A DNA stretch of 64,000 bases from Candidatus Zixiibacteriota bacterium (GTDB lineage: Bacteria > Zixibacteria > MSB-5A5 > UBA10806 > 4484-95). This document shows, piece after piece, positions 1 to 64,000 of the stretch. The stretch covers positions 1 through 64,000 of the forward strand of contig JAAEQD010000366.1 of assembly GCA_024231855.1 (NCBI GenBank), given 5' to 3'. A program made the position numbers and the translations under genes. Below the pieces are notes generated by a model. That model was not told the origin of the DNA, did no database searches, and saw only the letters and a program-made list of their open reading frames with translations. How positions within the stretch are numbered: position 1 is the stretch's first letter; the number at the start of each line of letters is the position of its first letter.

Positions 1-2
1 AT

Positions 3-920
3 GACGCATCAACCTGGTTTGATTTGGATAAAATATCCTATGGTCATTGTGCAAATGGGCGGTTATACTGTTCACCAAAATTTAAATCATCAAAGCATGA
101 TATTAATAGAAATTTCCGTCTGACGCATATGGAAGAAACCAAACAATGTACTTATCACAATCCTTTCCTTTCATTTCCGCCGGATTCTATGGCCGAATAC
201 GTTTACGATTCGATAGGTGATACAATTCTGGTTCTTATTGATGGTGAAAAAATAATCACGACGATAGAGAGTATTGGCTGGTTAGGGGCTGCATTGGATA
301 GCGGAATAAAGCTTCTGCTTGATCCGATCAACGAGACTTCGCCTCCAAAGTATTCGACTTTCATTGCTCTAAGTGATTCGTTGATACACTATCCGGGAAT
401 TGTAGAAAAATTCGAATTAATTGACGATCCTGATTTTGAAATAATATCCATGGCGGAATCATTACAGGTAATACACAAAGAAGCTTTTGTCAGATTTGAT
501 AGCTTGAGGTTTGATAAGAAAAAATCCGAGAGGGATGAAATTGGAAACGAAAAAACTATCGAATATCGCCTGAACATTCTCAACTCTCGCGGTTATCCCT
601 TCTTTGGATCCGTAAAAACAAGGTATTTTACGAAAATCAATCCAAAAGATACAATACTCTGTTACATATTCGCTTATCCAAGTGAAAACAAGTGCTGGCG
701 TTCCGCCTACAATCTGATTCGAACTGATACCATTTGGAAAGTTCGAACGCTGCTTGAACCCGGCGCAGGCAGTTTCGCAATGACTTTTAAGTGCGTTATT
801 GATTTAAACAATGATAACATAGTCGAGTATATAATCGCCGGCCCCGGCAGTATTGGTATCTATCGTTTTAATGGTTCGAAGTTCATTCCATTATGGAAAT
901 CGCCTTATTTTGGGACATAA
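3..920 (+). CDS. hypothetical protein with C-terminal FG-GAP-like motif, 5' partial
   Basis: The frame is open to the left edge of the window, so the true start is probably upstream; a TTG at 24 is the first usable start inside the window but no ribosome site supports it. I do not recognise the family. The C-terminus carries an acidic loop followed by a short beta segment (DLNNDNIVEYIIAG) resembling the calcium-binding loops of FG-GAP/VCBS repeats, which are common in secreted or surface proteins. A signal peptide cannot be judged because the N-terminus is missing. The gene converges on the next gene across a hairpin. Confidence 0.6.
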   Translation, partial: DASTWFDLDKISYGHCANGRLYCSPKFKSSKHDINRNFRLTHMEETKQCTYHNPFLSFPPDSMAEYVYDSIGDTILVLIDGEKIITTIESIGWLGAALDSGIKLLLDPINETSPPKYSTFIALSDSLIHYPGIVEKFELIDDPDFEIISMAESLQVIHKEAFVRFDSLRFDKKKSERDEIGNEKTIEYRLNILNSRGYPFFGSVKTRYFTKINPKDTILCYIFAYPSENKCWRSAYNLIRTDTIWKVRTLLEPGAGSFAMTFKCVIDLNNDNIVEYIIAGPGSIGIYRFNGSKFIPLWKSPYFGT

Positions 921-950
921 AAAACCGCCGTCCAAAAGGGCGGCGGTTTT
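921..950 (-). terminator. bidirectional hairpin terminator
   Basis: AAAACCGCCG (921-930) pairs perfectly with CGGCGGTTTT (941-950) around a 10-nt loop. It lies between convergent genes ending at 920 and 974. Read on the minus strand the stem runs into a T tract, so it best terminates the minus-strand gene, but it can serve both. Confidence 0.85.
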
Positions 951-973
951 GAAATCTATCTATTCAATTTATC

Positions 974-2842
974 TTAATACTGGCTGATCATCTTCTCCAG
1001 TTTGTCTTTATCGTATATGTTCATTTCCAGCATCCACTCTTTGAGCTTGGCTACACGAACCTTGGCCTCGGTGGGAAGGTTGAACGGACGGCCGCGGCCA
1101 TCAAGAATAACGCCTGTCACGCCGCCGGATACCATACCCTCCATCTTGTTGCCTTTGCCCTGACCGAGATCGAAGCCACGGGCCGGAGTGAACTCGGCTT
1201 TCGCCTTTTGCGGTTGATCATCATCTCCAAGGCCCAGTTCGATAAGTTTCAACTGGCCGAACTTGATCGTGCCCTGCTCGGTTTTGCCGCCGGGAAGTTC
1301 GATCTTGTAGCTCATCACCTCTTTGTCGGCTTTGCCTTCGCCAACCGGCGCCACGCATGTGCCCAGATGGATCAGGCAATCCTTTTCAAATACCTCGGTG
1401 GCGGCCTTCTGATGAAGAACCGAAAGCACGCCCAACTGGGGCATCATAAATATCGAGTCGACGGCCAGACGGGTTACGCCTTCAGGCAGGAAGGCATCGA
1501 TCATCATCAAGGCCGATTGCTGACGCCGTGGAGCGTGTGATAACACGCCGCCGGAACCCACCAGCATATTCAGGCTCATCATATTAACCAGTGACGCGCC
1601 GGAGGAAGTTTGCTCGAACGCGTCGGCAATAGTCCGCTGCTGCTGAACGCCTTTGAGCACCGTGGCGAATGATCTATGCTGGATAAATGCCAGCCTGAGC
1701 GCCTCTTTGGCAATTGCCTGCTCCAGGACCAGTTCCTCGAGCATCTGAGGAATTGTCGTCGGCCTGATCATTTTATTTTTAATCCGATTACGTAAATCAC
1801 GTTCATCCATATCGAAAGGTACCCAGCGCATTACGTTTGGCAGGGTTGCCTCGGCGAAAACATTCGACACCGAGTAGCTCATACCCAGATTGGCCGAGAC
1901 TGTCCGGTTGAATATCCCCTCGCCGCCTTCGGGCCGGAATACACTGAATATGTCAGTTGTCGCGCCGCCAATATCAACGCCGACGACTTCGATATTTTCC
2001 AAATCCGAGATAATCTTGATAATTAAGCCCACCGCGCCGGGGGTCGGCATAATCGGGGCATCAGTCCATGACATCAACTTGGAATAGCCGGGCGCCTGGG
2101 CCATAACATGCTCCATAAACAGATCATGGATTTTCTCACGGGCGGGAATCAGGTTTTCGCGTTCCAGAACAGGTCTCAGGTTATCGACAATATCGAGGGC
2201 GGTTTTATCGGCTAATGTATCTTTCACGGCCTCCCTGGCATCGGTATTACCGGCATAAATTACGGGTAAATTATAACCCGAACCCAATCGCGGTCTTGGA
2301 TCGGCAGCGCCGATAAGCTCGGCCAATTCGACTACGTGGGTAGTAGTGCCGCCATCGATGCCGCCAGACAGTAAAATCATATCCGGGCGCAGATGACGAA
2401 TTCTCTCGATCTGCTCATGGGGCAGGCGTTTATCGTTGGAGGCGATAACATCCATTACGATAGCCCCGGCAGTCATCGCCGCCCGCTCGGCAGATTCAGC
2501 GGTCATTGATCGGACAACGCCGGTTACCATCATCTGCAAACCACCGCCTGCCGATGACGTGGAGATATAAATATCAGTCCCTTCGTTGCCTTTCGCCGGC
2601 GACATTATTTTATTGTCTTTGTCAAGAAGTTTACGACCGGAAAGCTCTTCGACTTCACCGATAGCATTGAGAGCGCCCATAGTCACATCTTCAAAAGGGG
2701 CCTCAACAGTAGTGGGGGCTTCGCCGCGAACGATCAGGCGGAATTCGCCATCACGATACTCAATCAGAATAGCCTTGGTCGTAGTTGAGCCACAATCTGT
2801 GGCTACGATTACTTTTATATCTTCAGGTTTAAGATTTTTCAT
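974..2842 (-). CDS. glmL: GlmL/MutL-family glutamate mutase accessory ATPase
   Basis: This 622-aa protein belongs to the MutL/GlmL family of actin-fold (ASKHA) ATPases associated with adenosylcobalamin-dependent glutamate mutase and related carbon-skeleton mutases; it is unrelated to the mismatch-repair MutL. Two phosphate-binding motifs are visible: DCGSTTTKA at residues 16-24 and VDIGGATTDIF near residue 290. Length and layout fit a complete family member. The expected job is reactivation or chaperoning of a B12 mutase. No mutase subunit (glmS/glmE) is next to it here, so its partner is elsewhere or it acts in another pathway. Its start overlaps nothing, and upstream lies a roughly 650-bp sparse region. 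Confidence 0.85.
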   Translation of the reverse strand: MKNLKPEDIKVIVATDCGSTTTKAILIEYRDGEFRLIVRGEAPTTVEAPFEDVTMGALNAIGEVEELSGRKLLDKDNKIMSPAKGNEGTDIYISTSSAGGGLQMMVTGVVRSMTAESAERAAMTAGAIVMDVIASNDKRLPHEQIERIRHLRPDMILLSGGIDGGTTTHVVELAELIGAADPRPRLGSGYNLPVIYAGNTDAREAVKDTLADKTALDIVDNLRPVLERENLIPAREKIHDLFMEHVMAQAPGYSKLMSWTDAPIMPTPGAVGLIIKIISDLENIEVVGVDIGGATTDIFSVFRPEGGEGIFNRTVSANLGMSYSVSNVFAEATLPNVMRWVPFDMDERDLRNRIKNKMIRPTTIPQMLEELVLEQAIAKEALRLAFIQHRSFATVLKGVQQQRTIADAFEQTSSGASLVNMMSLNMLVGSGGVLSHAPRRQQSALMMIDAFLPEGVTRLAVDSIFMMPQLGVLSVLHQKAATEVFEKDCLIHLGTCVAPVGEGKADKEVMSYKIELPGGKTEQGTIKFGQLKLIELGLGDDDQPQKAKAEFTPARGFDLGQGKGNKMEGMVSGGVTGVILDGRGRPFNLPTEAKVRVAKLKEWMLEMNIYDKDKLEKMISQY

Positions 2843-3096
2843 TATCGCACCTTATTGTTAAGTCCATGGTCTAACACAATTTCATAATATCATAAAATGA
2901 TTATTCAATGTCAAATAATTTCAAGAGATAATATGGGTTTTATTGATGAGCATTTGCCTTAATTTGCATCGCAAAAACCCGTTATTGGCTATAAATTTCC
3001 ACTATTATATCCAATTATATCAAAATAATAATAAAATCCTCGATATTTCCGATAATTATTGTAGAATATCAACCGGATACGGAAGGGGATAGCTTT

Positions 3097-3276
3097 TTGA
3101 AGATTCAGCAATTAATTATCTGTGTTTTTATCGCGATGTTGGGGATCGCAATGATTATTCATTCTTTGGGGGATTGGAATGTCATTGCGATTATCTCGGA
3201 TATTGTGGGGCTCATTTTAATCGTTATCGGAGTTTTTAGCGTTTTGCTCTTCTTTCGTAAACGAAATTCAAAATAG
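3097..3276 (+). CDS. small two-helix membrane protein
   Basis: A 59-aa ORF starts at TTG 3097 behind a purine-rich GGAAGGGGA about 8 nt upstream. The protein is almost entirely hydrophobic with two predicted membrane spans (residues about 4-22 and 30-52) separated by a short turn, and ends in a basic tail (FFRKRNSK). No homologue is recognised. It is the only coding candidate in the 2843-3498 gap; the rest of that gap is AT-rich with nothing else I can support. Confidence 0.5.
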   Translation: MKIQQLIICVFIAMLGIAMIIHSLGDWNVIAIISDIVGLILIVIGVFSVLLFFRKRNSK

Positions 3277-3498
3277 GGCTGAAAGTTAACATTCCCGGCT
3301 ATTGATTATCTATTCAGCATTTAAGAGTTTTTGAATTTTTATTGATTATCACTACCACGTTTTTTATTATATCTATATAAAATAATGAATTAGCATCGAT
3401 CTAGATTATATCTGGCTTGCGGTTAGGGATAGATTCCCCGGTTCGAATGCTGGAAGTATTGTAGGGATTTAAAAATTCCAGCGGAAAGAGTTATCAAT

Positions 3499-4842
3499 AT
3501 GACTAAATTGATCGAGAAAAAACAGCAATATAGACGAGATATAATGAAGATAATCTGGCAGGCAATTGATTCGGTAAATCCTGAGAACGCCGTCGGCAAA
3601 TATTTTAAATTGAAATATGAAAACCTTCATGTCGGAGACCGCGTCATAGATCTAAGCAATATAAATGATATTTACGTTATTGGCGCCGGAAAGGCATCCC
3701 CCCTAATGGCCAAGGTCAGCGAGGATATCCTGATGAAACGGCTGACGGGAGGACAAATCTGTACCAAATACGGGCATGGCACTCCTCTTCATAATTTGAC
3801 TATAATGGAAGCAGGGCACCCCGTACCGGATAAAAACAGTAAATTATGTGCCCAGCGGGCTTTAAACCTGGCGAATTCATGCGAAGAGAATGATCTGCTG
3901 ATCTGTTTGCTCTCAGGTGGGGCTTCAGCCATCTGGACGGCTCCATGTCCACCTATCACCCTAGATGAGAAAATTCAAACAACGGAAGTATTACTTGCTT
4001 GCGGCGCTGATATTCATGAGATAAACACAGTGCGAAAGCATATATCGAATATTAAAGGCGGGTATCTAGCCCAGGCAGCCCATCCGGCAACCGTAGTAAC
4101 CCTGGCTATATCCGATGTTGTGGGCGATAATTTCGCCTCAATCGGTTCCGGGCCGACGGTTGGAGACCCATCGACATTTAAAGAAGCGCTTGATGTTATA
4201 AATAAATACGATCTGGCGGAAAAACTTCCGCGATCCGTTTTGGATCGTATCCTGGATGGCTATGGAAAGCAAATCAATGAAACACCCAAGCCAAGCAATG
4301 AGGCGTTTATAAAAAATACGGAAGTTATTATAGGCTCAAACATTCAGGCACTTGACGCGGCCCAAAATACCGCCCGCTATCTGGGCTATAGAGTTAATAT
4401 CTACTCATCTCGCTTAACCGGTGAAGCCAGGGAAATCGGCCCTAAAATGATAGAAAAAGCAAAAAAAATGTCAAAATCGATCAGGCCGGGTGAAAAACCG
4501 ATAGTACTGCTGAGCGGCGGGGAAACCACTGTCACATTACAGGGAAATGGCAAAGGCGGTCGTAACCAGGAGATGGCCCTGGCCGCCGCAATAGCGATGG
4601 AAGGGCATGATAACATGATGTTTGCCTCAATCGGGACTGACGGTACCGATGGTCCGACCGATGCCGCCGGGGCATTCGCCGATGGTACTACTGTTGGGGC
4701 CGGCAAAGATAGTGGTATGGAAGCGGAAAACTATCTTAAGGATAATAACAGCTATGAATATTTCGATAATATCCAGGGATTAATTAGAACCGGGCCAACC
4801 GGAACAAATGTAATGGATATTCAGGTTCTGATTATCGGATAG
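3499..4842 (+). CDS. glycerate 2-kinase (MOFRL family)
   Basis: The 447-aa protein has the two-domain layout of class II glycerate kinases (DUF4147 followed by MOFRL), which phosphorylate D-glycerate at C2 using ATP. Visible signatures are VIGAGKAS near residue 64, the LLSGGASAIW loop near 137, and the C-terminal GGETTVT and GKGGRNQE motifs (about 339-358), then TGPTGTNVMD at the end. The next gene begins 23 bp downstream behind AAGGAGGG, suggesting an operon with two glycosyltransferases and a phosphatase that would use glycerate or phosphoglycerate. The kinase may recycle glycerate released from glucosylglycerate-type solutes; that link is inferred from context. Confidence 0.88.
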   Translation: MTKLIEKKQQYRRDIMKIIWQAIDSVNPENAVGKYFKLKYENLHVGDRVIDLSNINDIYVIGAGKASPLMAKVSEDILMKRLTGGQICTKYGHGTPLHNLTIMEAGHPVPDKNSKLCAQRALNLANSCEENDLLICLLSGGASAIWTAPCPPITLDEKIQTTEVLLACGADIHEINTVRKHISNIKGGYLAQAAHPATVVTLAISDVVGDNFASIGSGPTVGDPSTFKEALDVINKYDLAEKLPRSVLDRILDGYGKQINETPKPSNEAFIKNTEVIIGSNIQALDAAQNTARYLGYRVNIYSSRLTGEAREIGPKMIEKAKKMSKSIRPGEKPIVLLSGGETTVTLQGNGKGGRNQEMALAAAIAMEGHDNMMFASIGTDGTDGPTDAAGAFADGTTVGAGKDSGMEAENYLKDNNSYEYFDNIQGLIRTGPTGTNVMDIQVLIIG

Positions 4843-4865
4843 CGTTATATTTTAAGGAGGGCTTC

Positions 4866-6077
4866 ATGAGTGATTTTTTCCAAAGTGGTGTTGTGGCTAC
4901 TTTCCACAGGCTGAAGAAATATGATTTGAGTGAATTTGAGGCCGATTTGGCGGAATTTGGCGCCAATAAAGGCATAACCCTGGTTCTACCGTCGCTATAT
5001 TCGGAAATCCACGGACCCGGTCTTAAGGGGATAGTTGAAGAACTTAAACAAGTTAACTACCTGCGCGAAATAGTATTAACCCTGGGCCCGGCTGACAAGA
5101 AGCAATTTAACGAGGTCAAGCAGTTCTTCTCACAGCTACCGCAAAAAGTCTCTATACTCTGGAACAACGGTCCGCGGTTTCAGGCGATCTACGATGATTT
5201 TGCCAAGTACGATCTTGATGCCGGTCCCGACGGTAAAGGCAGAAGCACCTGGATGGCATACGGCTATATCCTGGCCCAAAAGGACAGCCGCGTGATTGCC
5301 CTTCACGATTGCGATATAATCACCTACTCGCGCGATATGCTCGGCTGGCTGATTTATCCGGTGGCTTCAACTAAACTCGACTACGAATTTTGCAAAGGGT
5401 ACTACAGTCGGATTACTTCCAAAATGCATGGCCGGGTAACCCGTTTATTTGTTACTCCCCTGGTTAGGGCCCTGATGAAAGTTTGCGGTAATATGGATAT
5501 CCTTAATTATTTCAACAGCTTCCGATATATTTTGGCAGGTGAATTCTCCATGACCACCGAACTGGCCCGAATTAATCGTATCCCGGCTGATTGGGGACTG
5601 GAGGTTGGGGTTTTGGCCGAGATATACCGCAATTGTTCGCTTCCGAGAATCTGCCAGGTCGAACTTTGTGACAATTATGAGCATAAACATCAGGAGCTTT
5701 CTGCCGAAGATAAAAGCAAGGGATTAAATAAGATGGCTATTGATATTGCCAAATCTGTTTTTAGGACTCTGGCCAGCGAAGGCGTAATTTATAACGATGG
5801 ATTTTTTACTACTCTCAGGATAGCCTATCAGCGGGAAGCGGAGGATTTAATAACGAAGTTTCGCGGCGACGCAACGATTAACGGCTTAGATTACGACAAG
5901 CATGAAGAAGAAGTAGCTATCGGCGTATTCTCCAAGGCCATTATGACCGCCGCTGAAACTATTCTCGATGACCCACTCGGGCCGCCCATGATTCCGAACT
6001 GGACACGGGTTTTTTCGGCTATACCGGATATTGAATATCAATTATCAGACGCTGTACAACTGGATAATCAGGACTAG
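4866..6077 (+). CDS. gpgS: glucosyl-3-phosphoglycerate synthase-like glycosyltransferase
   Basis: This 403-aa GT-A fold enzyme resembles the GT81 glucosyl-3-phosphoglycerate synthases that transfer glucose from an NDP-glucose to 3-phosphoglycerate, the first step of glucosylglycerate synthesis. The metal-binding acidic motif is HDCDI near residue 147, preceded by GKGRSTWMAYGYILA, a typical donor-binding stretch of this family. It has a strong ribosome site (AAGGAGGG) and sits in a tight operon after glycerate kinase and 8 bp before a second glycosyltransferase. A cytosolic enzyme is expected. The exact sugar donor and acceptor cannot be read from sequence. Confidence 0.75.
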   Translation: MSDFFQSGVVATFHRLKKYDLSEFEADLAEFGANKGITLVLPSLYSEIHGPGLKGIVEELKQVNYLREIVLTLGPADKKQFNEVKQFFSQLPQKVSILWNNGPRFQAIYDDFAKYDLDAGPDGKGRSTWMAYGYILAQKDSRVIALHDCDIITYSRDMLGWLIYPVASTKLDYEFCKGYYSRITSKMHGRVTRLFVTPLVRALMKVCGNMDILNYFNSFRYILAGEFSMTTELARINRIPADWGLEVGVLAEIYRNCSLPRICQVELCDNYEHKHQELSAEDKSKGLNKMAIDIAKSVFRTLASEGVIYNDGFFTTLRIAYQREAEDLITKFRGDATINGLDYDKHEEEVAIGVFSKAIMTAAETILDDPLGPPMIPNWTRVFSAIPDIEYQLSDAVQLDNQD

Positions 6078-6085
6078 GAAATAAC

Positions 6086-7363
6086 ATGAAATACTATACT
6101 TCACTGAGGCCGTACGTCGCCAAGCGAATCGAGCTGATCGAGAAAGCCGATGTATTAATCGGGATCCCCAGCTACAACAACATGGAGACTATCGCGCATG
6201 TGATAGAATCAGTCTCCAGCGGTTTGCATGAGCATTATAAGGATTTACGACCCGTGATAATGATTGCCGACGGCGGGTCAACCGATGATACGCGCGATGT
6301 AGCGGATGTAACCCCGACTCAGCCCTGGCAGGAAAAATTGGTCACTATCTATCGTGGGCCGGCGGGCAAGGGTACCGCCTTTCGATCAATTTTTGAGACC
6401 GCCGACAGATTATCGGTGAAGGCATGTATGGTAGTCGACTCGGATCTTAGAAGTATCACCAGCGATTGGGTGAAATCTCTGCTCGAGCCGGTAATCAATC
6501 ACGATTACGATTTTGTAGCCCCGATTTATTGCCGTCATAAATACGATGGCACTATTACCAATAACGTCGTTTATTATTTATCAAGAGCCCTATACGGGAA
6601 GCGCATTCGTCAGCCTATCGGCGGCGATTTCGCTTTTTCCAAGGATTGCGCCAAATTTTATATGGAACAGGATGTTTGGGAAACCGATGTCGCCAAATTC
6701 GGAGTCGATATCTGGATGACCACCAGCGCTATTGTCAACAATTTCAAGACCTGTCAGTCGCATTTAGGGGTAAAGATACATGACGCCAAGGATCCGGCGG
6801 TTCATCTGGCCCCGATGTACCGTCAGGTTGTAACTACGCTTTTCGTATTGATGGAACAGTATTATGATTATTGGCATAAAATCGAGGGATCGGAACCGAC
6901 AGCAATATTCGGAGAAGATCCGGGAACCGAACCGGAACCGATATCGGTCGATATGAAGCTTCTGGCCAGAAAATTTAAATTCGGTTTCAAGTATTTCGGA
7001 GTGCTCTGGAAAAAAATATTTTCCGAGGACGTATATAATGAGATCCAGGAAGCCGCCAAAAAACCGGCCGACAAACTTACGCTGGCTAACGAAACCTGGG
7101 CTCAGATACTATTCGAGATCGCCTCGACTTTCCATCACTGGCAACACAATAAATATAAGCTGGTCGAGCTATCCACGCCGCTTTATTACGCGCGAATTGC
7201 CTCATTTATCAATAAGACTAAAAACCTAAATACCATGGAAGCTGAAAAGCTGGTTGAGGAAAACGCCCTTGTTTATGAAAATCTCAAACCCAGGTTGCTG
7301 GAATTATGGAAGAAGCCGCTTGATAACGGCTCTGATCCCAATATTGATTTTGATGAAGTATAA
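6086..7363 (+). CDS. second GT-A glycosyltransferase of the solute operon
   Basis: The 425-aa protein starts with a classic GT-A nucleotide-binding region (LIGIPSYNNMETIAHVIESV, then ADGGSTDDTRDV near 61) and has the acidic VDSDLRS motif near residue 116. The C-terminal 150 residues are helical and not assignable. It lies 8 bp behind the gpgS-like gene and 15 bp ahead of a phosphoglycoside phosphatase. In organisms making disaccharide solutes such as mannosylglucosylglycerate or glucosylglucosylglycerate, a second glycosyltransferase extends glucosyl-3-phosphoglycerate before dephosphorylation; this gene is placed to do that, which is inference. An alternative is a direct glucosylglycerate synthase. 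Confidence 0.65.
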   Translation: MKYYTSLRPYVAKRIELIEKADVLIGIPSYNNMETIAHVIESVSSGLHEHYKDLRPVIMIADGGSTDDTRDVADVTPTQPWQEKLVTIYRGPAGKGTAFRSIFETADRLSVKACMVVDSDLRSITSDWVKSLLEPVINHDYDFVAPIYCRHKYDGTITNNVVYYLSRALYGKRIRQPIGGDFAFSKDCAKFYMEQDVWETDVAKFGVDIWMTTSAIVNNFKTCQSHLGVKIHDAKDPAVHLAPMYRQVVTTLFVLMEQYYDYWHKIEGSEPTAIFGEDPGTEPEPISVDMKLLARKFKFGFKYFGVLWKKIFSEDVYNEIQEAAKKPADKLTLANETWAQILFEIASTFHHWQHNKYKLVELSTPLYYARIASFINKTKNLNTMEAEKLVEENALVYENLKPRLLELWKKPLDNGSDPNIDFDEV

Positions 7364-7378
7364 ACAGTTCGTATAATA

Positions 7379-8185
7379 ATGATTAGTAATCTGGTAATTT
7401 TTACGGACCTTGACGGTACCCTTCTGGATAATAAAACATATGAACCCGGTCCCGCGTTAAATACGTTAAAATTTTGCGGCGATAACAATATACCGGTAAT
7501 ATTCGTAACCGCCAAAACCAGAGCCGAGATCGAACCGATAAGGCATGAGCTGAACAACGACTCGCCTTTTATATCCGAAAATGGCGGCGGGCTTTATCTG
7601 CCCGTCGATGGTTTTAAGCGACCTGAGAATTTCGAGAAATCCGGAGATTACTGGTGCCGCCTTTCGAAGATATTGATTGGTGATATCCGACCGGCTCTGG
7701 ACCATGCCGCCGAAAAGGCTGAAGTCAAAGTTCAGGGATTTGGACGGATGACTACCGCCGAGATCGCCGATCTGACCGGCCTTGATATCGATCGGGCGAA
7801 ATTGGCCGGGGCCAGGGAATTCGACGAGCCATTCGTAATTATCGATGAAACAGAAGAAAAACTCGAAGCTATACGAAACGAAATTATTAGAGCCGGCTAT
7901 CGGTACGATTCGGGGGGCTATCTTCATCACATTATGGGAGATTTCAACAAAGGCGAAACGGTCAATGTGCTGATTACAATATACAAACGGATCAAACCGA
8001 CTATGAAGTTCATCGGCCTGGGAGACGCTTATAATGACTTGCCGATGCTTAAGCTGGTCGATTATCCATTCCTGGTCAGGCGACCGGACGGCACGGCCGA
8101 TTCGCGAGTGGATTTCGAGGGTTTAACGATCACCGATGGAATCGGCCCGCTGGGTTTCGTTGAGGCGGTAGAGTCGGCCCTGTAG
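7379..8185 (+). CDS. HAD-IIB phosphatase, mannosyl/glucosyl-3-phosphoglycerate phosphatase family
   Basis: The 268-aa protein has the HAD nucleophile motif TDLDGTLLD with D10 and D12, and the C-terminal metal motif GLGDAYNDLPML near residue 213, with the HAD-IIB cap between. This matches the MPGP family, which removes the phosphate from mannosyl- or glucosyl-3-phosphoglycerate (or the corresponding disaccharide phosphate). It ends the operon with glycerate kinase and two glycosyltransferases. Together these supply acceptor handling, one or two sugar transfers and dephosphorylation, a full compatible-solute pathway. Confidence 0.82.
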   Translation: MISNLVIFTDLDGTLLDNKTYEPGPALNTLKFCGDNNIPVIFVTAKTRAEIEPIRHELNNDSPFISENGGGLYLPVDGFKRPENFEKSGDYWCRLSKILIGDIRPALDHAAEKAEVKVQGFGRMTTAEIADLTGLDIDRAKLAGAREFDEPFVIIDETEEKLEAIRNEIIRAGYRYDSGGYLHHIMGDFNKGETVNVLITIYKRIKPTMKFIGLGDAYNDLPMLKLVDYPFLVRRPDGTADSRVDFEGLTITDGIGPLGFVEAVESAL

Positions 8186-8346
8186 CCTAAATTATCTAAT
8201 TTGACAACTGCCAAATCCAGGCTTAAATCAGATATTTAAACATTTTGACTAATCCGCCATATCATTGAACCGGGATTATTCTATTTACTAATGCCTATCA
8301 AAAATATATACTTACCGCACTGATTGATATTAAAAAGGAGAAAAAT

Positions 8347-9864
8347 ATGTCCGAAAAAGCCCAAAAGGCGTTAAACGAACTGACTGACCAGATCAAGCAG
8401 GTTAGCACACTATATTCATGTATGTCTCTTCTGGGTTGGGATGAGCGTACTTATATGCCCCGGAAAGGCGCCCCTAATAGAGCTGAGCAGCAATCGATGC
8501 TGGCCGGTATGGCCCATGAGAAATTCACTTCGAAGGAAATCGGCGATCTCATAAGCGAGGTCGAGGCCAGCGATCTTGTCAAGGATCCCCTGTCGGCTGA
8601 CGCGGTTAATGTCAGGGAAATTCGCCGGGTATATGATAAACAGGTAAAAAAACCGAAATCGCTGGTAGAGGAAATCTCCAAAACCACCACGCTTTCCGAA
8701 CAAGCCTGGGTCGAAGCCCGGAAGAAATCGGATTTTCCCGGATTCTCCCCCTGGCTGGCAAAAATGATCGATTTAAAGAACGAGGAAGCGGAATCAGTCG
8801 GTTATGAAAAAGAGCCGTATGACGCCCTTCTGGATGATTATGAGCCGGGCGAGACCGCCGAAAATATTACCAAGGTGTTCGCCGACCTCCGCGGCGACCT
8901 GGTGCCCTTGGTCGAAGCTGTTGCTAATGCCCCGAAGAAACCCGATGTTTCGATTCTCGAACGCGAATACGATGTCGATCGTCAAGCCATTCTGGGCAAA
9001 GCCGCCTCGGCCGCCATCGGTTTCGACTATGATAGCGGTCGTCTGGATATCACCACTCATCCGTTCTGCACCACTATCGGCTCCGGTGATGTTCGTATAA
9101 CCACGCGCTACAACCGCGACCATTTTGCCCAGGCGTTTTTCGGTATAATGCACGAAACCGGCCATGGCCTCTATGAACAGGGACTCGATCCCCAATATAG
9201 CGGCCTGCCGATGGGCGATTCGATATCGCTGGGTATACATGAATCTCAATCCCGGATGTGGGAGAATATCGTCGGCCGGTCGAAACCGTTCTGGAAATAT
9301 TTTTTCCCCCGCGCCAGGCAGGTTTTCTGGGAAGCGCTTAGCGATGTGAAACTGGATGATTTCTATTTCGCGATAAATGACGTCCGGCCATCGCTTATTC
9401 GGGTGGAAGCTGATGAAGCTACCTATAATTTGCATATCCTGCTCAGGTTCGAAATCGAACATGCTATATTCAACAAGGAATTGAAAACCGATGATATTCC
9501 CGGTATCTGGAATGAAAAATTCCAGAAATATTTTGGAATCACTCCGCCGAACGACGCCCAGGGTTGCCTTCAGGATGTCCACTGGGGCGCCGGTTTGATA
9601 GGTTATTTTCCCACCTATACGCTAGGCAATCTCTATTCGGCTCAGTTTTACGCCAAGGCCGAGGAGGAATTGGGCAATCTCGATGAGGAGTTCTCACGGG
9701 GTCATTTTGACTCACTGCTTGGCTGGCTCAGGGATAAAATCCACAAGCATGGCCAGCGTTATCGGGCCGAGGATCTGGTTAAGCAGGTTACCGGGAAACC
9801 GCTCAGCCACGAATATCTGTTGAAATATCTCAAGGACAAATACGCGCCCATATACGGCATTTAG
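8347..9864 (+). CDS. carboxypeptidase Taq-type metallopeptidase (M32)
   Basis: This 505-aa protein is a complete M32 metallocarboxypeptidase, the usual length for the family. The zinc motif HETGH lies at about residues 269-273, followed by GIHESQSRMWE near 297-307, which supplies the third zinc ligand and the family signature. It should release C-terminal amino acids from peptides in the cytosol. An AAAAGGAG ribosome site precedes the ATG. It appears to be monocistronic, with about 160 bp of AT-rich spacer upstream and a hairpin downstream. Confidence 0.92.
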   Translation: MSEKAQKALNELTDQIKQVSTLYSCMSLLGWDERTYMPRKGAPNRAEQQSMLAGMAHEKFTSKEIGDLISEVEASDLVKDPLSADAVNVREIRRVYDKQVKKPKSLVEEISKTTTLSEQAWVEARKKSDFPGFSPWLAKMIDLKNEEAESVGYEKEPYDALLDDYEPGETAENITKVFADLRGDLVPLVEAVANAPKKPDVSILEREYDVDRQAILGKAASAAIGFDYDSGRLDITTHPFCTTIGSGDVRITTRYNRDHFAQAFFGIMHETGHGLYEQGLDPQYSGLPMGDSISLGIHESQSRMWENIVGRSKPFWKYFFPRARQVFWEALSDVKLDDFYFAINDVRPSLIRVEADEATYNLHILLRFEIEHAIFNKELKTDDIPGIWNEKFQKYFGITPPNDAQGCLQDVHWGAGLIGYFPTYTLGNLYSAQFYAKAEEELGNLDEEFSRGHFDSLLGWLRDKIHKHGQRYRAEDLVKQVTGKPLSHEYLLKYLKDKYAPIYGI

Positions 9865-9898
9865 AGTAATCAACAGGGGTTTCCGCTGGAAGAATACG

Positions 9899-9935
9899 CG
9901 CCGGCCGAGTCATATTGCTCGGTCGGCGTTTAATT
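9899..9935 (+). terminator. hairpin terminator after M32 peptidase
   Basis: CGCCGGCCGAG (9899-9909) pairs with CTCGGTCGGCG (9918-9928), including one G-U pair, around an 8-nt loop. A weak T-rich tail follows. It is 35 bp past the peptidase stop. Confidence 0.75.
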
Positions 9936-10132
9936 GTCAGCTCAAAAAAAATCATTTTTTTTCGTTTTACCTATAATTTTTGTTTGATATTTTTTACTAA
10001 TCCCCCTTATAATTCTCGTCGTAGCCTTGGGTAAGTAGTAGGAAGTATTAAATGGGGAAGTGGCTAATGGGTTCATTTGATAGTAATAAGTTAAAAATTT
10101 AAACCTTAAAACCTGTAACCAGAGAGGGATCT

Positions 10133-10603
10133 ATGCCAGCGAAAAAGAAGGCTAAGAAAAAAGCCACTAAGAAGAAAGCTACTAAAAAGAAAGTAACTAA
10201 GAAGAAAGCTACAAAGAAAAAAGCCACCAAGAAGAAGGCTACAAAGAAAAAAGCCACTAAGAAGAAAGCCACTAAGAAGAAAGCTACAAAGAAGAAAACC
10301 ACCAAGAAGAAAGCCACCAAGAAGAAAGCCACTAAAAAGAAAGCCAAACGCAAACCGAATCCGGCTTTTATGGCTCCTTGGAATATCGGACCGGCGCTGG
10401 CGGCTGTTGTGGGCGCCAAGCCTCTGCCGCGAACAGAAATCACCAAGAAACTGTGGACTTACATTAAGAAGAATAAGCTGCAGGATTCTGTCAAACGGAC
10501 GATGATCAACGCCGACGATAAATTGAAAAAAGTCTTTGGCGGCAAGAAAAAGGTGAGCATGTTCGAGATGACCAAGTTGATCTCGAAACACCTGACGAAG
10601 TAG
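10133..10603 (+). CDS. histone H1-like lysine-repeat protein with SWIB domain
   Basis: The 156-aa protein has two parts. Residues 1 to about 72 are a near-perfect basic repeat built on KKATKKKA, like the tails of bacterial histone H1-like DNA-compaction proteins. Residues about 73-156 form a SWIB/MDM2-type domain (LPRTEITKKLWTYIKKNKLQ, then KKVFGGKKKVSMFEMTKLI). Such fusions occur in chlamydiae and other bacteria and are thought to bind DNA and affect nucleoid structure. An AGAGAGGGA ribosome site precedes the start. The opposite strand shows long artefactual frames because of the repeat. Confidence 0.88.
   Translation: MPAKKKAKKKATKKKATKKKVTKKKATKKKATKKKATKKKATKKKATKKKATKKKTTKKKATKKKATKKKAKRKPNPAFMAPWNIGPALAAVVGAKPLPRTEITKKLWTYIKKNKLQDSVKRTMINADDKLKKVFGGKKKVSMFEMTKLISKHLTK
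10140..10350 (+). repeat. in-frame tandem repeat encoding the KKATKKKA tail
   Basis: A roughly 15-nt unit (variants of AAGAAGAAAGCCACT) repeats tandemly through the 5' part of the SWIB-protein gene. Unit copies differ mostly at third positions, showing selection on the peptide. Repeat number could vary between strains by slippage. Confidence 0.85.
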
Positions 10604-10626
10604 CTTAAGGGCTTTGAATTGCTATT

Positions 10627-10657
10627 GGCCGGGTTTTAATTTAATCCGGCCTTTTCT
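10627..10657 (+). terminator. hairpin terminator after SWIB-protein gene
   Basis: GGCCGG (10627-10632) pairs with CCGGCC (10646-10651) and is followed by TTTTCTGTT. It lies 23 bp past the stop codon. Confidence 0.75.
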
Positions 10658-10836
10658 GTTATTATCAGAAAATCAATAGCGAAATTGGGTAAGGTTACAT
10701 TCGATATTGGCCGCGGAATACCGATAAATTAATTGATGGATTGGCAGAATAGAATTGGCTTAATATACCGTGAACTTTTAAATATTAAATTGGGTTAAGC
10801 TCTTAATATGGAATTAATTTCTGTAGGGGAGGGATA

Positions 10837-12465
10837 GTGCGAACCAATGACAGCGAAAATGCGCATGGCCTGGATGATTATGGGCTGACTAATATTGGCA
10901 GGGTGCAAATCAACTTAAACACTCCGATGCTATATGAGGCGGTCATTAAAAGGCGTGAAGGGGCAATCGCTCATCTCGGCCCCATAGTCGTCAGAACCGG
11001 ACAACACACGGGTCGGGCCGCCAAGGATAAATTTATTGTCGAAGAGGCCGTCAGTAAAGATAAGGTCTGGTGGGGTAAGGCAAATATCCCGTTCAGCCAG
11101 GAGAATTTCGACAAATTATACCATCGTCTGCTAGCTTACCTTCAGGGCAAAGATTTATTCATTCAGGATTGCTTTGCCGGTACTGATAAAGAGTATCGCC
11201 TGCCGATCCGGGTAATCAACGAAACGGCCTGGCATAATTTATTTGCCAGAAATATGTTTATCCGGGCGATGCCGGAGGAACTGAAAAATCACAAGCCGAA
11301 ATTCACGGTTCTTCACGTTCCGAATTTCATGGCTATGCCCAGCCTGGACGGCACTAACTCCGAGACTTTCGTGATATTGAATATCGCCAAAAGGATTGTT
11401 CTAATCGGAGGTACCAGCTATGCCGGAGAGATTAAAAAATCTGTTTTTACGATGATGAACTATCTGTTGCCGCTGGAAAACGTTCTGTCGATGCACTGCT
11501 CGGCCAATATTGGCAAAGATAATGACGTGGCCTTGTTTTTCGGCTTATCGGGTACCGGTAAAACAACCCTTTCGGCCGATTCGGAAAGGGATTTAATCGG
11601 GGATGATGAGCATGGCTGGAGTCAAAATGGTGTATTTAATTTCGAGGGAGGTTGCTATGCCAAAGTCATAAGGTTATCGAAGGAAGCCGAGCCTGAAATA
11701 TATCAAACTACACGCCGGTTTGGAACCATTCTCGAGAATGTAGCTATCGATACCTGGACGCGACGACTTGATCTAGATGATGACTTACTGACCGAGAATA
11801 CCCGGGCGGCTTATCCAATTTCCCATATCCCAAATATCTTCGAGGGTGAGACGGCCGGGCATCCGGAGAATATCATAATGCTCACCGCCGATGCTTTCGG
11901 AATTATGCCGCCTATTGCCAGGCTAACGCCGATACAGGCTATGTATCATTTCATGTCGGGTTACACCGCCAAGGTGGGGGGCACCGAAAAAGGTATGGGA
12001 GCCGAACCTGAAGCGACATTCTCCGCCTGTTTCGGGGCGCCGTTTATGGTGCTGCATCCATTTAAGTACGCCAGGCTCCTCGACGAGAAAATCAGGAGGC
12101 GTAACGTGGATTGTTGGCTGGTAAATACCGGCTGGACCGGCGGGCCCTATGGTACCGGCAAGAGGATGAAAATCGCTCATACCAGGGCGATGGTGAAGGC
12201 GGCGTTAAACGGCAAGCTCAACGAAGTAGAAATGACCGTGGACCCGATTTATGGCATTGCCGTTCCCAAGTCTTGTCCGGGAGTGCCCGACGAAGTTTTG
12301 AATCAAAGAAACACCTGGGCTGACAAAAACGCCTATGACCAAACGGCGCGGCGACTGGCCAGGATGTTTATCGATAATTTCAAGCAATTCGAGGATGAAA
12401 CATCGGAGGAAGTTAAAAGCGCCGGGCCTAAAATTATTGGGACGAGCGGCGCTTCGCACGACTAA
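10837..12465 (+). CDS. pckA: phosphoenolpyruvate carboxykinase (ATP)
   Basis: The 542-aa protein is a complete ATP-dependent PEP carboxykinase, which converts oxaloacetate plus ATP to PEP, ADP and CO2 in gluconeogenesis. The kinase P-loop FGLSGTGKTTLS is at about residues 234-245 and the metal/substrate motif GDDEHGWS follows near 255. The start is GTG at 10837 with a strong GGGGAGGG five bases upstream. A paralogue with most aligned positions identical begins at 63,201 in the same orientation. The next gene is glucose-6-phosphate isomerase, consistent with a gluconeogenic block. Confidence 0.95.
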   Translation: MRTNDSENAHGLDDYGLTNIGRVQINLNTPMLYEAVIKRREGAIAHLGPIVVRTGQHTGRAAKDKFIVEEAVSKDKVWWGKANIPFSQENFDKLYHRLLAYLQGKDLFIQDCFAGTDKEYRLPIRVINETAWHNLFARNMFIRAMPEELKNHKPKFTVLHVPNFMAMPSLDGTNSETFVILNIAKRIVLIGGTSYAGEIKKSVFTMMNYLLPLENVLSMHCSANIGKDNDVALFFGLSGTGKTTLSADSERDLIGDDEHGWSQNGVFNFEGGCYAKVIRLSKEAEPEIYQTTRRFGTILENVAIDTWTRRLDLDDDLLTENTRAAYPISHIPNIFEGETAGHPENIIMLTADAFGIMPPIARLTPIQAMYHFMSGYTAKVGGTEKGMGAEPEATFSACFGAPFMVLHPFKYARLLDEKIRRRNVDCWLVNTGWTGGPYGTGKRMKIAHTRAMVKAALNGKLNEVEMTVDPIYGIAVPKSCPGVPDEVLNQRNTWADKNAYDQTARRLARMFIDNFKQFEDETSEEVKSAGPKIIGTSGASHD

Positions 12466-12580
12466 TTTCAGGTATGCTTGTAATTTAAGCGTGTGGCAAC
12501 GACGACGGCTCGGCGGTCTATCAGCGGTACAGTGCGGGTAATTTTAACAAGTTTTGAAGTAAAACAAGGAATGAGCGGCA

Positions 12581-14104
12581 ATGGAAAAGGGCAACATTTT
12601 TGATCTGGGTAAGCTTAAAGGTAATCAGACGGTTCTAAGGCAAATCCAATCATCAGTTACAAAGGGCAATTTTGAACCTGGTAGTTCATTTATCGAAGAG
12701 AACTCTATCGGTTTAAATCTTACCCACATCGTAAGCCCAGTCGGGGAAAAAACATTTATCAGTAAAGATGAATTGAATGAGTTATCTCCCCGAGTGATTG
12801 ATAAATTTCGCCTAATGCGGCAAACCGAGGGGGATTGCTATGATGGTGATACGTCGATGCTGGGCTGGCAAAGCTTCCCCGAGGAGATTAACAGAGAGTA
12901 CCTCGATGATATAACATCGGCGGCGAAAGAGCTGGCAAATAAAATCGATGCCTACGTATCGTTGGGCATAGGCGGCTCATACCTGGGAATCGAAGCCACA
13001 TTCAAGGCATTAACTCATACGTACTTCAATCAACTGCCGCGCGAAAAACGGGGCGGTATGCCCCAGATATATTTTCTGGGCCAGAACACCGATCCTGATT
13101 TCTTTCGCGACACCCTCGATATGCTTGACGGTAAAAGAATCGGAATCAATGTAATCTCCAAATCAGGAACTACTGCCGAAACCGCTATCGCGTTCAGGAT
13201 AATCCGTAATATCCTGGAAAGCGCCGGTAGCCGCGACTCCAGGGAATTTATTTTCGCCACCACCGACGCGGTCAAAGGCGCTTTAAGGAAATTGTCAGAA
13301 CAGAAAGGTTTTCGCGCTTTCGTTGTACCTGATAATATCGGCGGCCGATTTTCGGTTTTGTCGGATGTCGGTCTGGTCGGCCTGGCAATGGCCGGAATTG
13401 ATATTTATGAATTCGTGGCCGGTTTTCGACATATGAAAAAGCGTGTCGAGGCCGAGGATTATTGGACAAACCCGAGTATGCTTCATGCCGCCGTACGTCA
13501 CCTGGCCTACGAAAAGGGTAAAAAGATCGAGGTCGTGGCAACCAATTCCGCCGCTATTTATCAGCTTACGCGATGGATGGAACAGCTTTTCCCCGAAAGC
13601 GAGGGACATAATGGCTATGGTATGTGGGTTTCGCCATCGCTGTACTCGGAAAAACTGCACGCCAACGGACAGATGGTTCAACAAGGTGAGCGGAATATTA
13701 TCGAAACGTTTCTGAAACTCGAAAACAGCGATAATATGCTTGAGATTCCGGCCGACCCCGACAATCTCGACAGGCTCAATTATCTATCCGACAACAAGCG
13801 TGATATGAATTTTATCAACAGCAAAGTAATTGAAGGCCCCGCTTACGCTCATTTTATGGGCGGAGTTCCAAATATGACAATCAGTATTCCCCGCCGTAAC
13901 GCATTCAATATTGGTCAGTTCTATTACATGATGGAGTTATCGGTGGCGCTTTCGGGATATCTGGCCGGACATAATCCTTTTATTCAACCGGGTGTTGAAG
14001 CCTATAAAAAGGCGATGTTCGCCATGCTGGGCAAGCCCGGTACCGAAGATGACAAAAAAGCGATGAGTGACGCCGGAAATCGGCTTAACCGGTTTGTTAT
14101 TTAA
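12581..14104 (+). CDS. pgi: glucose-6-phosphate isomerase
   Basis: The 507-aa protein interconverts glucose 6-phosphate and fructose 6-phosphate. It shows the two sugar-phosphate isomerase signatures: SLGIGGSYLG near residue 127 and ISKSGTTAETAIAF near 192. The length fits the bacterial long form. It follows pckA by 115 bp and precedes a minus-strand cupin gene, with glycogen phosphorylase further on, so the region handles hexose phosphates and storage polysaccharide. Confidence 0.94.
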   Translation: MEKGNIFDLGKLKGNQTVLRQIQSSVTKGNFEPGSSFIEENSIGLNLTHIVSPVGEKTFISKDELNELSPRVIDKFRLMRQTEGDCYDGDTSMLGWQSFPEEINREYLDDITSAAKELANKIDAYVSLGIGGSYLGIEATFKALTHTYFNQLPREKRGGMPQIYFLGQNTDPDFFRDTLDMLDGKRIGINVISKSGTTAETAIAFRIIRNILESAGSRDSREFIFATTDAVKGALRKLSEQKGFRAFVVPDNIGGRFSVLSDVGLVGLAMAGIDIYEFVAGFRHMKKRVEAEDYWTNPSMLHAAVRHLAYEKGKKIEVVATNSAAIYQLTRWMEQLFPESEGHNGYGMWVSPSLYSEKLHANGQMVQQGERNIIETFLKLENSDNMLEIPADPDNLDRLNYLSDNKRDMNFINSKVIEGPAYAHFMGGVPNMTISIPRRNAFNIGQFYYMMELSVALSGYLAGHNPFIQPGVEAYKKAMFAMLGKPGTEDDKKAMSDAGNRLNRFVI

Positions 14105-14142
14105 TATTAGTAGCAAATTTAAAACTTTATACGAATTAGTAG

Positions 14143-14517
14143 TTAATCCCGGCCATACTGATCATCGAACCGTTCAATATCATCTTCATCAAAATGTCCA
14201 AATGATATTTCTAATACCCGGCCGACTTTTTCAAGAGATGAGAGTCGATGTTTCGAGTTTCTTAAAATAACGATCTCTTCCCCCGCTTCCGGCTCCCAAA
14301 CCTTGTCATCCAACTCGACTCGTAGCCCTTTATCGAGCATAATCCACAATTCATCTCTTTTTTTATGAGATTGTTTACTCAATATTTGATTTGGATTTAC
14401 GGTAAGAATTTTAACGGTACTAACCTTGTTATGGGTAAATTGCTTGAAATTCCCCCAGGGTCTTATATCAGTAATAATATTACCGGTAATCGCTTTTTTA
14501 TCATCGCTATTATGCAT
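14143..14517 (-). CDS. stand-alone cupin of the type II mannose-6-phosphate isomerase family
   Basis: This 124-aa protein is a single cupin domain of the kind found at the C-terminus of bifunctional mannose-1-phosphate guanylyltransferase/mannose-6-phosphate isomerases. The family opening RPWGNFKQF is at about residues 19-27, followed by the QSHKKRDELW metal-site region where the usual second histidine is replaced. It is convergent with pgi. Activity as an isomerase or as a sugar-binding cupin cannot be settled from sequence. Confidence 0.72.
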   Translation of the reverse strand: MHNSDDKKAITGNIITDIRPWGNFKQFTHNKVSTVKILTVNPNQILSKQSHKKRDELWIMLDKGLRVELDDKVWEPEAGEEIVILRNSKHRLSSLEKVGRVLEISFGHFDEDDIERFDDQYGRD

Positions 14518-14851
14518 AATGATTTAACCTAGTCTTTTTAATCATGATTAGAAAAATATAGTCAAAATCGAAACGCGGGGCAAGTTTTTTTGCCTGGCTC
14601 ACAAAACTTAATGGCCAGACAAGCCGATATAAGTAAAGTATTATGCTTGTGGAAGTTTGAAGATTTTCGATAATTAAAACACAGGCATGAAGATAGTGAT
14701 TCGCGAAAGTTCTTAAATGAATCGAAACAATTAGGAGCAATTTGGCCGTTATAATGGCCAGGCGGGATTGGGATAGCGACAGCATGTAATTTATTATAAG
14801 TGTGATCGAATATTCACCGACATTTAGAGTAATGTTATAGTTTACCGGATA
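14518..14851. other. gap without supported gene
   Basis: These 334 bp between the cupin gene and glycogen phosphorylase are AT-rich and probably hold their divergent promoters. A minus-strand frame of 91 codons is present but has no ribosome site and an implausible composition, so I do not call it. Confidence 0.5.
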
Positions 14852-14863
14852 ATGGAGCGAGTT

Positions 14864-17473
14864 ATGCCAAAAGCATTTGATACATTTCTTATCAGAGCGG
14901 TACTGCCGCCGGAACTTGAAGCCTTAAGGGAGTTAGCCTTTAATCTCCACTGGACCTGGAATTTCGAGGCAATTGAGCTTTTCCGTCAACTTGACCGCGA
15001 CCTTTGGCGCGCTTCAGGTAATAATCCGGTCAGGGTGATGAGTTCTATCAAGCAGGATAAACTCTCACAGGCGCTGAACGATGAGGGTTTTCTGGCTCAA
15101 CTTGAGCGGGTTCACAACAATCTAAGGAACTATCTTAAAGCCCCCACCTGGTTTGAAACCAATTACAACAAGATAGAATCGCCCAGAATCGCTTATTTCT
15201 CAATGGAGTTCGGTTTAACCGAATGCCTGCCGATTTACTCGGGAGGCCTGGGAATATTGGCCGGCGATCACATGAAATCGGCCAGCGAATTGGGCTTACC
15301 CCTGGTCGGAGTGGGTCTTCTTTATCAGCAAGGTTTTTTCCAGCAATATCTAAATGCTGATGGTTGGCAACAGGAAACATATCCGGAGAATGATTTTTAT
15401 AATTTACCTATCGAGCTGATAACCGACGAGAATAAAGTGCCCATTCTAATTTACGTGGAATTTCCCGGTCGTAATGTATACTGCCGCATATGGAAAGCCC
15501 AGGTCGGTCGAATCCCGCTGTATCTTCTCGATACCAATACCCCGGAGAACAGTTATCATGATCGTAAAATCACCTATCAGCTTTATGGCGGTGATAAGGA
15601 AACCCGGATTCAGCAGGAACTAATACTCGGTGTGGGCGGGATGCTGGCTTTGCGCAAACTCGATATTCATGTTCATGTCTGCCACATGAATGAAGGTCAT
15701 GCCGCTTTCATGGCTCTGGAGAGAATTCGCCGTCGAGTCGCCAAAGATGGCTTATCTCCGGAGGAGGCGGCCGAGATAGTTAAGAGCGGAACTATCTTTA
15801 CAACCCATACCCCTGTCCCGGCGGGCATTGATATATTCCATCCCACTATCGTCGAAAAATACCTGGTCAATATATTCAAGCAATTCGGCATGAAAAAAAG
15901 TAATTTCCTGGCCCTGGGTCGGTTTAATTCGGAAAATGACCAGGAATCGTTCAATATGGCTTTGATGGCCCTGCGGACGACATCCTTTGCCAATGGAGTA
16001 AGTGGCCTTCATGGTGAAGTATCGAGGAAGATGTTTAAGTCGATCTGGCCCAATGTGCCAACAAACGAAGTTCCGATTGGGAATGTAACCAACGGTATCC
16101 ATACCCGATCCTGGATTTCTCACGAGATGTCCGATCTTTTCGTAAGATATTTGGGACCTAACTGGATAGACAAACCGGCCGATCAAACTATCTGGGAACG
16201 AGTCGAGAGAATACCCGATGTCGAATTATGGCGTATCCATGAACGCCGCCGAGAACGATTGGTCGCCTATACCCGAAGGCGGTTAATTCAGCAACTTAAA
16301 CGTCGCGGCGCCGGCGCCAAAGGTATAGACGCGGCTCAGGAGAGCCTCAATCCTGAAGCTCTCACTATCGGTTTTGCCCGGCGATTCGCCACATATAAAC
16401 GGGCGGCTTTGCTTCTTCGAGACCGCGATAGACTGAGAAAACTTCTAACCAACAAGAAACACCCCGTACAGTTTATCTTTGCCGGCAAAGCCCATCCCCT
16501 GGATAACGGCGGTAAGGAGCTTATCAAGGAGATAGTCCATTTCGCCCGGCAGGAGGATGTTAGAACGAATATCGTGTTTCTGGAAAATTACAGTATAAAC
16601 ATGGCCAGGTATCTGGTCCAGGGAGTCGATCTCTGGCTGAACACGCCCCGTCGGCCTCACGAGGCAAGCGGCACAAGCGGTATGAAAGTAGTCCCCAATG
16701 GCGGCTTGAATCTAAGTATTCTCGACGGCTGGTGGGTCGAGGGCTTTGATTATGATAACGGCTGGGCTATCGGCGCGGGCGAGGAATATGATGATCCGAA
16801 CTATCAGGATGAGGTCGAGAGTAAGGCGCTTTTCGATGTTCTGGAGAACGAGGTTATCCCGCTATTCTACAAACTCTCAAGCGATGGACTCCCCCGCCAG
16901 TGGATCGCGACGATCAAGCAATCCCTGATGAAGCTCAGTCCCGTATTCAATACCAACAGGATGGTGATGGAGTATACCAAGAATTATTACCTGAAAGCCT
17001 GCAAGAATTGGGAAAACCTCGCGGCGGACAATTATGCTAAAACCAAGCGTCTGGTCATGTGGAAGCAATTCATTCGGGAAAACTGGAACCTGGTGAAAAT
17101 AGTAAATGCCGGAGTCCAGAAAAAAGAGGCGGAGGTTGGTTTCGGTCTGAAAACCGAAGCGGAAATCGCTCTTGGAAAACTTGGACCGGATGACGTGAAG
17201 GTCCAGATAATAAGCGGACCGCTGGATACCGACTACAATATAATCGAAACCAATATGGAAATAATGAAATGTATCGGCCAGGTACAAGATGATTTATTCA
17301 AATACGAAGGGTATATACCTTGTGATGAAAGCGGCCTGTTTGGCTATTCGCTCAGGATAATGCCCAGTCATGAGGATATGTCCGATCAGTTTGGCCTGGA
17401 GTTATTGCGCTGGATCGGTGATGAAATCAAGAGTCCCGTATCCGATAATGTCAGGATCAATTTGGGGGTTTAA
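14864..17473 (+). CDS. glgP: alpha-glucan (glycogen) phosphorylase
   Basis: The protein, about 869 aa, releases glucose 1-phosphate from alpha-1,4-glucans using phosphate and a pyridoxal-phosphate cofactor. It begins with the DUF3417-type N-terminal region (ELAFNLHWTW) seen in the bacterial/archaeal short-form GT35 phosphorylases. The PLP-lysine motif HEASGTSGMKVVPNG is near residue 600, and VGLLYQQGFFQQ and NVTNGIHTRSW are typical of the family. I prefer ATG 14864 because GGAG at 14854-14857 is correctly spaced before it; an in-frame ATG at 14852 would add four residues but has no ribosome site. Confidence 0.92.
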   Translation: MPKAFDTFLIRAVLPPELEALRELAFNLHWTWNFEAIELFRQLDRDLWRASGNNPVRVMSSIKQDKLSQALNDEGFLAQLERVHNNLRNYLKAPTWFETNYNKIESPRIAYFSMEFGLTECLPIYSGGLGILAGDHMKSASELGLPLVGVGLLYQQGFFQQYLNADGWQQETYPENDFYNLPIELITDENKVPILIYVEFPGRNVYCRIWKAQVGRIPLYLLDTNTPENSYHDRKITYQLYGGDKETRIQQELILGVGGMLALRKLDIHVHVCHMNEGHAAFMALERIRRRVAKDGLSPEEAAEIVKSGTIFTTHTPVPAGIDIFHPTIVEKYLVNIFKQFGMKKSNFLALGRFNSENDQESFNMALMALRTTSFANGVSGLHGEVSRKMFKSIWPNVPTNEVPIGNVTNGIHTRSWISHEMSDLFVRYLGPNWIDKPADQTIWERVERIPDVELWRIHERRRERLVAYTRRRLIQQLKRRGAGAKGIDAAQESLNPEALTIGFARRFATYKRAALLLRDRDRLRKLLTNKKHPVQFIFAGKAHPLDNGGKELIKEIVHFARQEDVRTNIVFLENYSINMARYLVQGVDLWLNTPRRPHEASGTSGMKVVPNGGLNLSILDGWWVEGFDYDNGWAIGAGEEYDDPNYQDEVESKALFDVLENEVIPLFYKLSSDGLPRQWIATIKQSLMKLSPVFNTNRMVMEYTKNYYLKACKNWENLAADNYAKTKRLVMWKQFIRENWNLVKIVNAGVQKKEAEVGFGLKTEAEIALGKLGPDDVKVQIISGPLDTDYNIIETNMEIMKCIGQVQDDLFKYEGYIPCDESGLFGYSLRIMPSHEDMSDQFGLELLRWIGDEIKSPVSDNVRINLGV

Positions 17474-17512
17474 CAAGCCGATTTTAGCGCCCGGGATTAT
17501 GCCAATAAGGGC

Positions 17513-17540
17513 TTGACTTGGCCTAAGATTTGCATATATT
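17513..17540 (+). promoter_or_regulatory. promoter of tRNA-Glu
   Basis: TTGACT (17513-17518) and TATATT (17535-17540) are separated by 16 bp, and the tRNA begins 11 bp further on. This is a near-consensus housekeeping promoter. Confidence 0.7.
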
Positions 17541-17551
17541 CATCGTGATTT

Positions 17552-17627
17552 GGCGCTATCGTCTAGTGGACTAGGACGGGTGGTTCTCAGCCATCAAACC
17601 GGGGTTCGATTCCCCGTAGCGCTACCA
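17552..17627 (+). tRNA. tRNA-Glu (anticodon CUC)
   Basis: The 76-nt sequence folds as a cloverleaf with a 7-bp acceptor stem (first pair G-U), a D arm containing TAGTGGACTA, an anticodon loop TTCTCAG giving CUC, a T arm with GGTTCGATTCC, discriminator A and an encoded CCA. It is the integration site of the island: its 3' 28 bp are repeated at 62,248-62,275, so insertion keeps the gene intact. Confidence 0.95.
17600..17627 (+). repeat. attL, 3' end of tRNA-Glu
   Basis: These 28 bp (T arm, 3' acceptor strand and CCA) are identical to 62,248-62,275. The flanking bases differ on both sides, fixing the repeat boundaries. This is the left attachment site. Confidence 0.93.
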
Positions 17628-17705
17628 TGTTATTCCGACCCCTAAGTCATTGAAACACAACACTATGTCTTTGATTTATAAGGGTTTATAAAATGAAAAT
17701 CAACT

Positions 17706-17761
17706 GGTCAGAAGCGGTCAATAATGGTCACTTACGGCGGCCGTGGTCACGATTTGGTCAC
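17706..17761 (+). repeat. GGTCA repeats next to attL, probable integrase arm sites
   Basis: GGTCA occurs at 17706, 17716, 17726, 17745 and 17756. The first three are exactly 10 bp apart and the last two 11 bp apart, i.e. on one face of the helix. The last two lie within a 16-bp sequence (17746-17761) repeated at 62,197-62,212 near the right end. Position and spacing fit arm-type binding sites for the adjacent integrase; this role is inferred. Confidence 0.65.
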
Positions 17762-17763
17762 CT

Positions 17764-18774
17764 TTAAAACGGTAGTTTGGCTATTTCCTTTTTATGAATA
17801 TTCGGAGATAAATGAGCATAAATCATCGTGGTCGATATAGAAGAATGCCCAAGAAACTCCTGGATGACTGGTATCGGAGTTCCAGCCATAGCCAGGTGTG
17901 ATGCAAAAGTATGCCGAAGGTCGTGAGGTCTGCCCTTGATTTTAATCTTTTTCATCAGTTTTAAGAATTGCCTGCTAAATTGATGTCTGCTCATAAGGGA
18001 ATTCGCTATATGTTCATCAGCCTTACGACCCTTTGATAGTCTTATTAAAACCTCTTTCGCATCCACCGACATAGGGATTTGACGGGGGCGCTTTCCTTTG
18101 GGGGAATATCCATCATAGGGCCAGACTCTGATACTTTCCGCCTTAAAATCGATATCGCGCCAGCGAAGACTAAAGAACTCACCTTTCCTCATTCCGCTGT
18201 TAACCAGCATAATAATAACGGATTTTAGTGGCTCCTCAGCGGCAGCAATCATTTTTTCTACCTCTTGCTTCTCGAAAAAATGGAACGTTTTAACATTTTT
18301 AGGTAGTTTTACCCTTGCGATTGGATTCTTCTCGATTAATTCCCATTCAACGGCTTTATTTAAAATAGTTTTCAATAGCGCAATGTAATTTCTTATTGTT
18401 TTTGGTTTCATTCCAGCCAAAACAGAGGTGGTGAAAATATTGATAATTTCAGGATTTATCGAGTCTGGGTACCGTACGCCTTTACGAGCCATGAATTCCT
18501 GAAGATTACGCAACCGAGCATAATCAGAACTTTTATCCGTATTACTAATACTATTTAAGTACTCTTTATACCTCCGAAACAACTCCGGGATTTCGATTTT
18601 CTTATCGGCAATAGGCTTGACTCCAACTTCACCTTTAAATAGCTTAACTTTCAGATCATTTAATTTTATCTCTGCAAGTTTCCTGCTTCTCGTGCCAGTC
18701 GAGAAACGAAATCTTTCACCATTAAAGCGATAATTGATCCACCAAAAGTCATCTTTGCGGAATAGAGTTGCCAC
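17764..18774 (-). CDS. int: tyrosine recombinase (integrase) of the island
   Basis: The 336-aa integrase has an N-terminal arm-binding/core-binding part and a C-terminal catalytic domain. Catalytic residues are visible: the first arginine in SGMRKGEFF (about residue 195), HDLRH (H284, R287), GHSS (H310) and the nucleophile in MIYAHLS (Y319). It reads towards attL, as usual for tRNA-targeting islands. The GTG start overlaps the stop codon of the preceding HTH gene by one base (TAGTG), suggesting translational coupling. Confidence 0.95.
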   Translation of the reverse strand: MATLFRKDDFWWINYRFNGERFRFSTGTRSRKLAEIKLNDLKVKLFKGEVGVKPIADKKIEIPELFRRYKEYLNSISNTDKSSDYARLRNLQEFMARKGVRYPDSINPEIINIFTTSVLAGMKPKTIRNYIALLKTILNKAVEWELIEKNPIARVKLPKNVKTFHFFEKQEVEKMIAAAEEPLKSVIIMLVNSGMRKGEFFSLRWRDIDFKAESIRVWPYDGYSPKGKRPRQIPMSVDAKEVLIRLSKGRKADEHIANSLMSRHQFSRQFLKLMKKIKIKGRPHDLRHTFASHLAMAGTPIPVIQEFLGHSSISTTMIYAHLSPNIHKKEIAKLPF

Positions 18775-19010
18775 TAATTAACCTCTCTTTCATTTTTAAA
18801 CGGTTCAAATTCAAAATATCTCATTATTACACGCCTCTCCGCCATCCACTGGCCATTTATCAAATAGCCCTTAAGCCTTTCTTTTGGATTAGGATTATTT
18901 ATATACTTATCGAGCGTACGAGGATCTCTACGAAATACTCGGGCAATATCGGCTTTCGTCCACATAGCTTGCTGCATTAATTCTTCTAGAGATAGACGCT
19001 TACAAGGCAT
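18774..19010 (-). CDS. small HTH DNA-binding protein upstream of the integrase
   Basis: This 78-aa protein has a helix-turn-helix-like segment (MWTKADIARVFRRDPRTLDK) and a basic C-terminal half. I start it at ATG 19010 because AGGGGGC is well placed; an in-frame TTG at 19040 would add ten residues and overlap the upstream gene more. Lying between another HTH protein and the integrase, it is a candidate recombination directionality factor or regulator. Function is inferred from position and motif only. Confidence 0.65.
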   Translation of the reverse strand: MPCKRLSLEELMQQAMWTKADIARVFRRDPRTLDKYINNPNPKERLKGYLINGQWMAERRVIMRYFEFEPFKNEREVN

Positions 19011-19197
19011 AGCGCCCCCTGAATCTAGTTCGGATTTCAACCTGGCCCCAAGTAAACTGAATCGAATTACGGCCCAAGCGAGTACAGGCGATTTTGTCAG
19101 CTTTGACCCAGCGTAGCACTATATTCCGGTGCACGCTGAGAAGCTTCGCAACTTCATCAACCGTTTTCGTCAATTTACCATCGGGCCAGGGGTTCAT
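19000..19197 (-). CDS. excisionase-family HTH_17 protein
   Basis: The 65-aa protein consists essentially of a MerR/excisionase-type winged helix (TVDEVAKLLSVHRNIVLRWV, then a wing ending in RLGRNSIQF). Small proteins of this type act as excisionases or regulators in integrative elements. It overlaps the next HTH gene by 11 bp, and the two precede the integrase in one transcription unit. Confidence 0.75.
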   Translation of the reverse strand: MNPWPDGKLTKTVDEVAKLLSVHRNIVLRWVKADKIACTRLGRNSIQFTWGQVEIRTRFRGRYAL

Positions 19198-19241
19198 CGT
19201 TACCTTCTTATGCCTGAATTATGCCTGATTTTTTATTTCGG

Positions 19242-19556
19242 TTAGTCTTCATCTTCATCGGTAAAACCCTCAATAATATCCGCATCAACAAGCCTCTGCA
19301 AAGCATCAGGATTCCCTCGGAAGTAAATTTGCAAGCATCCATCATCAAATTTGCATTTCATCTTGATTCCCGCACCGTTTTTATTCTCTAGTTCAATCGC
19401 CTTAGAAAGATTTACAAAATCGTCCGAGTAAGATTTGAAACAGCTTCCCACCTGCTTAAATAGTTTTACGGGGTCTGCATCAACTAATGAATAAGTATAA
19501 TAAATGTAAAAGCTGGCCGATTGATCTAAAATTAAACAGACTTCTTTTTCACCCAT
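19242..19556 (-). CDS. hypothetical acidic protein
   Basis: This 104-aa protein is not recognised. It is acidic, ends in FTDEDED and has no membrane segment or obvious motif. A clear AAAGGAG lies about 7 nt before the start. It is transcribed with the HTH genes towards the integrase. Confidence 0.6.
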   Translation of the reverse strand: MGEKEVCLILDQSASFYIYYTYSLVDADPVKLFKQVGSCFKSYSDDFVNLSKAIELENKNGAGIKMKCKFDDGCLQIYFRGNPDALQRLVDADIIEGFTDEDED

Positions 19557-19609
19557 TTTTGACTCCTTTTAAATTTAATTATTGCCTAAGTTACATCATC
19601 TTTAGATCA

Positions 19610-19647
19610 CCTCCCGGCCGCTATGGAGAAAACAACCGGGAGGTTTT
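19610..19647. other. GC-rich intercistronic hairpin
   Basis: CCTCCCGG (19610-19617) pairs with CCGGGAGG (19636-19643), followed on the plus strand by TTTT. It sits between two minus-strand genes. A terminator on the plus strand or a processing/attenuation element in the minus-strand message are both possible. Confidence 0.5.
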
Positions 19648-19667
19648 CGGAACGCCAGTAATCGTTC

Positions 19668-20150
19668 CTACTTTTTATCGCCTTCCTTCGTGTCTGATTC
19701 ATTGGCTAAAGCAAGCTTTACTTCTAAAAGAAGTTTCTTTGCCGAAACATAATGCTCCAAAAGTATTTCGTAATTAGGAAAGAGAACCGTGGAATAAGAT
19801 ATAGTTTCATGTAGATAATGTGGGAATTGTGGAAGCAAACTGAACATACTGCCAATGTAATCATGCCGGTCATAATAGACATCACAAGCGTAAGAATCAT
19901 ACTCTTCTACATCCGCAAGAGTTTTTGATTTTTGAGCCTTATCCCGCAACTCCTCCAGCTTTTTTATACAATACTTGTCGAACTGGGGAATATCCAGACA
20001 CAAGCCATCTGGCTCTTCAATATCGCAGGTATAAACTGCATCGGCTTTAAATGCCTCATCAACTCTGCGATTAATATAGTCTTGACCAACCTTATCTGAT
20101 TCGAAGTATGAATAGAGGGGAATATTAGGCTCTGATGTTTCATTTATCAT
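19668..20150 (-). CDS. hypothetical protein
   Basis: The 160-aa soluble protein has no motif I recognise. It is acidic and rich in tyrosine, with a helical C-terminus (EILLEHYVSAKKLLLEVKLA). It starts behind an AAAGGAC-like site and lies between two GC-rich hairpins in a minus-strand series of small island genes. Confidence 0.6.
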   Translation of the reverse strand: MINETSEPNIPLYSYFESDKVGQDYINRRVDEAFKADAVYTCDIEEPDGLCLDIPQFDKYCIKKLEELRDKAQKSKTLADVEEYDSYACDVYYDRHDYIGSMFSLLPQFPHYLHETISYSTVLFPNYEILLEHYVSAKKLLLEVKLALANESDTKEGDKK

Positions 20151-20174
20151 ATCTTTTTGTCCTTTCTTTATTAG

Positions 20175-20199
20175 CCCGGCGCCGCTTCTCGGCGCCGGG
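20175..20199. other. GC-rich intercistronic hairpin
   Basis: CCCGGCGCCG (20175-20184) pairs perfectly with CGGCGCCGGG (20190-20199) around a 5-nt loop. It lies 16 bp after the coiled-coil gene's stop and just before the ribosome site of the next gene. It has no T tract on the minus strand, so it may be an attenuator or mRNA stabiliser. Confidence 0.6.
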
Positions 20200-20214
20200 G
20201 TTAAAGGTTATCGG

Positions 20215-20757
20215 TTATTTGCTTGATTTTGCTGCCGGGACTTCTTTCTTAGTACTAGTTGAGTCATCAGGCTCTTTATCCTCAGCCTCAAGGGCATCAA
20301 GCTCCGCGGCCCTTTGCGCGAGAAGTTGCTTCTGGCGTCCTTGCGCCTTCTTCAGGTTTTCCTTATGAATCTTAAGCTCGGCTTCAAGCTTATTTTTCTC
20401 GCCACGAAGGCTATAATCCTCGGCAGACGATGGGACGCTTTCTAAGAGAGCCTTGACTGACCTTAATTTTCGCTCTTTCGAACGAATAGATTCAGGAAGC
20501 CTTTTTAGATTGGAATTCACAATTCCGAGCTGGTCTGTGTCAGCCAAGGATTTTTTTGATTTACTTCGTGCCGACCTTTGGGATGCTGCAACTTTTTGAA
20601 TGTATTTAGTCCATTCCTCAAGATATATGTGCGGTATCCCGGCAATATCAAGAAGGATGCCGGCTTTTGATGCTTCATCAGCTGTCCTCTTGGGATCAGG
20701 GTAACCATGCGTTTCGCATAGTTGTTTTATTGATATAACTGTAGAAGGAGTATTCAA
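20215..20757 (-). CDS. hypothetical coiled-coil protein
   Basis: The 180-aa protein has a short HTH-like N-terminus (VISIKQLCETHGYPDPKRTA), then a long charged coiled coil (about residues 85-150) and a disordered lysine/serine tail. Family unknown. It resembles accessory DNA-associated proteins of phages and islands, but no function can be assigned. It heads the three-gene minus-strand run after a 411-bp spacer. Confidence 0.6.
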   Translation of the reverse strand: MNTPSTVISIKQLCETHGYPDPKRTADEASKAGILLDIAGIPHIYLEEWTKYIQKVAASQRSARSKSKKSLADTDQLGIVNSNLKRLPESIRSKERKLRSVKALLESVPSSAEDYSLRGEKNKLEAELKIHKENLKKAQGRQKQLLAQRAAELDALEAEDKEPDDSTSTKKEVPAAKSSK

Positions 20758-21168
20758 AATACCTCCTATGTTTAAAGTTAGAATTATATTATCTCATCTG
20801 CTTGACAGCAGAAACGGTTTGTTATGGATTGCCTCCTTCCGGCCGTCCGGGCTGGCTGATCAACGCCAGCTCGGGTGGAGCCTTTTTTTGATTTGTAAAT
20901 TCTGAGCTTGAGCACTCATTATTTTTTCATTATCACAACTATTTTTGCTTCCAGGCTTTGCTGGGATGGCTATGTCCCCTATAGGGATTTGGTTATGTTT
21001 AACCGAAAAGATGAAATAAAATCGCTTGTATCCAAAAAAACGAGGCTAAACCTATGATATTAAATAAGATTGGGTATTAAAATACTTGAAAAAAAATGTA
21101 CGGAGAGTGATTTACTTGAAAGTTGGCGTTAACCTTCACAGTTAACGTTAACCATTAGAAAATATTTT
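20758..21168. other. intergenic region with hairpin and GTTAAC repeats
   Basis: No gene is supported. A GC-rich inverted repeat (CTGGCTGATCAACGCCAG, near 20850-20870) is followed on the plus strand by a T tract. Near 21126-21150 are three GTTAAC hexamers, two of them forming the palindrome GTTAACGTTAAC, just past the stop of the 656-aa gene. Confidence 0.45.
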
Positions 21169-23139
21169 TTAGAATTTTACAGACAAGGTAAATCTAATTT
21201 TATAGGAGCCAGATTTGTCGTATTCGGTTATAGGTTTGCCACTGATATCAAAATATGATTTTAACAATCCTCGGAGTTCCGATACTTTGGTTTTAAGTGT
21301 TTTGGGACCATATTTATATATCTCATGGACATGAGTTCCCATTTTCATGGTCAGGGCTTCATCATCATCTCTTTGGGCATATGATTTTAATATCGAGGGA
21401 GAAATTTCATTCCCTGGCATTATTCCAAAAAGTTTAAGTAGCTCCCATAATGCTCCCGGGGGTACATTAACACCCTTGCCTCGTCCCGGAGAAAATCCCA
21501 TTTTTGTATAGTGGATTTTTGGTTTAGTAACCTTGCCATAAGTAATGTTTGCCCATTCTTCATTAAATATATTTATTTTCAACTGGCCCCATGTAGCCCC
21601 TGGTGGAGTTGGCAATTTATCTAATAATACATGATTTTTTTTGTTAGGCTTATGTTGGTTGACATGTTTATCTTCAGATGCTATCGGGCTATCGACGCTC
21701 ATTTCTGAGTGGGGTATTTCTAATTCAGCGAATAAGTCCGCTGGCGCCGATAATCCATTGGCAGGTATTTTCTCCATGAACGTCCTGATCGTTTCAGGAT
21801 CAAAATCCCATTCGCTTTTTTCTTTGTTGAAATATCGAAGTGCGTAGTATAAATATGGTTTATAAAGAATTTCATCTATTTCAATTATGTCATAAGGCTC
21901 TAAAGGATGATTTTGAATATACTTTTTGAATTTATGATTTGATGATAGTTTTATAAGATCATTAAAAGTTTTTTGATTTTCATTTTCAAGCTTGGCTAAT
22001 TCATTGTTAGTCTTATTGATGGAGTTGTCTCTGAGCTTTGCTCTAAAATCCACAGGATTTTTAATATATTTGATCCGTTGAAAATGATTAAGATGGATGT
22101 ATTTCGTTACATATTCGTCAATTTCAGCTTTTAATTGTTCATCGTTCAATTCCCAATTTTCAATTGTAAACCAATATTGGATTAGAATTGATGGGAATCC
22201 AATTGTGCCTTTATATTTCAACTCGTCCATGCACATCGACATTTCTATTAACATTAAAAGCGGGAGGTCATTTTTGACATACCTTATAGGATATAAATAA
22301 AGAACCTGTTTGGGAGAACTACAATATAAATCTGGCCGTATACTAATATCTGAAGAATTTAATATTTTTTCGAATGTATCTTCAATTATAAATACAAATT
22401 TGTGAAAATGTGAAATACAAAAAGGACCAATTGCGGGATTATCGTCGTTCCCATTTAAAGACCTGAGCACGGTTCGCTGAAAATGCAAAGGCGCTTTGCT
22501 GAAATTATACACATAGATCACTTCTCGCCATTTGTTTTCCTTAGAAATATTTAACAAATGTATATCTAGCTCATTTTCGTTAGTACTGTTGTTGCTTAAT
22601 TGAGTTAATTTAGAAGATAATTCTAAGGCCGATATTTCTAATCGGTCTAGCATGACATAACCTATAAATTGATCGCTTCTGGAACCTTTCTCCGCAAAAA
22701 CAAATCCGTGTGTCTGTGAAGTAAATAAATATTCCAAATTGAGATACACGTCGTTAGCAAATTGAATATTTGTAATACATTTGTAATTATTGAAATATTT
22801 TTTCGTAAAATATATGAATTTAAGCAATTCAGATTCAGACGGCAAACCTGGTTCTATGTCCAAATCATATAGCAGATTACGAAATTCTACTTCATTAAAT
22901 TTACTTTTTAATTTCCTTGACGGATCCCAATTTTGAATCAATACGATTTTCAACAAGGTACTCCAGGTAAGCACACATCCTATTAACATACTATAGTCCT
23001 TGGCGAGATTTCCAGGACATTCCGGCGGATCAACCGGTTCAAGACAATCTCTCAGAACTTCTCGGGAGGGATCAATTTTCGCCTTCTTACAGATGTATTC
23101 TATATACTTTTCTAAATCGAATTTTTTTGCTTTTGTCAT
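21169..23139 (-). CDS. large hypothetical protein with C-terminal PPGA-W motifs
   Basis: The 656-aa protein is not recognised over its first 500 residues, which are helical and lack nuclease or NTPase motifs I can see. The C-terminal region has a pattern I recall from several bacterial proteins of unknown function: PPGATWGQLKI, then HYTKMGFSPGR, then PPGALWELLKLFG, followed by a winged-helix-like end (KTKVSELRGLLKSYFDI). DNA binding by this tail is possible. Codon use is very AT-rich. It is separated from its neighbours by long spacers, as an independent cargo gene would be. Confidence 0.65.
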   Translation of the reverse strand: MTKAKKFDLEKYIEYICKKAKIDPSREVLRDCLEPVDPPECPGNLAKDYSMLIGCVLTWSTLLKIVLIQNWDPSRKLKSKFNEVEFRNLLYDLDIEPGLPSESELLKFIYFTKKYFNNYKCITNIQFANDVYLNLEYLFTSQTHGFVFAEKGSRSDQFIGYVMLDRLEISALELSSKLTQLSNNSTNENELDIHLLNISKENKWREVIYVYNFSKAPLHFQRTVLRSLNGNDDNPAIGPFCISHFHKFVFIIEDTFEKILNSSDISIRPDLYCSSPKQVLYLYPIRYVKNDLPLLMLIEMSMCMDELKYKGTIGFPSILIQYWFTIENWELNDEQLKAEIDEYVTKYIHLNHFQRIKYIKNPVDFRAKLRDNSINKTNNELAKLENENQKTFNDLIKLSSNHKFKKYIQNHPLEPYDIIEIDEILYKPYLYYALRYFNKEKSEWDFDPETIRTFMEKIPANGLSAPADLFAELEIPHSEMSVDSPIASEDKHVNQHKPNKKNHVLLDKLPTPPGATWGQLKINIFNEEWANITYGKVTKPKIHYTKMGFSPGRGKGVNVPPGALWELLKLFGIMPGNEISPSILKSYAQRDDDEALTMKMGTHVHEIYKYGPKTLKTKVSELRGLLKSYFDISGKPITEYDKSGSYKIRFTLSVKF

Positions 23140-23944
23140 AATATTATTTTAGATAATCATTACAAAATTGTAAAGATGATTATATCAAAGCTATCCATTT
23201 ATTGATCCGCTATATACGGAAGATTATAATATCGAAGTGATTTTTTCAACTTCACATCAAAGGCCTCTAAGCCACGATTGTAGGCTGGTTGGCAATTTGC
23301 TCGGTGGTTAGTTCGATTTACCCGACTTGTAATCCCAAGTATACCAGCGACTTATGAATATCGGGCCGAGGTCCAAGCAAACCTAACGATCTACCAACGA
23401 GTTACAGGAGTTGCCGACCCGATCCTAGGTACCCCAGATATTTTGGGCCGCTCAGTGGCAATCCTGGGCTTTCTGCCGAAGATACAGGATCCGAAGGTAA
23501 ACAGAAGATTTTAATCACGCCTACCCATAATAATCCCCAAAATAACTGCAGAAAAATTTGAAATGGCCGCTAGATTTTCGTACACTATTTATAGAGATAT
23601 TAACGCCTGAAGAGCTAAACTCGCAAGAACGGGTCAGCCATAATAGTAGGGTATTTAGCTCTGGCGATAACCATGAATTCGAATTCCAAACCAAAATTAT
23701 TTTTCGAGACACAAGCTACAGCAGAGGATATGTTTATCCGTTTCCAGATTGATTTTTAACGGCTACAGCACGAAAAAAATTAATAAAAGACAAAATAGTC
23801 CTTGACTTTCTCCTCCAGAAATCGTAAATTAAGATATCCTTACTAGGCTTTAACGCCTGTCATCCAATCATGCAACATCCAAATATTGATTCTGACGCCA
23901 ATATCGGCGTCGGACGTTAATTTCTAACCAAAATAACGATCAAA
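23140..23944. other. 805-bp intergenic region between divergent modules
   Basis: The region separates the minus-strand integrase side from the plus-strand replication module. Short frames on both strands between 23,521 and 23,752 have no ribosome site and are not called. It contains a promoter at 23,802-23,830 and an inverted repeat GACGCC/GGCGTC near 23,893-23,912, possibly an operator. Confidence 0.5.
23802..23830 (+). promoter_or_regulatory. promoter for the replication module
   Basis: TTGACT (23802-23807), a 17-bp spacer and TAAATT (23825-23830) form a good housekeeping-type promoter about 115 bp before the first replication-module gene. Confidence 0.6.
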
Positions 23945-24226
23945 ATGACAACTACAATCAGCACAGACGACTTTTATTTGGCGGCCTATCTTTTAGTAAA
24001 TGATATTCCGCTGACTGGGCATAGCCGAGCTGACAACAAATCAACATTCGAATTTATGGGTGACAACCTGGATGATCTCTTGAATAATTATTATCAGGGG
24101 AAAGCGATGGTATCCCCAGTGAAATATGCCCGAGGAATCAGGAGCTTAAAAGCCCTGATGTACAACAACACAACATTACAACCAACAACTAATTATGAGC
24201 AATCAGAAGCAAAAGGACTTAAATGA
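23945..24226 (+). CDS. DUF5659-like phage/island protein
   Basis: The 93-aa protein has the DUF5659 pattern: DDFYLAAYLLVNDIPLTG near the N-terminus, a central FEFMGDN strand and YARGIRSLKALMY. Members are small proteins found in phages and islands beside replication primases; their function is not established. Its end overlaps the primase-helicase gene by 32 bp in another frame, so the two are co-transcribed. Confidence 0.7.
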   Translation: MTTTISTDDFYLAAYLLVNDIPLTGHSRADNKSTFEFMGDNLDDLLNNYYQGKAMVSPVKYARGIRSLKALMYNNTTLQPTTNYEQSEAKGLK

Positions 24227-26225
24227 GACAATAGAATTGTCATTGGCGCCAAAGAATCTCGACGTCAAACAGAACGTACGATTTGAAGCTAAACATGTAA
24301 GAATTAAGGATCTCGAAAATACATTTAAAACACACAATTACTCGCCGATTATCTGGAGCGATGGCTACCGAAGCAGTGATAAATTCAAATATGCTACGGG
24401 CTTTGTCGTAGATATCGACAAGGGATTAACAATTGAGGATGCTGAAGTTAAATTACAGCAGCTACAACTCAATTATTTCATCATTCCCAGTAAACGGCAT
24501 ACCCCTGAAAATCACCGATTTCATATACTTCTGTTTTTCAATTATCCAGTTTACTCCGTTAATACCTATAAAGAAGTATCAGACCATATAGCATCATCAT
24601 TATTCCCGGAAACGGATGACTCCACACTCGATGCGGCAAGATTCCTATTCGGATCACCGGATCATGTTAAAGTGTCATCATTTTATGAGGGTGCGGATTT
24701 TGATGTTCTGGAGCTTGGCGAGTTATGGGATGATACACTCGTTAGCACCGACTCGAAAGACCAGGAAATACGCGTCTCGGAGATTGTAGATAAAACAAGT
24801 ATATATTGTCCGTTCCATAACGATAATAGCCACTCCGCCTTCATAGAATACTCCAAGAAATCAGACAACTGGTTCATCCGATGTACAGCATGTGCTCGCA
24901 CCTTTTGGAAATACAAACGACTGCAATCCTTGAATGAAAAATGCGAACCGTATTGGTCCTACGGTACGGAAGTATATGAACTAGGTATTGTAAATGATGA
25001 ATTTTACATTGAGAAGATTGGCAGGCCGAAATTCCATATATTAACAAGGACAGATGATAGCCAGGGCGAAAAGGCAAGAGCCTTCAAACACTTGGTGGAC
25101 AATAAACATATTAGCCACATTAGCAGGATCGACTACCTGGGTGATATCGACGCCGTGCAGTCATATCATACCGTAAAGCTAAATGATGGTATAATCGAGG
25201 TTCACCATGCTCCAATTCCGACAAATATCAAGGACAACAACTTCATTGAGAATTATCTAGATGACCGATTTGGCCAGCACAAGCAATTTATAAAAGAATA
25301 CATGGCCGTATTGTCTTATACGAATTATCAGAAGCTGCCAACCCTGATATTTAAAGGACCACGCGGCAACGGGAAATCGACGTTTGCTGAAATCCTTGGA
25401 GAAATATATCATCCTCTTACTTACGAATGGCATGGACATGAGGAAACGTTTACATATGAGGTAGAGAAGAAGTTGTTGATTGTCGAGGAAAACGAATCGA
25501 CGAAGATGTCCCAATATAAAACTCTGAAAAAATATACCGGTCAGAAATACGCTACTGTAAATAAGAAATTTAAAGACCCGTATAAAGTTAAAAATAACAT
25601 GAATATTATCCTGCTTACCAATGAATCTATTCCTCTATACGTATCCAGGGAGGAAATGCCGTCTGATGAGTACAACAACCAGTTTTTTGTTTTTGAATTT
25701 CCACCAATTCAGAAAGCTATGGATCCCAAGATTCAGGAGAAGATATTGAATCGCCTGGGGCATTATATACGGACTGAGCTTAAATCAGTTTATGATACTA
25801 TTCAAAACGCTGGTTACAGGTACAGCATACAGGTGCCAATAACGAATGAGGAAAAAGCGCTTTTTAGAGATAACGTTACAGATGTTGAGGCTGATTCAGA
25901 TCTCTTGATTCAAAGAATCATTGAAAAACGTTCTTCACCTATTGATTGGAATGAATACGCAATATTTATAGATAGCGGTTACTTGCCGATTGCCATACTG
26001 CGCGAATTTCGTGATACACGCAACAACTACAACCGCATAATCAAAAATCTTAAAAAACGAAAATTCATAACGGGAGAACAGCAGAGAAAACAATTCGGCA
26101 AGAAGCGACAGTATTGCTATGAGATGACTGATAAGCTTATTAAAGTTATCAACGATGGCAGAGATGAGAATCTAACTAGTACCGCTAAAAGTGGCCAAGA
26201 TTCTGCCCAAAAAGATTTGTTCTAA
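24195..26225 (+). CDS. primase-helicase replication protein
   Basis: The 676-aa protein combines an N-terminal primase-like region (VVDIDKG acidic pair near residue 78 and HTPENHRFHILLFF near 108), a zinc-binding segment (YCPFHND near 205 and RCTACARTF near 230), and a C-terminal SF3-type helicase: Walker A GPRGNGKST near 386, Walker B KKLLIVEENES near 425 and motif C MNIILLTNES. This is the layout of phage, plasmid and satellite initiator proteins that prime and unwind their own origin. It implies the island can replicate after excision. Confidence 0.85.
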   Translation: MSNQKQKDLNETIELSLAPKNLDVKQNVRFEAKHVRIKDLENTFKTHNYSPIIWSDGYRSSDKFKYATGFVVDIDKGLTIEDAEVKLQQLQLNYFIIPSKRHTPENHRFHILLFFNYPVYSVNTYKEVSDHIASSLFPETDDSTLDAARFLFGSPDHVKVSSFYEGADFDVLELGELWDDTLVSTDSKDQEIRVSEIVDKTSIYCPFHNDNSHSAFIEYSKKSDNWFIRCTACARTFWKYKRLQSLNEKCEPYWSYGTEVYELGIVNDEFYIEKIGRPKFHILTRTDDSQGEKARAFKHLVDNKHISHISRIDYLGDIDAVQSYHTVKLNDGIIEVHHAPIPTNIKDNNFIENYLDDRFGQHKQFIKEYMAVLSYTNYQKLPTLIFKGPRGNGKSTFAEILGEIYHPLTYEWHGHEETFTYEVEKKLLIVEENESTKMSQYKTLKKYTGQKYATVNKKFKDPYKVKNNMNIILLTNESIPLYVSREEMPSDEYNNQFFVFEFPPIQKAMDPKIQEKILNRLGHYIRTELKSVYDTIQNAGYRYSIQVPITNEEKALFRDNVTDVEADSDLLIQRIIEKRSSPIDWNEYAIFIDSGYLPIAILREFRDTRNNYNRIIKNLKKRKFITGEQQRKQFGKKRQYCYEMTDKLIKVINDGRDENLTSTAKSGQDSAQKDLF

Positions 26226-26502
26226 GTATATGATGTGCAATGGTTTATCAGAAAAGTGGCCGAAAGTGGCCAGAAATGTGCCCGTAAATATTCCGTGTAA
26301 GCATATAGACCACAATAGATTGCCTACGATGGCCAGGTTTTTCTGTGTAATAGGGATATATTTTGTTTTTTATATAGAGGTATATAAGTAAATAATATGG
26401 ATTTTCCTGATCTTTATGGGCATTGTGGGCAATCCAAAGGGATGTAATAAGTTATAGCGAATTTTTACGGGCACGAAATTGGCCATTATGGGCACAAAGG
26501 AG
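26187..26502 (+). repeat. short repeats downstream of primase-helicase, candidate origin
   Basis: AAAGTGGCC-type repeats occur at 26187-26196, 26252-26261 and 26263-26271, with a degenerate AAATGTGCCC at 26274. A second family, GGGCA, recurs about four times between 26,419 and 26,497. The 285-bp spacer is otherwise AT-rich and gene-free. Placement just after an initiator gene suggests iterons of a replication origin; this is inference. Confidence 0.4.
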
Positions 26503-26510
26503 GTAATAAT

Positions 26511-26765
26511 ATGAATAAAAGAGAGAAGTTAATGAAGTTGAAAAAGTGGAAAGAGCGGAAAGATAAAGAAAACCAGTCGGTACGATTAGATGAGGAAGAA
26601 CCAGAAACAAACAAAAATGAAGATTCTGCTTTTTTGCGCGAGATTCAGCAGGTTGATAAGGAAATTGGAGATTTTATGAAGAAGCAGGCATCCCGGCGAG
26701 CCAGACAAAAAATATATTTAAACCTAAAGGAGGTATTTAAAAATGGCAGAAACAGAAGTAATTAA
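26511..26765 (+). CDS. small highly charged hypothetical protein
   Basis: The 84-aa protein is rich in lysine, arginine and glutamate and predicted helical throughout. It has an excellent ribosome site (AAAGGAGGT) and overlaps the next gene by 23 bp. Family unknown; it resembles small accessory proteins of phage replication regions. Confidence 0.65.
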   Translation: MNKREKLMKLKKWKERKDKENQSVRLDEEEPETNKNEDSAFLREIQQVDKEIGDFMKKQASRRARQKIYLNLKEVFKNGRNRSN

Positions 26766-27033
26766 GATGCGAAGGGTCCGCACACACACGAAGACGTGGG
26801 ACTTACTTCGAAGACATAGCTTGGAAGAAGTGCAAAAAGCTCATTACGATCATGGGATTTATAAGGCGGCAAAAGAACTAGGCTGCGATCCAAGTATCAT
26901 AAGATATTTGGCTTTGCGCGAGCGGTGGAAACGTATTCTTCCTCCGCATTTAGTAAAAGCCTATAATGCTGGAAGGTGGAATAATTTTCGCACTAACTTT
27001 AAACCAGGCTCAGATGAGTCTCTAAAATCATGA
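26743..27033 (+). CDS. small HTH protein
   Basis: The 96-aa basic protein contains a helix-turn-helix-like segment (IYKAAKELGCDPSIIRYLAL) in its middle, similar to homeodomain-like HTHs in phage terminase small subunits and regulators. It has its own AAAGGAGGT site inside the preceding gene and overlaps the next gene by 4 bp. Function is unassigned. Confidence 0.65.
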   Translation: MAETEVIKMRRVRTHTKTWDLLRRHSLEEVQKAHYDHGIYKAAKELGCDPSIIRYLALRERWKRILPPHLVKAYNAGRWNNFRTNFKPGSDESLKS

Positions 27034-27491
27034 TTATAAGATTAGATAACAAACCGTATTATTTAGCAGAAATAGACCAAATATATACCGCATGGTGGCC
27101 AGTAAACTTCAATATCGGAACGTTTTCTATAAATTATCTTAGAAAAAAGCTCGGCCAGATTAATCCTCAAATCTTAGAAGATATTCAAACGGATTATGCA
27201 AAGTATTTAAATTCTGACTATAATAAAGAAGAAGATGATTACGAGCATTACTGCTTAAGTATGGGTAATGTAGATTACAGGTTTCACCTAATTGACCAAA
27301 TAGGTAGCCAGGTATGCGTCTATATGGAAAAAGAATTGTATACTCTCGGTGATTTCCGGCCTGAGGGCTATGCCTGTGCGCACATAAGCGCCTATGACAG
27401 CCCAGAAGAAGTCCAGATTAAACTGTTTGACCACCGTTACTCGTTCGGAGTAGCAATGAAAATGCTACTGGACAGAATCTGTGACTGGTAA
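27030..27491 (+). CDS. hypothetical protein
   Basis: The 153-aa acidic, aromatic-rich protein is not recognised. It starts in an ATGA overlap with the preceding HTH gene and ends the plus-strand replication operon, 14 bp before a strong terminator. Translational coupling is likely. Confidence 0.65.
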   Translation: MIIRLDNKPYYLAEIDQIYTAWWPVNFNIGTFSINYLRKKLGQINPQILEDIQTDYAKYLNSDYNKEEDDYEHYCLSMGNVDYRFHLIDQIGSQVCVYMEKELYTLGDFRPEGYACAHISAYDSPEEVQIKLFDHRYSFGVAMKMLLDRICDW

Positions 27492-27505
27492 CAAACCAAC
27501 GAACG

Positions 27506-27532
27506 AACGCCCTGCTTGCGGGGCGTTTTTTT
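27506..27532 (+). terminator. rho-independent terminator of the replication operon
   Basis: AACGCCC (27506-27512) pairs with GGGCGTT (27521-27527) around an 8-nt loop and runs into a seven-T tract. Confidence 0.9.
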
Positions 27533-27589
27533 ATAATAGAAATCTTGAATGCAATTATGGGATTGGGATACCAATACGCAATTTTAAAG

Positions 27590-27636
27590 AATTATGGCTT
27601 TAGAATATGGCAATTGCCAATCCTAAAGCCATAATT
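27590..27636. repeat. nested palindrome upstream of the defence operon
   Basis: A perfect 14-bp inverted repeat (AATTATGGCTTTAG at 27590-27603 with its complement at 27623-27636) encloses a 12-bp palindrome (TGGCAATTGCCA, 27608-27619) with almost the same centre. It lies between the terminator at 27,532 and the defence-operon promoter, so it could be a regulator site or a further barrier to read-through. Confidence 0.6.
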
Positions 27637-27688
27637 AATATGTATTTAATTTATAAAAAACTTGACTTGTTGACCGGTTGTACGTCAT

Positions 27689-27711
27689 TATAAGTTAGAT
27701 GGCTATCGCCA
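27689..27711 (+). promoter_or_regulatory. probable promoter/operator of the ssp operon
   Basis: TATAAG (27689-27694) is followed after 5 bp by TGGCTATCGCCA (27700-27711), an inverted repeat with TGGC/GCCA arms. A TTGTTG 16 bp upstream could be the -35 element. The same -10 plus palindrome layout recurs at four other island promoters. Confidence 0.45.
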
Positions 27712-27809
27712 GAGAAATTCATGGCGAATTAAGCTATTGTCCTGCTCATTTTGCGCAAGATATGAGCGTTGGCAAAGTGTATAAAACTCTTATATCATTA
27801 AGGAATTAA

Positions 27810-28754
27810 ATGGGCAATTTCGATAAATACCGTTTTTCAGGTCACGAGACATTCCCTTTTCGCTATGCCTGGCTTCCCAAGGCGTTTTCCACTATTCAAG
27901 AATATCCTAAAATATTCTCAGATGAAAATACTGCGATGGTTAAGCTAGGGGTTGGTAAAAATATGGTTCGCGCTATTAGATTCTGGGCAGAAGTGACTAA
28001 CATCATTGACAAGTTGAGAACCGGAGGTTGGGAAGTAACTCCCTTTGGTCGAAGCCTTTTTAACAAAAATGGCTTTGATCCGTTTCTTGAAGATAGTCAG
28101 ACCTTTTGGTTGCTTCATTGGAAATTATCAACTCAGTTTAGTGAGCCTCTATTTGCTTGGGATTATCTACTTAACCGGTGGCATGACTCTGAATTTTCGA
28201 AATCAGCTGTCATGATAACCTTCGAACAAGAGTGTAATCGTATAGGCAAAAAATTATCTAGTACAACCCTTGCGCATCATTTTGATACATTCGTGCATAC
28301 TTATTTGCCCACTCGTGGCGTTAAAGCAAAAATTCGTGAAGAGAATTTGGATTGCCCCCTCACCGAACTTGAAATTCTAGTGCGAGTTGGTGATAGACAA
28401 ATAGATGATGAAGCTGGTAAACGCGAACCTATTTATGCTTTTCGATTTGAAACAAAGCCCGAAATCAGCCCTGAATTGTTCGCTTATAGCATAGCAGACT
28501 ATTTTATTCGTAAGCACCCAACAGAATTCACTCTGCCATTTAGAGAAATTGCAGTTGGGCATGGAAGTCCTGGGCAGGTATTTAAACTACCCGAAATAGG
28601 AATCAGGGAACGGCTTGAGAATCTGCATCAATACTCTCGAGGTTTATTAATATATGATGAGTCAGCAAACATCCAACAAATCCGAAGAAAGAATGATCTA
28701 CAACTTAGTTTGTTGTTAGAATCTATTTATAAGCGAGAATTTTCGTATGCATAG
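27810..28754 (+). CDS. sspB: SspB-like DUF4007 protein of phosphorothioation defence
   Basis: The 314-aa protein is a DUF4007 family member, recognisable from FSGHETFPFR at residues 9-18 and MVKLGVGKNMVRAIRFWAE soon after. The DNA nickase SspB of the single-strand phosphorothioation system SspABCD is, to my knowledge, of this family; it nicks DNA so that sulfur can be placed in the backbone. An AAGGA site precedes the ATG. The stop overlaps the next gene (sspC-like) by 8 bp. It is the first of six tightly linked genes, and that order supports the assignment. Confidence 0.8.
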   Translation: MGNFDKYRFSGHETFPFRYAWLPKAFSTIQEYPKIFSDENTAMVKLGVGKNMVRAIRFWAEVTNIIDKLRTGGWEVTPFGRSLFNKNGFDPFLEDSQTFWLLHWKLSTQFSEPLFAWDYLLNRWHDSEFSKSAVMITFEQECNRIGKKLSSTTLAHHFDTFVHTYLPTRGVKAKIREENLDCPLTELEILVRVGDRQIDDEAGKREPIYAFRFETKPEISPELFAYSIADYFIRKHPTEFTLPFREIAVGHGSPGQVFKLPEIGIRERLENLHQYSRGLLIYDESANIQQIRRKNDLQLSLLLESIYKREFSYA

Positions 28755-31700
28755 AAAATCGATAGTATCACTATTTCGGCCAAATATACGATTTATGCGC
28801 TCAGTGCACCTAGAGAGGGATTTTGATGACCCGAATGCTCTGGATGGATATATTCTGACTCAGCATTCAAAAGAATCCTTAACACGAATTGCCTTGGGTT
28901 TACGAAGGAATTCATCGCAGAGAGCTTGGCGCATAACGGGTAACTATGGCGCTGGTAAATCAAGTTTCGCTTTACTGCTCGCTCGATGGTTTTCTGGCAA
29001 TAACAGGAGTCTTCATTCTTCGCTAAGATCTGAGTTAAGCTATCGGAAGATTGTTTCAACTACTCCTCGATTAATACCTATTCTTATTACAGGTTCCCGT
29101 GTGTCAATGACTGAGGCACTATGCCGATCTCTAGTAGGCACGTTAGAGCGTCTTTATGTGGGGCGGAGAAAACCGAAGGTCATCTTAGATGTGGTCAATG
29201 TGCTTACAAAAAAGAAATACAAAGTATCGGAAGATATGCTTATTAATGTTTTCAATGAAATTAATAATCGCATTATCGCTGACAATATTGGTACCGGTCT
29301 TTTATTGATCATTGATGAACTTGGTAAGTTTCTTGAGTATGCAACGCTTTACCCGAAAGAACAGGACATATATCTCCTTCAAAGCATTGCTGAGATTGCT
29401 TCAAGAAGCGCGGATAAACCTATATTCGTTATTAGTTTTATACATCAAGGTTTTCAAGCATATGCTCATAACCTTTCAGAAGTTTCCCAACGCGAATGGG
29501 AAAAAATTGCGGCACGATTCGAGCAAATATTGTTCGATCAGCCCCTGGAACAACTTACGGAATTAGTTTCTTATGCTCTTAATCTAGCTCAGGTTTTGCT
29601 TCCTGAAAGGATAAATAATGAGGCCAAGTTCGCAATGAAGAAGGCTATGAAGCTCGGGTGGTTTGGAGCTATACAACCTAAATCTAGCTTGAACATGAAT
29701 GCCTCGAGAATCTACCCCCTCCATCCTGCAGTGCTTCCAGTGTTGGCGAAAGTGTTTCAGCGATTCGGGCAAAATGAAAGGTCTTTATTCAGTTTTTTGC
29801 TATCTAATGAGCCCTTTGGTCTCCAATCGTTTTCTAATAGGCCATTGAAATCTGGTGAATTTTATTGCCTTCATCAATTTTACGACTATGTGCATGCAAA
29901 CTTTGGTCATCGGTTATCAGTCCAGAGCTACCGAAGTCACTGGAATCATATTGATTCTATGATTCAAAGTTATATGACAGATAACGCTTTAGAGCTTTGC
30001 ATTCTAAAAACTATTGGGATCCTCAATCTTCTTGATATGAACGATCTCATTCCGACTGATGACGCAATACTTTTATCTCTTTCTGGAACTGGTTATACCA
30101 AGAAAACAATTAAGACTACATTACTTAAATTATGTCAACGAAAGAAAATTATCTATTACAGAGGTGCTGCAGGGGGATATTGTTTGTGGCCTTACACTAG
30201 CGTTAATTTAGAATTAGCATATGAAGCTGCTGCTAAATCCATTCCTGTTACAACCCATGTTGCTACCAAAATACCTAAATATATCAAGTCAACCCCACTT
30301 GTAGCTCGCCGCCATTATATTGAGACAGGTAATCTACGGCATTTTGAAGTTTGTTATACCCCAATTGTTAGAATGAAGGACGATCTTAATCATAATCTCA
30401 TTGAAGCGGATGGTAAAATTGTAATTCCATTATGCGAAACAGAAGAGGAAAGACAGGAAGCTCTCTTGATTGTAAATGGGGAGCGTGAAAAATGGCAACA
30501 ATGCGTGATCGTTGCAATACCGCCTCCATTAAATAACTTAGCCGGCCTTATGGCTGAAGTTGAACGGTGGGAATGGGTATCAAGAAATATCCCTGAACTT
30601 TCGAATGATAGATTTGCAATGGAAGAGGTTTCTCGGCAAGCTAAAGCTGCTTTAATGGCCTTCACTAGACGCCTTCAAGCATTTGTTGGTGTTTATCATC
30701 ATCAAGGGGAAACTTCACTTCAATGCTATCATCGAGGTAAAAAACTATCCATAAAGACTACACGGGATTTGCTTCAGAATATTTCCAGGTTATGTGATAA
30801 GATATTTTCAGATGCCCCTTGTATAAAGAATGAGCTAATTAATCGACGCTTCCCAAGTTCGGCTGCAAGCGCTGCCCGAATGCGTCTTATTGAAAATATG
30901 TTGGTCAATAGTGATACCAAATGGCTTGGGATGAATGAGAATAAAAAACCTCCCGAGATGTCATTATATCTTTCAGTGTTAAAAGCAGCAAATATACACC
31001 GGGAGACTAGGAAAGGATGGGTAATCGCTAAGCCTCGTCGGGGAAGCGATCCATATAATATTGTTCCGGCTTGGGAATCTTTAGAGAAAATCCTCAAAAG
31101 TAATATGGATCAAAAAGTAGCGATCACCAAGATATACGATACTCTACTAAAGCCCCCTTATGGTATCCGCGGTGGATTAATACCTTTACTTCTTGCTGCT
31201 TTTACTGTTGCAAATCAAGATAAGATAGCATTTTACGAGAGCGGGTCCTTTGTTCCATTTATTGAAAGTGAAGAATTTCTAAGACTAATAAAGGCACCGG
31301 AAAATTTTGAGCTTCAATACTGCAGTATAAGCGGTGTTCGTATAGAGATACTTCAGAAGTTACGGACGATCATTACTGGCGAAAAATTCGAAGAGGGAAC
31401 ACCAGAAATACTAGATCTAGTAAAACCTTTATGCATTTTTTTCGCTGAACTTCCCGAGCATGCAAGAAATACATTAAAGATATCCGCAGCCTCTATTTCT
31501 ATACGTCAAGCGATTTTGTCAGCACGGGATCCTTTCTCTCTAATTTTCGAGGAATTACCTATTGCTTGTGGTATTCCAGCCTTTGGAAGAACAAAGGGAA
31601 GAAGGTCTAAATCCGAAACAGATAAATTTTTAAAACGATTGAAAAATTCTCTTGCTGAAATAAGGATGATATATAATCATCTTCTTGATAGAATTCGTGA

Positions 31701-32226
31701 GAATATTTGCATGACCTTTAATCTAGTTCCTAATATTAATAAAATGAGGTCTGAATTAAATGCTCGAGCCGAAAGGATACTGCTAGGAATTGCTGAACCT
31801 AGATTGAAAGCATTCACATTTCGGCTTGCGGATAATAAACTTGAAGATTCGGCATGGATTGAGTCCATCGGGGCGCTCTTGACATCTAAGCCACCATTCA
31901 AATGGAACGATGGAGATGAAGAAAGATTTGTCCACGAACTTTCTCTGTTGGCTCCTCGCTTTCAGAAGATCGAGGGGATGATATTTGACAAAAGCGACTC
32001 AGACTCGGAAATGAGTGGATTGCGAGTTACCTTAACCCAGCCCGATGGGCAGGAATGTGACCGTGTTATCTATATCGATAGCAAAGAGCATGAAGAAACT
32101 ATTATTCTTCAGGATTCATTTGAAAAATCAATCAAGAGAAATAGGCGGGTCGGTATTATAGCTGCTTCCCGTGCACTATGGAAAAATCTTTCCGAAGACG
32201 AGGATGATAAATGGCTGAAGAAATAA
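28747..32226 (+). CDS. sspC: SspC-like large ATPase
   Basis: The 1159-aa protein is a P-loop ATPase with Walker A GNYGAGKSS at residues 65-73 and Walker B LLLIIDELGKF near 186-196. The remaining 900 residues are helical and not assignable. Length and position between a DUF4007 gene and a PAPS-reductase-like gene match SspC, the ATPase of single-strand DNA phosphorothioation. It overlaps both neighbours (8 and 16 bp). A distant resemblance to BREX BrxC-type ATPases is possible, but no pglZ or brxL is present. Confidence 0.75.
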   Translation: MHRKSIVSLFRPNIRFMRSVHLERDFDDPNALDGYILTQHSKESLTRIALGLRRNSSQRAWRITGNYGAGKSSFALLLARWFSGNNRSLHSSLRSELSYRKIVSTTPRLIPILITGSRVSMTEALCRSLVGTLERLYVGRRKPKVILDVVNVLTKKKYKVSEDMLINVFNEINNRIIADNIGTGLLLIIDELGKFLEYATLYPKEQDIYLLQSIAEIASRSADKPIFVISFIHQGFQAYAHNLSEVSQREWEKIAARFEQILFDQPLEQLTELVSYALNLAQVLLPERINNEAKFAMKKAMKLGWFGAIQPKSSLNMNASRIYPLHPAVLPVLAKVFQRFGQNERSLFSFLLSNEPFGLQSFSNRPLKSGEFYCLHQFYDYVHANFGHRLSVQSYRSHWNHIDSMIQSYMTDNALELCILKTIGILNLLDMNDLIPTDDAILLSLSGTGYTKKTIKTTLLKLCQRKKIIYYRGAAGGYCLWPYTSVNLELAYEAAAKSIPVTTHVATKIPKYIKSTPLVARRHYIETGNLRHFEVCYTPIVRMKDDLNHNLIEADGKIVIPLCETEEERQEALLIVNGEREKWQQCVIVAIPPPLNNLAGLMAEVERWEWVSRNIPELSNDRFAMEEVSRQAKAALMAFTRRLQAFVGVYHHQGETSLQCYHRGKKLSIKTTRDLLQNISRLCDKIFSDAPCIKNELINRRFPSSAASAARMRLIENMLVNSDTKWLGMNENKKPPEMSLYLSVLKAANIHRETRKGWVIAKPRRGSDPYNIVPAWESLEKILKSNMDQKVAITKIYDTLLKPPYGIRGGLIPLLLAAFTVANQDKIAFYESGSFVPFIESEEFLRLIKAPENFELQYCSISGVRIEILQKLRTIITGEKFEEGTPEILDLVKPLCIFFAELPEHARNTLKISAASISIRQAILSARDPFSLIFEELPIACGIPAFGRTKGRRSKSETDKFLKRLKNSLAEIRMIYNHLLDRIRENICMTFNLVPNINKMRSELNARAERILLGIAEPRLKAFTFRLADNKLEDSAWIESIGALLTSKPPFKWNDGDEERFVHELSLLAPRFQKIEGMIFDKSDSDSEMSGLRVTLTQPDGQECDRVIYIDSKEHEETIILQDSFEKSIKRNRRVGIIAASRALWKNLSEDEDDKWLKK

Positions 32227-33017
32227 GAAATATTTTAAGTTTATCTGGAGGGAAAGACAGTACTGCTCTGGCCCTGTATATGCGAGATCGGGTTTCAGAT
32301 ATGGAATATGTGTTCTGCGATACAGGGGAAGAGCTTAGAGAAACTTATCGTTATCTTGACCAAGTAGAAGCTTATCTAGGAAAAGAAATCATACGCTTAA
32401 ATGCTAAAGGACCCTTCGAGCATTGGCTCAAGGTTTATGGTGGTTATCTCCCTTCTCCTCAGATGCGATGGTGTACTAAAATTCTTAAGCTTAAACCATT
32501 TGAAGCATTCATTGGTGAAAAACCGGTAATAAGCTATGTTGGATTGAGAGCGGATGAAGACCGAATAGGTTATATAAGTCACAAAAAGAACATTACAACA
32601 ATTTATCCCTTTAAAGATGATGGGATTGGTCTCGCAGGCGTAATGCGGATTCTAGAGAAAAGTGGAATTGGTATGCCCCCTTACCTTGAGTGGGGCCGGT
32701 CGCATTCCGGTTGCTATTTCTGCTTTTTCCAAAAGAAGATCGAATGGGTTAGATTGTTGGAGAAATATCCGGAAGATTTTGAAAAAGCTCAATCATATGA
32801 GAAACTTAGTGACGATGCCGGGAAGACATTCACATGGATCCAAGGGCTTCCCTTAAGCAAACTGAGGATGCCTGAAAAGATAAAACAAATTAAAGTAGAA
32901 TATCAAAAACAGCGAGAACGATTAAAGAAAAACAGAAAGAACAAGAAACTGGTTGAGGTGCTCGCAGAAATGGAGGGGGAAAACGAATCTATCGCATGTC
33001 TGATTTGCCAACTTTAA
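32211..33017 (+). CDS. sspD: SspD-like PAPS-reductase family protein
   Basis: The 268-aa protein has the PP-loop ATP-pyrophosphatase motif SGGKDST at residues 12-18 and several cysteines that could hold an iron-sulfur cluster (RWCTK near 88, SGCYFCFF near 166, and a C-terminal CLICQL). SspD and DndC are members of this family and activate the DNA backbone for sulfur insertion. It is much shorter than DndC, as expected for SspD. The sulfur donor (an SspA/IscS-type cysteine desulfurase) is not in the operon. Confidence 0.8.
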   Translation: MAEEIRNILSLSGGKDSTALALYMRDRVSDMEYVFCDTGEELRETYRYLDQVEAYLGKEIIRLNAKGPFEHWLKVYGGYLPSPQMRWCTKILKLKPFEAFIGEKPVISYVGLRADEDRIGYISHKKNITTIYPFKDDGIGLAGVMRILEKSGIGMPPYLEWGRSHSGCYFCFFQKKIEWVRLLEKYPEDFEKAQSYEKLSDDAGKTFTWIQGLPLSKLRMPEKIKQIKVEYQKQRERLKKNRKNKKLVEVLAEMEGENESIACLICQL

Positions 33018-33040
33018 ATTAAAACAGGAACTCTTGTAAG

Positions 33041-34921
33041 ATGAAATGGATTAAGTTCTTAAAGAAGTATGGGCCAATAGCCCGGAATGATAACATGTAT
33101 GATGAGACAATATTGCGATCGTCTCGTCAAATGAAAGTCGATCCTATCCTTTTTGAACATCCTTATGAGAAAGATGTGCTGGGGTGTTTCAGCCAATCAT
33201 CTGCAAATGACCTGACATCAGTTATACTAACAGGTACTGCCGGGGATGGAAAAACACACCTTTGTCGCCAAGTTTGGGATTTCTTGGGGGAGGATGAAGA
33301 AGTTTGGGATTCTGACGATCCGTATCTCAAGACGGTTATCAAGTATCCTAAAGATGCTGATAGTTCCCTGGTCGATCCTCAAGAAATATCATTCCACTTT
33401 ATACGCGATCTTAGTAGTTGGGCTCCTCAAATGAATCAACCATGGGAGAGCGCGAAGAAGGAACTCCTAAATAAATTCTGTCAATCACTATTTCTTAAAC
33501 AAACAACCGATATATTTCTTATTGCGGGTAATGATGGGCAGTTAATTGAATCCTTCAGACGACTAGATAACGAGCCCCTTGTTAACAAGGCTAGACAAGC
33601 ATTTGAAGATCTTCTTGTGGAAGGCAAACAGCAATTAGAGAATGTTAGATTGCGGTTTTTCAACCTTAGTCGAGGCAATTCTGCAGAACTATTTAGAAGA
33701 GCAATTAAAAGCTTTTTAAATCATTCAGGTTGGCAAGAGTGCTTAGACGATACCGAAGGTGATAATAGTATCTTCGGAGTAAATTGTCCCATTAGACATA
33801 ATTATGAGTTGCTAGGAACGGAATTAGTTCAAGCACGACTCGAAGCTCTATTTGATCTCTGTGATCACAACGGCCTTCATATTCCATTACGCCAAATATT
33901 GCTTCTTTTTGCTAATGCTGTATTAGGGCATCCCGATGTCAGAGACCGATTAATGGTAGCAAAAGATATACCGAAGCTCCTCGTGGACGGAACAGCATCA
34001 AAAGCAAGTTTATATAATAACATATTTGGTGGTAACTTGACAGATGCAAGACGACAGGGGATAATTATTTTTGATTATTTTGGCCGTTTTCAGATTGGCT
34101 ATGAAACCTCCAATCGAATAGATAATATTCTCCTTTATGGTGATACGGATCCGTGTCTTCAAACCTACTATAAAGATCTCATTGAAAGCGATCGTTTTTA
34201 TGGTGCTGATGATCGGTATTATGCGGCCAAGCGCGAGTATATTGAGGGTGTAAATGAGAGTGATATATCTTCAAAGGAATTCTTCGAGCTGCTTATCAGC
34301 CAAAGGCGTGGCTTGTTCTTTAAGATACCTCAGGAAAAAGAAAAAGAATTGAAGCTATGGGAATTGACAGTTTTTAAGTTTGCCGGGGAATATATTTCTG
34401 ATGTAAGGAATGCGGTCAGAAATGGAATACCGGTTAAACGACCGATATTAGCTCGTCTAGTCAAGGGACTTAATCGAGTATTCACTGGTATGCTGATTAA
34501 CAATGATCGCGAAATCATTCTTGCGACCAGTGGCAATTATTCTCAGGCAAGGATTAGTAGAATAATAGTTGATCATATTTCGGTACACCCAAGTAAGGGA
34601 GAACAAGTTACAATTGATTTTGACGAAGATATTAGCCAAATTAGATTTACAGTACAGCTATCACCAGAAATTAAAGAGGGAATGGACCTTAACCTTATAC
34701 GTTTTGAGTTTTTATCTCGGATTGCACTAGATGGTGCTTTGCCAGCTAGTTTTTCAAAAGAATGCTATGAAGATATCCTTTCATTTAAAAGCCAGTTGCT
34801 TGCTGCTTTGAATAGAAGAGAGGATGTTGATGATTATGTACATAGACCGAATGAACTTAGAATTCTTTCCCTTTCTGATAAAGGAATTGCGGAAGAGAAT
34901 TATGTTGAAGTGATACCATGA
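33041..34921 (+). CDS. sspF: SspF/DptF-like P-loop ATPase
   Basis: The 626-aa protein has an N-terminal Walker A motif GTAGDGKTHL at residues 65-74, a form typical of DptF-type ATPases of phosphorothioation-dependent restriction. It lies 23 bp after the sspD-like gene and overlaps the next gene in an ATGA. Order and sizes (626, 514, 1747 aa) match the DptF-DptG-DptH and SspF-SspG-SspH effector modules. The effector is expected to act against DNA lacking phosphorothioate, such as that of an invading phage. Confidence 0.72.
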   Translation: MKWIKFLKKYGPIARNDNMYDETILRSSRQMKVDPILFEHPYEKDVLGCFSQSSANDLTSVILTGTAGDGKTHLCRQVWDFLGEDEEVWDSDDPYLKTVIKYPKDADSSLVDPQEISFHFIRDLSSWAPQMNQPWESAKKELLNKFCQSLFLKQTTDIFLIAGNDGQLIESFRRLDNEPLVNKARQAFEDLLVEGKQQLENVRLRFFNLSRGNSAELFRRAIKSFLNHSGWQECLDDTEGDNSIFGVNCPIRHNYELLGTELVQARLEALFDLCDHNGLHIPLRQILLLFANAVLGHPDVRDRLMVAKDIPKLLVDGTASKASLYNNIFGGNLTDARRQGIIIFDYFGRFQIGYETSNRIDNILLYGDTDPCLQTYYKDLIESDRFYGADDRYYAAKREYIEGVNESDISSKEFFELLISQRRGLFFKIPQEKEKELKLWELTVFKFAGEYISDVRNAVRNGIPVKRPILARLVKGLNRVFTGMLINNDREIILATSGNYSQARISRIIVDHISVHPSKGEQVTIDFDEDISQIRFTVQLSPEIKEGMDLNLIRFEFLSRIALDGALPASFSKECYEDILSFKSQLLAALNRREDVDDYVHRPNELRILSLSDKGIAEENYVEVIP

Positions 34922-36462
34922 ATGATACATTAAAAAGACTCCCACCCCCATCCAATCCCGACCCATCAATGTGGGTCGATGAGGCGATTTGGGGGCATAG
35001 ATTACATGACGAACAGACGCCATGGTTGGTTTATTTGGAGTTTATCAATATATTTTGCTATGAAGAGTCTCAAGGAACAGCCCTGTTTGAATCACATGGT
35101 TATAATAAGTTAGCTTACAAACCAGCTAAACGCCCATATCTCAGGAATATTCTTTTTAACAATCCTAATCTTGATGAAATATGCCGAGTGCATTCTAATG
35201 ATACAGCTCGATGGAAAGCTTGGATTAAGAAAATGGAAACAGTACAGGGCATTAATAACCCTAACTTTAGTTATCTGAAGGATCACTTTCACTCCTTTGA
35301 GGAATTCTGTCATATTGTTTCTATTATCCGTTCTACAAGCCTTGAAACGGATAGCAATAAGCGATGGACATCAAAATTCGTATTTCCCTATGGAGAATCA
35401 TCTTTATACGAGGATCTTGATAAGAAGGCTAAAACCAATGATCGCAGGTTCTTTGGCCGAACTGGCGAAATGCTTTATCTTATGCTGTGTAGAGCTAAGC
35501 GTAGAACAGAACTTGCTAAAATGCTGAAAGAAAAGACTCTGCATAAGGATTCAGTGTGGGATACAATCATTAGATGTTTGCAGCCTGCCGGTGATGATTC
35601 TGATAGAAGCGAACGTGCAAATACCTTTATTCCTTATGAAAGTCATCCGTCATTTGATAAGTTGGCCGAAGATTGGTTAGCGATTCTTTCACTTGATATG
35701 CCTGGTTATGATGCCTTACCGCATCTTGTTAACCTTGCTGGTCTTCATCTCATCCATTATCAACTTACTATTTCAGAACAGGTTGTTAACCGGGGTAACC
35801 CCGTCACTCTTGTTTGTGAGATTGTTGCTCCCAAGAAAACACTGGTGCGGGAATTGTCTTGTGAAACCTATCAAGAAAACAATTTGCTGTCAACTCAAGC
35901 AGTAACTGCATATATATCTGGTATTATTAACTCAGAAGAATGGAAATCAGCGATTTTATCTCATGATCCTTTTATTGAATGCTTGGGAATACTAAAAGAA
36001 AATGTTTTATGGCCTCGAAGGGCTACAGACTATGAGGGGCCTAATAATCAAGATCAGCTTTTAGCAGATTTCCGGACTGCTGCTTTGAGACGGCATAATC
36101 AGCATGTTGGAAATATACATAGGGTTTATGGCAAGAATATCGGATTAGTCTCTCGACGGGGGACTAATAAGCTCAGGTATGCACCAACCGATGACTTGCT
36201 GAAGACATTGCTTTTTGCCAATATAAAGAAGAGAATGGAGCTCCATTTCTTTCTACAGCGATTATGGGATCGGTATGGGATAATACTCGGTGATAAGGAG
36301 GGGGAAAAGATCCTTCCAAAAGATGAATTTGATAAGAAGGCATTTCAAGCAAATTCTCAACGACTTGAACAGCGATTATTAAGCTTAGGATTACTCAATC
36401 GCCTCTCAGACGGCTGTGCTTATGTAGTTAATCCATACTACTTGAGAGGTAAAAATGACTAA
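34918..36462 (+). CDS. sspG: SspG/DptG-like effector subunit
   Basis: The 514-aa protein has no motif I can assign. Its role is inferred from position between the F-type ATPase and the FtsK-type H protein, with overlaps of 4 bp and 8 bp, and from a length similar to DptG/SspG. The C-terminal part is basic and helical (FANIKKRMELHFFLQRLWDR), suggesting DNA or protein contacts. Confidence 0.6.
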   Translation: MNDTLKRLPPPSNPDPSMWVDEAIWGHRLHDEQTPWLVYLEFINIFCYEESQGTALFESHGYNKLAYKPAKRPYLRNILFNNPNLDEICRVHSNDTARWKAWIKKMETVQGINNPNFSYLKDHFHSFEEFCHIVSIIRSTSLETDSNKRWTSKFVFPYGESSLYEDLDKKAKTNDRRFFGRTGEMLYLMLCRAKRRTELAKMLKEKTLHKDSVWDTIIRCLQPAGDDSDRSERANTFIPYESHPSFDKLAEDWLAILSLDMPGYDALPHLVNLAGLHLIHYQLTISEQVVNRGNPVTLVCEIVAPKKTLVRELSCETYQENNLLSTQAVTAYISGIINSEEWKSAILSHDPFIECLGILKENVLWPRRATDYEGPNNQDQLLADFRTAALRRHNQHVGNIHRVYGKNIGLVSRRGTNKLRYAPTDDLLKTLLFANIKKRMELHFFLQRLWDRYGIILGDKEGEKILPKDEFDKKAFQANSQRLEQRLLSLGLLNRLSDGCAYVVNPYYLRGKND

Positions 36463-39400
36463 TCACGAACTCATAGGACTTGTTGGTGCAACTTATCTTA
36501 GGGAAAGGATGTCAAAAGATGATGAAGGAGGGACAGCACGCTATCTCTTAGATTGTCTTACACCCGAACAAACTGGCGCAATTGCAGAAGCTATTTATTT
36601 TGATGCCCAGCTCACAGATTCAACAGAAATCAAACTACCAAAGCACTTTGTTGGTGATCTTGGACTTCTAGATGAATTCCTTACGACGGAAAGAACCACG
36701 TATTTCCGGAATGCGGCATGCAGCAAACCAATTTTATTGGTTGCCAACACGGGAGATGATGAAGAGCAATCCCTAAAAGAACTTGAACCAATTGGACGAC
36801 CACAGCTACTTGAAAACACAGAGGCATGGGTCCAGGCAGTATCTCCAGGACTTCAATTAACTGATGTTAATAAGAAATGGTGGATACAAGCCCTAAATGG
36901 CCTTCTAGATAACAGACATTTTCCCCTTGAACGATTTGCTAGCTATGTTCTAGCTACTAAGGAAGCAATAGAAAATGGTCACCCCATCTTAGCTGCCCTG
37001 GGAGTAGCGCTTCCGGCACTCCAGATCCCAAGAGATACTGCTTATTTCAATGGCCTTAGCGAAAGAACGGCAGGGCATCGGTCAAAATGGAAGAATTTAT
37101 ATAGAAATGCTCTTAATAGGCGTGCATGTTACCTTAGAAAACAAACGCCGACTCAAGGGCTTCTCACTGAAGAAACTTTAAGGAAGTCGTTTGATAATGT
37201 TTCTGATATGATCCCATCTGAATTGTATGGCACCATTAATGATTTTATAGCTTCACCAAGCGGCTGGAATAAAACTTCCAAAGCTTTGGCTGTCTGTGAA
37301 TGGGAATCAGTAAAACCGATATTTGATGGATTAAGAAGAGAGAAATTCAATCTTGGGAAAGCAACTCTTGATTTTTATGATGAACGAGAAGAGGGTTTAT
37401 TATCGGATGATGAGCATGATTATCTTAATCGGTTAACGAAGCGAAATACACGCGAATCTCAAGAAGAAGATGATGATTTTTATCGAAATCATAAATCTGA
37501 ACTTAAAGAAAACACATCGCTCAAAGCCAAATGGGATCGCTTCATTTATGGGAAACCGATCGAGACCAATGATTTTCTAAGCGGAATTGTTCTTAGCCTA
37601 GAAGCTCTATTTGACCAAGATATGCAGAATTGCAAACAAGAATTAAATATTTGGTGTGACAAAAGAGCCAAAGTGGAGCTGAAAAAAGTAAACAATGAAG
37701 CGGGGAAGTATTTCGCTTTCAGATACCGTGGACTTAAAACCCTTTTTGGTAAAAAAGTGAGTTGGGATGTTGGTCATTTATTTGAGTTCGATAGTTTATG
37801 CGAGGAATGGCAATCTGCAAGAAACCGTTATGTTAACCGATCAGTTGCCAAAGCGGCGCTTAGACTTAAATTTTTCTTAGAACTGGAAGTTGAATTCTCA
37901 ACTGGACAAACAGAAAAATATACCAAGCAATTAATATGGACTTTTAATCCAATGTCGATACCGGCAGAACTGTCAGGAGATTGGAGGCGGCTAAGCAAAC
38001 ATCCTTTAGTAAGGTGTGTTGCAAATCTTGAACCAGTTAGCGGGAAAGGGCACTATCAATCTATTGATTTGCACAATGCCAGGACCCTCATGCCAACTTA
38101 TGACCGCAATAGGGGTTCTTTTGTAGCTGTATATAAAACGGAATTAGATATTGCATGTCTTTGGCCTAATTATCTTTCTATGTCCAAAGAAAAAGGCCTT
38201 ATTGACAAAGAAACGTCAGATAAGCTTGTTACGCTATTTAACAAATTTAAGGCCAGCTATTCAAGCGCAATAAAGGATTTCGTTATTGATGGAATTGCTT
38301 CAATAACCCTACTTGAACAAGCAAAAGACTACCATAATCTTCTTAATGCTATTTGTCGACATGCAAAAGGTGATCGCAATCGTGAGCTTCTCCTTAAACC
38401 TTTGATGGAAATCGGTGCTGTCCGGATTGAAGGTGGTAAATTAACTACAATAGTTGCGCCGTGGCATCCTTTGCGAATTGCAGCCATGGCAACAAAAGCT
38501 ATGCAGGTCTCTTCTTTAATTAGATATTTACTTGATGCAGACGAGATACTATTCGGAGATACTAAGCTATTTTTCAAAGAGCTGAAAAATGAAATAGCCC
38601 ACCCATATTACCCTGAAATTGTTCTTAGTTGGACAAACACAAAGCCAGAATTACTATCATTAACAGATGCTCATCTTGATTACAGTCTTCATGAACCTCC
38701 CATTGCATCATATGATGGTTTTGACGATACAAATGAAAATCCCTCTGAAAGCGCTGAGTTAATTCTGAATACTGTTAAAAGATTCTTAGCCCTATATCCT
38801 CATGAAAAAACTAACTTATCTTTAGTCTTATACAATTCTGATTCAGCCAGGTTGCCTCAGAGCATTGTTGACAAAATTAGCAAATTGCGGGATGATGAAG
38901 AGGATATGCGCTGTCAAATCATTCTCAGGCACCGTGATAGTAAAAAACTAAATGATCTTTATATTAAAATAGTTGAAACCGTAGATACCGATCCCGACTC
39001 ATCTGTTGCAAGCGAAACTGCTAAGGACTTTATGGCAAGATTGCGTATCGGTATAATGGTGGATCAGGCCCCAATCCCAGATCCGAAGGATGGACCGCCA
39101 GCAGATTTGGTGTTTCTCCAAGATGTAATTACTCGCCATGCAAAGCTAGAATGGTATCGAGTAGATGCTACCCCAATCGAATCGTCTAAGCACTATCCTC
39201 CTCGTTGGTCTCGTCGGCGTCCATCAGCCACTGATGATATGAAATCAATCGTTTTTCTTTGTTCGCCTGTGCAGACCGAAGAATGCTGGTCCTACATAAC
39301 GGCACTTACCTCATTTCTCAAAGGAAAGTGGGACGGGGATAGAAGCAGAAGGTTGCTTCCGGCACGGCAGCTTGACTTTAATGATCCTGATACAGCGTCT

Positions 39401-41698
39401 ATTTTTAAAGAAATTCATAATCTAGGGAATTGGGTTGTTAATTATGACGAACTACTGGACCGTCGCCAATTGTTGAATCAGAATGTTCGAATAATTCAAT
39501 ATAAACAACTTGCTACGCAAGGGAGAAATGTACTAGTTTCCTCGACCGCCCCACTTGGATTATTACAATCTATGGTTCATAGCCGTATTAGAGATTTGAA
39601 TATAGATCTAACTAATGAAGAATGTAAAAAGTTAACTGACCGCTTTCTTTCTGATGCAACCGAGATTTCGGGTGATATTGTACTTAGAGCAGCGAAACGA
39701 GGTAGAAACGCGAGTGAATTGATGGGAATAGTCCTTAGCCATTTCCTTATCCAACAGGAGCTAGGGGCTAGCAGTTATATTGGATGGTATTTTCTCGATG
39801 ATTATGCTGAATGGTTGGGACAGAAAGAGGAACAAATTGCTGATATCTTGGCCCTAGTTCTCCATAGCAGTGACGATGGTAAAATGCGACTTTCTGTAAT
39901 TGTTTGCGAATCAAAATATATTCATGCAGACAGTCTATCTAATAAAAGGAGAGAATCACAGAAACAGCTGAGAGATACAGTACGGAGAATCAGTGATGCA
40001 ATTTTTGGAGATCCTCGCCGACTTGATAGAGATCTATGGTTATCACGTTTTTCTGATCTAGTTCTTAATGGGATTCAATTTCCTGCTAGCGCCAATGTTG
40101 ATCTTAATGCATGGCGGAGAGCCATTAGAGAAGGAGCCTGCGAAATTTATTTACGGGGATATTCCCATATATTTGTGTGTGGTCCCACTGATGCCCCTGA
40201 ATGTTCCGACTTTGTTAAAGTAGCTGAGTTGAGCAATTCTTATCAGGAAGTATATTCCCGTTCAGCACTTCGTGAATTAATAAAGCATTATTGGAAAAAT
40301 ACTGATCCGATGGATCTTCGTAGAAAGAACGCTGAGATTGATATCTGGGCTAATCAAGAGTACAAGCCACCTACTGAAATACATGATATTTCAAGTAAAA
40401 CAAGTGGAAGTATAACGGAAGAGGATGTTGAAAGGCAAGACAAACAGATCGATAATGCTAAGAAGGTCGAAGCGAGAGAAGAATCTGAGTATAAAAATGA
40501 TATTAGAGAAATAGACGTTAAACAAAAACATAAAACTGCAATGTCGGCTTCATCTGAATGGGCTTATCCAGGGATAGGTAAGATAATAGCCCAGTATCAA
40601 GATGGGGCCTTGGACACTGCTGAGGAAATGAAATGGTTGAAAAAAACAGAGAATGTTTGTAAGGGGGCTCTGCAACAATTTCAATTAAGGGCAAAGCTAT
40701 TAAGCAGCACACTTACACCTAATGCTGCATTATTGAAATTTCTTGGAAGTGCTGATATGACCGTTGAAAAAGTGTCAAAGAGGACCTCGGAATTTCTCAC
40801 AACACACGGTTTACCTATAATTTCAGTGCGAGCAGAGCCTGGAACGGTGGTGATATCAATCGCGCGGCCCAATCGTAGAATATTGCATCTCTTGGATGTA
40901 TGGAAGGAATGGAGACCTGATTGCACACGGGGAAATCATAAATTGTTAGTTGGACTAAAAGAAGAGGATAGTTCTCGGCTCTTTATTTCTCCCAAAGAAA
41001 ATTCTCCGCATACGTTAATTGCGGGATCTACTGGGAGTGGTAAATCCGTTCTTATGCAAAACATTATACTTGCCATTGCATGCACAAATACTGTTGAGTG
41101 GTCCCGGATAACACTGATTGATCCGAAGTGCGGAGTAGATTATTTCCCCTTTGAAGGTCTACCCCATCTTCAAGGAGGGGTCATCGATAATCAGGATGAA
41201 GCTATATCAAGTCTAACACGACTTGTTGATGAGATGAATCGACGATATGAGGTGCTAAGAAGCAATCGAGTTTCAAGTATTTATGATCTTAATAAGAAAA
41301 AGGATGCTTCGGTACATCTTCCTTTTCTATGGGTTATTCACGACGAATTTGCTGAATGGATGATGACTGACGATTATAGGAGTAATGTCGCCAATATTGT
41401 GGCAAGGCTTGGGGTAAAAGCCCGTGCAGCAGGGATATTCCTTGTATTTGCAGCACAACGGCCTGATAATAATGTAATGCCAATGCAACTTAGATCTAAC
41501 CTTGGAAATCGCTTAATTCTCCGAGTTGATGGTGAAGGAACTTCTGAAATAGCCCTTGGAGAAAAAGGGGCAGAAAAGTTATTGGGAAAAGGCCACGTTG
41601 CTGTGAAACTCGAGGGGCATGACGATATATTAACTGCTCAAGTTCCGTTTATTGAACCTTCTGAAATAGAGACAATCGTTTCAAAACTAGGCTCTTGA
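36455..41698 (+). CDS. sspH: SspH/DptH-like FtsK-type DNA translocase
   Basis: The 1747-aa protein ends in an FtsK/SpoIIIE-HerA type motor: Walker A GSTGSGKS at 1524-1531 (within TLIAGSTGSGKSVLMQ), LIDPKCGVDYF after it, and Walker B FLWVIHDEFAEWM near 1624-1636. Upstream, a D1130 and E1152-S-K1154 arrangement (within SVIVCESKYI) resembles a PD-(D/E)xK nuclease core. An acidic/lysine-rich linker lies near 1310-1370. This matches the large DptH/SspH subunit, the presumed DNA-moving and damaging component. No clear terminator follows. Confidence 0.78.
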   Translation: MTNHELIGLVGATYLRERMSKDDEGGTARYLLDCLTPEQTGAIAEAIYFDAQLTDSTEIKLPKHFVGDLGLLDEFLTTERTTYFRNAACSKPILLVANTGDDEEQSLKELEPIGRPQLLENTEAWVQAVSPGLQLTDVNKKWWIQALNGLLDNRHFPLERFASYVLATKEAIENGHPILAALGVALPALQIPRDTAYFNGLSERTAGHRSKWKNLYRNALNRRACYLRKQTPTQGLLTEETLRKSFDNVSDMIPSELYGTINDFIASPSGWNKTSKALAVCEWESVKPIFDGLRREKFNLGKATLDFYDEREEGLLSDDEHDYLNRLTKRNTRESQEEDDDFYRNHKSELKENTSLKAKWDRFIYGKPIETNDFLSGIVLSLEALFDQDMQNCKQELNIWCDKRAKVELKKVNNEAGKYFAFRYRGLKTLFGKKVSWDVGHLFEFDSLCEEWQSARNRYVNRSVAKAALRLKFFLELEVEFSTGQTEKYTKQLIWTFNPMSIPAELSGDWRRLSKHPLVRCVANLEPVSGKGHYQSIDLHNARTLMPTYDRNRGSFVAVYKTELDIACLWPNYLSMSKEKGLIDKETSDKLVTLFNKFKASYSSAIKDFVIDGIASITLLEQAKDYHNLLNAICRHAKGDRNRELLLKPLMEIGAVRIEGGKLTTIVAPWHPLRIAAMATKAMQVSSLIRYLLDADEILFGDTKLFFKELKNEIAHPYYPEIVLSWTNTKPELLSLTDAHLDYSLHEPPIASYDGFDDTNENPSESAELILNTVKRFLALYPHEKTNLSLVLYNSDSARLPQSIVDKISKLRDDEEDMRCQIILRHRDSKKLNDLYIKIVETVDTDPDSSVASETAKDFMARLRIGIMVDQAPIPDPKDGPPADLVFLQDVITRHAKLEWYRVDATPIESSKHYPPRWSRRRPSATDDMKSIVFLCSPVQTEECWSYITALTSFLKGKWDGDRSRRLLPARQLDFNDPDTASIFKEIHNLGNWVVNYDELLDRRQLLNQNVRIIQYKQLATQGRNVLVSSTAPLGLLQSMVHSRIRDLNIDLTNEECKKLTDRFLSDATEISGDIVLRAAKRGRNASELMGIVLSHFLIQQELGASSYIGWYFLDDYAEWLGQKEEQIADILALVLHSSDDGKMRLSVIVCESKYIHADSLSNKRRESQKQLRDTVRRISDAIFGDPRRLDRDLWLSRFSDLVLNGIQFPASANVDLNAWRRAIREGACEIYLRGYSHIFVCGPTDAPECSDFVKVAELSNSYQEVYSRSALRELIKHYWKNTDPMDLRRKNAEIDIWANQEYKPPTEIHDISSKTSGSITEEDVERQDKQIDNAKKVEAREESEYKNDIREIDVKQKHKTAMSASSEWAYPGIGKIIAQYQDGALDTAEEMKWLKKTENVCKGALQQFQLRAKLLSSTLTPNAALLKFLGSADMTVEKVSKRTSEFLTTHGLPIISVRAEPGTVVISIARPNRRILHLLDVWKEWRPDCTRGNHKLLVGLKEEDSSRLFISPKENSPHTLIAGSTGSGKSVLMQNIILAIACTNTVEWSRITLIDPKCGVDYFPFEGLPHLQGGVIDNQDEAISSLTRLVDEMNRRYEVLRSNRVSSIYDLNKKKDASVHLPFLWVIHDEFAEWMMTDDYRSNVANIVARLGVKARAAGIFLVFAAQRPDNNVMPMQLRSNLGNRLILRVDGEGTSEIALGEKGAEKLLGKGHVAVKLEGHDDILTAQVPFIEPSEIETIVSKLGS

Positions 41699-41933
41699 AA
41701 TACCCAATTGTTGGCATTGCTCCGATAAGCTGTGGGTAGGCAGCGCAACCATTATCCTGCATCTCGAGATTGACGAATGCGATAACACATTATTTAAGGC
41801 TACTCAGGAATGATTCTCATATAATTAGAAAAAAAAAGAAAACATAAAAATATACTGGACACCGACCCAGCAAATCCATATTTGATAATCGTCAGTTCCC
41901 TAATAAAATATTCTCCCACAATCAATTCCTAAT

Positions 41934-41964
41934 ATGGTATAAGCAATATATAGCAGATCTGCTA
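41934..41964 (+). promoter_or_regulatory. extended -10 promoter with palindromic operator
   Basis: ATGGTATAAGCA (41934-41945), an extended -10 box (TG-G-TATAAG), is followed 7 bp later by the perfect 14-bp palindrome TAGCAGATCTGCTA (41951-41964). It lies about 45 bp before the DUF932 gene. The gap 41,699-42,009 holds nothing else I can support. Confidence 0.5.
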
Positions 41965-42009
41965 ATCACCATAATTTCATAAATAACCATATAACCGAAA
42001 GGAGAAACC

Positions 42010-42768
42010 ATGAATCTACGCGATTTCAGTTTCCCAGTGGTCGAACGCCCAGTTTATGCCGATAACGGGCTAGCGGACTTGATAGACCCGGGAAATGACA
42101 ACACCTTTCTAAAGGGGGACTACAAAGCAATAGTCCGGGAGGACAAGAATCAACTTATTAGCATCGTTAGGCAGAGCTACAAGGTAGTGCCTAACGAGGT
42201 GCTTATCAGTCAACTTACCCAACAACTAGACCTGGTTGATACATCTTACGAAATTGATCCAAGCCACAGCTTCGTCGAGAACAATAGGATGCGCCTGCAA
42301 ATTCGATTTCCAGAAATATTGATAAATGATGGCGAGTCGGACATCGCGTTATCAATCTATCTCCACAATTCGTACAATATGTCTGAAAGCGTGCGAATAT
42401 TCTTCGGTGCCATACGAGGCATCTGTTCAAATGGTATGGTATTCGGCAAGGTCCTCGGCCAGTTTTACAAGAAGCATACCAAGGGTTTTCAGATCGGTGA
42501 CCTGAAGAAGGAAATCTCGGCGGTTTACGATTGTTTGCCCAAAATCGAAAACCGAATAAAGCAGCTGGATTCCAGACCGGTGACAGATGGGATCAGAGAG
42601 AACGTCCAAAAGGAGTTGGGTAAAAAGGTGTCTCAGGAAGTACTGGACAGAAGCCATCAATCACAATGGGCTTTATACAACGCGATCACTCACCTGGTCT
42701 CTCATGTCATCCAGCAACGCTACCGTTCACGATATCAAATAGCCGCGGCAAAGGTCTTTGGCCTATGA
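42010..42768 (+). CDS. DUF932 family phage/plasmid-like protein
   Basis: The 252-aa protein belongs to DUF932 (phage/plasmid-like protein), recognised from YKAIVRED-type opening strands, VRQSYKVVPNEVL and the central FFGAIRGICSNGMVFG. Function in the family is not established; members often sit beside recombination genes in mobile elements. It has a strong AAAGGAG site and shares an ATGA overlap with the following nuclease gene. Confidence 0.8.
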   Translation: MNLRDFSFPVVERPVYADNGLADLIDPGNDNTFLKGDYKAIVREDKNQLISIVRQSYKVVPNEVLISQLTQQLDLVDTSYEIDPSHSFVENNRMRLQIRFPEILINDGESDIALSIYLHNSYNMSESVRIFFGAIRGICSNGMVFGKVLGQFYKKHTKGFQIGDLKKEISAVYDCLPKIENRIKQLDSRPVTDGIRENVQKELGKKVSQEVLDRSHQSQWALYNAITHLVSHVIQQRYRSRYQIAAAKVFGL

Positions 42769-43676
42769 CAAAGAAAGAAATCCTGCAGACGATACAATTG
42801 AGACAATCGACGTTGAAGGACTACCTCAATTGCCCGATGATGTTTAAGTTCCGACATTTAGACAAGCTTCAACCAGAATACCGTCATCCAGCGGCATTGC
42901 ATGGTAGCGTCATCCATAAGCTTCTCTACATGATTCACGATGACAAATGGAATTTGAATGTTGCCAATTACTATGGAGAAATATTCGAACGGTACGAGTT
43001 CGGCAAAGAAGGCGAGTCGAAGATTCCCGTGAAATGGAAAGATAAAGCTAAGGAGTTGGCTGCTTACGAGTCTAACGCCAACGAAATGCTCGACAACTAT
43101 CGAAAGTGGGAACCAAACCAACAGGCTTCCATACTCTATGCCGAGCAACGGTTCAGGGTTAAGATCGGTGGTTACGTGTTCACTGGTACCATAGATCAGG
43201 TGAGAAGATATCCCGATGATACAACCGAGCTACTGGATTTTAAAAGTTCCAAACAGCGTCCCAATGATCTGGCGATGTATAATGACTGGCAGTTGGCATT
43301 GTATCAATATGCCATCAAACATGGTGAAGTTCTTATCGAGGACAATTGGATAAAACCAAAACTACACCCCGATTATTGTAGTATCTATTTCCTGCGGACG
43401 CACGAGATTCGGAAGAGAACAACCGTCAACGGCAAAGCCGGCGATGAAAAGGGTGAGCCGCTGATCAGGACTCAAAAAAGTCCGCAGGATATAAGGCAAT
43501 TTCGTGAGCAAGTTCTTAACCTGCTTAAGGCAATGTTGAAGGACTGGCATTTCCCCAATCCTAACCATTGTAATCTCTGCAACTACAAATCTCACTGTCT
43601 GGAAAGAGCTGCCGAATTGCCCAAAGCATTTGTAGCCGAAGCGCGTAAACGCTTAAAAGAAACACAAGCCGCTTAA
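42765..43676 (+). CDS. Cas4/RecB-like PD-(D/E)xK nuclease
   Basis: I start this 303-aa protein at ATG 42765, which overlaps the previous stop as ATGA; an upstream in-frame start at 42666 lies inside the DUF932 gene. The nuclease core is visible as GTIDQVRRY followed by TELLDFKSSKQ (about residues 140-162). Iron-sulfur cysteines are present in the Cas4/AddB arrangement: one near the N-terminus (LNCPMMF, C23) and a C-terminal CNLCNYKSHC cluster. It is probably a DNA exonuclease for recombination or replication of the island. There is no CRISPR array or other cas gene nearby. Confidence 0.85.
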   Translation: MTKKEILQTIQLRQSTLKDYLNCPMMFKFRHLDKLQPEYRHPAALHGSVIHKLLYMIHDDKWNLNVANYYGEIFERYEFGKEGESKIPVKWKDKAKELAAYESNANEMLDNYRKWEPNQQASILYAEQRFRVKIGGYVFTGTIDQVRRYPDDTTELLDFKSSKQRPNDLAMYNDWQLALYQYAIKHGEVLIEDNWIKPKLHPDYCSIYFLRTHEIRKRTTVNGKAGDEKGEPLIRTQKSPQDIRQFREQVLNLLKAMLKDWHFPNPNHCNLCNYKSHCLERAAELPKAFVAEARKRLKETQAA

Positions 43677-43717
43677 TAATCCAAACTAACAACACCCATA
43701 AAATGAAAGGAGCAATC

Positions 43718-44440
43718 TTGGATAATAGTCTCACAAAAACTGACGAAATCCAAAGGGCATTAACGGAAGCTGGATTTAATCCAGATGAAGAGCTGCATGC
43801 TCTCGAAACATCAAACAATAGTTTCGAGATACAGCGCATCAGGATAGATCACAAGGATAACGGTAAGCATAAGCTGTATATTGACCACGGCTCTAATTAT
43901 TTAGGAAGTGAAACGCAGGAAGAACCGATTCCGGACAATACCCTTCAAGCCGTGATTTTTGCAGAACAACACATTCGTGCCCTTTGGACAGATGGTGAAC
44001 CGATTCCGATTTGTAGCAGCATTGATGAGGTACCTAACGCTAGAGAGCCCATATGTTCATCCTGCGCAGGCTGCAAGGAAGCCGTTATCGGATCCGGCAA
44101 ATGCAAACCCAAAATGAGGCTCTGGTTACTGGTTGAACAGGATTCAGAAATAAAGCCGATGGTTATGAACTTAAGCCCAACCAGTCTGAAGCATTGGAGT
44201 GCCCATAAACGTAAGCTTAAACGGTCTAAGCTTCCTGTGGTATCCGTAAATACCGTAATTCAGCTCGAAGATACCAAAAGGAATGGCTATCGGTGGGCGG
44301 AAGTCGTTTTCGACGTCACAGGAGTGTCAGCTAAAAGCACCCTACTGGTGGCCAAGCAGGCCCGTGACGAGCTTGACAGGGTAATGCAGGATATTACGCA
44401 AAGAGATTACGATGATCCTGGGGATAAAGTAAAAAGCTGA
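43718..44440 (+). CDS. hypothetical protein of the nuclease operon
   Basis: I start it at TTG 43718 because AAAGGAG (43706-43712) is ideally placed before it; an in-frame ATG at 43703 contains that ribosome site and has none of its own. The protein, about 240 aa, has a cysteine cluster (ICSSCAGCKEAV with a following GKCKP) that may bind zinc. No family is recognised. It follows the DUF932 and Cas4-like genes and ends at a terminator, so it may be a recombination partner such as an annealing or single-strand-binding protein; that is only a guess. Confidence 0.6.
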   Translation: MDNSLTKTDEIQRALTEAGFNPDEELHALETSNNSFEIQRIRIDHKDNGKHKLYIDHGSNYLGSETQEEPIPDNTLQAVIFAEQHIRALWTDGEPIPICSSIDEVPNAREPICSSCAGCKEAVIGSGKCKPKMRLWLLVEQDSEIKPMVMNLSPTSLKHWSAHKRKLKRSKLPVVSVNTVIQLEDTKRNGYRWAEVVFDVTGVSAKSTLLVAKQARDELDRVMQDITQRDYDDPGDKVKS

Positions 44441-44446
44441 ATCAAC

Positions 44447-44476
44447 AGCCAGCCTCTTGATCGGGGCTGGCTTTAT
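44447..44476 (+). terminator. rho-independent terminator of the nuclease operon
   Basis: AGCCAGCC (44447-44454) pairs with GGCTGGCT (44465-44472), followed by TTATT. It begins 6 bp after the stop codon. Confidence 0.85.
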
Positions 44477-44585
44477 TACTTGACGATCATCTTTAGTCTA
44501 GTTATCTTAGCTTTAGTAGTTTAATCTTGTGGGCATACATCCTGCGCTGACAGCCAGTCTCCTAATATCCAAATACGGGGTAATT

Positions 44586-44756
44586 GTGGCTAAAGAGTGT
44601 GAATACTGTGGAAAAAGACTCTCCGAATTGAAATCGTATAATTTTCAGGGTATGGATGTTTGCGGTAAATGCCTTGATGTCCTTGATAATCAAATCAGTT
44701 TAGGACTTGAATCCAAGGAGCATAAAATCATCTCTGATGGCCTCACAGTCGAATAA
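44586..44756 (+). CDS. small zinc-ribbon protein
   Basis: The 56-aa protein starts at GTG 44586 behind CGGGGT; a longer frame to 44529 lacks a ribosome site. It has two CxxC knuckles (CEYCGKRL and DVCGKCLD) spaced as in a zinc ribbon. It may bind nucleic acid or protein. It is not part of a recognisable operon. Confidence 0.55.
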   Translation: MAKECEYCGKRLSELKSYNFQGMDVCGKCLDVLDNQISLGLESKEHKIISDGLTVE

Positions 44757-44807
44757 GATGTGGATTAATGAAGATCAGTAATATCAATAAAGGGAGGCAA
44801 ATAAAAT

Positions 44808-44978
44808 ATGGAGAACATAATATACCCGAAACTAATTTCAAGGGAGATAGAAATTTGTGATCTTGTCAGAAAAGGCGCATCGCAGGAAGAAATTGCTGAA
44901 ACCTTACAAGTGTCGGTAGGTACAATCCGGAAGCACATATATAAAATCAGTAGTAAGTTGAGTCGAATAATTGAATAG
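44808..44978 (+). CDS. LuxR-type HTH-only protein
   Basis: This 56-aa ORF starts at ATG 44808 behind AAAGGGAGG. It consists almost wholly of a LuxR/GerE helix-turn-helix: SREIEICDLVRKGASQEEIA followed by TLQVSVGTIRKHIYKI. There is no receiver or ligand domain. A stand-alone LuxR HTH could regulate island promoters by dimerising on short palindromes. Another 70 bp separates it from the next gene. Confidence 0.7.
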   Translation: MENIIYPKLISREIEICDLVRKGASQEEIAETLQVSVGTIRKHIYKISSKLSRIIE

Positions 44979-45047
44979 GCAACCTCATCGTTTAACATGA
45001 TTGAGATTGCGAAGTTGATTCAGGGTTAAGAAAATAGGCGATTTAAA

Positions 45048-45617
45048 ATGTGGTTCAAGAAAAGGCGCAATCACAAATATTATAGTATGTTGGATAAAGT
45101 GTTAAACGGCAATATGGATATTGACTTCACTGAGTTTAGGATGCTTTATACCGAAACTCCAGATTATAATCCTTATGATAATGAAAAATTTGCACAAATG
45201 ACTAATGCTTATCAATGTAAGGATTATACGAAGGCGATAGAGATTGCTAACAGAATTCTCAAAGATAATTATCCCAATATTCAAGCCCATCGAATTGGAG
45301 AATTAGCTCATTATCGAATCAATGATATGATAAAATATTCTTACCATGGAAAGCTAGCCCATAAGTTACTTGAATCAATAAATAAATCGGGCGATGGTAG
45401 AACAACTGAATCAGCCTTTAAGGTGATATCAACGGCAGAAGAGTATGCTTATATGGAATGTTGGCCGATGAAAGTTAAGAAGCAGCATCTAATTCAGGCT
45501 AACAATAAGTATTTTGATAAATTAGAAGTGTTCTTTTCAGAGTTAGCTGGTGTAAATGATCTATACTTTGATATTTCAGTTCCTTATAGATGGCTAAATG
45601 AGCGTATAAAGGATTGA
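45048..45617 (+). CDS. DUF4919-like protein
   Basis: The 189-aa protein fits the DUF4919 pattern: DFTEFRMLYTETPDYNPYD, a TPR-like segment (YTKAIEIANRILKDNYPNI), an AHRIGELAHY helix, and SINKSGDGRTTESAFKVIS followed by EEYAYM. Proteins of this family are uncharacterised and often exported, but no signal peptide is visible here. It stands alone between the HTH gene and a minus-strand membrane protease gene. Confidence 0.75.
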   Translation: MWFKKRRNHKYYSMLDKVLNGNMDIDFTEFRMLYTETPDYNPYDNEKFAQMTNAYQCKDYTKAIEIANRILKDNYPNIQAHRIGELAHYRINDMIKYSYHGKLAHKLLESINKSGDGRTTESAFKVISTAEEYAYMECWPMKVKKQHLIQANNKYFDKLEVFFSELAGVNDLYFDISVPYRWLNERIKD

Positions 45618-45717
45618 CGAAATTAGATTAACCTGTGAAAACCACTAATATGTAATGATTCTAAACCGGCCTGCTCGACGATTGATAATTTATGCAATAG
45701 TAGTCGGATTTACCATG

Positions 45718-46410
45718 CTATTCCTTATTCACTAAAACACTTAAAGCTATTATACTGGAATTCATTGAAATATGAACAACTATTGAAAACAATAGCGACC
45801 CAGACATAATATATAAAGCACCCAGAACTAGACCGCCAATGCTTAGCTTAAACAGGGATTTCCACCCTTGGTATAAATGAGCAAAACCGAAAATGGCAGA
45901 AGATAGTAGCAGGGCAATCCCAAGACTCGTGAAATTACTAAGATAGCCGATTAAATAGCCTCTAAATAGAATTTCTTCGGCTATTCCCCCAATTATCACC
46001 ATTGGGATAAAGAATCTTAATTGTATGGAGCTAGTAGGCAAAAATATTTGAGTAGATTTCAATTTTTCTTTTATATGGTCGTATTTGCTTTTATCAGAAA
46101 GCGCCTCGAAAAACCTGAACCACATCCCACCAATTAAGGATACTGAAATAAGTGAAGCGATAAGCGATCCTTTGTTTAAAGCAAACTTGAAACCTATAGA
46201 GAAGATATCCCCATAAGCTAAATACCATAATGCAAGCGCGATCACAGCTTCTATAAAAGGAAACAAATATATCTTGAAGTAAATTACCCACTTATTCAAA
46301 ACGTATTTTGGATTAGTCTTTGTTGAATTTGGTAACCAGATAAATTTATAATACAAAGGTAAGACAAAACAGATTAGTCCAACAAATATATGATTCACTA
46401 TGCTATTCAT
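45718..46410 (-). CDS. CPBP family intramembrane metalloprotease (Abi-like)
   Basis: The 230-aa protein has about six to eight membrane spans and the CPBP signature: EEILFRGYL (glutamate pair and arginine), FGFAHLYQG and the C-terminal HISMN. The family covers CAAX-type proteases and bacteriocin-immunity proteins. Within an island containing tiny amphipathic peptide genes about 160 bp away on the same strand, a role in immunity or peptide processing is attractive but unproven. Confidence 0.85.
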   Translation of the reverse strand: MNSIVNHIFVGLICFVLPLYYKFIWLPNSTKTNPKYVLNKWVIYFKIYLFPFIEAVIALALWYLAYGDIFSIGFKFALNKGSLIASLISVSLIGGMWFRFFEALSDKSKYDHIKEKLKSTQIFLPTSSIQLRFFIPMVIIGGIAEEILFRGYLIGYLSNFTSLGIALLLSSAIFGFAHLYQGWKSLFKLSIGGLVLGALYIMSGSLLFSIVVHISMNSSIIALSVLVNKE

Positions 46411-46532
46411 AGGTCTTCAGCGGTATTACTTCTATCACAGATGACTTGCTCATAACGTATTATAGAAATCATCTTATAGAGTGGCGTATTATCAAGCTTA
46501 AGTCAATTCAAATATATAACCTGATGTAAAAG

Positions 46533-46556
46533 AAAACCGGCAGATTCGCCGGTTTT
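46533..46556. terminator. bidirectional terminator after peptide pair 1
   Basis: AAAACCGGC (46533-46541) pairs with GCCGGTTTT (46548-46556) around a 6-nt loop. T tracts follow on both strands, and on the minus strand it lies 14 bp past the stop of the 37-aa peptide gene. Confidence 0.85.
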
Positions 46557-46569
46557 TTTAGCTCTAAAT

Positions 46570-46683
46570 TCATTCGGATTTGGTATCTTCCGGCTCATCG
46601 TCCTTACTCAATACCAGCTTCAATATCTTCTCAACCAGCGTAGCTACCGATTTGGCAAGCTCTTCAATATCTAATGCTTTCAT
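46570..46683 (-). CDS. small anionic amphipathic peptide, pair 1 second gene (B1)
   Basis: The ORF encodes 37 aa beginning MKALDIEELAKSVATLVEKI and ending in an acidic tail. It is predicted as one amphipathic helix and has more acidic than basic residues. It starts 2 bp after the stop of the 23-aa peptide A1 and has no ribosome site of its own, so coupling is likely. The 28-aa B2 peptide at 48,524-48,610 is similar (DI-x(n)-A-x(n)-KIxKLxx followed by acidic residues). Function unknown. Confidence 0.65.
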   Translation of the reverse strand: MKALDIEELAKSVATLVEKILKLVLSKDDEPEDTKSE

Positions 46684-46685
46684 AA

Positions 46686-46757
46686 CTACGCTCGGCAGAT
46701 GAGGCGTTTTATTATCTCAGACGCCACAGCCGCTAACGTCTTAAGGAATTTGGCCAT
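46686..46757 (-). CDS. small cationic amphipathic peptide, pair 1 first gene (A1)
   Basis: The ORF encodes 23 aa, MAKFLKTLA at the start and ASEIIKRLICRA at the end, net positive. AAGGAG sits 7 nt before the ATG. A2 at 48,610-48,681 has exactly the same length and a similar C-terminal half (TAEILKRIVRRA). Such a short, strongly initiated, duplicated ORF with conserved length points to a real peptide: a bacteriocin-like, toxin-like or holin-like role is possible. Confidence 0.65.
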   Translation of the reverse strand: MAKFLKTLAAVASEIIKRLICRA

Positions 46758-46787
46758 GAATATTCTCCTTGTTATAGCTATTTATAA

Positions 46788-46814
46788 TAGTGACCACTAG
46801 TATTCTTATACCAT
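46788..46814 (-). promoter_or_regulatory. extended -10 promoter with inverted repeat, peptide pair 1
   Basis: On the minus strand ATGGTATAAGA (46814-46804) is followed 5 bp after TATAAG by TAGTG-GT-CACTA (46799-46788). The A1 start codon is about 30 bp further on. The layout matches the site at 41,934. Confidence 0.5.
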
Positions 46815-47003
46815 TGAAACGTAGCTAATTTGCTTGACAAAATGGCTTAAATAATTTTACTTATAATGACACAATGGGCGGTTGTATAGCCTTTCCGTGG
46901 GTTTTGGGGTAGAAATTTAGAGTATATTATACTAGAAATACCCCAAATGTTCTGAAGGCGTAATATATTATAATATTAATTATCATTATGAAGCGAGGTT
47001 AAA

Positions 47004-48041
47004 ATGTTTAAAAAGAAAAATAATTTAACGGCGGAAACTGCTGCAGGATTTATTTTAGGCTATGAAATTACTGATTCAAAGTTTAAATCAGTATTAAATT
47101 TAGCGGGAAAAGGTGAAAAGGGTTGGAAAAATCCCATTTTCATCAAACAGTTGATATCGGATCCCTCTTCTTTAATCCTTCATGAGAAATGGTTTTACGA
47201 CCAAACTTCGATTTCAAAAGCGTTAAGCTATCTAAAATCAAGAGGCGTAAAGGACGCTGAAAAACTAATTTATATTTTTAAAGAATCAAATAGATTTGAG
47301 TCAGTGGATTTTCAAAAATCGATTAACGCCGATGATGATGTAGATATAATTTTGGATACAATGAACAAGTGCGGTAAGCAAGAATTTAAAGATGTGATAG
47401 ATCCTTTGGGAAAAACCTATGGCGAGTATGCTCATCCCAACAACTATGAATTCGAACGTATGAATGCGGGTATTATTAAGGCTCTAAGTAGCAAATATCC
47501 CCAAATAATACCATTGGATGATTCGCTAAGAGCCCCTGTTTATGAATATCTTGGTACCAAAACTTTTGCTTCACAGCAACAAAATGCTAACAATTTAAAA
47601 AGTTTTATTAAAGCAAGTTATAATCCGTTAATTCCGATTCCGGAATTTAAAAAAAGGTGGACTCCGGACGAATTTATTAAAATCCATAAATCAAAAGGAG
47701 CTAATCAGCTTAGAGAAATTATCTATAAAATGCGAACCGAGGAAAATATAGAACAGAAAAACATTGAAAGATATATTGATCAATCCCGCAATGTATCATT
47801 ATCTTTATCCCCAACTCGAAATGTAGTATATGCATTCGCAGGCTTGGGTGCCGCCGCACTCTCAGCGGTTCAAACAATTGTTAATCCGCTTTTATATATT
47901 CCAACGGCAATTATTGCAATTATTACCGCTGATCAGCTTTATACTACAATCGATGACAGGTTTAGCGCGGGAAAATTTAAATGGCTTACCGTAGCTGAAC
48001 AGTTATCACAATGGAAAGCACCAAGTGAAGATGAAAATTAA
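47004..48041 (+). CDS. hypothetical protein with C-terminal membrane segment
   Basis: The 345-aa protein is not recognised. Residues 1 to about 270 look soluble and helical with many lysines; residues about 278-322 hold one or two hydrophobic segments (YAFAGLGAAALSAVQTIVNP and LLYIPTAIIAIITA), then a short polar tail. A GAGG site precedes the ATG. It lies between peptide pairs 1 and 2, divergent from pair 1, so it could be an associated immunity, export or regulatory protein; nothing in sequence proves this. Confidence 0.6.
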   Translation: MFKKKNNLTAETAAGFILGYEITDSKFKSVLNLAGKGEKGWKNPIFIKQLISDPSSLILHEKWFYDQTSISKALSYLKSRGVKDAEKLIYIFKESNRFESVDFQKSINADDDVDIILDTMNKCGKQEFKDVIDPLGKTYGEYAHPNNYEFERMNAGIIKALSSKYPQIIPLDDSLRAPVYEYLGTKTFASQQQNANNLKSFIKASYNPLIPIPEFKKRWTPDEFIKIHKSKGANQLREIIYKMRTEENIEQKNIERYIDQSRNVSLSLSPTRNVVYAFAGLGAAALSAVQTIVNPLLYIPTAIIAIITADQLYTTIDDRFSAGKFKWLTVAEQLSQWKAPSEDEN

Positions 48042-48277
48042 ATGGTTATGGGAATATATTTTGATGGTGATACTTGATCATATTTTAATATTGCCATCAT
48101 GACCTTATCACAAAAATGGTGAAGTTCGGCATATTTTGAATATTTGTTGGCTCCGGCAATTCGTCCGGTATATTGTCATAGGTCGGGCAAAACCGGCCAG
48201 GTAGCGTCGCATTAAAAACAGTCATTTGATGAGGCAGGATTTGTCATATACTCTTTCTGAGAAGGAGGGGGAAAGAT

Positions 48278-48421
48278 ATGGCGAATCAACTCAGGATGGC
48301 TGTGATTCGGGCGGGAATAAGATTGCTGCGAAGAGTCTGGGCTGTTCGCCTGCCAGGTATCAACCCAAGCCTGAAGCTCACGCCCGGATTCGGCGTTGGA
48401 TCCCATCAAGGGAGACATTAG
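48278..48421 (+). CDS. small cationic protein
   Basis: The ORF encodes 47 aa from ATG 48278, with AAGGAGG (48262-48268) upstream. The N-terminal half is strongly basic and amphipathic (LRMAVIRAGIRLLRRVWAVR); the C-terminus is glycine-rich. A TATACT box near 48,246 could be its promoter. It converges with peptide pair 2 on a shared terminator. An 81-codon frame overlapping it in another phase lacks a ribosome site and is not called. Confidence 0.45.
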   Translation: MANQLRMAVIRAGIRLLRRVWAVRLPGINPSLKLTPGFGVGSHQGRH

Positions 48422-48484
48422 GGGTTGATGTCACAATTGGAAATCTGATAGTCGAATATGATGTGGATTGAGTAAAAAGAACTT

Positions 48485-48517
48485 AAATGGGGAGTCCTCA
48501 TTCTGGGCTCCCCATTT
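48485..48517. terminator. bidirectional terminator after peptide pair 2
   Basis: AAATGGGGAG (48485-48494) pairs with CTCCCCATTT (48508-48517) around a 13-nt loop. It lies 7 bp past the B2 stop on the minus strand and about 63 bp past the 47-aa gene on the plus strand. Confidence 0.8.
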
Positions 48518-48523
48518 TCATTT

Positions 48524-48610
48524 TCAGTCGTCACCAAAAATCAACTTTATTATCTTCTTCGCTAACTCGGCTGCAGCTTCAATTACCTTATCAATATCGG
48601 GGACTTCCAT
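48524..48610 (-). CDS. small anionic amphipathic peptide, pair 2 second gene (B2)
   Basis: The ORF encodes 28 aa: MEVPDIDKVIEAAAELAKK, then IIKLIFGDD. A strong GGAGGG precedes the ATG, which overlaps the A2 stop by one base (TAATG). It is predicted as one amphipathic helix with net negative charge, and is similar to B1 in order of residues and in position after an A peptide. Confidence 0.68.
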   Translation of the reverse strand: MEVPDIDKVIEAAAELAKKIIKLIFGDD

Positions 48611-48681
48611 TATGCCCTCCTGACAATTCGTTTAAGAATTTCAGCGGTCACTTCCGCGATAACTATCCAAAATGCGCGCAC
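48610..48681 (-). CDS. small cationic amphipathic peptide, pair 2 first gene (A2)
   Basis: The ORF encodes 23 aa from GTG 48681: MRAFWIVIAEV followed by TAEILKRIVRRA. AAGGAGG (minus strand, 48692-48686) lies 4 nt before the start. Length equals A1, and the C-terminal half matches A1 with conservative changes. Its promoter region shares motifs with A1 and with the degenerate copy A3. Confidence 0.68.
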   Translation of the reverse strand: MRAFWIVIAEVTAEILKRIVRRA

Positions 48682-48701
48682 CTGTCCTCCTTGATGCTAA
48701 A

Positions 48702-48727
48702 GATGATCATCATTCTTCTTATGCCAT
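48702..48727 (-). promoter_or_regulatory. -10 box with palindrome, peptide pair 2
   Basis: On the minus strand ATGGCATAAG (48727-48718) is followed 6 bp later by the palindrome GATGATCATC (48711-48702). The A2 start is about 20 bp downstream. Confidence 0.45.
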
Positions 48728-48841
48728 ATAACAATATGTAAATTTAAAAGGTCTTCAATACAATCTATGCAAGAAGGATTTGGAGTCTGAAAGCGAAACC
48801 TGTCTGAGCTCGCCTTACTGATAAAGTGTTTTAAATAAAAA

Positions 48842-48952
48842 AACCGGTCCTCAGAAGCGTAGGCCGGTTAGAGATACCGTCCCACACATTAGGGAGAGCG
48901 GGACTCCTAAAAGGGATCCAGGGCAAGCAGACCCAGGGTCTCCTATTTTTTT
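48842..48952. other. run of hairpins, possible structured RNA or terminators
   Basis: Three consecutive hairpins are visible: AACCGG-(T)-CCT with AGG-CCGGTT (48842-48869), GTCCC with GGGAC (48879-48904), and AGACCC-A-GGGTCT (48929-48941), the last followed on the plus strand by a seven-T tract. On the minus strand the first hairpin runs into T7 and would terminate the A3 transcript. It may be two facing terminators or a small noncoding RNA. Confidence 0.4.
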
Positions 48953-48985
48953 GGTAAAATTTTTTTGCACTTAATAAGGGTTTTA

Positions 48986-49054
48986 TCATTTAGTCAATGG
49001 TAAACAAGGATCAAATTGTTGCATCCCAGCGACGACTTTCCATAATGCGTGCAC
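48986..49054 (-). pseudogene. degenerate third copy of the A peptide gene (A3)
   Basis: GTG 49054 follows AGGAGGACAA, nearly identical to the A2 leader. The first nine codons resemble A2 (M-x-A-x-W-x-V-x-A), after which the frame diverges and ends at 22 aa with no amphipathic helix. No B-type ORF follows. It looks like a decayed duplicate, though a diverged working peptide cannot be excluded. Confidence 0.5.
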
Positions 49055-49074
49055 TTGTCCTCCTAATTGTAAAA

Positions 49075-49101
49075 GATGAATCATCTATATTCTTATGCCA
49101 T
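49075..49101 (-). promoter_or_regulatory. -10 box with palindrome, third peptide copy
   Basis: On the minus strand ATGGCATAAGAA (49101-49090) is followed by GATGA-T-TCATC (49085-49075), the same arrangement as in pair 2. Confidence 0.4.
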
Positions 49102-49187
49102 AAAAACCATTTAATTATGATTGCTTTTTTCTGTGCAGTTTCGTACTTTTATATTGGCTAGAATAGCTGTCTTAGATAGTAGGGCTG

Positions 49188-49619
49188 ATGGCGAGACAAG
49201 ATACAAGATTAGAATCAGAGGGAGCCGAATTTTTGGTGCTCGGTCAATTACTAGTTAATAAAATTACCACTTATAAAACCTACACAAATATGCCGGGATA
49301 TGACTTGGTTGCCGTAAACCCAGAATTAAACACATCTGCAAAAATACAGGTTAAAAGTAGATGGAGAACCAAAGCTCCCGGATTTCTGATAAAAAATTTC
49401 GAATGTGATTTTGTTGTTGCCGTATTACTAAATCGCGGCTCAAAAGATGGCAGGAAAAAGGTTTTGCCACCAGAATATTTTGTCTTCCCTATAGAGCTAA
49501 TTAAAAAGGTATGTAGGCAAAAGAACTGGAGCAAAGTAATGTTTAATGATATTATTGATTTAGATAGTTATAAAAGCAATTGGAATATAATAAGGAATTT
49601 CGTTGATAATACTTCTTAA
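49188..49619 (+). CDS. PD-(D/E)xK-like hypothetical protein
   Basis: The 143-aa protein shows a nuclease-like core: an N-terminal glutamate helix (LESEGAEFLVLGQLL), then GYDLVAV and KIQVKSRW, which fit the E-x(n)-D-x(n)-QxK pattern of small PD-(D/E)xK proteins that resolve as restriction-like enzymes or group I endonuclease relatives. Catalytic activity is unproven. It is followed 18 bp later by another small gene, probably in the same transcript. Confidence 0.6.
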   Translation: MARQDTRLESEGAEFLVLGQLLVNKITTYKTYTNMPGYDLVAVNPELNTSAKIQVKSRWRTKAPGFLIKNFECDFVVAVLLNRGSKDGRKKVLPPEYFVFPIELIKKVCRQKNWSKVMFNDIIDLDSYKSNWNIIRNFVDNTS

Positions 49620-49637
49620 GATTTAAAGGATACTATT

Positions 49638-49985
49638 ATGAATGAGGTAATATTAAAAGAGCTGAGAACTCTGCCAACCAGCAAGCTACCTGCAATCTTC
49701 GAGCTATCAAGCAATGTAAGTGCCGTTTGCTGGGAGTATCATCGTTTGAAGTTCTATAGAGACCCTATTGAACAATTGGCAAATCCCAACGATATTATTG
49801 CGGTTAAAATCATCCCCAGCGAGGGTTCAAGCAAATATTACAGGCCTGGGTTCTATATAATGACAAAAGAGGAATTCTATAACAAGTTTTTTAAGGTCAC
49901 AGAAACTCATTCTTTTCGAATTGATGGCATCTATCATTACCCAAAACCACCCCAAAAAGTAGATATCTTTTTTTATCCCGACTAA
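49638..49985 (+). CDS. hypothetical protein
   Basis: The 115-aa soluble protein is not recognised. It is rich in aromatic residues and proline near the C-terminus (YHYPKPPQKVDIFFYPD). AAAGGA precedes the ATG. Pairing with the preceding nuclease-like gene suggests a partner or immunity role, but there is no direct evidence. Confidence 0.55.
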   Translation: MNEVILKELRTLPTSKLPAIFELSSNVSAVCWEYHRLKFYRDPIEQLANPNDIIAVKIIPSEGSSKYYRPGFYIMTKEEFYNKFFKVTETHSFRIDGIYHYPKPPQKVDIFFYPD

Positions 49986-50630
49986 TAAGATAAAAATTAT
50001 AAAATGTATTTATTTAGGCTTATGGTAGCCAATAGGGGCAACAAGGTTAAAAAATGGTCATATCCTATTGATTATCAACTGGTTCGGGGAACAATAGTGT
50101 AAGTTGTTAAACTGTTAGAATCCATAAAAAAGACGCAAATTCGTCACACTCTCCTGCTTAATCTATGTAGGACAACTGAAGGATGGGGGTGTATACCATC
50201 GTCCCTTTTATACAATTATGATTTTGTTAATTTTGAAAGCTGATGAAAATACTATTGATTTTTTACCTGCTTTAATGAATGAGATAATTTGAATGCACTC
50301 CTCTCCAATGACACAAGTGTTAATTCTATTATCTTTGTATTACTCTTTAAAGTAATTTGATATTCTTTTATTCACATAATATAAACATTTCTCACATTTA
50401 TCAGGACTTTTATGAGATATTATTTCAACTGGTGTCAAGCGAGCTAGGTAACGAGAAGAATAAAGATCGATAGATCAATCAGAGACGAAAAGGACACAAA
50501 AAAAACATTGCCTTTAATTAAACTGTATTATAGATTTAGGTAGCTCCGGTTTTGATAGTGTGACGGCACACACAGCAGCTATATAAAGCTGCCTTAGGTA
50601 AGAAAGGTGCATTCACGAGGGTTAATTTGA
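49986..50630. other. gap without supported gene
   Basis: These 645 bp are AT-rich with stops in all frames beyond about 30 codons and no convincing ribosome site. Near 50,497-50,540 a TTGCCT and TAGATT pair with a 17-bp spacer could be a promoter for genes to the right. A short inverted repeat (GTGTG/CACAC) lies near 50,560. Confidence 0.4.
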
Positions 50631-50882
50631 ATGAAAAACCAATTATCGTCGCTATTTGGCTCGTTTATTGGAGCAATTGTTATCAAACTACTCAAGATAA
50701 AAGCAACTCGGAGTTCCACATATCACTCGAATACGATTTTAAAACCATTGATTCTGAAATTCATCACGTTATTGTTTCCCTTTTCATTTCTGTTCTGTTT
50801 ACAATCAAAACCTTTCTTCTTCTACCGTCTACTCATTTACACAGATTGTTCTTATGGCAGCTTTACCATCAGGCTATATTAA
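50631..50882 (+). CDS. small possible membrane protein
   Basis: An 83-aa frame starts at ATG 50631 with GAGG 10 nt upstream. It has a hydrophobic N-terminal segment (SSLFGSFIGAIVIKLLKIKA) and a second hydrophobic stretch (ITLLFPFSFLFCL). An overlapping frame at 50,627-50,911 is equally long. Support is weak, and it may not be a gene. Confidence 0.25.
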   Translation: MKNQLSSLFGSFIGAIVIKLLKIKATRSSTYHSNTILKPLILKFITLLFPFSFLFCLQSKPFFFYRLLIYTDCSYGSFTIRLY

Positions 50883-51023
50883 TAGAACTCTATAGACTTG
50901 GAGGTATCTAGAAATTCTAGTGATTCATGATAATTAGAAGTTTATCAAATTATCTTGAAATACCATAGTTATGCTTCATGATAGTAATAATATCTGTTGT
51001 CCAACTAGTAATCGGGAGATAGG

Positions 51024-51560
51024 TTGAATATAATTTGGATATATGGTGGAGTCGGCGTAGGGAAGTTAACTACAGCCAATGAATTATCTTTGCTTACGAA
51101 CTATCCTAGTTTTCATAACCATTTGGTAATTGATTTATTATTACAGATTACACAAGAGAAAAATGAACAATTTTGGGAAGCATGTAGAAAAATACGCTTA
51201 TCGATCTTTGATTCATTGTCTAATGATCTAAAGGTTGAGGCTATTATCTATACTGCGTTTGAAGGATATTATGGTCAATCCGATAAATTTGTTGAAAGGG
51301 TAAGAAAAGTATTAGCTCCCCGAGGAGGACAGATTTTCTTTACGCACCTTTATTGTTCGAAAGAGGAAAACCTTAGACGTGTTCTTCTTCCCGACAGAGC
51401 ATTATATAATAAAATTAACGACATTGATACTTATTCAGAAATCACAGAAGGGTATGACTATTCGATTCCCTTTCCTTCAAGAATAGGCATATCGATCGAT
51501 AACACTAATATGCCAGCAAGTAGAGTTGCACAAATGATATTAGAAAATATAAAAACGTAA
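51024..51560 (+). CDS. P-loop kinase-like protein
   Basis: The 178-aa protein has an N-terminal Walker A of the form GGVGVGKLTTA (residues 8-18), where a leucine follows the lysine as in a group of small kinases related to shikimate/chloramphenicol phosphotransferases. An FHNHLVID segment follows. It should phosphorylate a small molecule in the cytosol. The start is TTG 51024 with GGGAG 5 nt upstream. It heads a five-gene operon with an HD-GYP protein, two radical SAM enzymes and a nucleotidyltransferase-like protein. Confidence 0.75.
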   Translation: MNIIWIYGGVGVGKLTTANELSLLTNYPSFHNHLVIDLLLQITQEKNEQFWEACRKIRLSIFDSLSNDLKVEAIIYTAFEGYYGQSDKFVERVRKVLAPRGGQIFFTHLYCSKEENLRRVLLPDRALYNKINDIDTYSEITEGYDYSIPFPSRIGISIDNTNMPASRVAQMILENIKT

Positions 51561-51580
51561 GTTGTCTACGAGAGTATATA

Positions 51581-53365
51581 ATGAAAAACGACGATTTCCC
51601 TCCTAGATATTTGTTCGAGTTTTTAAAGATTAAAGAATATATAAATCATTCTATTAATACCACTGTTCAAGACAATCCTCTTGATTCAAGTATTCCGATA
51701 TTAGTGTCTAATCTGCACAAGCTCGCTATATCAAGGATACCAGATGTATATCTTCTTACAATCGCTGTTAAATATGAGAATATTTTTGATATCGCTTTTC
51801 CATCGGGAGCAGATACAAGAAAGTACTTTAGAATAATCAGCTTTGATAGCTATATCGGCAAATGTTGCAGAAAGCATAAGGATGATCCCGACAATAATAT
51901 TTTCATTCTGAATGGTAAAGAAGAAATGTGTTTCGAAGAAGAAATATCCCAAAAAGATTATTTCATTAGGGATAAGCAAATGAACTGCTTCTGCGTAGTC
52001 CCTTTAGTTTTTGCGGATGAAATTGTCGGATCAATTCAGTTATCATTGATGAATGAGCTTAGTTCAACTGATGAGGTTTCAATGTTTCTTCTCTCGGCGA
52101 AATCGTATTTTAACGAAATGATTGCATATGAGCAATCGCGACTAACAGGTATAATAGAAGCTGCTGATATTGCGGTGGAAGCATTAGGATGCCGAGATGA
52201 GTTTCAAGCAGAGCACTCCAAGAATGTCGCCAAACTGGTTGAAGCTTTTTTAGAATACATCCGACAATCTGAGCAATATCGCGACATGTTTTTTGGAAGT
52301 CCAATAGGTGGAATGAACTACGCTAAGCTGAAGTTGTCTGCCCTCTTACATGATATCGGGAAAATAGCTATTCCTTCACGATCCTTTTCTCAGATTGATA
52401 GTCTGGAAGATAGCTGTTATCGTCATATTCATCCATATTATACCTATCAAATACTTTCTACTTGTAAACTTACAAAAAGTATTGCATCACAATCTGCAAA
52501 CCACCACGAAAGAGTGGATGGAGCAGGTTATCCTTTTCATGTCAATCCCAATCTAATTACCGCAGAGGAGCAAATCATTGCTTTTGCTGACAAACTTGAC
52601 TCTATGGCAAGAGACCGCCCTGAGAGGCCTGTGGCAAAGACTTTTGAAGATTATAAGAATGATCTTAAGAGGGATAGATTTAAGAACGCATTTTCCAAGG
52701 AGATCTATCTTATTCTATTATCAATTACTAGCACCTTCTCGAATGAAGATAAAATACCAGTAGGTATAAAACGAATATTATCACATGCTGCTAGACCATT
52801 AGTGATTCTCCAGCAAAGGCGTGCTGATAGACAATCTATCGAAAATCTAAACGACCATATAAATTCACTTAGGAATAAGGTCGTTAAAAATCAATGGATT
52901 TGCATGTTTGCAGTATCAACAAGGAATGCCAATTCAATTATTGATAGTGCATCTTCTGATTATATTAAGTTTTCTCCCGAATTTGGAGAAATCATCAAAG
53001 ATAACTATAGCGGTTGGAATAAAAATTTTGATGTTTCTATTGAGGAGATAAATGATTTCATAAACAACGTCGCTATATATGCTAGTAAAGATTTCAACAG
53101 TGAACCGCAAGGATACAGCATATATATAGGATATTATGTAACGCATCCTGAAGTAAATAGAGTGTTTTCGTATGCTTTTTTTAGAGCAATTGCTCATTCT
53201 TTATCTGATGACGAAAAATTGTTAGCGGCATTAATTAATAGCAGATATTTAAAACAAAAGGATGCAATCATACGTACTGGCTCTTCGCTTGTAGATAAAC
53301 TAATTAACTTTGATAAGTACTTTGTTGGGAAGTGGGGATTACTACACGAGCCATTTTCGATTTAA
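51581..53365 (+). CDS. GAF and HD-GYP domain protein
   Basis: The 594-aa protein has a GAF-like sensory region (about residues 40-190) and an HD-GYP phosphohydrolase domain with its ligands present: EHSKN, LLHDIGKIAIP near 265, HIHPYYTYQIL near 295, NHHERVDGAGYP near 310 and IIAFADKLDSM. The C-terminal 200 residues are unassigned. HD-GYP proteins usually hydrolyse cyclic di-GMP, but no diguanylate cyclase is visible in the island, so another nucleotide may be the substrate. It lies 20 bp after the kinase gene and 6 bp before a radical SAM gene. Confidence 0.85.
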   Translation: MKNDDFPPRYLFEFLKIKEYINHSINTTVQDNPLDSSIPILVSNLHKLAISRIPDVYLLTIAVKYENIFDIAFPSGADTRKYFRIISFDSYIGKCCRKHKDDPDNNIFILNGKEEMCFEEEISQKDYFIRDKQMNCFCVVPLVFADEIVGSIQLSLMNELSSTDEVSMFLLSAKSYFNEMIAYEQSRLTGIIEAADIAVEALGCRDEFQAEHSKNVAKLVEAFLEYIRQSEQYRDMFFGSPIGGMNYAKLKLSALLHDIGKIAIPSRSFSQIDSLEDSCYRHIHPYYTYQILSTCKLTKSIASQSANHHERVDGAGYPFHVNPNLITAEEQIIAFADKLDSMARDRPERPVAKTFEDYKNDLKRDRFKNAFSKEIYLILLSITSTFSNEDKIPVGIKRILSHAARPLVILQQRRADRQSIENLNDHINSLRNKVVKNQWICMFAVSTRNANSIIDSASSDYIKFSPEFGEIIKDNYSGWNKNFDVSIEEINDFINNVAIYASKDFNSEPQGYSIYIGYYVTHPEVNRVFSYAFFRAIAHSLSDDEKLLAALINSRYLKQKDAIIRTGSSLVDKLINFDKYFVGKWGLLHEPFSI

Positions 53366-53371
53366 GTAATT

Positions 53372-54331
53372 ATGGGAGATAACGTGACAAGCAAATTGAC
53401 TACAATTGCTTTGATGATAACTGATCGCTGTAATCATAATTGCTACCATTGTTTTCGAAAAAGCAAATCTGAATCAGTCAATTTTGATATCAGCCTTATT
53501 AACCAGTTAATAAATAGACTTGATAACCGAAAAGTTGAAAGCGTGAGATTAACGGGAGGAGAGCCATTTATTATAAAAGATCTACACCATATCATAGAAA
53601 AACTTTCCAATAAAGATATTGACTCATCTATTATAACCAATGGGACGTTGCTATCACAGGAGCAAATAATAAAAATGGCTAATGCGGGGCTGAATTATAT
53701 AGGTTTTACTATCCATTCATTAAAAAACGAAAACCATGACAAATTGACATCAAATAAGGGTTCTCTTAAGAGGTTGCTTAAAGCTATTTATCTTGCTGCT
53801 GAAATAGGATTGCCAATTGCTCTTTATTTACCGGTTTCGATCTATAATTGCTTTGAGATATATAATTTAATTGAGTTTGCTTTTAATTTGCCAATTATAA
53901 AACTTAGAATATTAAGTTTATCCCCATTTGGGAATGCTAGATATTTAGCAACACTACCTGATACAAAATGGTTTGATATTGTAAATAAAATTAAGAGACT
54001 CAAATTAGATCCTACAATCCCTTTATATATTCAAAACATTGTTCAGAATAATCCAAATGGCGATGGATGTACTATTGAGCCATTAAAATTTATAAATTGT
54101 GACGTTAATGGATATTTATATTCATGCTGTATTTTATGCTCGCATAGTAAGTTCTCAATTGGAAATATCTCCGAGCTAATAAGCGAAGATTGGAATTATG
54201 CACTCAACAATATCGCGAGAAGGAATCAATTTCTATACGATAATAAGAGATATGGAGAATTGCCGTGTACCGAGATTGGCAATTTTAACAAGCGACGCAT
54301 ATATTGCCCATTACAGAGTGAACGACTATGA
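53372..54331 (+). CDS. radical SAM protein with C-terminal cysteine cluster
   Basis: The 319-aa enzyme has the radical SAM cluster motif CNHNCYHC (C20, C24, C27) and RLTGGEPF near residue 60. Late cysteines (GDGCTIEPL, FINCDVNG, SCCILC and YCPLQ) suggest an auxiliary iron-sulfur site as in SPASM/twitch enzymes. Such proteins modify peptides or small metabolites by radical chemistry. Its stop overlaps the start of a second radical SAM gene by 4 bp. Confidence 0.85.
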   Translation: MGDNVTSKLTTIALMITDRCNHNCYHCFRKSKSESVNFDISLINQLINRLDNRKVESVRLTGGEPFIIKDLHHIIEKLSNKDIDSSIITNGTLLSQEQIIKMANAGLNYIGFTIHSLKNENHDKLTSNKGSLKRLLKAIYLAAEIGLPIALYLPVSIYNCFEIYNLIEFAFNLPIIKLRILSLSPFGNARYLATLPDTKWFDIVNKIKRLKLDPTIPLYIQNIVQNNPNGDGCTIEPLKFINCDVNGYLYSCCILCSHSKFSIGNISELISEDWNYALNNIARRNQFLYDNKRYGELPCTEIGNFNKRRIYCPLQSERL

Positions 54332-55140
54332 TTGCCTATCCGAAATATTGGAGAATAAAAGTAACTAATAGATGTAATCTGAGCTGTACTTTTTGTCATC
54401 AAGAGAACATGCCAGCAAATAGGCGGCTTTATCAATACATTGATGTTGTTTTTATAAGAAAATTGGCATCCGGGCTAATAGAATCTAATGACATTGTAGC
54501 ATTGACTGGCGGCGAGCCGCTTTTGCACAAAGAGTTCAATCAGATTGCATCAATTATTTGTGATAAAGTAAAGACTAAATGCCATCTGAATACCAATGGG
54601 ACTTTACTTGATAGAAAATTAAAATATCTTAAATTGCTTCCGCTTAGTAACATACACATTAATCTATGCACTTTAAATCCAAAGACATATAATTCCATTT
54701 ATGGAAAGAATTGCCTTAATAATATCCACTCTACAATTATAAAAGCTATCGAATTAGGATTCAATATCACCATCAACTATGTAGTAATTGCTGGTATCAA
54801 TGATGCAATACATAATATGAAAAACATCATAAAATTTGCATTATACAATAAATGTAACCTTTCTATAATCGAATCACTATTTGATTATTGTTCAGAGTCT
54901 AAAGGTTATAACTTTCAAAAAACTTATAAAGATATACTTATTTCGCTTGGCTTTAATAAATACAATGAACGAGCTGGGAGATGTTTTTATTCTAAAAGAG
55001 GATTTAAATCAAGTATCATTGTGGCAGCACCTTGTAGTCCGGCGGCTGCCTGGAATGGAACTATAAAGGATGACGCTTTATTAGTTACGGAAGATCAAAC
55101 CATTAAACGATTTTTTACTGGTAATTACTATGAAAAATAA
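54328..55140 (+). CDS. second radical SAM protein (MoaA-like)
   Basis: The 270-aa protein carries CNLSCTFC (C16, C20, C23) and VALTGGEPLLHKEF, a MoaA-like core. It is shorter than MoaA and ends in PCSPAAAWNGTI. It overlaps the preceding radical SAM gene (ATGA) and the following nucleotidyltransferase-like gene by 11 bp. Two different radical SAM proteins in one operon suggest a multi-step modification of one substrate. Confidence 0.85.
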   Translation: MIAYPKYWRIKVTNRCNLSCTFCHQENMPANRRLYQYIDVVFIRKLASGLIESNDIVALTGGEPLLHKEFNQIASIICDKVKTKCHLNTNGTLLDRKLKYLKLLPLSNIHINLCTLNPKTYNSIYGKNCLNNIHSTIIKAIELGFNITINYVVIAGINDAIHNMKNIIKFALYNKCNLSIIESLFDYCSESKGYNFQKTYKDILISLGFNKYNERAGRCFYSKRGFKSSIIVAAPCSPAAAWNGTIKDDALLVTEDQTIKRFFTGNYYEK

Positions 55141-56203
55141 GTCAATCATTGATAACGTAATCAGCGATAAAATTATTGCATGTTTTAATAGTGATATACC
55201 TGATTCAATAAATATAGGAGGTAGCTACTCTAAGAATGAATTTTGTCGTATCGATCATAATGGTTACGATTATTGGTTAAGTGATATTGATCTTATTTGC
55301 GTAGTTAATAATAAATATAATGAGACCGATATACAATATATATATAACAGACTACTAACTCTTTCTAGGAGTATTAACCAAAGCAACCCATATTTCCATA
55401 TAGGCCTTAAATTAAGAAAAAAAGATGCATTGCTAAGTGAAGTAAAATCTATGTATTTTTGGGAACTTCTTGATAGTAGTATTCCTTTAAAAGGACCAAC
55501 ATTTAAGGAATATTTTCCCCAAATTAAAGATATTTGCGATCTAATACCTAAAGGCAAATCTCTTTACAAATTACTTTATAATTATTCTAAAATGCGGCTT
55601 TGGTGTAATATATTGTTTCTTCCCCTTCGAATATTTGAGAAAAGAAACATACATGAATCGATATGGTATTCTTATTTTCTTGCAAGAGGTGTTTTAGATT
55701 GGATAACGTGGGATTTGCTTGAAATTGGCATTTGGGAGAATTCTTATAACGAAAGCTTTAATCTATGGAGCAAATATTATTGTAAAGATGAATCTTATAG
55801 AAAATTTCTATCAAAATGCTTGGAATGCAAGATTGGAGAATCCTATATTCCTTTTCATGGTCATTACGAGAAAATCATTAATTATGAGTTAACAAAAACA
55901 AAAGACTATGGAGATCATATACAAAAAGATTTATGTGATGTAGAATTGGAATTCATCAGACACATGTTATTATTTATTATTGATATGATAAACAAAATAC
56001 CTAACTCGAAAGAGATGCAGTATGCAATAACAGCCTACCAATCACTCGCGAAATGTAAACTGGCCCTTAGTCATGAATCACAATATCACCAATGGCAGCA
56101 GCTGAGAATTCTATATAGCAATTATAGATTTTCTAAAGATTATCTTTCCTGGCAAGATCATAATGTTTACACATCTTACTTTCTAAACGTAGGTGGTATA
56201 TAG
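55130..56203 (+). CDS. nucleotidyltransferase-fold protein
   Basis: The 357-aa protein has the polymerase-beta-type nucleotidyltransferase signature GGSYSKNEF (GGS at 30-32) followed by WLSDIDLICVV (D52, D54). The remaining 280 residues are helical with many aromatic residues and are not recognised. Members of the fold add nucleotides to antibiotics, proteins or RNA. It is the last gene of the five-gene operon and is very AT-rich. Confidence 0.7.
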   Translation: MKNKSIIDNVISDKIIACFNSDIPDSINIGGSYSKNEFCRIDHNGYDYWLSDIDLICVVNNKYNETDIQYIYNRLLTLSRSINQSNPYFHIGLKLRKKDALLSEVKSMYFWELLDSSIPLKGPTFKEYFPQIKDICDLIPKGKSLYKLLYNYSKMRLWCNILFLPLRIFEKRNIHESIWYSYFLARGVLDWITWDLLEIGIWENSYNESFNLWSKYYCKDESYRKFLSKCLECKIGESYIPFHGHYEKIINYELTKTKDYGDHIQKDLCDVELEFIRHMLLFIIDMINKIPNSKEMQYAITAYQSLAKCKLALSHESQYHQWQQLRILYSNYRFSKDYLSWQDHNVYTSYFLNVGGI

Positions 56204-56521
56204 TAATTTTCAAAGCATGCAGTAATATGACTAGTTATACAATGAAGGCTAGAGAGATATCGTTATTTTCAAGTCACTTCAACTTCAGGCGAGGTGAGAT
56301 CAGCTTTCACCTCAGGTTTAAGTATCATTTCGATAGTCCTTTGAATCTGATTGGTTTTTTCACCATGGATCCCTCCAGCATTATTCCACATACGTACCAG
56401 TTTGGAGACACAAAGCTTTCCTTTGGAGCTCGATTTATCTCGATAGACAATGAAACGATGAATGCGCGTTTCCAAAAGTCCATAGAGTTTCTCCATTCTC
56501 GTGATTGCAGGCATAAGAAAC
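56204..56521. other. gap, possible gene remnant
   Basis: Overlapping frames occur on both strands (56,227-56,529 plus and 56,269-56,523 minus), neither with a ribosome site. An inverted repeat GAGGTGA/TCACCTC lies near 56,291-56,313. Composition is less AT-rich than the neighbouring genes, suggesting a separate origin or a decayed gene. Confidence 0.35.
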
Positions 56522-57211
56522 ATGTCTAATTCAAATTACTCAAAAAAGCTTATAAAGGAGATGAATCAGTATTATGAAGCGCGCGCACCTTGGCATGATA
56601 TATTCATGGGCTATGAGTCAGAAAGGCAAATGGAAGAATTCAAAAAATCCATTATCGAAATCCTAACTCCTGTTATAATTGGAAAGCGGGTAATCGAAAT
56701 TGCCTGCGGTACGGGAAACTGGACACAGATCATTGCAAAACGAGCTGAATCGGTAACCGCAATAGACGTAAGCCCAACTGCTCTGGGACTGGCTCAACGG
56801 AAATTAGTCAATCACTGTAATGTCTCTTTGATTCAGTGCGATGCCTACAATTTAAATTGTATTGGTGGTTTATATGATGTATCATTTGCGGCTGATTGGT
56901 GGTCTCACATACCGATGGATGTACTCCCATTATTCGTGGAATCCCTCATGAGCAAGCTTAAAAAACGATCTAAAGTCATTTTCTTGGACATGTCGTTCAG
57001 AGAAGATCATAAGGTAGAATCTTGCTATTACGATTTAGATGACAATCGCATCACTCGTCGTATGTTACCCAGTGGTTCGAATTTTATGGTAGTCAAGAAC
57101 TTTCCACATAAAGAAGCACTTAAGAAATTTCTCTCCCCTTATGCCAAAAGAGTCGATTACTATGAATTAAAGGCTCTGTGCAGATGGATGGTCATATTCA
57201 CACCTAAATAG
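56522..57211 (+). CDS. class I SAM-dependent methyltransferase
   Basis: The protein, about 229 aa, has the methyltransferase motif I VIEIACGTGNW and a motif-II-like aspartate (VTAIDVSPTALGLA). It contains an FAADWWSHIP segment typical of small-molecule methyltransferases. The start is uncertain: ATG 56522 gives MSNSNYSKK, and an in-frame GTG at 56501 would add seven residues; neither has a strong ribosome site. Substrate unknown; it may extend the enzyme set of the preceding operon. Confidence 0.82.
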   Translation: MSNSNYSKKLIKEMNQYYEARAPWHDIFMGYESERQMEEFKKSIIEILTPVIIGKRVIEIACGTGNWTQIIAKRAESVTAIDVSPTALGLAQRKLVNHCNVSLIQCDAYNLNCIGGLYDVSFAADWWSHIPMDVLPLFVESLMSKLKKRSKVIFLDMSFREDHKVESCYYDLDDNRITRRMLPSGSNFMVVKNFPHKEALKKFLSPYAKRVDYYELKALCRWMVIFTPK

Positions 57212-57732
57212 CTTTATTAATAGTACCCAATGGACATGCATAGAAGGGATCATTATTCAGTCCACCTTCAGCAATCTCAGCGGCCTGCGGAGATCGCCCT
57301 TTTTACAGCACAATATCTGTCCAAGTTTAACAGAATCTTTCACTACACATCAGGCCCCGAACTGCAATCAGGGCCTAATCCCATCTCTCATGGGAACAGG
57401 GCCACCCAATAAAAGGGGGGCGAGTAGCCCTGATGATAAAGTATTATATATACGCTTGTAGTCAAGTAGATAAATGTTGACGAGAATAATTCCGTAGAGT
57501 AAAATAACATCATCAAAGAGATTAGACCAAGAGGGCTCAATTCGGCCTACACGAATCCGCCGTTTTAAAGATTCTTAATTTTGAATATTAACCAAAGAGA
57601 TACTTACAGCCAAATGGGAAAACTTTGCAAGTATCCTACCTCAGTATTGGTGATCGAAATTGTATCTCTTAATTTCTACAAGCCCTGAAATCAAACAGAA
57701 GCGAGCACTGCGAACGAAACATGCTTCTGCAT
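57212..57732. other. gap between convergent operons
   Basis: No gene is supported in these 521 bp. Two hairpins, AGGCCC/GGGCCT (57352-57376) and CCCAT/ATGGG (57380-57394), could act as terminators between the plus-strand methyltransferase gene and the minus-strand hydrolase gene. Confidence 0.45.
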
Positions 57733-59097
57733 TTACGATTTTGTTACACACTGTATCTTGCCATCCGCCGCGTGACCATTGTTTTGCCAAGCGTAGCCTA
57801 TAATGTCTTCGACTATCTGTTGTATTAACGCATTCGATGTGTTGCCTTCCGAGAAATTGTGTCCGGCGCCTTCTATAAAATGGATGCGCCCTTTGTGAAT
57901 CAAGCTCTCAACTTGCTTATGGTCAACGTATCTATCACAGGTCCCAAAATAATAGTCCACATCTGAATCACTCCCAAATGATATGAGTCCATTGTCATCC
58001 CATAAGTCGGAAGAAAAATCTAGGCCATGTCTTGACATGTTTTCACCATCTATACCCCAAGCCGCCTTACGCGCACCAATATCTATAACTGGGGCCATTA
58101 GGTATTTGTGTATTCTGGCTGATGAAATGTGCTTATACAATAAATTTGCAGAAAGACTATGAGCACAAAGAGCTACTGGACCGCATTTCACATAATAATT
58201 GGTTACGGCATCAAGACTTGCTAATTCGGTTTCTAAACATCTATAGATCGGGGGGCTTTCTCCTGAGCCCACCGGATCGAATACCGCACTTCTTACTCCA
58301 TACTCTGCCAACTCTCTAGCCATACGATTATAGAGATTGTATGGGCCAAATCTAGAAGAACCAAAAATACCTGGATAGATCAAAGCAGTAACTTTATTGA
58401 GTATTGATAATTTCGGAATATACTCCGTAAGAATTACATCACCGCAGGCCGTTGTTAATGTCTTGTGTTTGATTGCTGGCCATTGGTCCATTTCAATATC
58501 CCACTCATCCACAGGCACGGCTGCTCCATTCGCAAATCCAACATTTAGGTATCTATCGCTCGTGGGAAGGATGCCTTGAGAAAAATTCGTCAGCTTAACT
58601 AGTAAAGAATTCGATAGGATAAATATTGCATCGTTTCCAATGTGTTGTCCTTGTGTGTTCCACCACCTGCCAATCTCGTTAGCCATAATGTCCGGATCGG
58701 CTAGTTCCTTTAATATCGTTTTATTATATGGCAATACCCTATACCGAAACAACTCCATGGCATTCGCCAGACGCCGATTAAATCTTCTGAACTCAGAGTG
58801 AGACAGGCCAGCGTATTTACCAAGATTAATCGGCAAGAGATCTAAGCCAATAGCATCGATATTAAGCATCAACTTCAAAGCACTACTGGTGTATGCGCAC
58901 TGTGTGGTTGAGCCAGATAGAATCTTTGTAACACCATTAATTTTAATATATCTTATCAATGCAGAAATTTGATGCTTCGTCCAAGGCGTTGGTTTGCATT
59001 CATCTGACTCCCCGTGAATATCATGCAAATTCTTGGTGGTTTCTACATGACGAGCAAAATGTATATTTTTTCCTGCAAGTACAGCAATCGTTTCCAA
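57733..59097 (-). CDS. histidine phosphatase-alpha/beta hydrolase fusion protein
   Basis: The 454-aa protein appears to fuse two enzymes. Residues 1 to about 190 look like a phosphoglycerate-mutase-type histidine phosphatase: RHVETTKN (R16, H17) and LSGSTTQCAYTSSAL near 60. Residues about 200-440 look like an alpha/beta hydrolase: VFDPVGSGES, the nucleophile elbow ALCAHSLSAN near 310 (AHSLS rather than the common GxSxG) and a late GAGHNFSEG histidine. The TTG start has GAGGAA upstream. It lies 13 bp after the methyltransferase gene and ends the operon. A combined dephosphorylation and ester or thioester cleavage of a metabolite is plausible. Confidence 0.72.
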   Translation of the reverse strand: METIAVLAGKNIHFARHVETTKNLHDIHGESDECKPTPWTKHQISALIRYIKINGVTKILSGSTTQCAYTSSALKLMLNIDAIGLDLLPINLGKYAGLSHSEFRRFNRRLANAMELFRYRVLPYNKTILKELADPDIMANEIGRWWNTQGQHIGNDAIFILSNSLLVKLTNFSQGILPTSDRYLNVGFANGAAVPVDEWDIEMDQWPAIKHKTLTTACGDVILTEYIPKLSILNKVTALIYPGIFGSSRFGPYNLYNRMARELAEYGVRSAVFDPVGSGESPPIYRCLETELASLDAVTNYYVKCGPVALCAHSLSANLLYKHISSARIHKYLMAPVIDIGARKAAWGIDGENMSRHGLDFSSDLWDDNGLISFGSDSDVDYYFGTCDRYVDHKQVESLIHKGRIHFIEGAGHNFSEGNTSNALIQQIVEDIIGYAWQNNGHAADGKIQCVTKS

Positions 59098-59110
59098 AAT
59101 GCGTTATTCC

Positions 59111-59857
59111 TCAACAACGTGTTAGTTCAATAAGTGTATGATAGTGCTGAAATGAATATTGCTCTCTAGGATCAAAACGCTCTTCCATCATTGCCATACC
59201 TATCTCGAACTCATTCTCAGGAAGCATGTGAAGTGTTGTGTTATGCTTCTCGCGAAACCTCGAAAGCAAATCTGAGCCCAATATACTATACTGATTGCAC
59301 TTATTGGTTTGCCTTGAGCAATAAAAGTCGTGATATTGCACGGTATTAAGTAACTTCCGAATGGTCGGATAGCGCGAAGCATTTACCTCCAAAGCAGTAG
59401 GGAAATAATCGTTAAATGGTCTGCGCTCTAGATCTGCCAGACTACATGTTTTAATCCAGATACTTCCATGCTTTCTCAGCACTTCATCAATGTTGTCAAA
59501 GAGAACTTCTAGTTCACAAGAATCGATTTGATGAAGCATCATTATGGCACTAATTACATCAAAAGCATGACTAGGAAAAGGAAGATTCAATGCATCTGCA
59601 TTCAACGCAGGAACTTTCCTGCTGGCAACCTCAATTTGGTGTGGCGATCTATCGATTCCAATTGCTAGTAGTCCTTTATTCGCAAATGAGTGCGTATAAC
59701 GTCCGGTCCCGCAGCCTATGTCCAATAGGGTACGCGTCGTACCGGAGTCTAAGTTCCTAACAAACCAAGAGCAGTGCTCTTCAACTTCATCATAACCATC
59801 TAAACGATTACTGTTAAAGTTTGCGGCGGCGGTTTTGTAATAAGAATCGTAGTTCAT
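59111..59857 (-). CDS. class I SAM-dependent methyltransferase
   Basis: The 248-aa protein has motif I LLDIGCGTGRY at residues 44-54, then IGIDRSPHQIEVA and LNADALNLPFPSHAFDVI, the usual order for a Methyltransf_11-type enzyme. Its start is 1 bp after the Nudix gene's stop, so the two are coupled. Substrate unknown. Confidence 0.87.
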   Translation of the reverse strand: MNYDSYYKTAAANFNSNRLDGYDEVEEHCSWFVRNLDSGTTRTLLDIGCGTGRYTHSFANKGLLAIGIDRSPHQIEVASRKVPALNADALNLPFPSHAFDVISAIMMLHQIDSCELEVLFDNIDEVLRKHGSIWIKTCSLADLERRPFNDYFPTALEVNASRYPTIRKLLNTVQYHDFYCSRQTNKCNQYSILGSDLLSRFREKHNTTLHMLPENEFEIGMAMMEERFDPREQYSFQHYHTLIELTRC

Positions 59858-59858
59858 T

Positions 59859-60506
59859 TTATGACACGGCCAATACCTTGTTCCCCGCTAATAGCCGCTC
59901 TGACATAATGTGTATCGTTAGGTAATAACGTTGTATCCTGGGCAAAAAGTGACTTAACGCGAAGCCACGATTATTTTTCTTCCATGTTCTAGTTGGTGCA
60001 TCGTAGTATATGCCATCGCAATCCACGGATTCTGCTTTCCCGGTGAATAGTTCTATCCCCCTTGCAATGGACAGCCAAATCAGTCCGGACACTTCTTCTA
60101 CTTGTGGAGTAAAATCTTCCAGATCTAGATCTAACTTTGCTAGGTGTACCGCTTGATATTCTCTATTCTTTTGACCGTTCTCTTGGTCTGCCACTTCTAC
60201 ACGGTACCCTAAGCTATGGATATCTCGATAATCGAGAGATATTCCCAGTTCTTCTTCTGCTTCGCGGATACCTTGCTCCACAGTTTCACCTGCGAGAATG
60301 TGTCCAGCTGCACTTACGTCTAACATATCTGGGAAGTTTTTCATCTCCTTTGACCTCCATTGATAAAGGATTTGCCCTCCGTTTCGTGGAGAAGTCAACC
60401 AAAGATGGAATGTCTTATGCCATAAACCCTCCATGTGAGCTTTCACTCGTTCTTCAGTGCCAAGAAGACGTAAATCTGCGTCATAGACGTCAATGAATTC
60501 GCTCAT
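59859..60506 (-). CDS. Nudix hydrolase (isopentenyl-diphosphate isomerase-like subgroup)
   Basis: The 215-aa protein resembles Nudix enzymes of the Idi/YfcD type, with VYDADLRLLG and EGLWHKTFHLWL at the N-terminus. The Nudix box runs from G68 to I89 (GHILAGETVEQGIREAEEEL, then GI). It has six rather than the usual seven residues between the first glutamate and the RE pair. It may hydrolyse a nucleotide-linked metabolite. It lies between a membrane helical-repeat gene and the methyltransferase gene. Confidence 0.83.
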   Translation of the reverse strand: MSEFIDVYDADLRLLGTEERVKAHMEGLWHKTFHLWLTSPRNGGQILYQWRSKEMKNFPDMLDVSAAGHILAGETVEQGIREAEEELGISLDYRDIHSLGYRVEVADQENGQKNREYQAVHLAKLDLDLEDFTPQVEEVSGLIWLSIARGIELFTGKAESVDCDGIYYDAPTRTWKKNNRGFALSHFLPRIQRYYLTIHIMSERLLAGNKVLAVS

Positions 60507-60525
60507 TATTACCTCTTTGTTTCTG

Positions 60526-61590
60526 TTAGGCGTTTTTTGCTTGGGCTAATGCGATCGTTGAAATAGACCCTTCAAAACCGGAGCTACTCATAATTTTTTC
60601 CCGCCTTGCTTTGGCTTCGAGTGCTTCGATATCCTCGTGCAATGCTGAAAGGAGCCTCTCCACTAATACAAGCGTTTTCGCTTCGCGCTCAAGATCACCA
60701 ACTTGTTTAAATAGGCGTATAGCGATCTTTGTTTCAGCTAATGCTTGCGTCGCCTTATCCCTAGTGATTGTATCGTTTGATGGTACAGTACCACTTAAAT
60801 GCAAACCAATGTTCTTGGCGATTAGAAAGCCTCTGGCGTGGTGCACTTGCGCTTGATCACATGTGATTCGTTGCCCGAAGCCTTTCATTAAAGCAACGTT
60901 CTTAGATAGCTCCGAGATGATGCTATCGCAGTGAGCAAGATGTTCCTTCTGCATTTCCGCATTCGGGGACAAAAACGCAAGATGACGATATGCTTTTGCT
61001 AATGCCAAATTACATCGAACAATATTTTCTTCTTCTGTAACTTCCATGTCAGAAAGCAAAGCAATAGCTTTTGAAATATTACCTGCAGCCTCATGTGAGC
61101 GACCTTGAAGATGAATAGCCCATCCCAAGTCATCGATCAAGATTTCTCCTTTAGATAGATTATCGTTAAGTATCGCAGCCGAACCGATGGTAATCTTCCC
61201 TAGTTGCTCGCGTGAAGAATGCAATCCCAATAAATGAAATAAGTGAGTAAGCTTATTTCGCAACTGAACGACAGATTTGTTTTTCTGAACTGACTTGAGA
61301 TAACTTGCGTACATTAGTACTGACCGAGCAAAATCGTGACTTGGAATTCGCACTTCGGTTACGGGCTTACGCTCATCCACTAACCACAGTTCCGCTATTA
61401 GCATGATTATCGTGCATATCATAATGAAGTGGCCTAAATCAGCAGAAAGGATTGACAAAAGATCAATACCGAACCGGGTTAGCAATTGATCAATCGCAGC
61501 AAGTGACAAAGTTATTGCAAGCAATCTGGATAAAGAGTTTATTACTCCTTGAGCTATGAAATGTCTCTTTATTAGATTTAATATTCTCAT
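60526..61590 (-). CDS. membrane-anchored helical-repeat (TPR-like) protein
   Basis: The 354-aa protein has two hydrophobic N-terminal segments (about residues 18-40 and 48-68: LLAITLSLAAIDQLL and FIMICTIIMLIAELWLV), followed by a cytosolic helical-repeat region with TPR-like pairs (GWAIHLQGRSHEAAGNISKA, then RCNLALAKAYRHLAF). Helical repeats usually mediate protein contacts. It is first in the minus-strand operon, 19 bp before the Nudix gene, and may dock the enzymes at the membrane. Confidence 0.65.
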   Translation of the reverse strand: MRILNLIKRHFIAQGVINSLSRLLAITLSLAAIDQLLTRFGIDLLSILSADLGHFIMICTIIMLIAELWLVDERKPVTEVRIPSHDFARSVLMYASYLKSVQKNKSVVQLRNKLTHLFHLLGLHSSREQLGKITIGSAAILNDNLSKGEILIDDLGWAIHLQGRSHEAAGNISKAIALLSDMEVTEEENIVRCNLALAKAYRHLAFLSPNAEMQKEHLAHCDSIISELSKNVALMKGFGQRITCDQAQVHHARGFLIAKNIGLHLSGTVPSNDTITRDKATQALAETKIAIRLFKQVGDLEREAKTLVLVERLLSALHEDIEALEAKARREKIMSSSGFEGSISTIALAQAKNA

Positions 61591-62196
61591 ATATCAACCC
61601 CGATCCTTCTGGTGAGCTGGCAGTTAGGTATGACGAGTCAGAAGGTAGAATGTGGACGTACCGATCTGCACGCGCATCGCTCTCTCGTCCAGAGCCAACC
61701 AGGTAGTTATGAACAGATGACTTCCCATCGCTGGTGGTTATCCATAGTTAAAATTAACATCTCTGAGTAGTAAACGCAACATGTTTTTTTTAGATCACCG
61801 ACAGAAAACGTCTTTGACTGCCCGACCTGCCCCCATATTTCAACGCAGTTTGAGAGATAGTCTATTGGGCGGATCGGAGAAGGAGGCAGCAATGGGCCGA
61901 AAACACTTAACAGTCGAATCTAACGTGTCATGTGGCCCACCATCTGTATGGTAGTTCGCAGTCCGGCCTCATCTTCGCTCTAGACAATCCCTATATCCCG
62001 TCAAAGCCTACCGTGCCTAAAAACATATGTAATAAAAGCTCAATTATCCTGCGGCAACAATACGACAACATTCGATGGTATATCTGTGGTCCTTACTGGT
62101 GTTCTCTGACGCTTTCTGATGGAGGTTAAAAAGACGGGGCACGTATACTCCCGTCATTTATTTACAGCAGTTTCGGAAAAGTAGCATTTAAAAGCT
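61591..62196. other. right-end gap of the island
   Basis: Roughly 600 bp between the last minus-strand gene and the right attachment region. Short frames on both strands lack ribosome sites and family resemblance. It probably holds the promoter of the minus-strand operon near 61,600-61,700; nothing else can be supported. Confidence 0.45.
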
Positions 62197-62212
62197 GTCA
62201 CGATTTGGTCAC
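62197..62212 (+). repeat. right-end copy of the integrase arm sequence
   Basis: GTCACGATTTGGTCAC is identical to 17,746-17,761 at the left end and in the same orientation. It lies 35 bp inside attR. Confidence 0.65.
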
Positions 62213-62247
62213 GGTGTGATGTAACTTCTTGTGCCGCAACGCAAGTG

Positions 62248-62275
62248 CGGGGTTCGATTCCCCGTAGCGCTACCA
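62248..62275 (+). repeat. attR, repeat of tRNA-Glu 3' end
   Basis: The 28 bp are identical to the 3' end of tRNA-Glu at 17,600-17,627, including CCA. The upstream bases do not form a tRNA, so this is the right attachment site and not a second gene. Confidence 0.93.
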
Positions 62276-62360
62276 ATTGGGGATTGATTTCTACTATAAA
62301 GCCACTTGCGATTCCTGATTCGAATATATATTTTATCATATTATTATGGGAGTTTAAACT

Positions 62361-62948
62361 ATGGAATTTGTTTCGATCTTTATGACATTATTTCTTATCA
62401 TGGATCCGTTCGGGAATATCCCCGTCTTCCTTTCCGTGTTGGAAAAAGTCAAACCTGAAAGAAGACGAGTCGTATTAATTCGTGAATTAATCTTTTCCCT
62501 AATCGTTATCATTGTCTGCATACTTATCGGCGAAAAGATAGTACGATTCACGGGACTGGAACAGGAATCGATTAGTATTACCGGCGGTATAATACTATTT
62601 CTAATTGCTATCAAAATGATATTTCCATATAGAATATTCGAATATAAGGATGAAGTGGAAAGCGAACCATTTATCGTTCCCCTGGCTATTCCCCTAATAG
62701 CCGGCCCCTCGCTCATGGCGGTTCTCCTGCTTTTCTCATCATCGGAATCAGGTACATTTATAGAAATCATCCTGGCCGGTTCACTCGCCTAGCTGTTAAC
62801 ATCAGTAATTCTCCTTTCTTCGACATATTTACTCAGGTTTTTTGGGAAAAGGGGATTGACTGCCATAGAGAAACTGATGGGGATGATTCTCGTGGCTATT
62901 TCGGTGCAGTTACTCCTTGATGGTATCTCGATGTATATCAAGAAATAG
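62361..62948 (+). pseudogene. marC: MarC family membrane protein interrupted by an amber codon
   Basis: The frame encodes a MarC-type multi-pass membrane protein (FLIMDPFGNIPVFLSVLEKV at the start, PLAIPLIAGPSLMAVLLLF in the middle). A TAG at 62790-62792 stops it at 143 aa, yet the same frame continues for 51 more codons (L-LTSVILLSSTYLLRFFGKR and LMGMILVAISVQLLLDGI) to a normal stop at 62948. The joined length of about 195 aa equals the family norm. A TGG to TAG change is the simplest cause. It may be a recent pseudogene, a sequencing error or read-through. Confidence 0.85.
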
Positions 62949-62980
62949 CAGTCTGAATGAACATCAGGTTTCCCTTATTA

Positions 62981-63038
62981 GGGTCAATTAGTTAGAGTGG
63001 TTTTCAGCCCTTAAACCGGGATTTGTCCTGGCAGCGCC
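62981..63038 (+). pseudogene. decayed tRNA-Glu(UUC)-like sequence
   Basis: AGTGGTTTTCAGCCC followed by TTAAACCGGGATTTG and then GGCAGCGCCA aligns with the anticodon arm, variable loop, T arm and acceptor end of the intact tRNA-Glu. The anticodon loop reads TTTTCAG, giving UUC. Deletions in the T arm and a lost 5' acceptor strand mean it cannot fold as a working tRNA. Confidence 0.6.
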
Positions 63039-63200
63039 AATCTGGAACCATTGACTTATATTCCTAATAAGCAATTACGTATGAAACATATTAATATTAG
63101 TCCTAAAATTACCGAAAAATAATAATATTATAGAAATAATCGTACGATCTGGATAATCGCGATAGTTTATAATTATTAAGATAACTAAAAGGAGAGAAAA

Positions 63201-64000
63201 ATGACAACAAACAAAGCTATAAGCTCTTATGGTTTAGACAATTACGGCATAAGAAACATCAACCAGGCGTTCTGGAATCTTAATACGCCGATGTTATATG
63301 AACAGATCATCAAAAGAGGCGAAGGAAATATCGCTCACCTGGGGCCTGTTGTTGTCCGGACCGGACAGCATACCGGTAGGGCGGCCAAAGACAAGTTCAT
63401 GGTTGAAGAGCCAACCAGCCAGAAAGATGTTTGGTGGGGTAAGGTAAATATCCCGTTTAGCCAGGAAAACTACGATAGGCTTTATAACCGTCTACTGGCT
63501 TACCTTCAGGGAAAAGATTTGTTCATACAGGATTGCTACGCCGGCGCGGATAAAAAGTATCAAATGCCGGTGCGGATTATCAATGAAACCGCCTGGCATA
63601 ACCTTTTTGCCCGTAATATGTTTATACAGGCCGATCGGGAAACCTTAAAAGATCATGTTCCCGAGTTTACGGTTTTACACGTTCCGAATTTCATGGCCAT
63701 GCCTGAGATGGATGGGACGAATTCAGAAGCGTTTATTATACCGCATCTGGGCAAGAAACTAGTCATAATCGGTGGCACGAGCTACGCCGGCGAAACCAAG
63801 AAATCGATTTTCACTGCTTTGAACTACTTATTGCCGAAGAAAAACGTATTATCAATGCATTGCTCGGCAAATGTTGGCGGCAATGGCGAAGCCGCGTTGT
63901 TCTTTGGCTTATCCGGCACCGGTAAAACCACTCTATCGGCTGATCAATCGAGAAGCCTAATTGGTGATGATGAACATGGTTGGAGCCCGGAGGGCATTTT
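63201..64000 (+). CDS. pckA: second phosphoenolpyruvate carboxykinase (ATP), 3' partial
   Basis: ATG 63201 follows AAAGGAGAG. The frame is open to the window end (266 codons) and encodes the N-terminal half of an ATP-type PEP carboxykinase, with RTGQHTGRAAKDKF, NETAWHNLFARNMF and the P-loop FGLSGTGKTTLS, then GDDEHGWS. It is very similar to the pckA at 10,837 along its whole visible length and in the same orientation, so this is a paralogous pair. Confidence 0.95.
   Translation, partial: MTTNKAISSYGLDNYGIRNINQAFWNLNTPMLYEQIIKRGEGNIAHLGPVVVRTGQHTGRAAKDKFMVEEPTSQKDVWWGKVNIPFSQENYDRLYNRLLAYLQGKDLFIQDCYAGADKKYQMPVRIINETAWHNLFARNMFIQADRETLKDHVPEFTVLHVPNFMAMPEMDGTNSEAFIIPHLGKKLVIIGGTSYAGETKKSIFTALNYLLPKKNVLSMHCSANVGGNGEAALFFGLSGTGKTTLSADQSRSLIGDDEHGWSPEGI

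Follow-up and report, generated by a model that had tools for sequence, protein, structure and literature searches.

A predicted pair of co-translated mini-proteins, alone in a tRNA-Glu island and at the ends of Ubl-conjugation operons of Candidatus Zixibacteria

Closest described systems

Bacterial operons with separate genes for Ubl, E2, JAB and E1 proteins have been classified as type 6d (Iyer et al., 2006; PMC1779556), and the named bacterial Ubl pathways include Bil and Bub, and for the Bub-type operons protection of the host against phage is described as still to be demonstrated (PMC13373217). A trailing pair of short peptide genes forms no part of the consulted portions of the type 6d account or of the Bub/Bil account (PMC1779556; PMC13373217). 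Such a pair, A followed by B, is the subject of this report: it closes Ubl operons in two related genomes (G003 and G008) and is found as separate cassettes in the window, by which we mean the whole stretch of 64,000 nucleotides that was analysed. The operons of the relatives resemble the type 6d and Bub/Bil operons in encoding a GG-tailed Ubl, an E2-like protein with an HPx..C motif, a JAMM protein and a ThiF-type E1. They differ in that their E2 bears a long helix and a Cys-rich tail, and the window differs further in holding the A-B part only.

When the peptides themselves were compared with Pfam, PHROGs, NCBIfam and PADLOC at E<=10, the one match was to DUF4535 and was insignificant, and no known toxin or antitoxin family in these libraries was matched by either of them, which agrees with the earlier note that the pair is like no named system. 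A PDB search with the peptides returned designed or unrelated helices only, and an Rfam match to 'Leucine leader' was discarded, as it lay far below the cut-off. Since there is no library match and the pair does not figure in the consulted parts of the operon accounts, A-B is new as an accessory module, the operon type that carries it being known, and it has stand-alone copies in addition.

Two groups of small effectors offer a further comparison. In type II-like toxin-antitoxin loci such as HigBA, the order of the genes is toxin, then antitoxin. A-B shares with these small pairs the arrangement of two overlapping small genes per transcript, the cationic first product and the stand-alone mobile copies, but its products are far shorter than usual and have no recognisable toxin domain or DNA-binding antitoxin domain. 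TisB-type toxins and phenol-soluble modulins are leaderless helical peptides of 20-45 aa. A and B are likewise leaderless, short and helical; they differ by the lack of a library sequence match, by the coupling of two genes, by the Ubl operon context and by the absence of a visible exporter.

The A and B frames and their conservation

The coordinates of the features are collected in Table 1. An ORF check returned the positions, minus strand and peptide lengths of A1, B1, A2 and B2 exactly as they had been given in the earlier note, and the other elements of its description, namely the strong ribosome sites upstream of A1 (AAGGAG) and A2 (AGGAGG), the 2-nt gap between A1 and B1, the TAATG overlap of A2 and B2 and the hairpin that ends each pair (z -2.9 and -4.9 after B1 and B2), were all verified in the sequence. 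The GGGGAG..CTCCCC of the B2 hairpin is present also after the G003 pairs. B2 has its ribosome site, AGGAGG, within the final codons of A2, and the last codons of A are the usual place of this site across the pairs. B1 has no ribosome site of its own; it is therefore probably dependent on the ribosomes that leave A1 and is probably translated by reinitiation. The DNA upstream of the relic A3 matches the DNA upstream of A2 at 78-85%. Between A3 and A2 there is a G+C-rich hairpin stretch (48850-48960, minus strand) with a T-run at its end, which is unique in the genome and has no Rfam match.

Table 1. Positions of the cassettes, their signals and the island ends in the window
Feature	Position	Strand	Remark
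A1, 23-aa cationic helix peptide MAKFLKTLAAVASEIIKRLICRA	46686..46757	-	ORF; profile match in G003
B1, 37-aa amphipathic helix peptide	46570..46683	-	ORF; 2 nt after A1 stop
A2, 23-aa cationic peptide (M)RAFWIVIAEVTAEILKRIVRRA	48610..48681	-	ORF; GTG start
B2, 28-aa amphipathic helix peptide MEVPDIDKVIEAAAELAKKIIKLIFGDD	48524..48610	-	ORF; TAATG overlap with A2
A3, relic of A	48986..49054	-	ribosome site and first 11 codons as in A2, unrelated end; no B after it
Terminator hairpin 3' of B1	46533..46556	-	10 pairs, T-rich tail
Hairpin 3' of B2	48485..48517	-	13 pairs
Promoter-like motif 5' of A1	46803..46813	-	TGGTATAAGAA
Promoter-like motif 5' of A2	48716..48726	-	TGGCATAAGAA
Promoter-like motif 5' of A3	49090..49100	-	TGGCATAAGAA
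Rce1/CPBP-type intramembrane protease, downstream of cassette 1	45718..46410	-	PF02517, E 2.6e-21
Island left end, tRNA-Glu 3' end	17600..17627	+	28-nt repeat
Island right end, copy of tRNA-Glu 3' end	62248..62275	+	28-nt repeat

The search for the frames in related genomes, which had been proposed as a check, found two pairs in G003 and one in G008. With a profile built on A1 and A2 only, two matches were obtained in G003, a genome of another genus (E 9.5e-5), and a B-like frame follows each of these A matches after 3 nt. The fifth pair, in G008, was reached with the B profile (E 5.7e-12); there the A frame overlaps B. Outside our own genus, the frames are thus kept at three loci from two genera, all within the same Ca. 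Zixibacteria order, and five intact pairs are known in total, from three genomes and three genera including our own. The order of A and then B, which had been claimed as conserved in the window, is the same in the three outside loci, and the genes are coupled everywhere by overlap or by a spacing of 2-3 nt.

The changes between the copies tend to follow the codons. B1 shares 23 of 28 core residues with the B of one G003 operon (G003b; ps 0.32, pn 0.11), and ps exceeds pn also in the comparison with the other (G003a; 0.64 and 0.16). The cores of the two G003 B genes differ by 12 changes, 10 of them at the third codon position (p 0.0005; ps 0.50, pn 0.05). A1 and the G003 A are identical at 13/23 residues, pn/ps for A is about 0.4-0.8 and the excess of third-position changes is not significant in pairwise comparison; the proposed test of synonymous against non-synonymous change therefore gave a clear answer for B and not for A. 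The similarity scores in the claimed frame reach 253 for A and 803 for B, against at most 58 and 539, respectively, in the other five frames. The notion that the peptides are under selection is upheld by the frames kept in relatives, by the surplus of synonymous over amino-acid change in B and by the lead of the claimed frame in A. On these comparisons of sequences, we read A and B as a real, selected and co-translated pair of mini-proteins.

The chemical description of the pair had to be corrected in part. Amphipathicity is strong in each of the five copies of B (shuffle p <= 0.0008) and weak in A (shuffle p 0.03-0.28), so that the earlier claim of two amphipathic peptides is well borne out for B and only weakly for A. 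The net charge of B spans -7 to +3 over the family. Because the G008 B stands at +3, 'anionic' is true of the window copies and not of the family, and opposite charge can no longer be held as a trait of the pair.

The conservation of B also bears on the idea that A is a type I toxin-like product, i.e. a TisB-like membrane peptide mainly under the control of an RNA structure or antisense RNA, with B as a coincidental product or an enhancer. The size and the cationic make-up of A would suit it, and so would the hairpin-rich stretch between A3 and A2. However, at the protein level B is no less conserved than A, promoter-like sites are no commoner than in shuffled sequences and no Rfam match exceeds the gathering cut-off; we consider this explanation quite unlikely.

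Profile scans with A and B found no further pair in 387 genomes, other phyla included, and none in viral contigs, phages or plasmids. The other matches of the 387-genome scan were no better than chance or fell within long frames with no relation to A or B, and eight short-frame matches that were inspected had no B-like partner. The E2-based scan returned the G008 contig only among the genome contigs, one phage-like operon without A-B (L088) among the viral contigs and no match among the plasmids; an E2 match in G121 was dismissed as a chance match.

Ubl operons of relatives and the island of the window

In all three outside loci (G003a, G003b and G008), A and B are the last two genes of a Ubl conjugation operon, which consists of Ubl, E2-like, JAMM, E1, A and B genes and a hairpin thereafter, with A overlapping the stop of E1 in both genomes. 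The Ubl has 69-74 aa and is SAMP2/ThiS-like (PF21965, E 1.5e-6; PF02597, E 8.2e-6), and its C-terminus in G003, ..KGGQS, is a glycine pair with a short tail. The E1 is of the ThiF type (PF00899, E 3.6e-31). The E2-like protein, of 377-399 aa, has the long helix, an HPH..C motif and the Cys-rich tail; the motif is invariant in five E2-like sequences, the match to UBE2L3 is weak (E 0.14) and the AlphaFold model, with a pLDDT of 39.5, is too poor for use. The JAMM protein carries an HSHx7SxxD motif and matches Prok-JAB weakly (E 0.0078), below the curated cut-off.

One of the G003 operons is damaged: in G003b the UBC core of the E2 is gone by an in-frame deletion and the JAB gene has a stop, and E1, A and B are intact. 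The A genes of the two copies are identical at 72/72 positions within an identical block of 142 nt, despite only 88% identity of E1, which suggests gene conversion between the two operons, one copy of which is decaying. These paralogous operons (L037 and L038, in one genome) share a 241-nt and a 142-nt identical block and their genes are otherwise 82-88% identical.

Ubl operons of the same type may also end without A-B, as in L084, L085, L086 and L088. In L084, from another phylum, a terminator-like sequence follows E1 directly, and in L086, also from another phylum, E1 is followed by the Ubl gene. The operon of L085 (another phylum) ends in a single cationic ORF of 42-45 aa with a strong ribosome site (L085:4727-4864, minus strand), a possible analogue of A. 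The viral, phage-like contig L088 holds E2-like, JAMM and E1 genes (L088:4359-7854) and no A-B.

It could be argued from this context that A-B is an accessory factor of Ubl conjugation, that is a non-toxic adaptor, membrane anchor or preferred acceptor which directs E1-E2. The translational coupling of A-B to E1 and its terminal place in all three outside loci would be expected of such a factor, and the different, single short cationic ORF at the end of the L085 operon agrees with it. However, the genome that holds the three window copies (two of them intact) possesses no Prok-JAB and no E2 of that kind, G003b retains A-B despite the broken E2 core and JAB, and L084 ends without any such peptide. 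A conjugation adaptor is the main rival to a toxin-antidote reading, and we hold it to be rather unlikely; a bacteriocin is less likely.

No E1, E2, JAB or Ubl ORFs were found around the cassettes of the window, and since the operon-type E2 and Prok-JAB are missing from their own genome of 5.37 Mb, the window cassettes stand alone. A possible link to the operons lies in the DNA upstream. Shared promoter motifs had been put forward for the cassettes; the promoter-like motif TGGYATAAGAA is found at A1 and A2 and also at A3, and in combination with a ribosome site it occurs three times in the whole genome, precisely at these places. The motif alone has five exact matches in the 323 kb examined: the three cassettes, an unrelated place and the G008 operon, where it lies 58 nt 5' of the Ubl gene. 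In G003a, AGGTATAAGGA stands 74 nt 5' of the Ubl gene. In view of this common motif, one promoter or regulator seems to serve both the Ubl operons and the orphan cassettes, and a simple possible history of the latter would be that the Ubl genes were lost between the promoter and A.

The cassettes belong to a 44.6-kb island (17600-62275) in tRNA-Glu, and a tyrosine-type integrase ORF, read from the sequence, adjoins the tRNA (17764-18774). The island also holds a complete SspBCD-SspFGH phosphorothioate-type defence set (27810-41698). This shared location might mean that A-B is a helper of the Ssp defence, duplicated in the island by chance, but the two lie on opposite strands about 5 kb or more apart and the small contigs bearing the copies of the relatives have no Ssp genes, and we deem such a role highly improbable. 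Between the two cassettes, the plus strand encodes a 345-aa orphan protein (47004-48041) that is hydrophobic over a stretch close to the C-terminus; Pfam, NCBIfam and the viral and plasmid records contain nothing related to it, and PADLOC gave only a weak cyclase match (E 0.0025). Further on, at 51581-57211, a row of genes encodes an HD-domain protein, a neighbouring pair of radical-SAM proteins, a 357-aa protein with no match and a methyltransferase, possibly a modification cluster of unknown kind.

The CPBP protein next to cassette 1 is a putative partner of the pair, found near one of the six copies only. CPBP-type proteins are known to confer bacteriocin immunity, and class IIb bacteriocins are recognised by a double-glycine leader, by GxxxG in both peptides and by a dedicated transporter and immunity gene. 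A-B resembles the latter in its two adjacent short peptides and in the CPBP protein near one copy. The pair could accordingly be two peptides, secreted or active on membranes (a leaderless bacteriocin, PSM-like peptides or lysis peptides), for which the protease directly downstream of B1 gives immunity; its short, leaderless helices, cationic in one and amphipathic in the other, would suit such an agent. However, the ORFs are of mature size without a leader, none of the nine A and B peptides has a strict GxxxG, no transporter is among the island genes scanned, and three of the copies end Ubl operons. The two-component bacteriocin suggested in the earlier note is weakened by these facts, and we regard an agent of this kind as improbable.

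A possible toxin-antidote-like reading

We take A-B for a small module, probably an effector or a toxin with its antidote. Of the functions listed in the earlier note, a toxin with a neutralising partner would fit best. Our tentative preference, held with less than even confidence, is that the helix pair is a toxin-antidote-like effector of Ubl operons which is able to persist alone; the toxicity, the binding of A to B and the Ubl role in it are what we infer. B would fold as an amphipathic helix that associates with A, the short cationic one. On its own, A would be harmful and would target membranes or another polyanion; B would keep it silent. The pair would then serve as a small effector of the Ubl operon and, as A could not be safely made without B, it would survive the loss of other genes and persist when they vanish, as in the island, where it may also help to retain the element.

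The toxin-antidote reading is favoured by the fixed gene order, by the tight coupling, by the survival of the pair after gene loss and by the fact that an intact A without B is seen in none of the six loci (one a relic), the sole B-less A, A3, being broken. Several observations count against it. The B of cassette 1 seems tied to the ribosomes that finish A, so it would be made in equal amounts at most, with no excess of antidote. The weak amphipathicity of A and the unconserved charge of B do not favour this reading, nor do the Ubl operons that end without A-B (L084, L085, L086 and L088). The occurrence of the pairs in three genomes only and the count of six loci behind 'no A without B' are weak points, and the loss of E2 and JAB in G003b may be recent, so that the survival of A-B there is weak evidence. 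A further possibility, which appears doubtful to us, is that a membrane-active peptide is set free when the Ubl is attached to A or B or removed from them, and that the module leaves its operon to become a free-standing part of mobile defence islands.

Peptides of the A-B type are short enough to escape gene callers at the ends of Ubl operons. A-B is a concrete and easily tested candidate for an output of Bub-type operons. The case of the window shows how an A-B-like module can survive alone in mobile islands.
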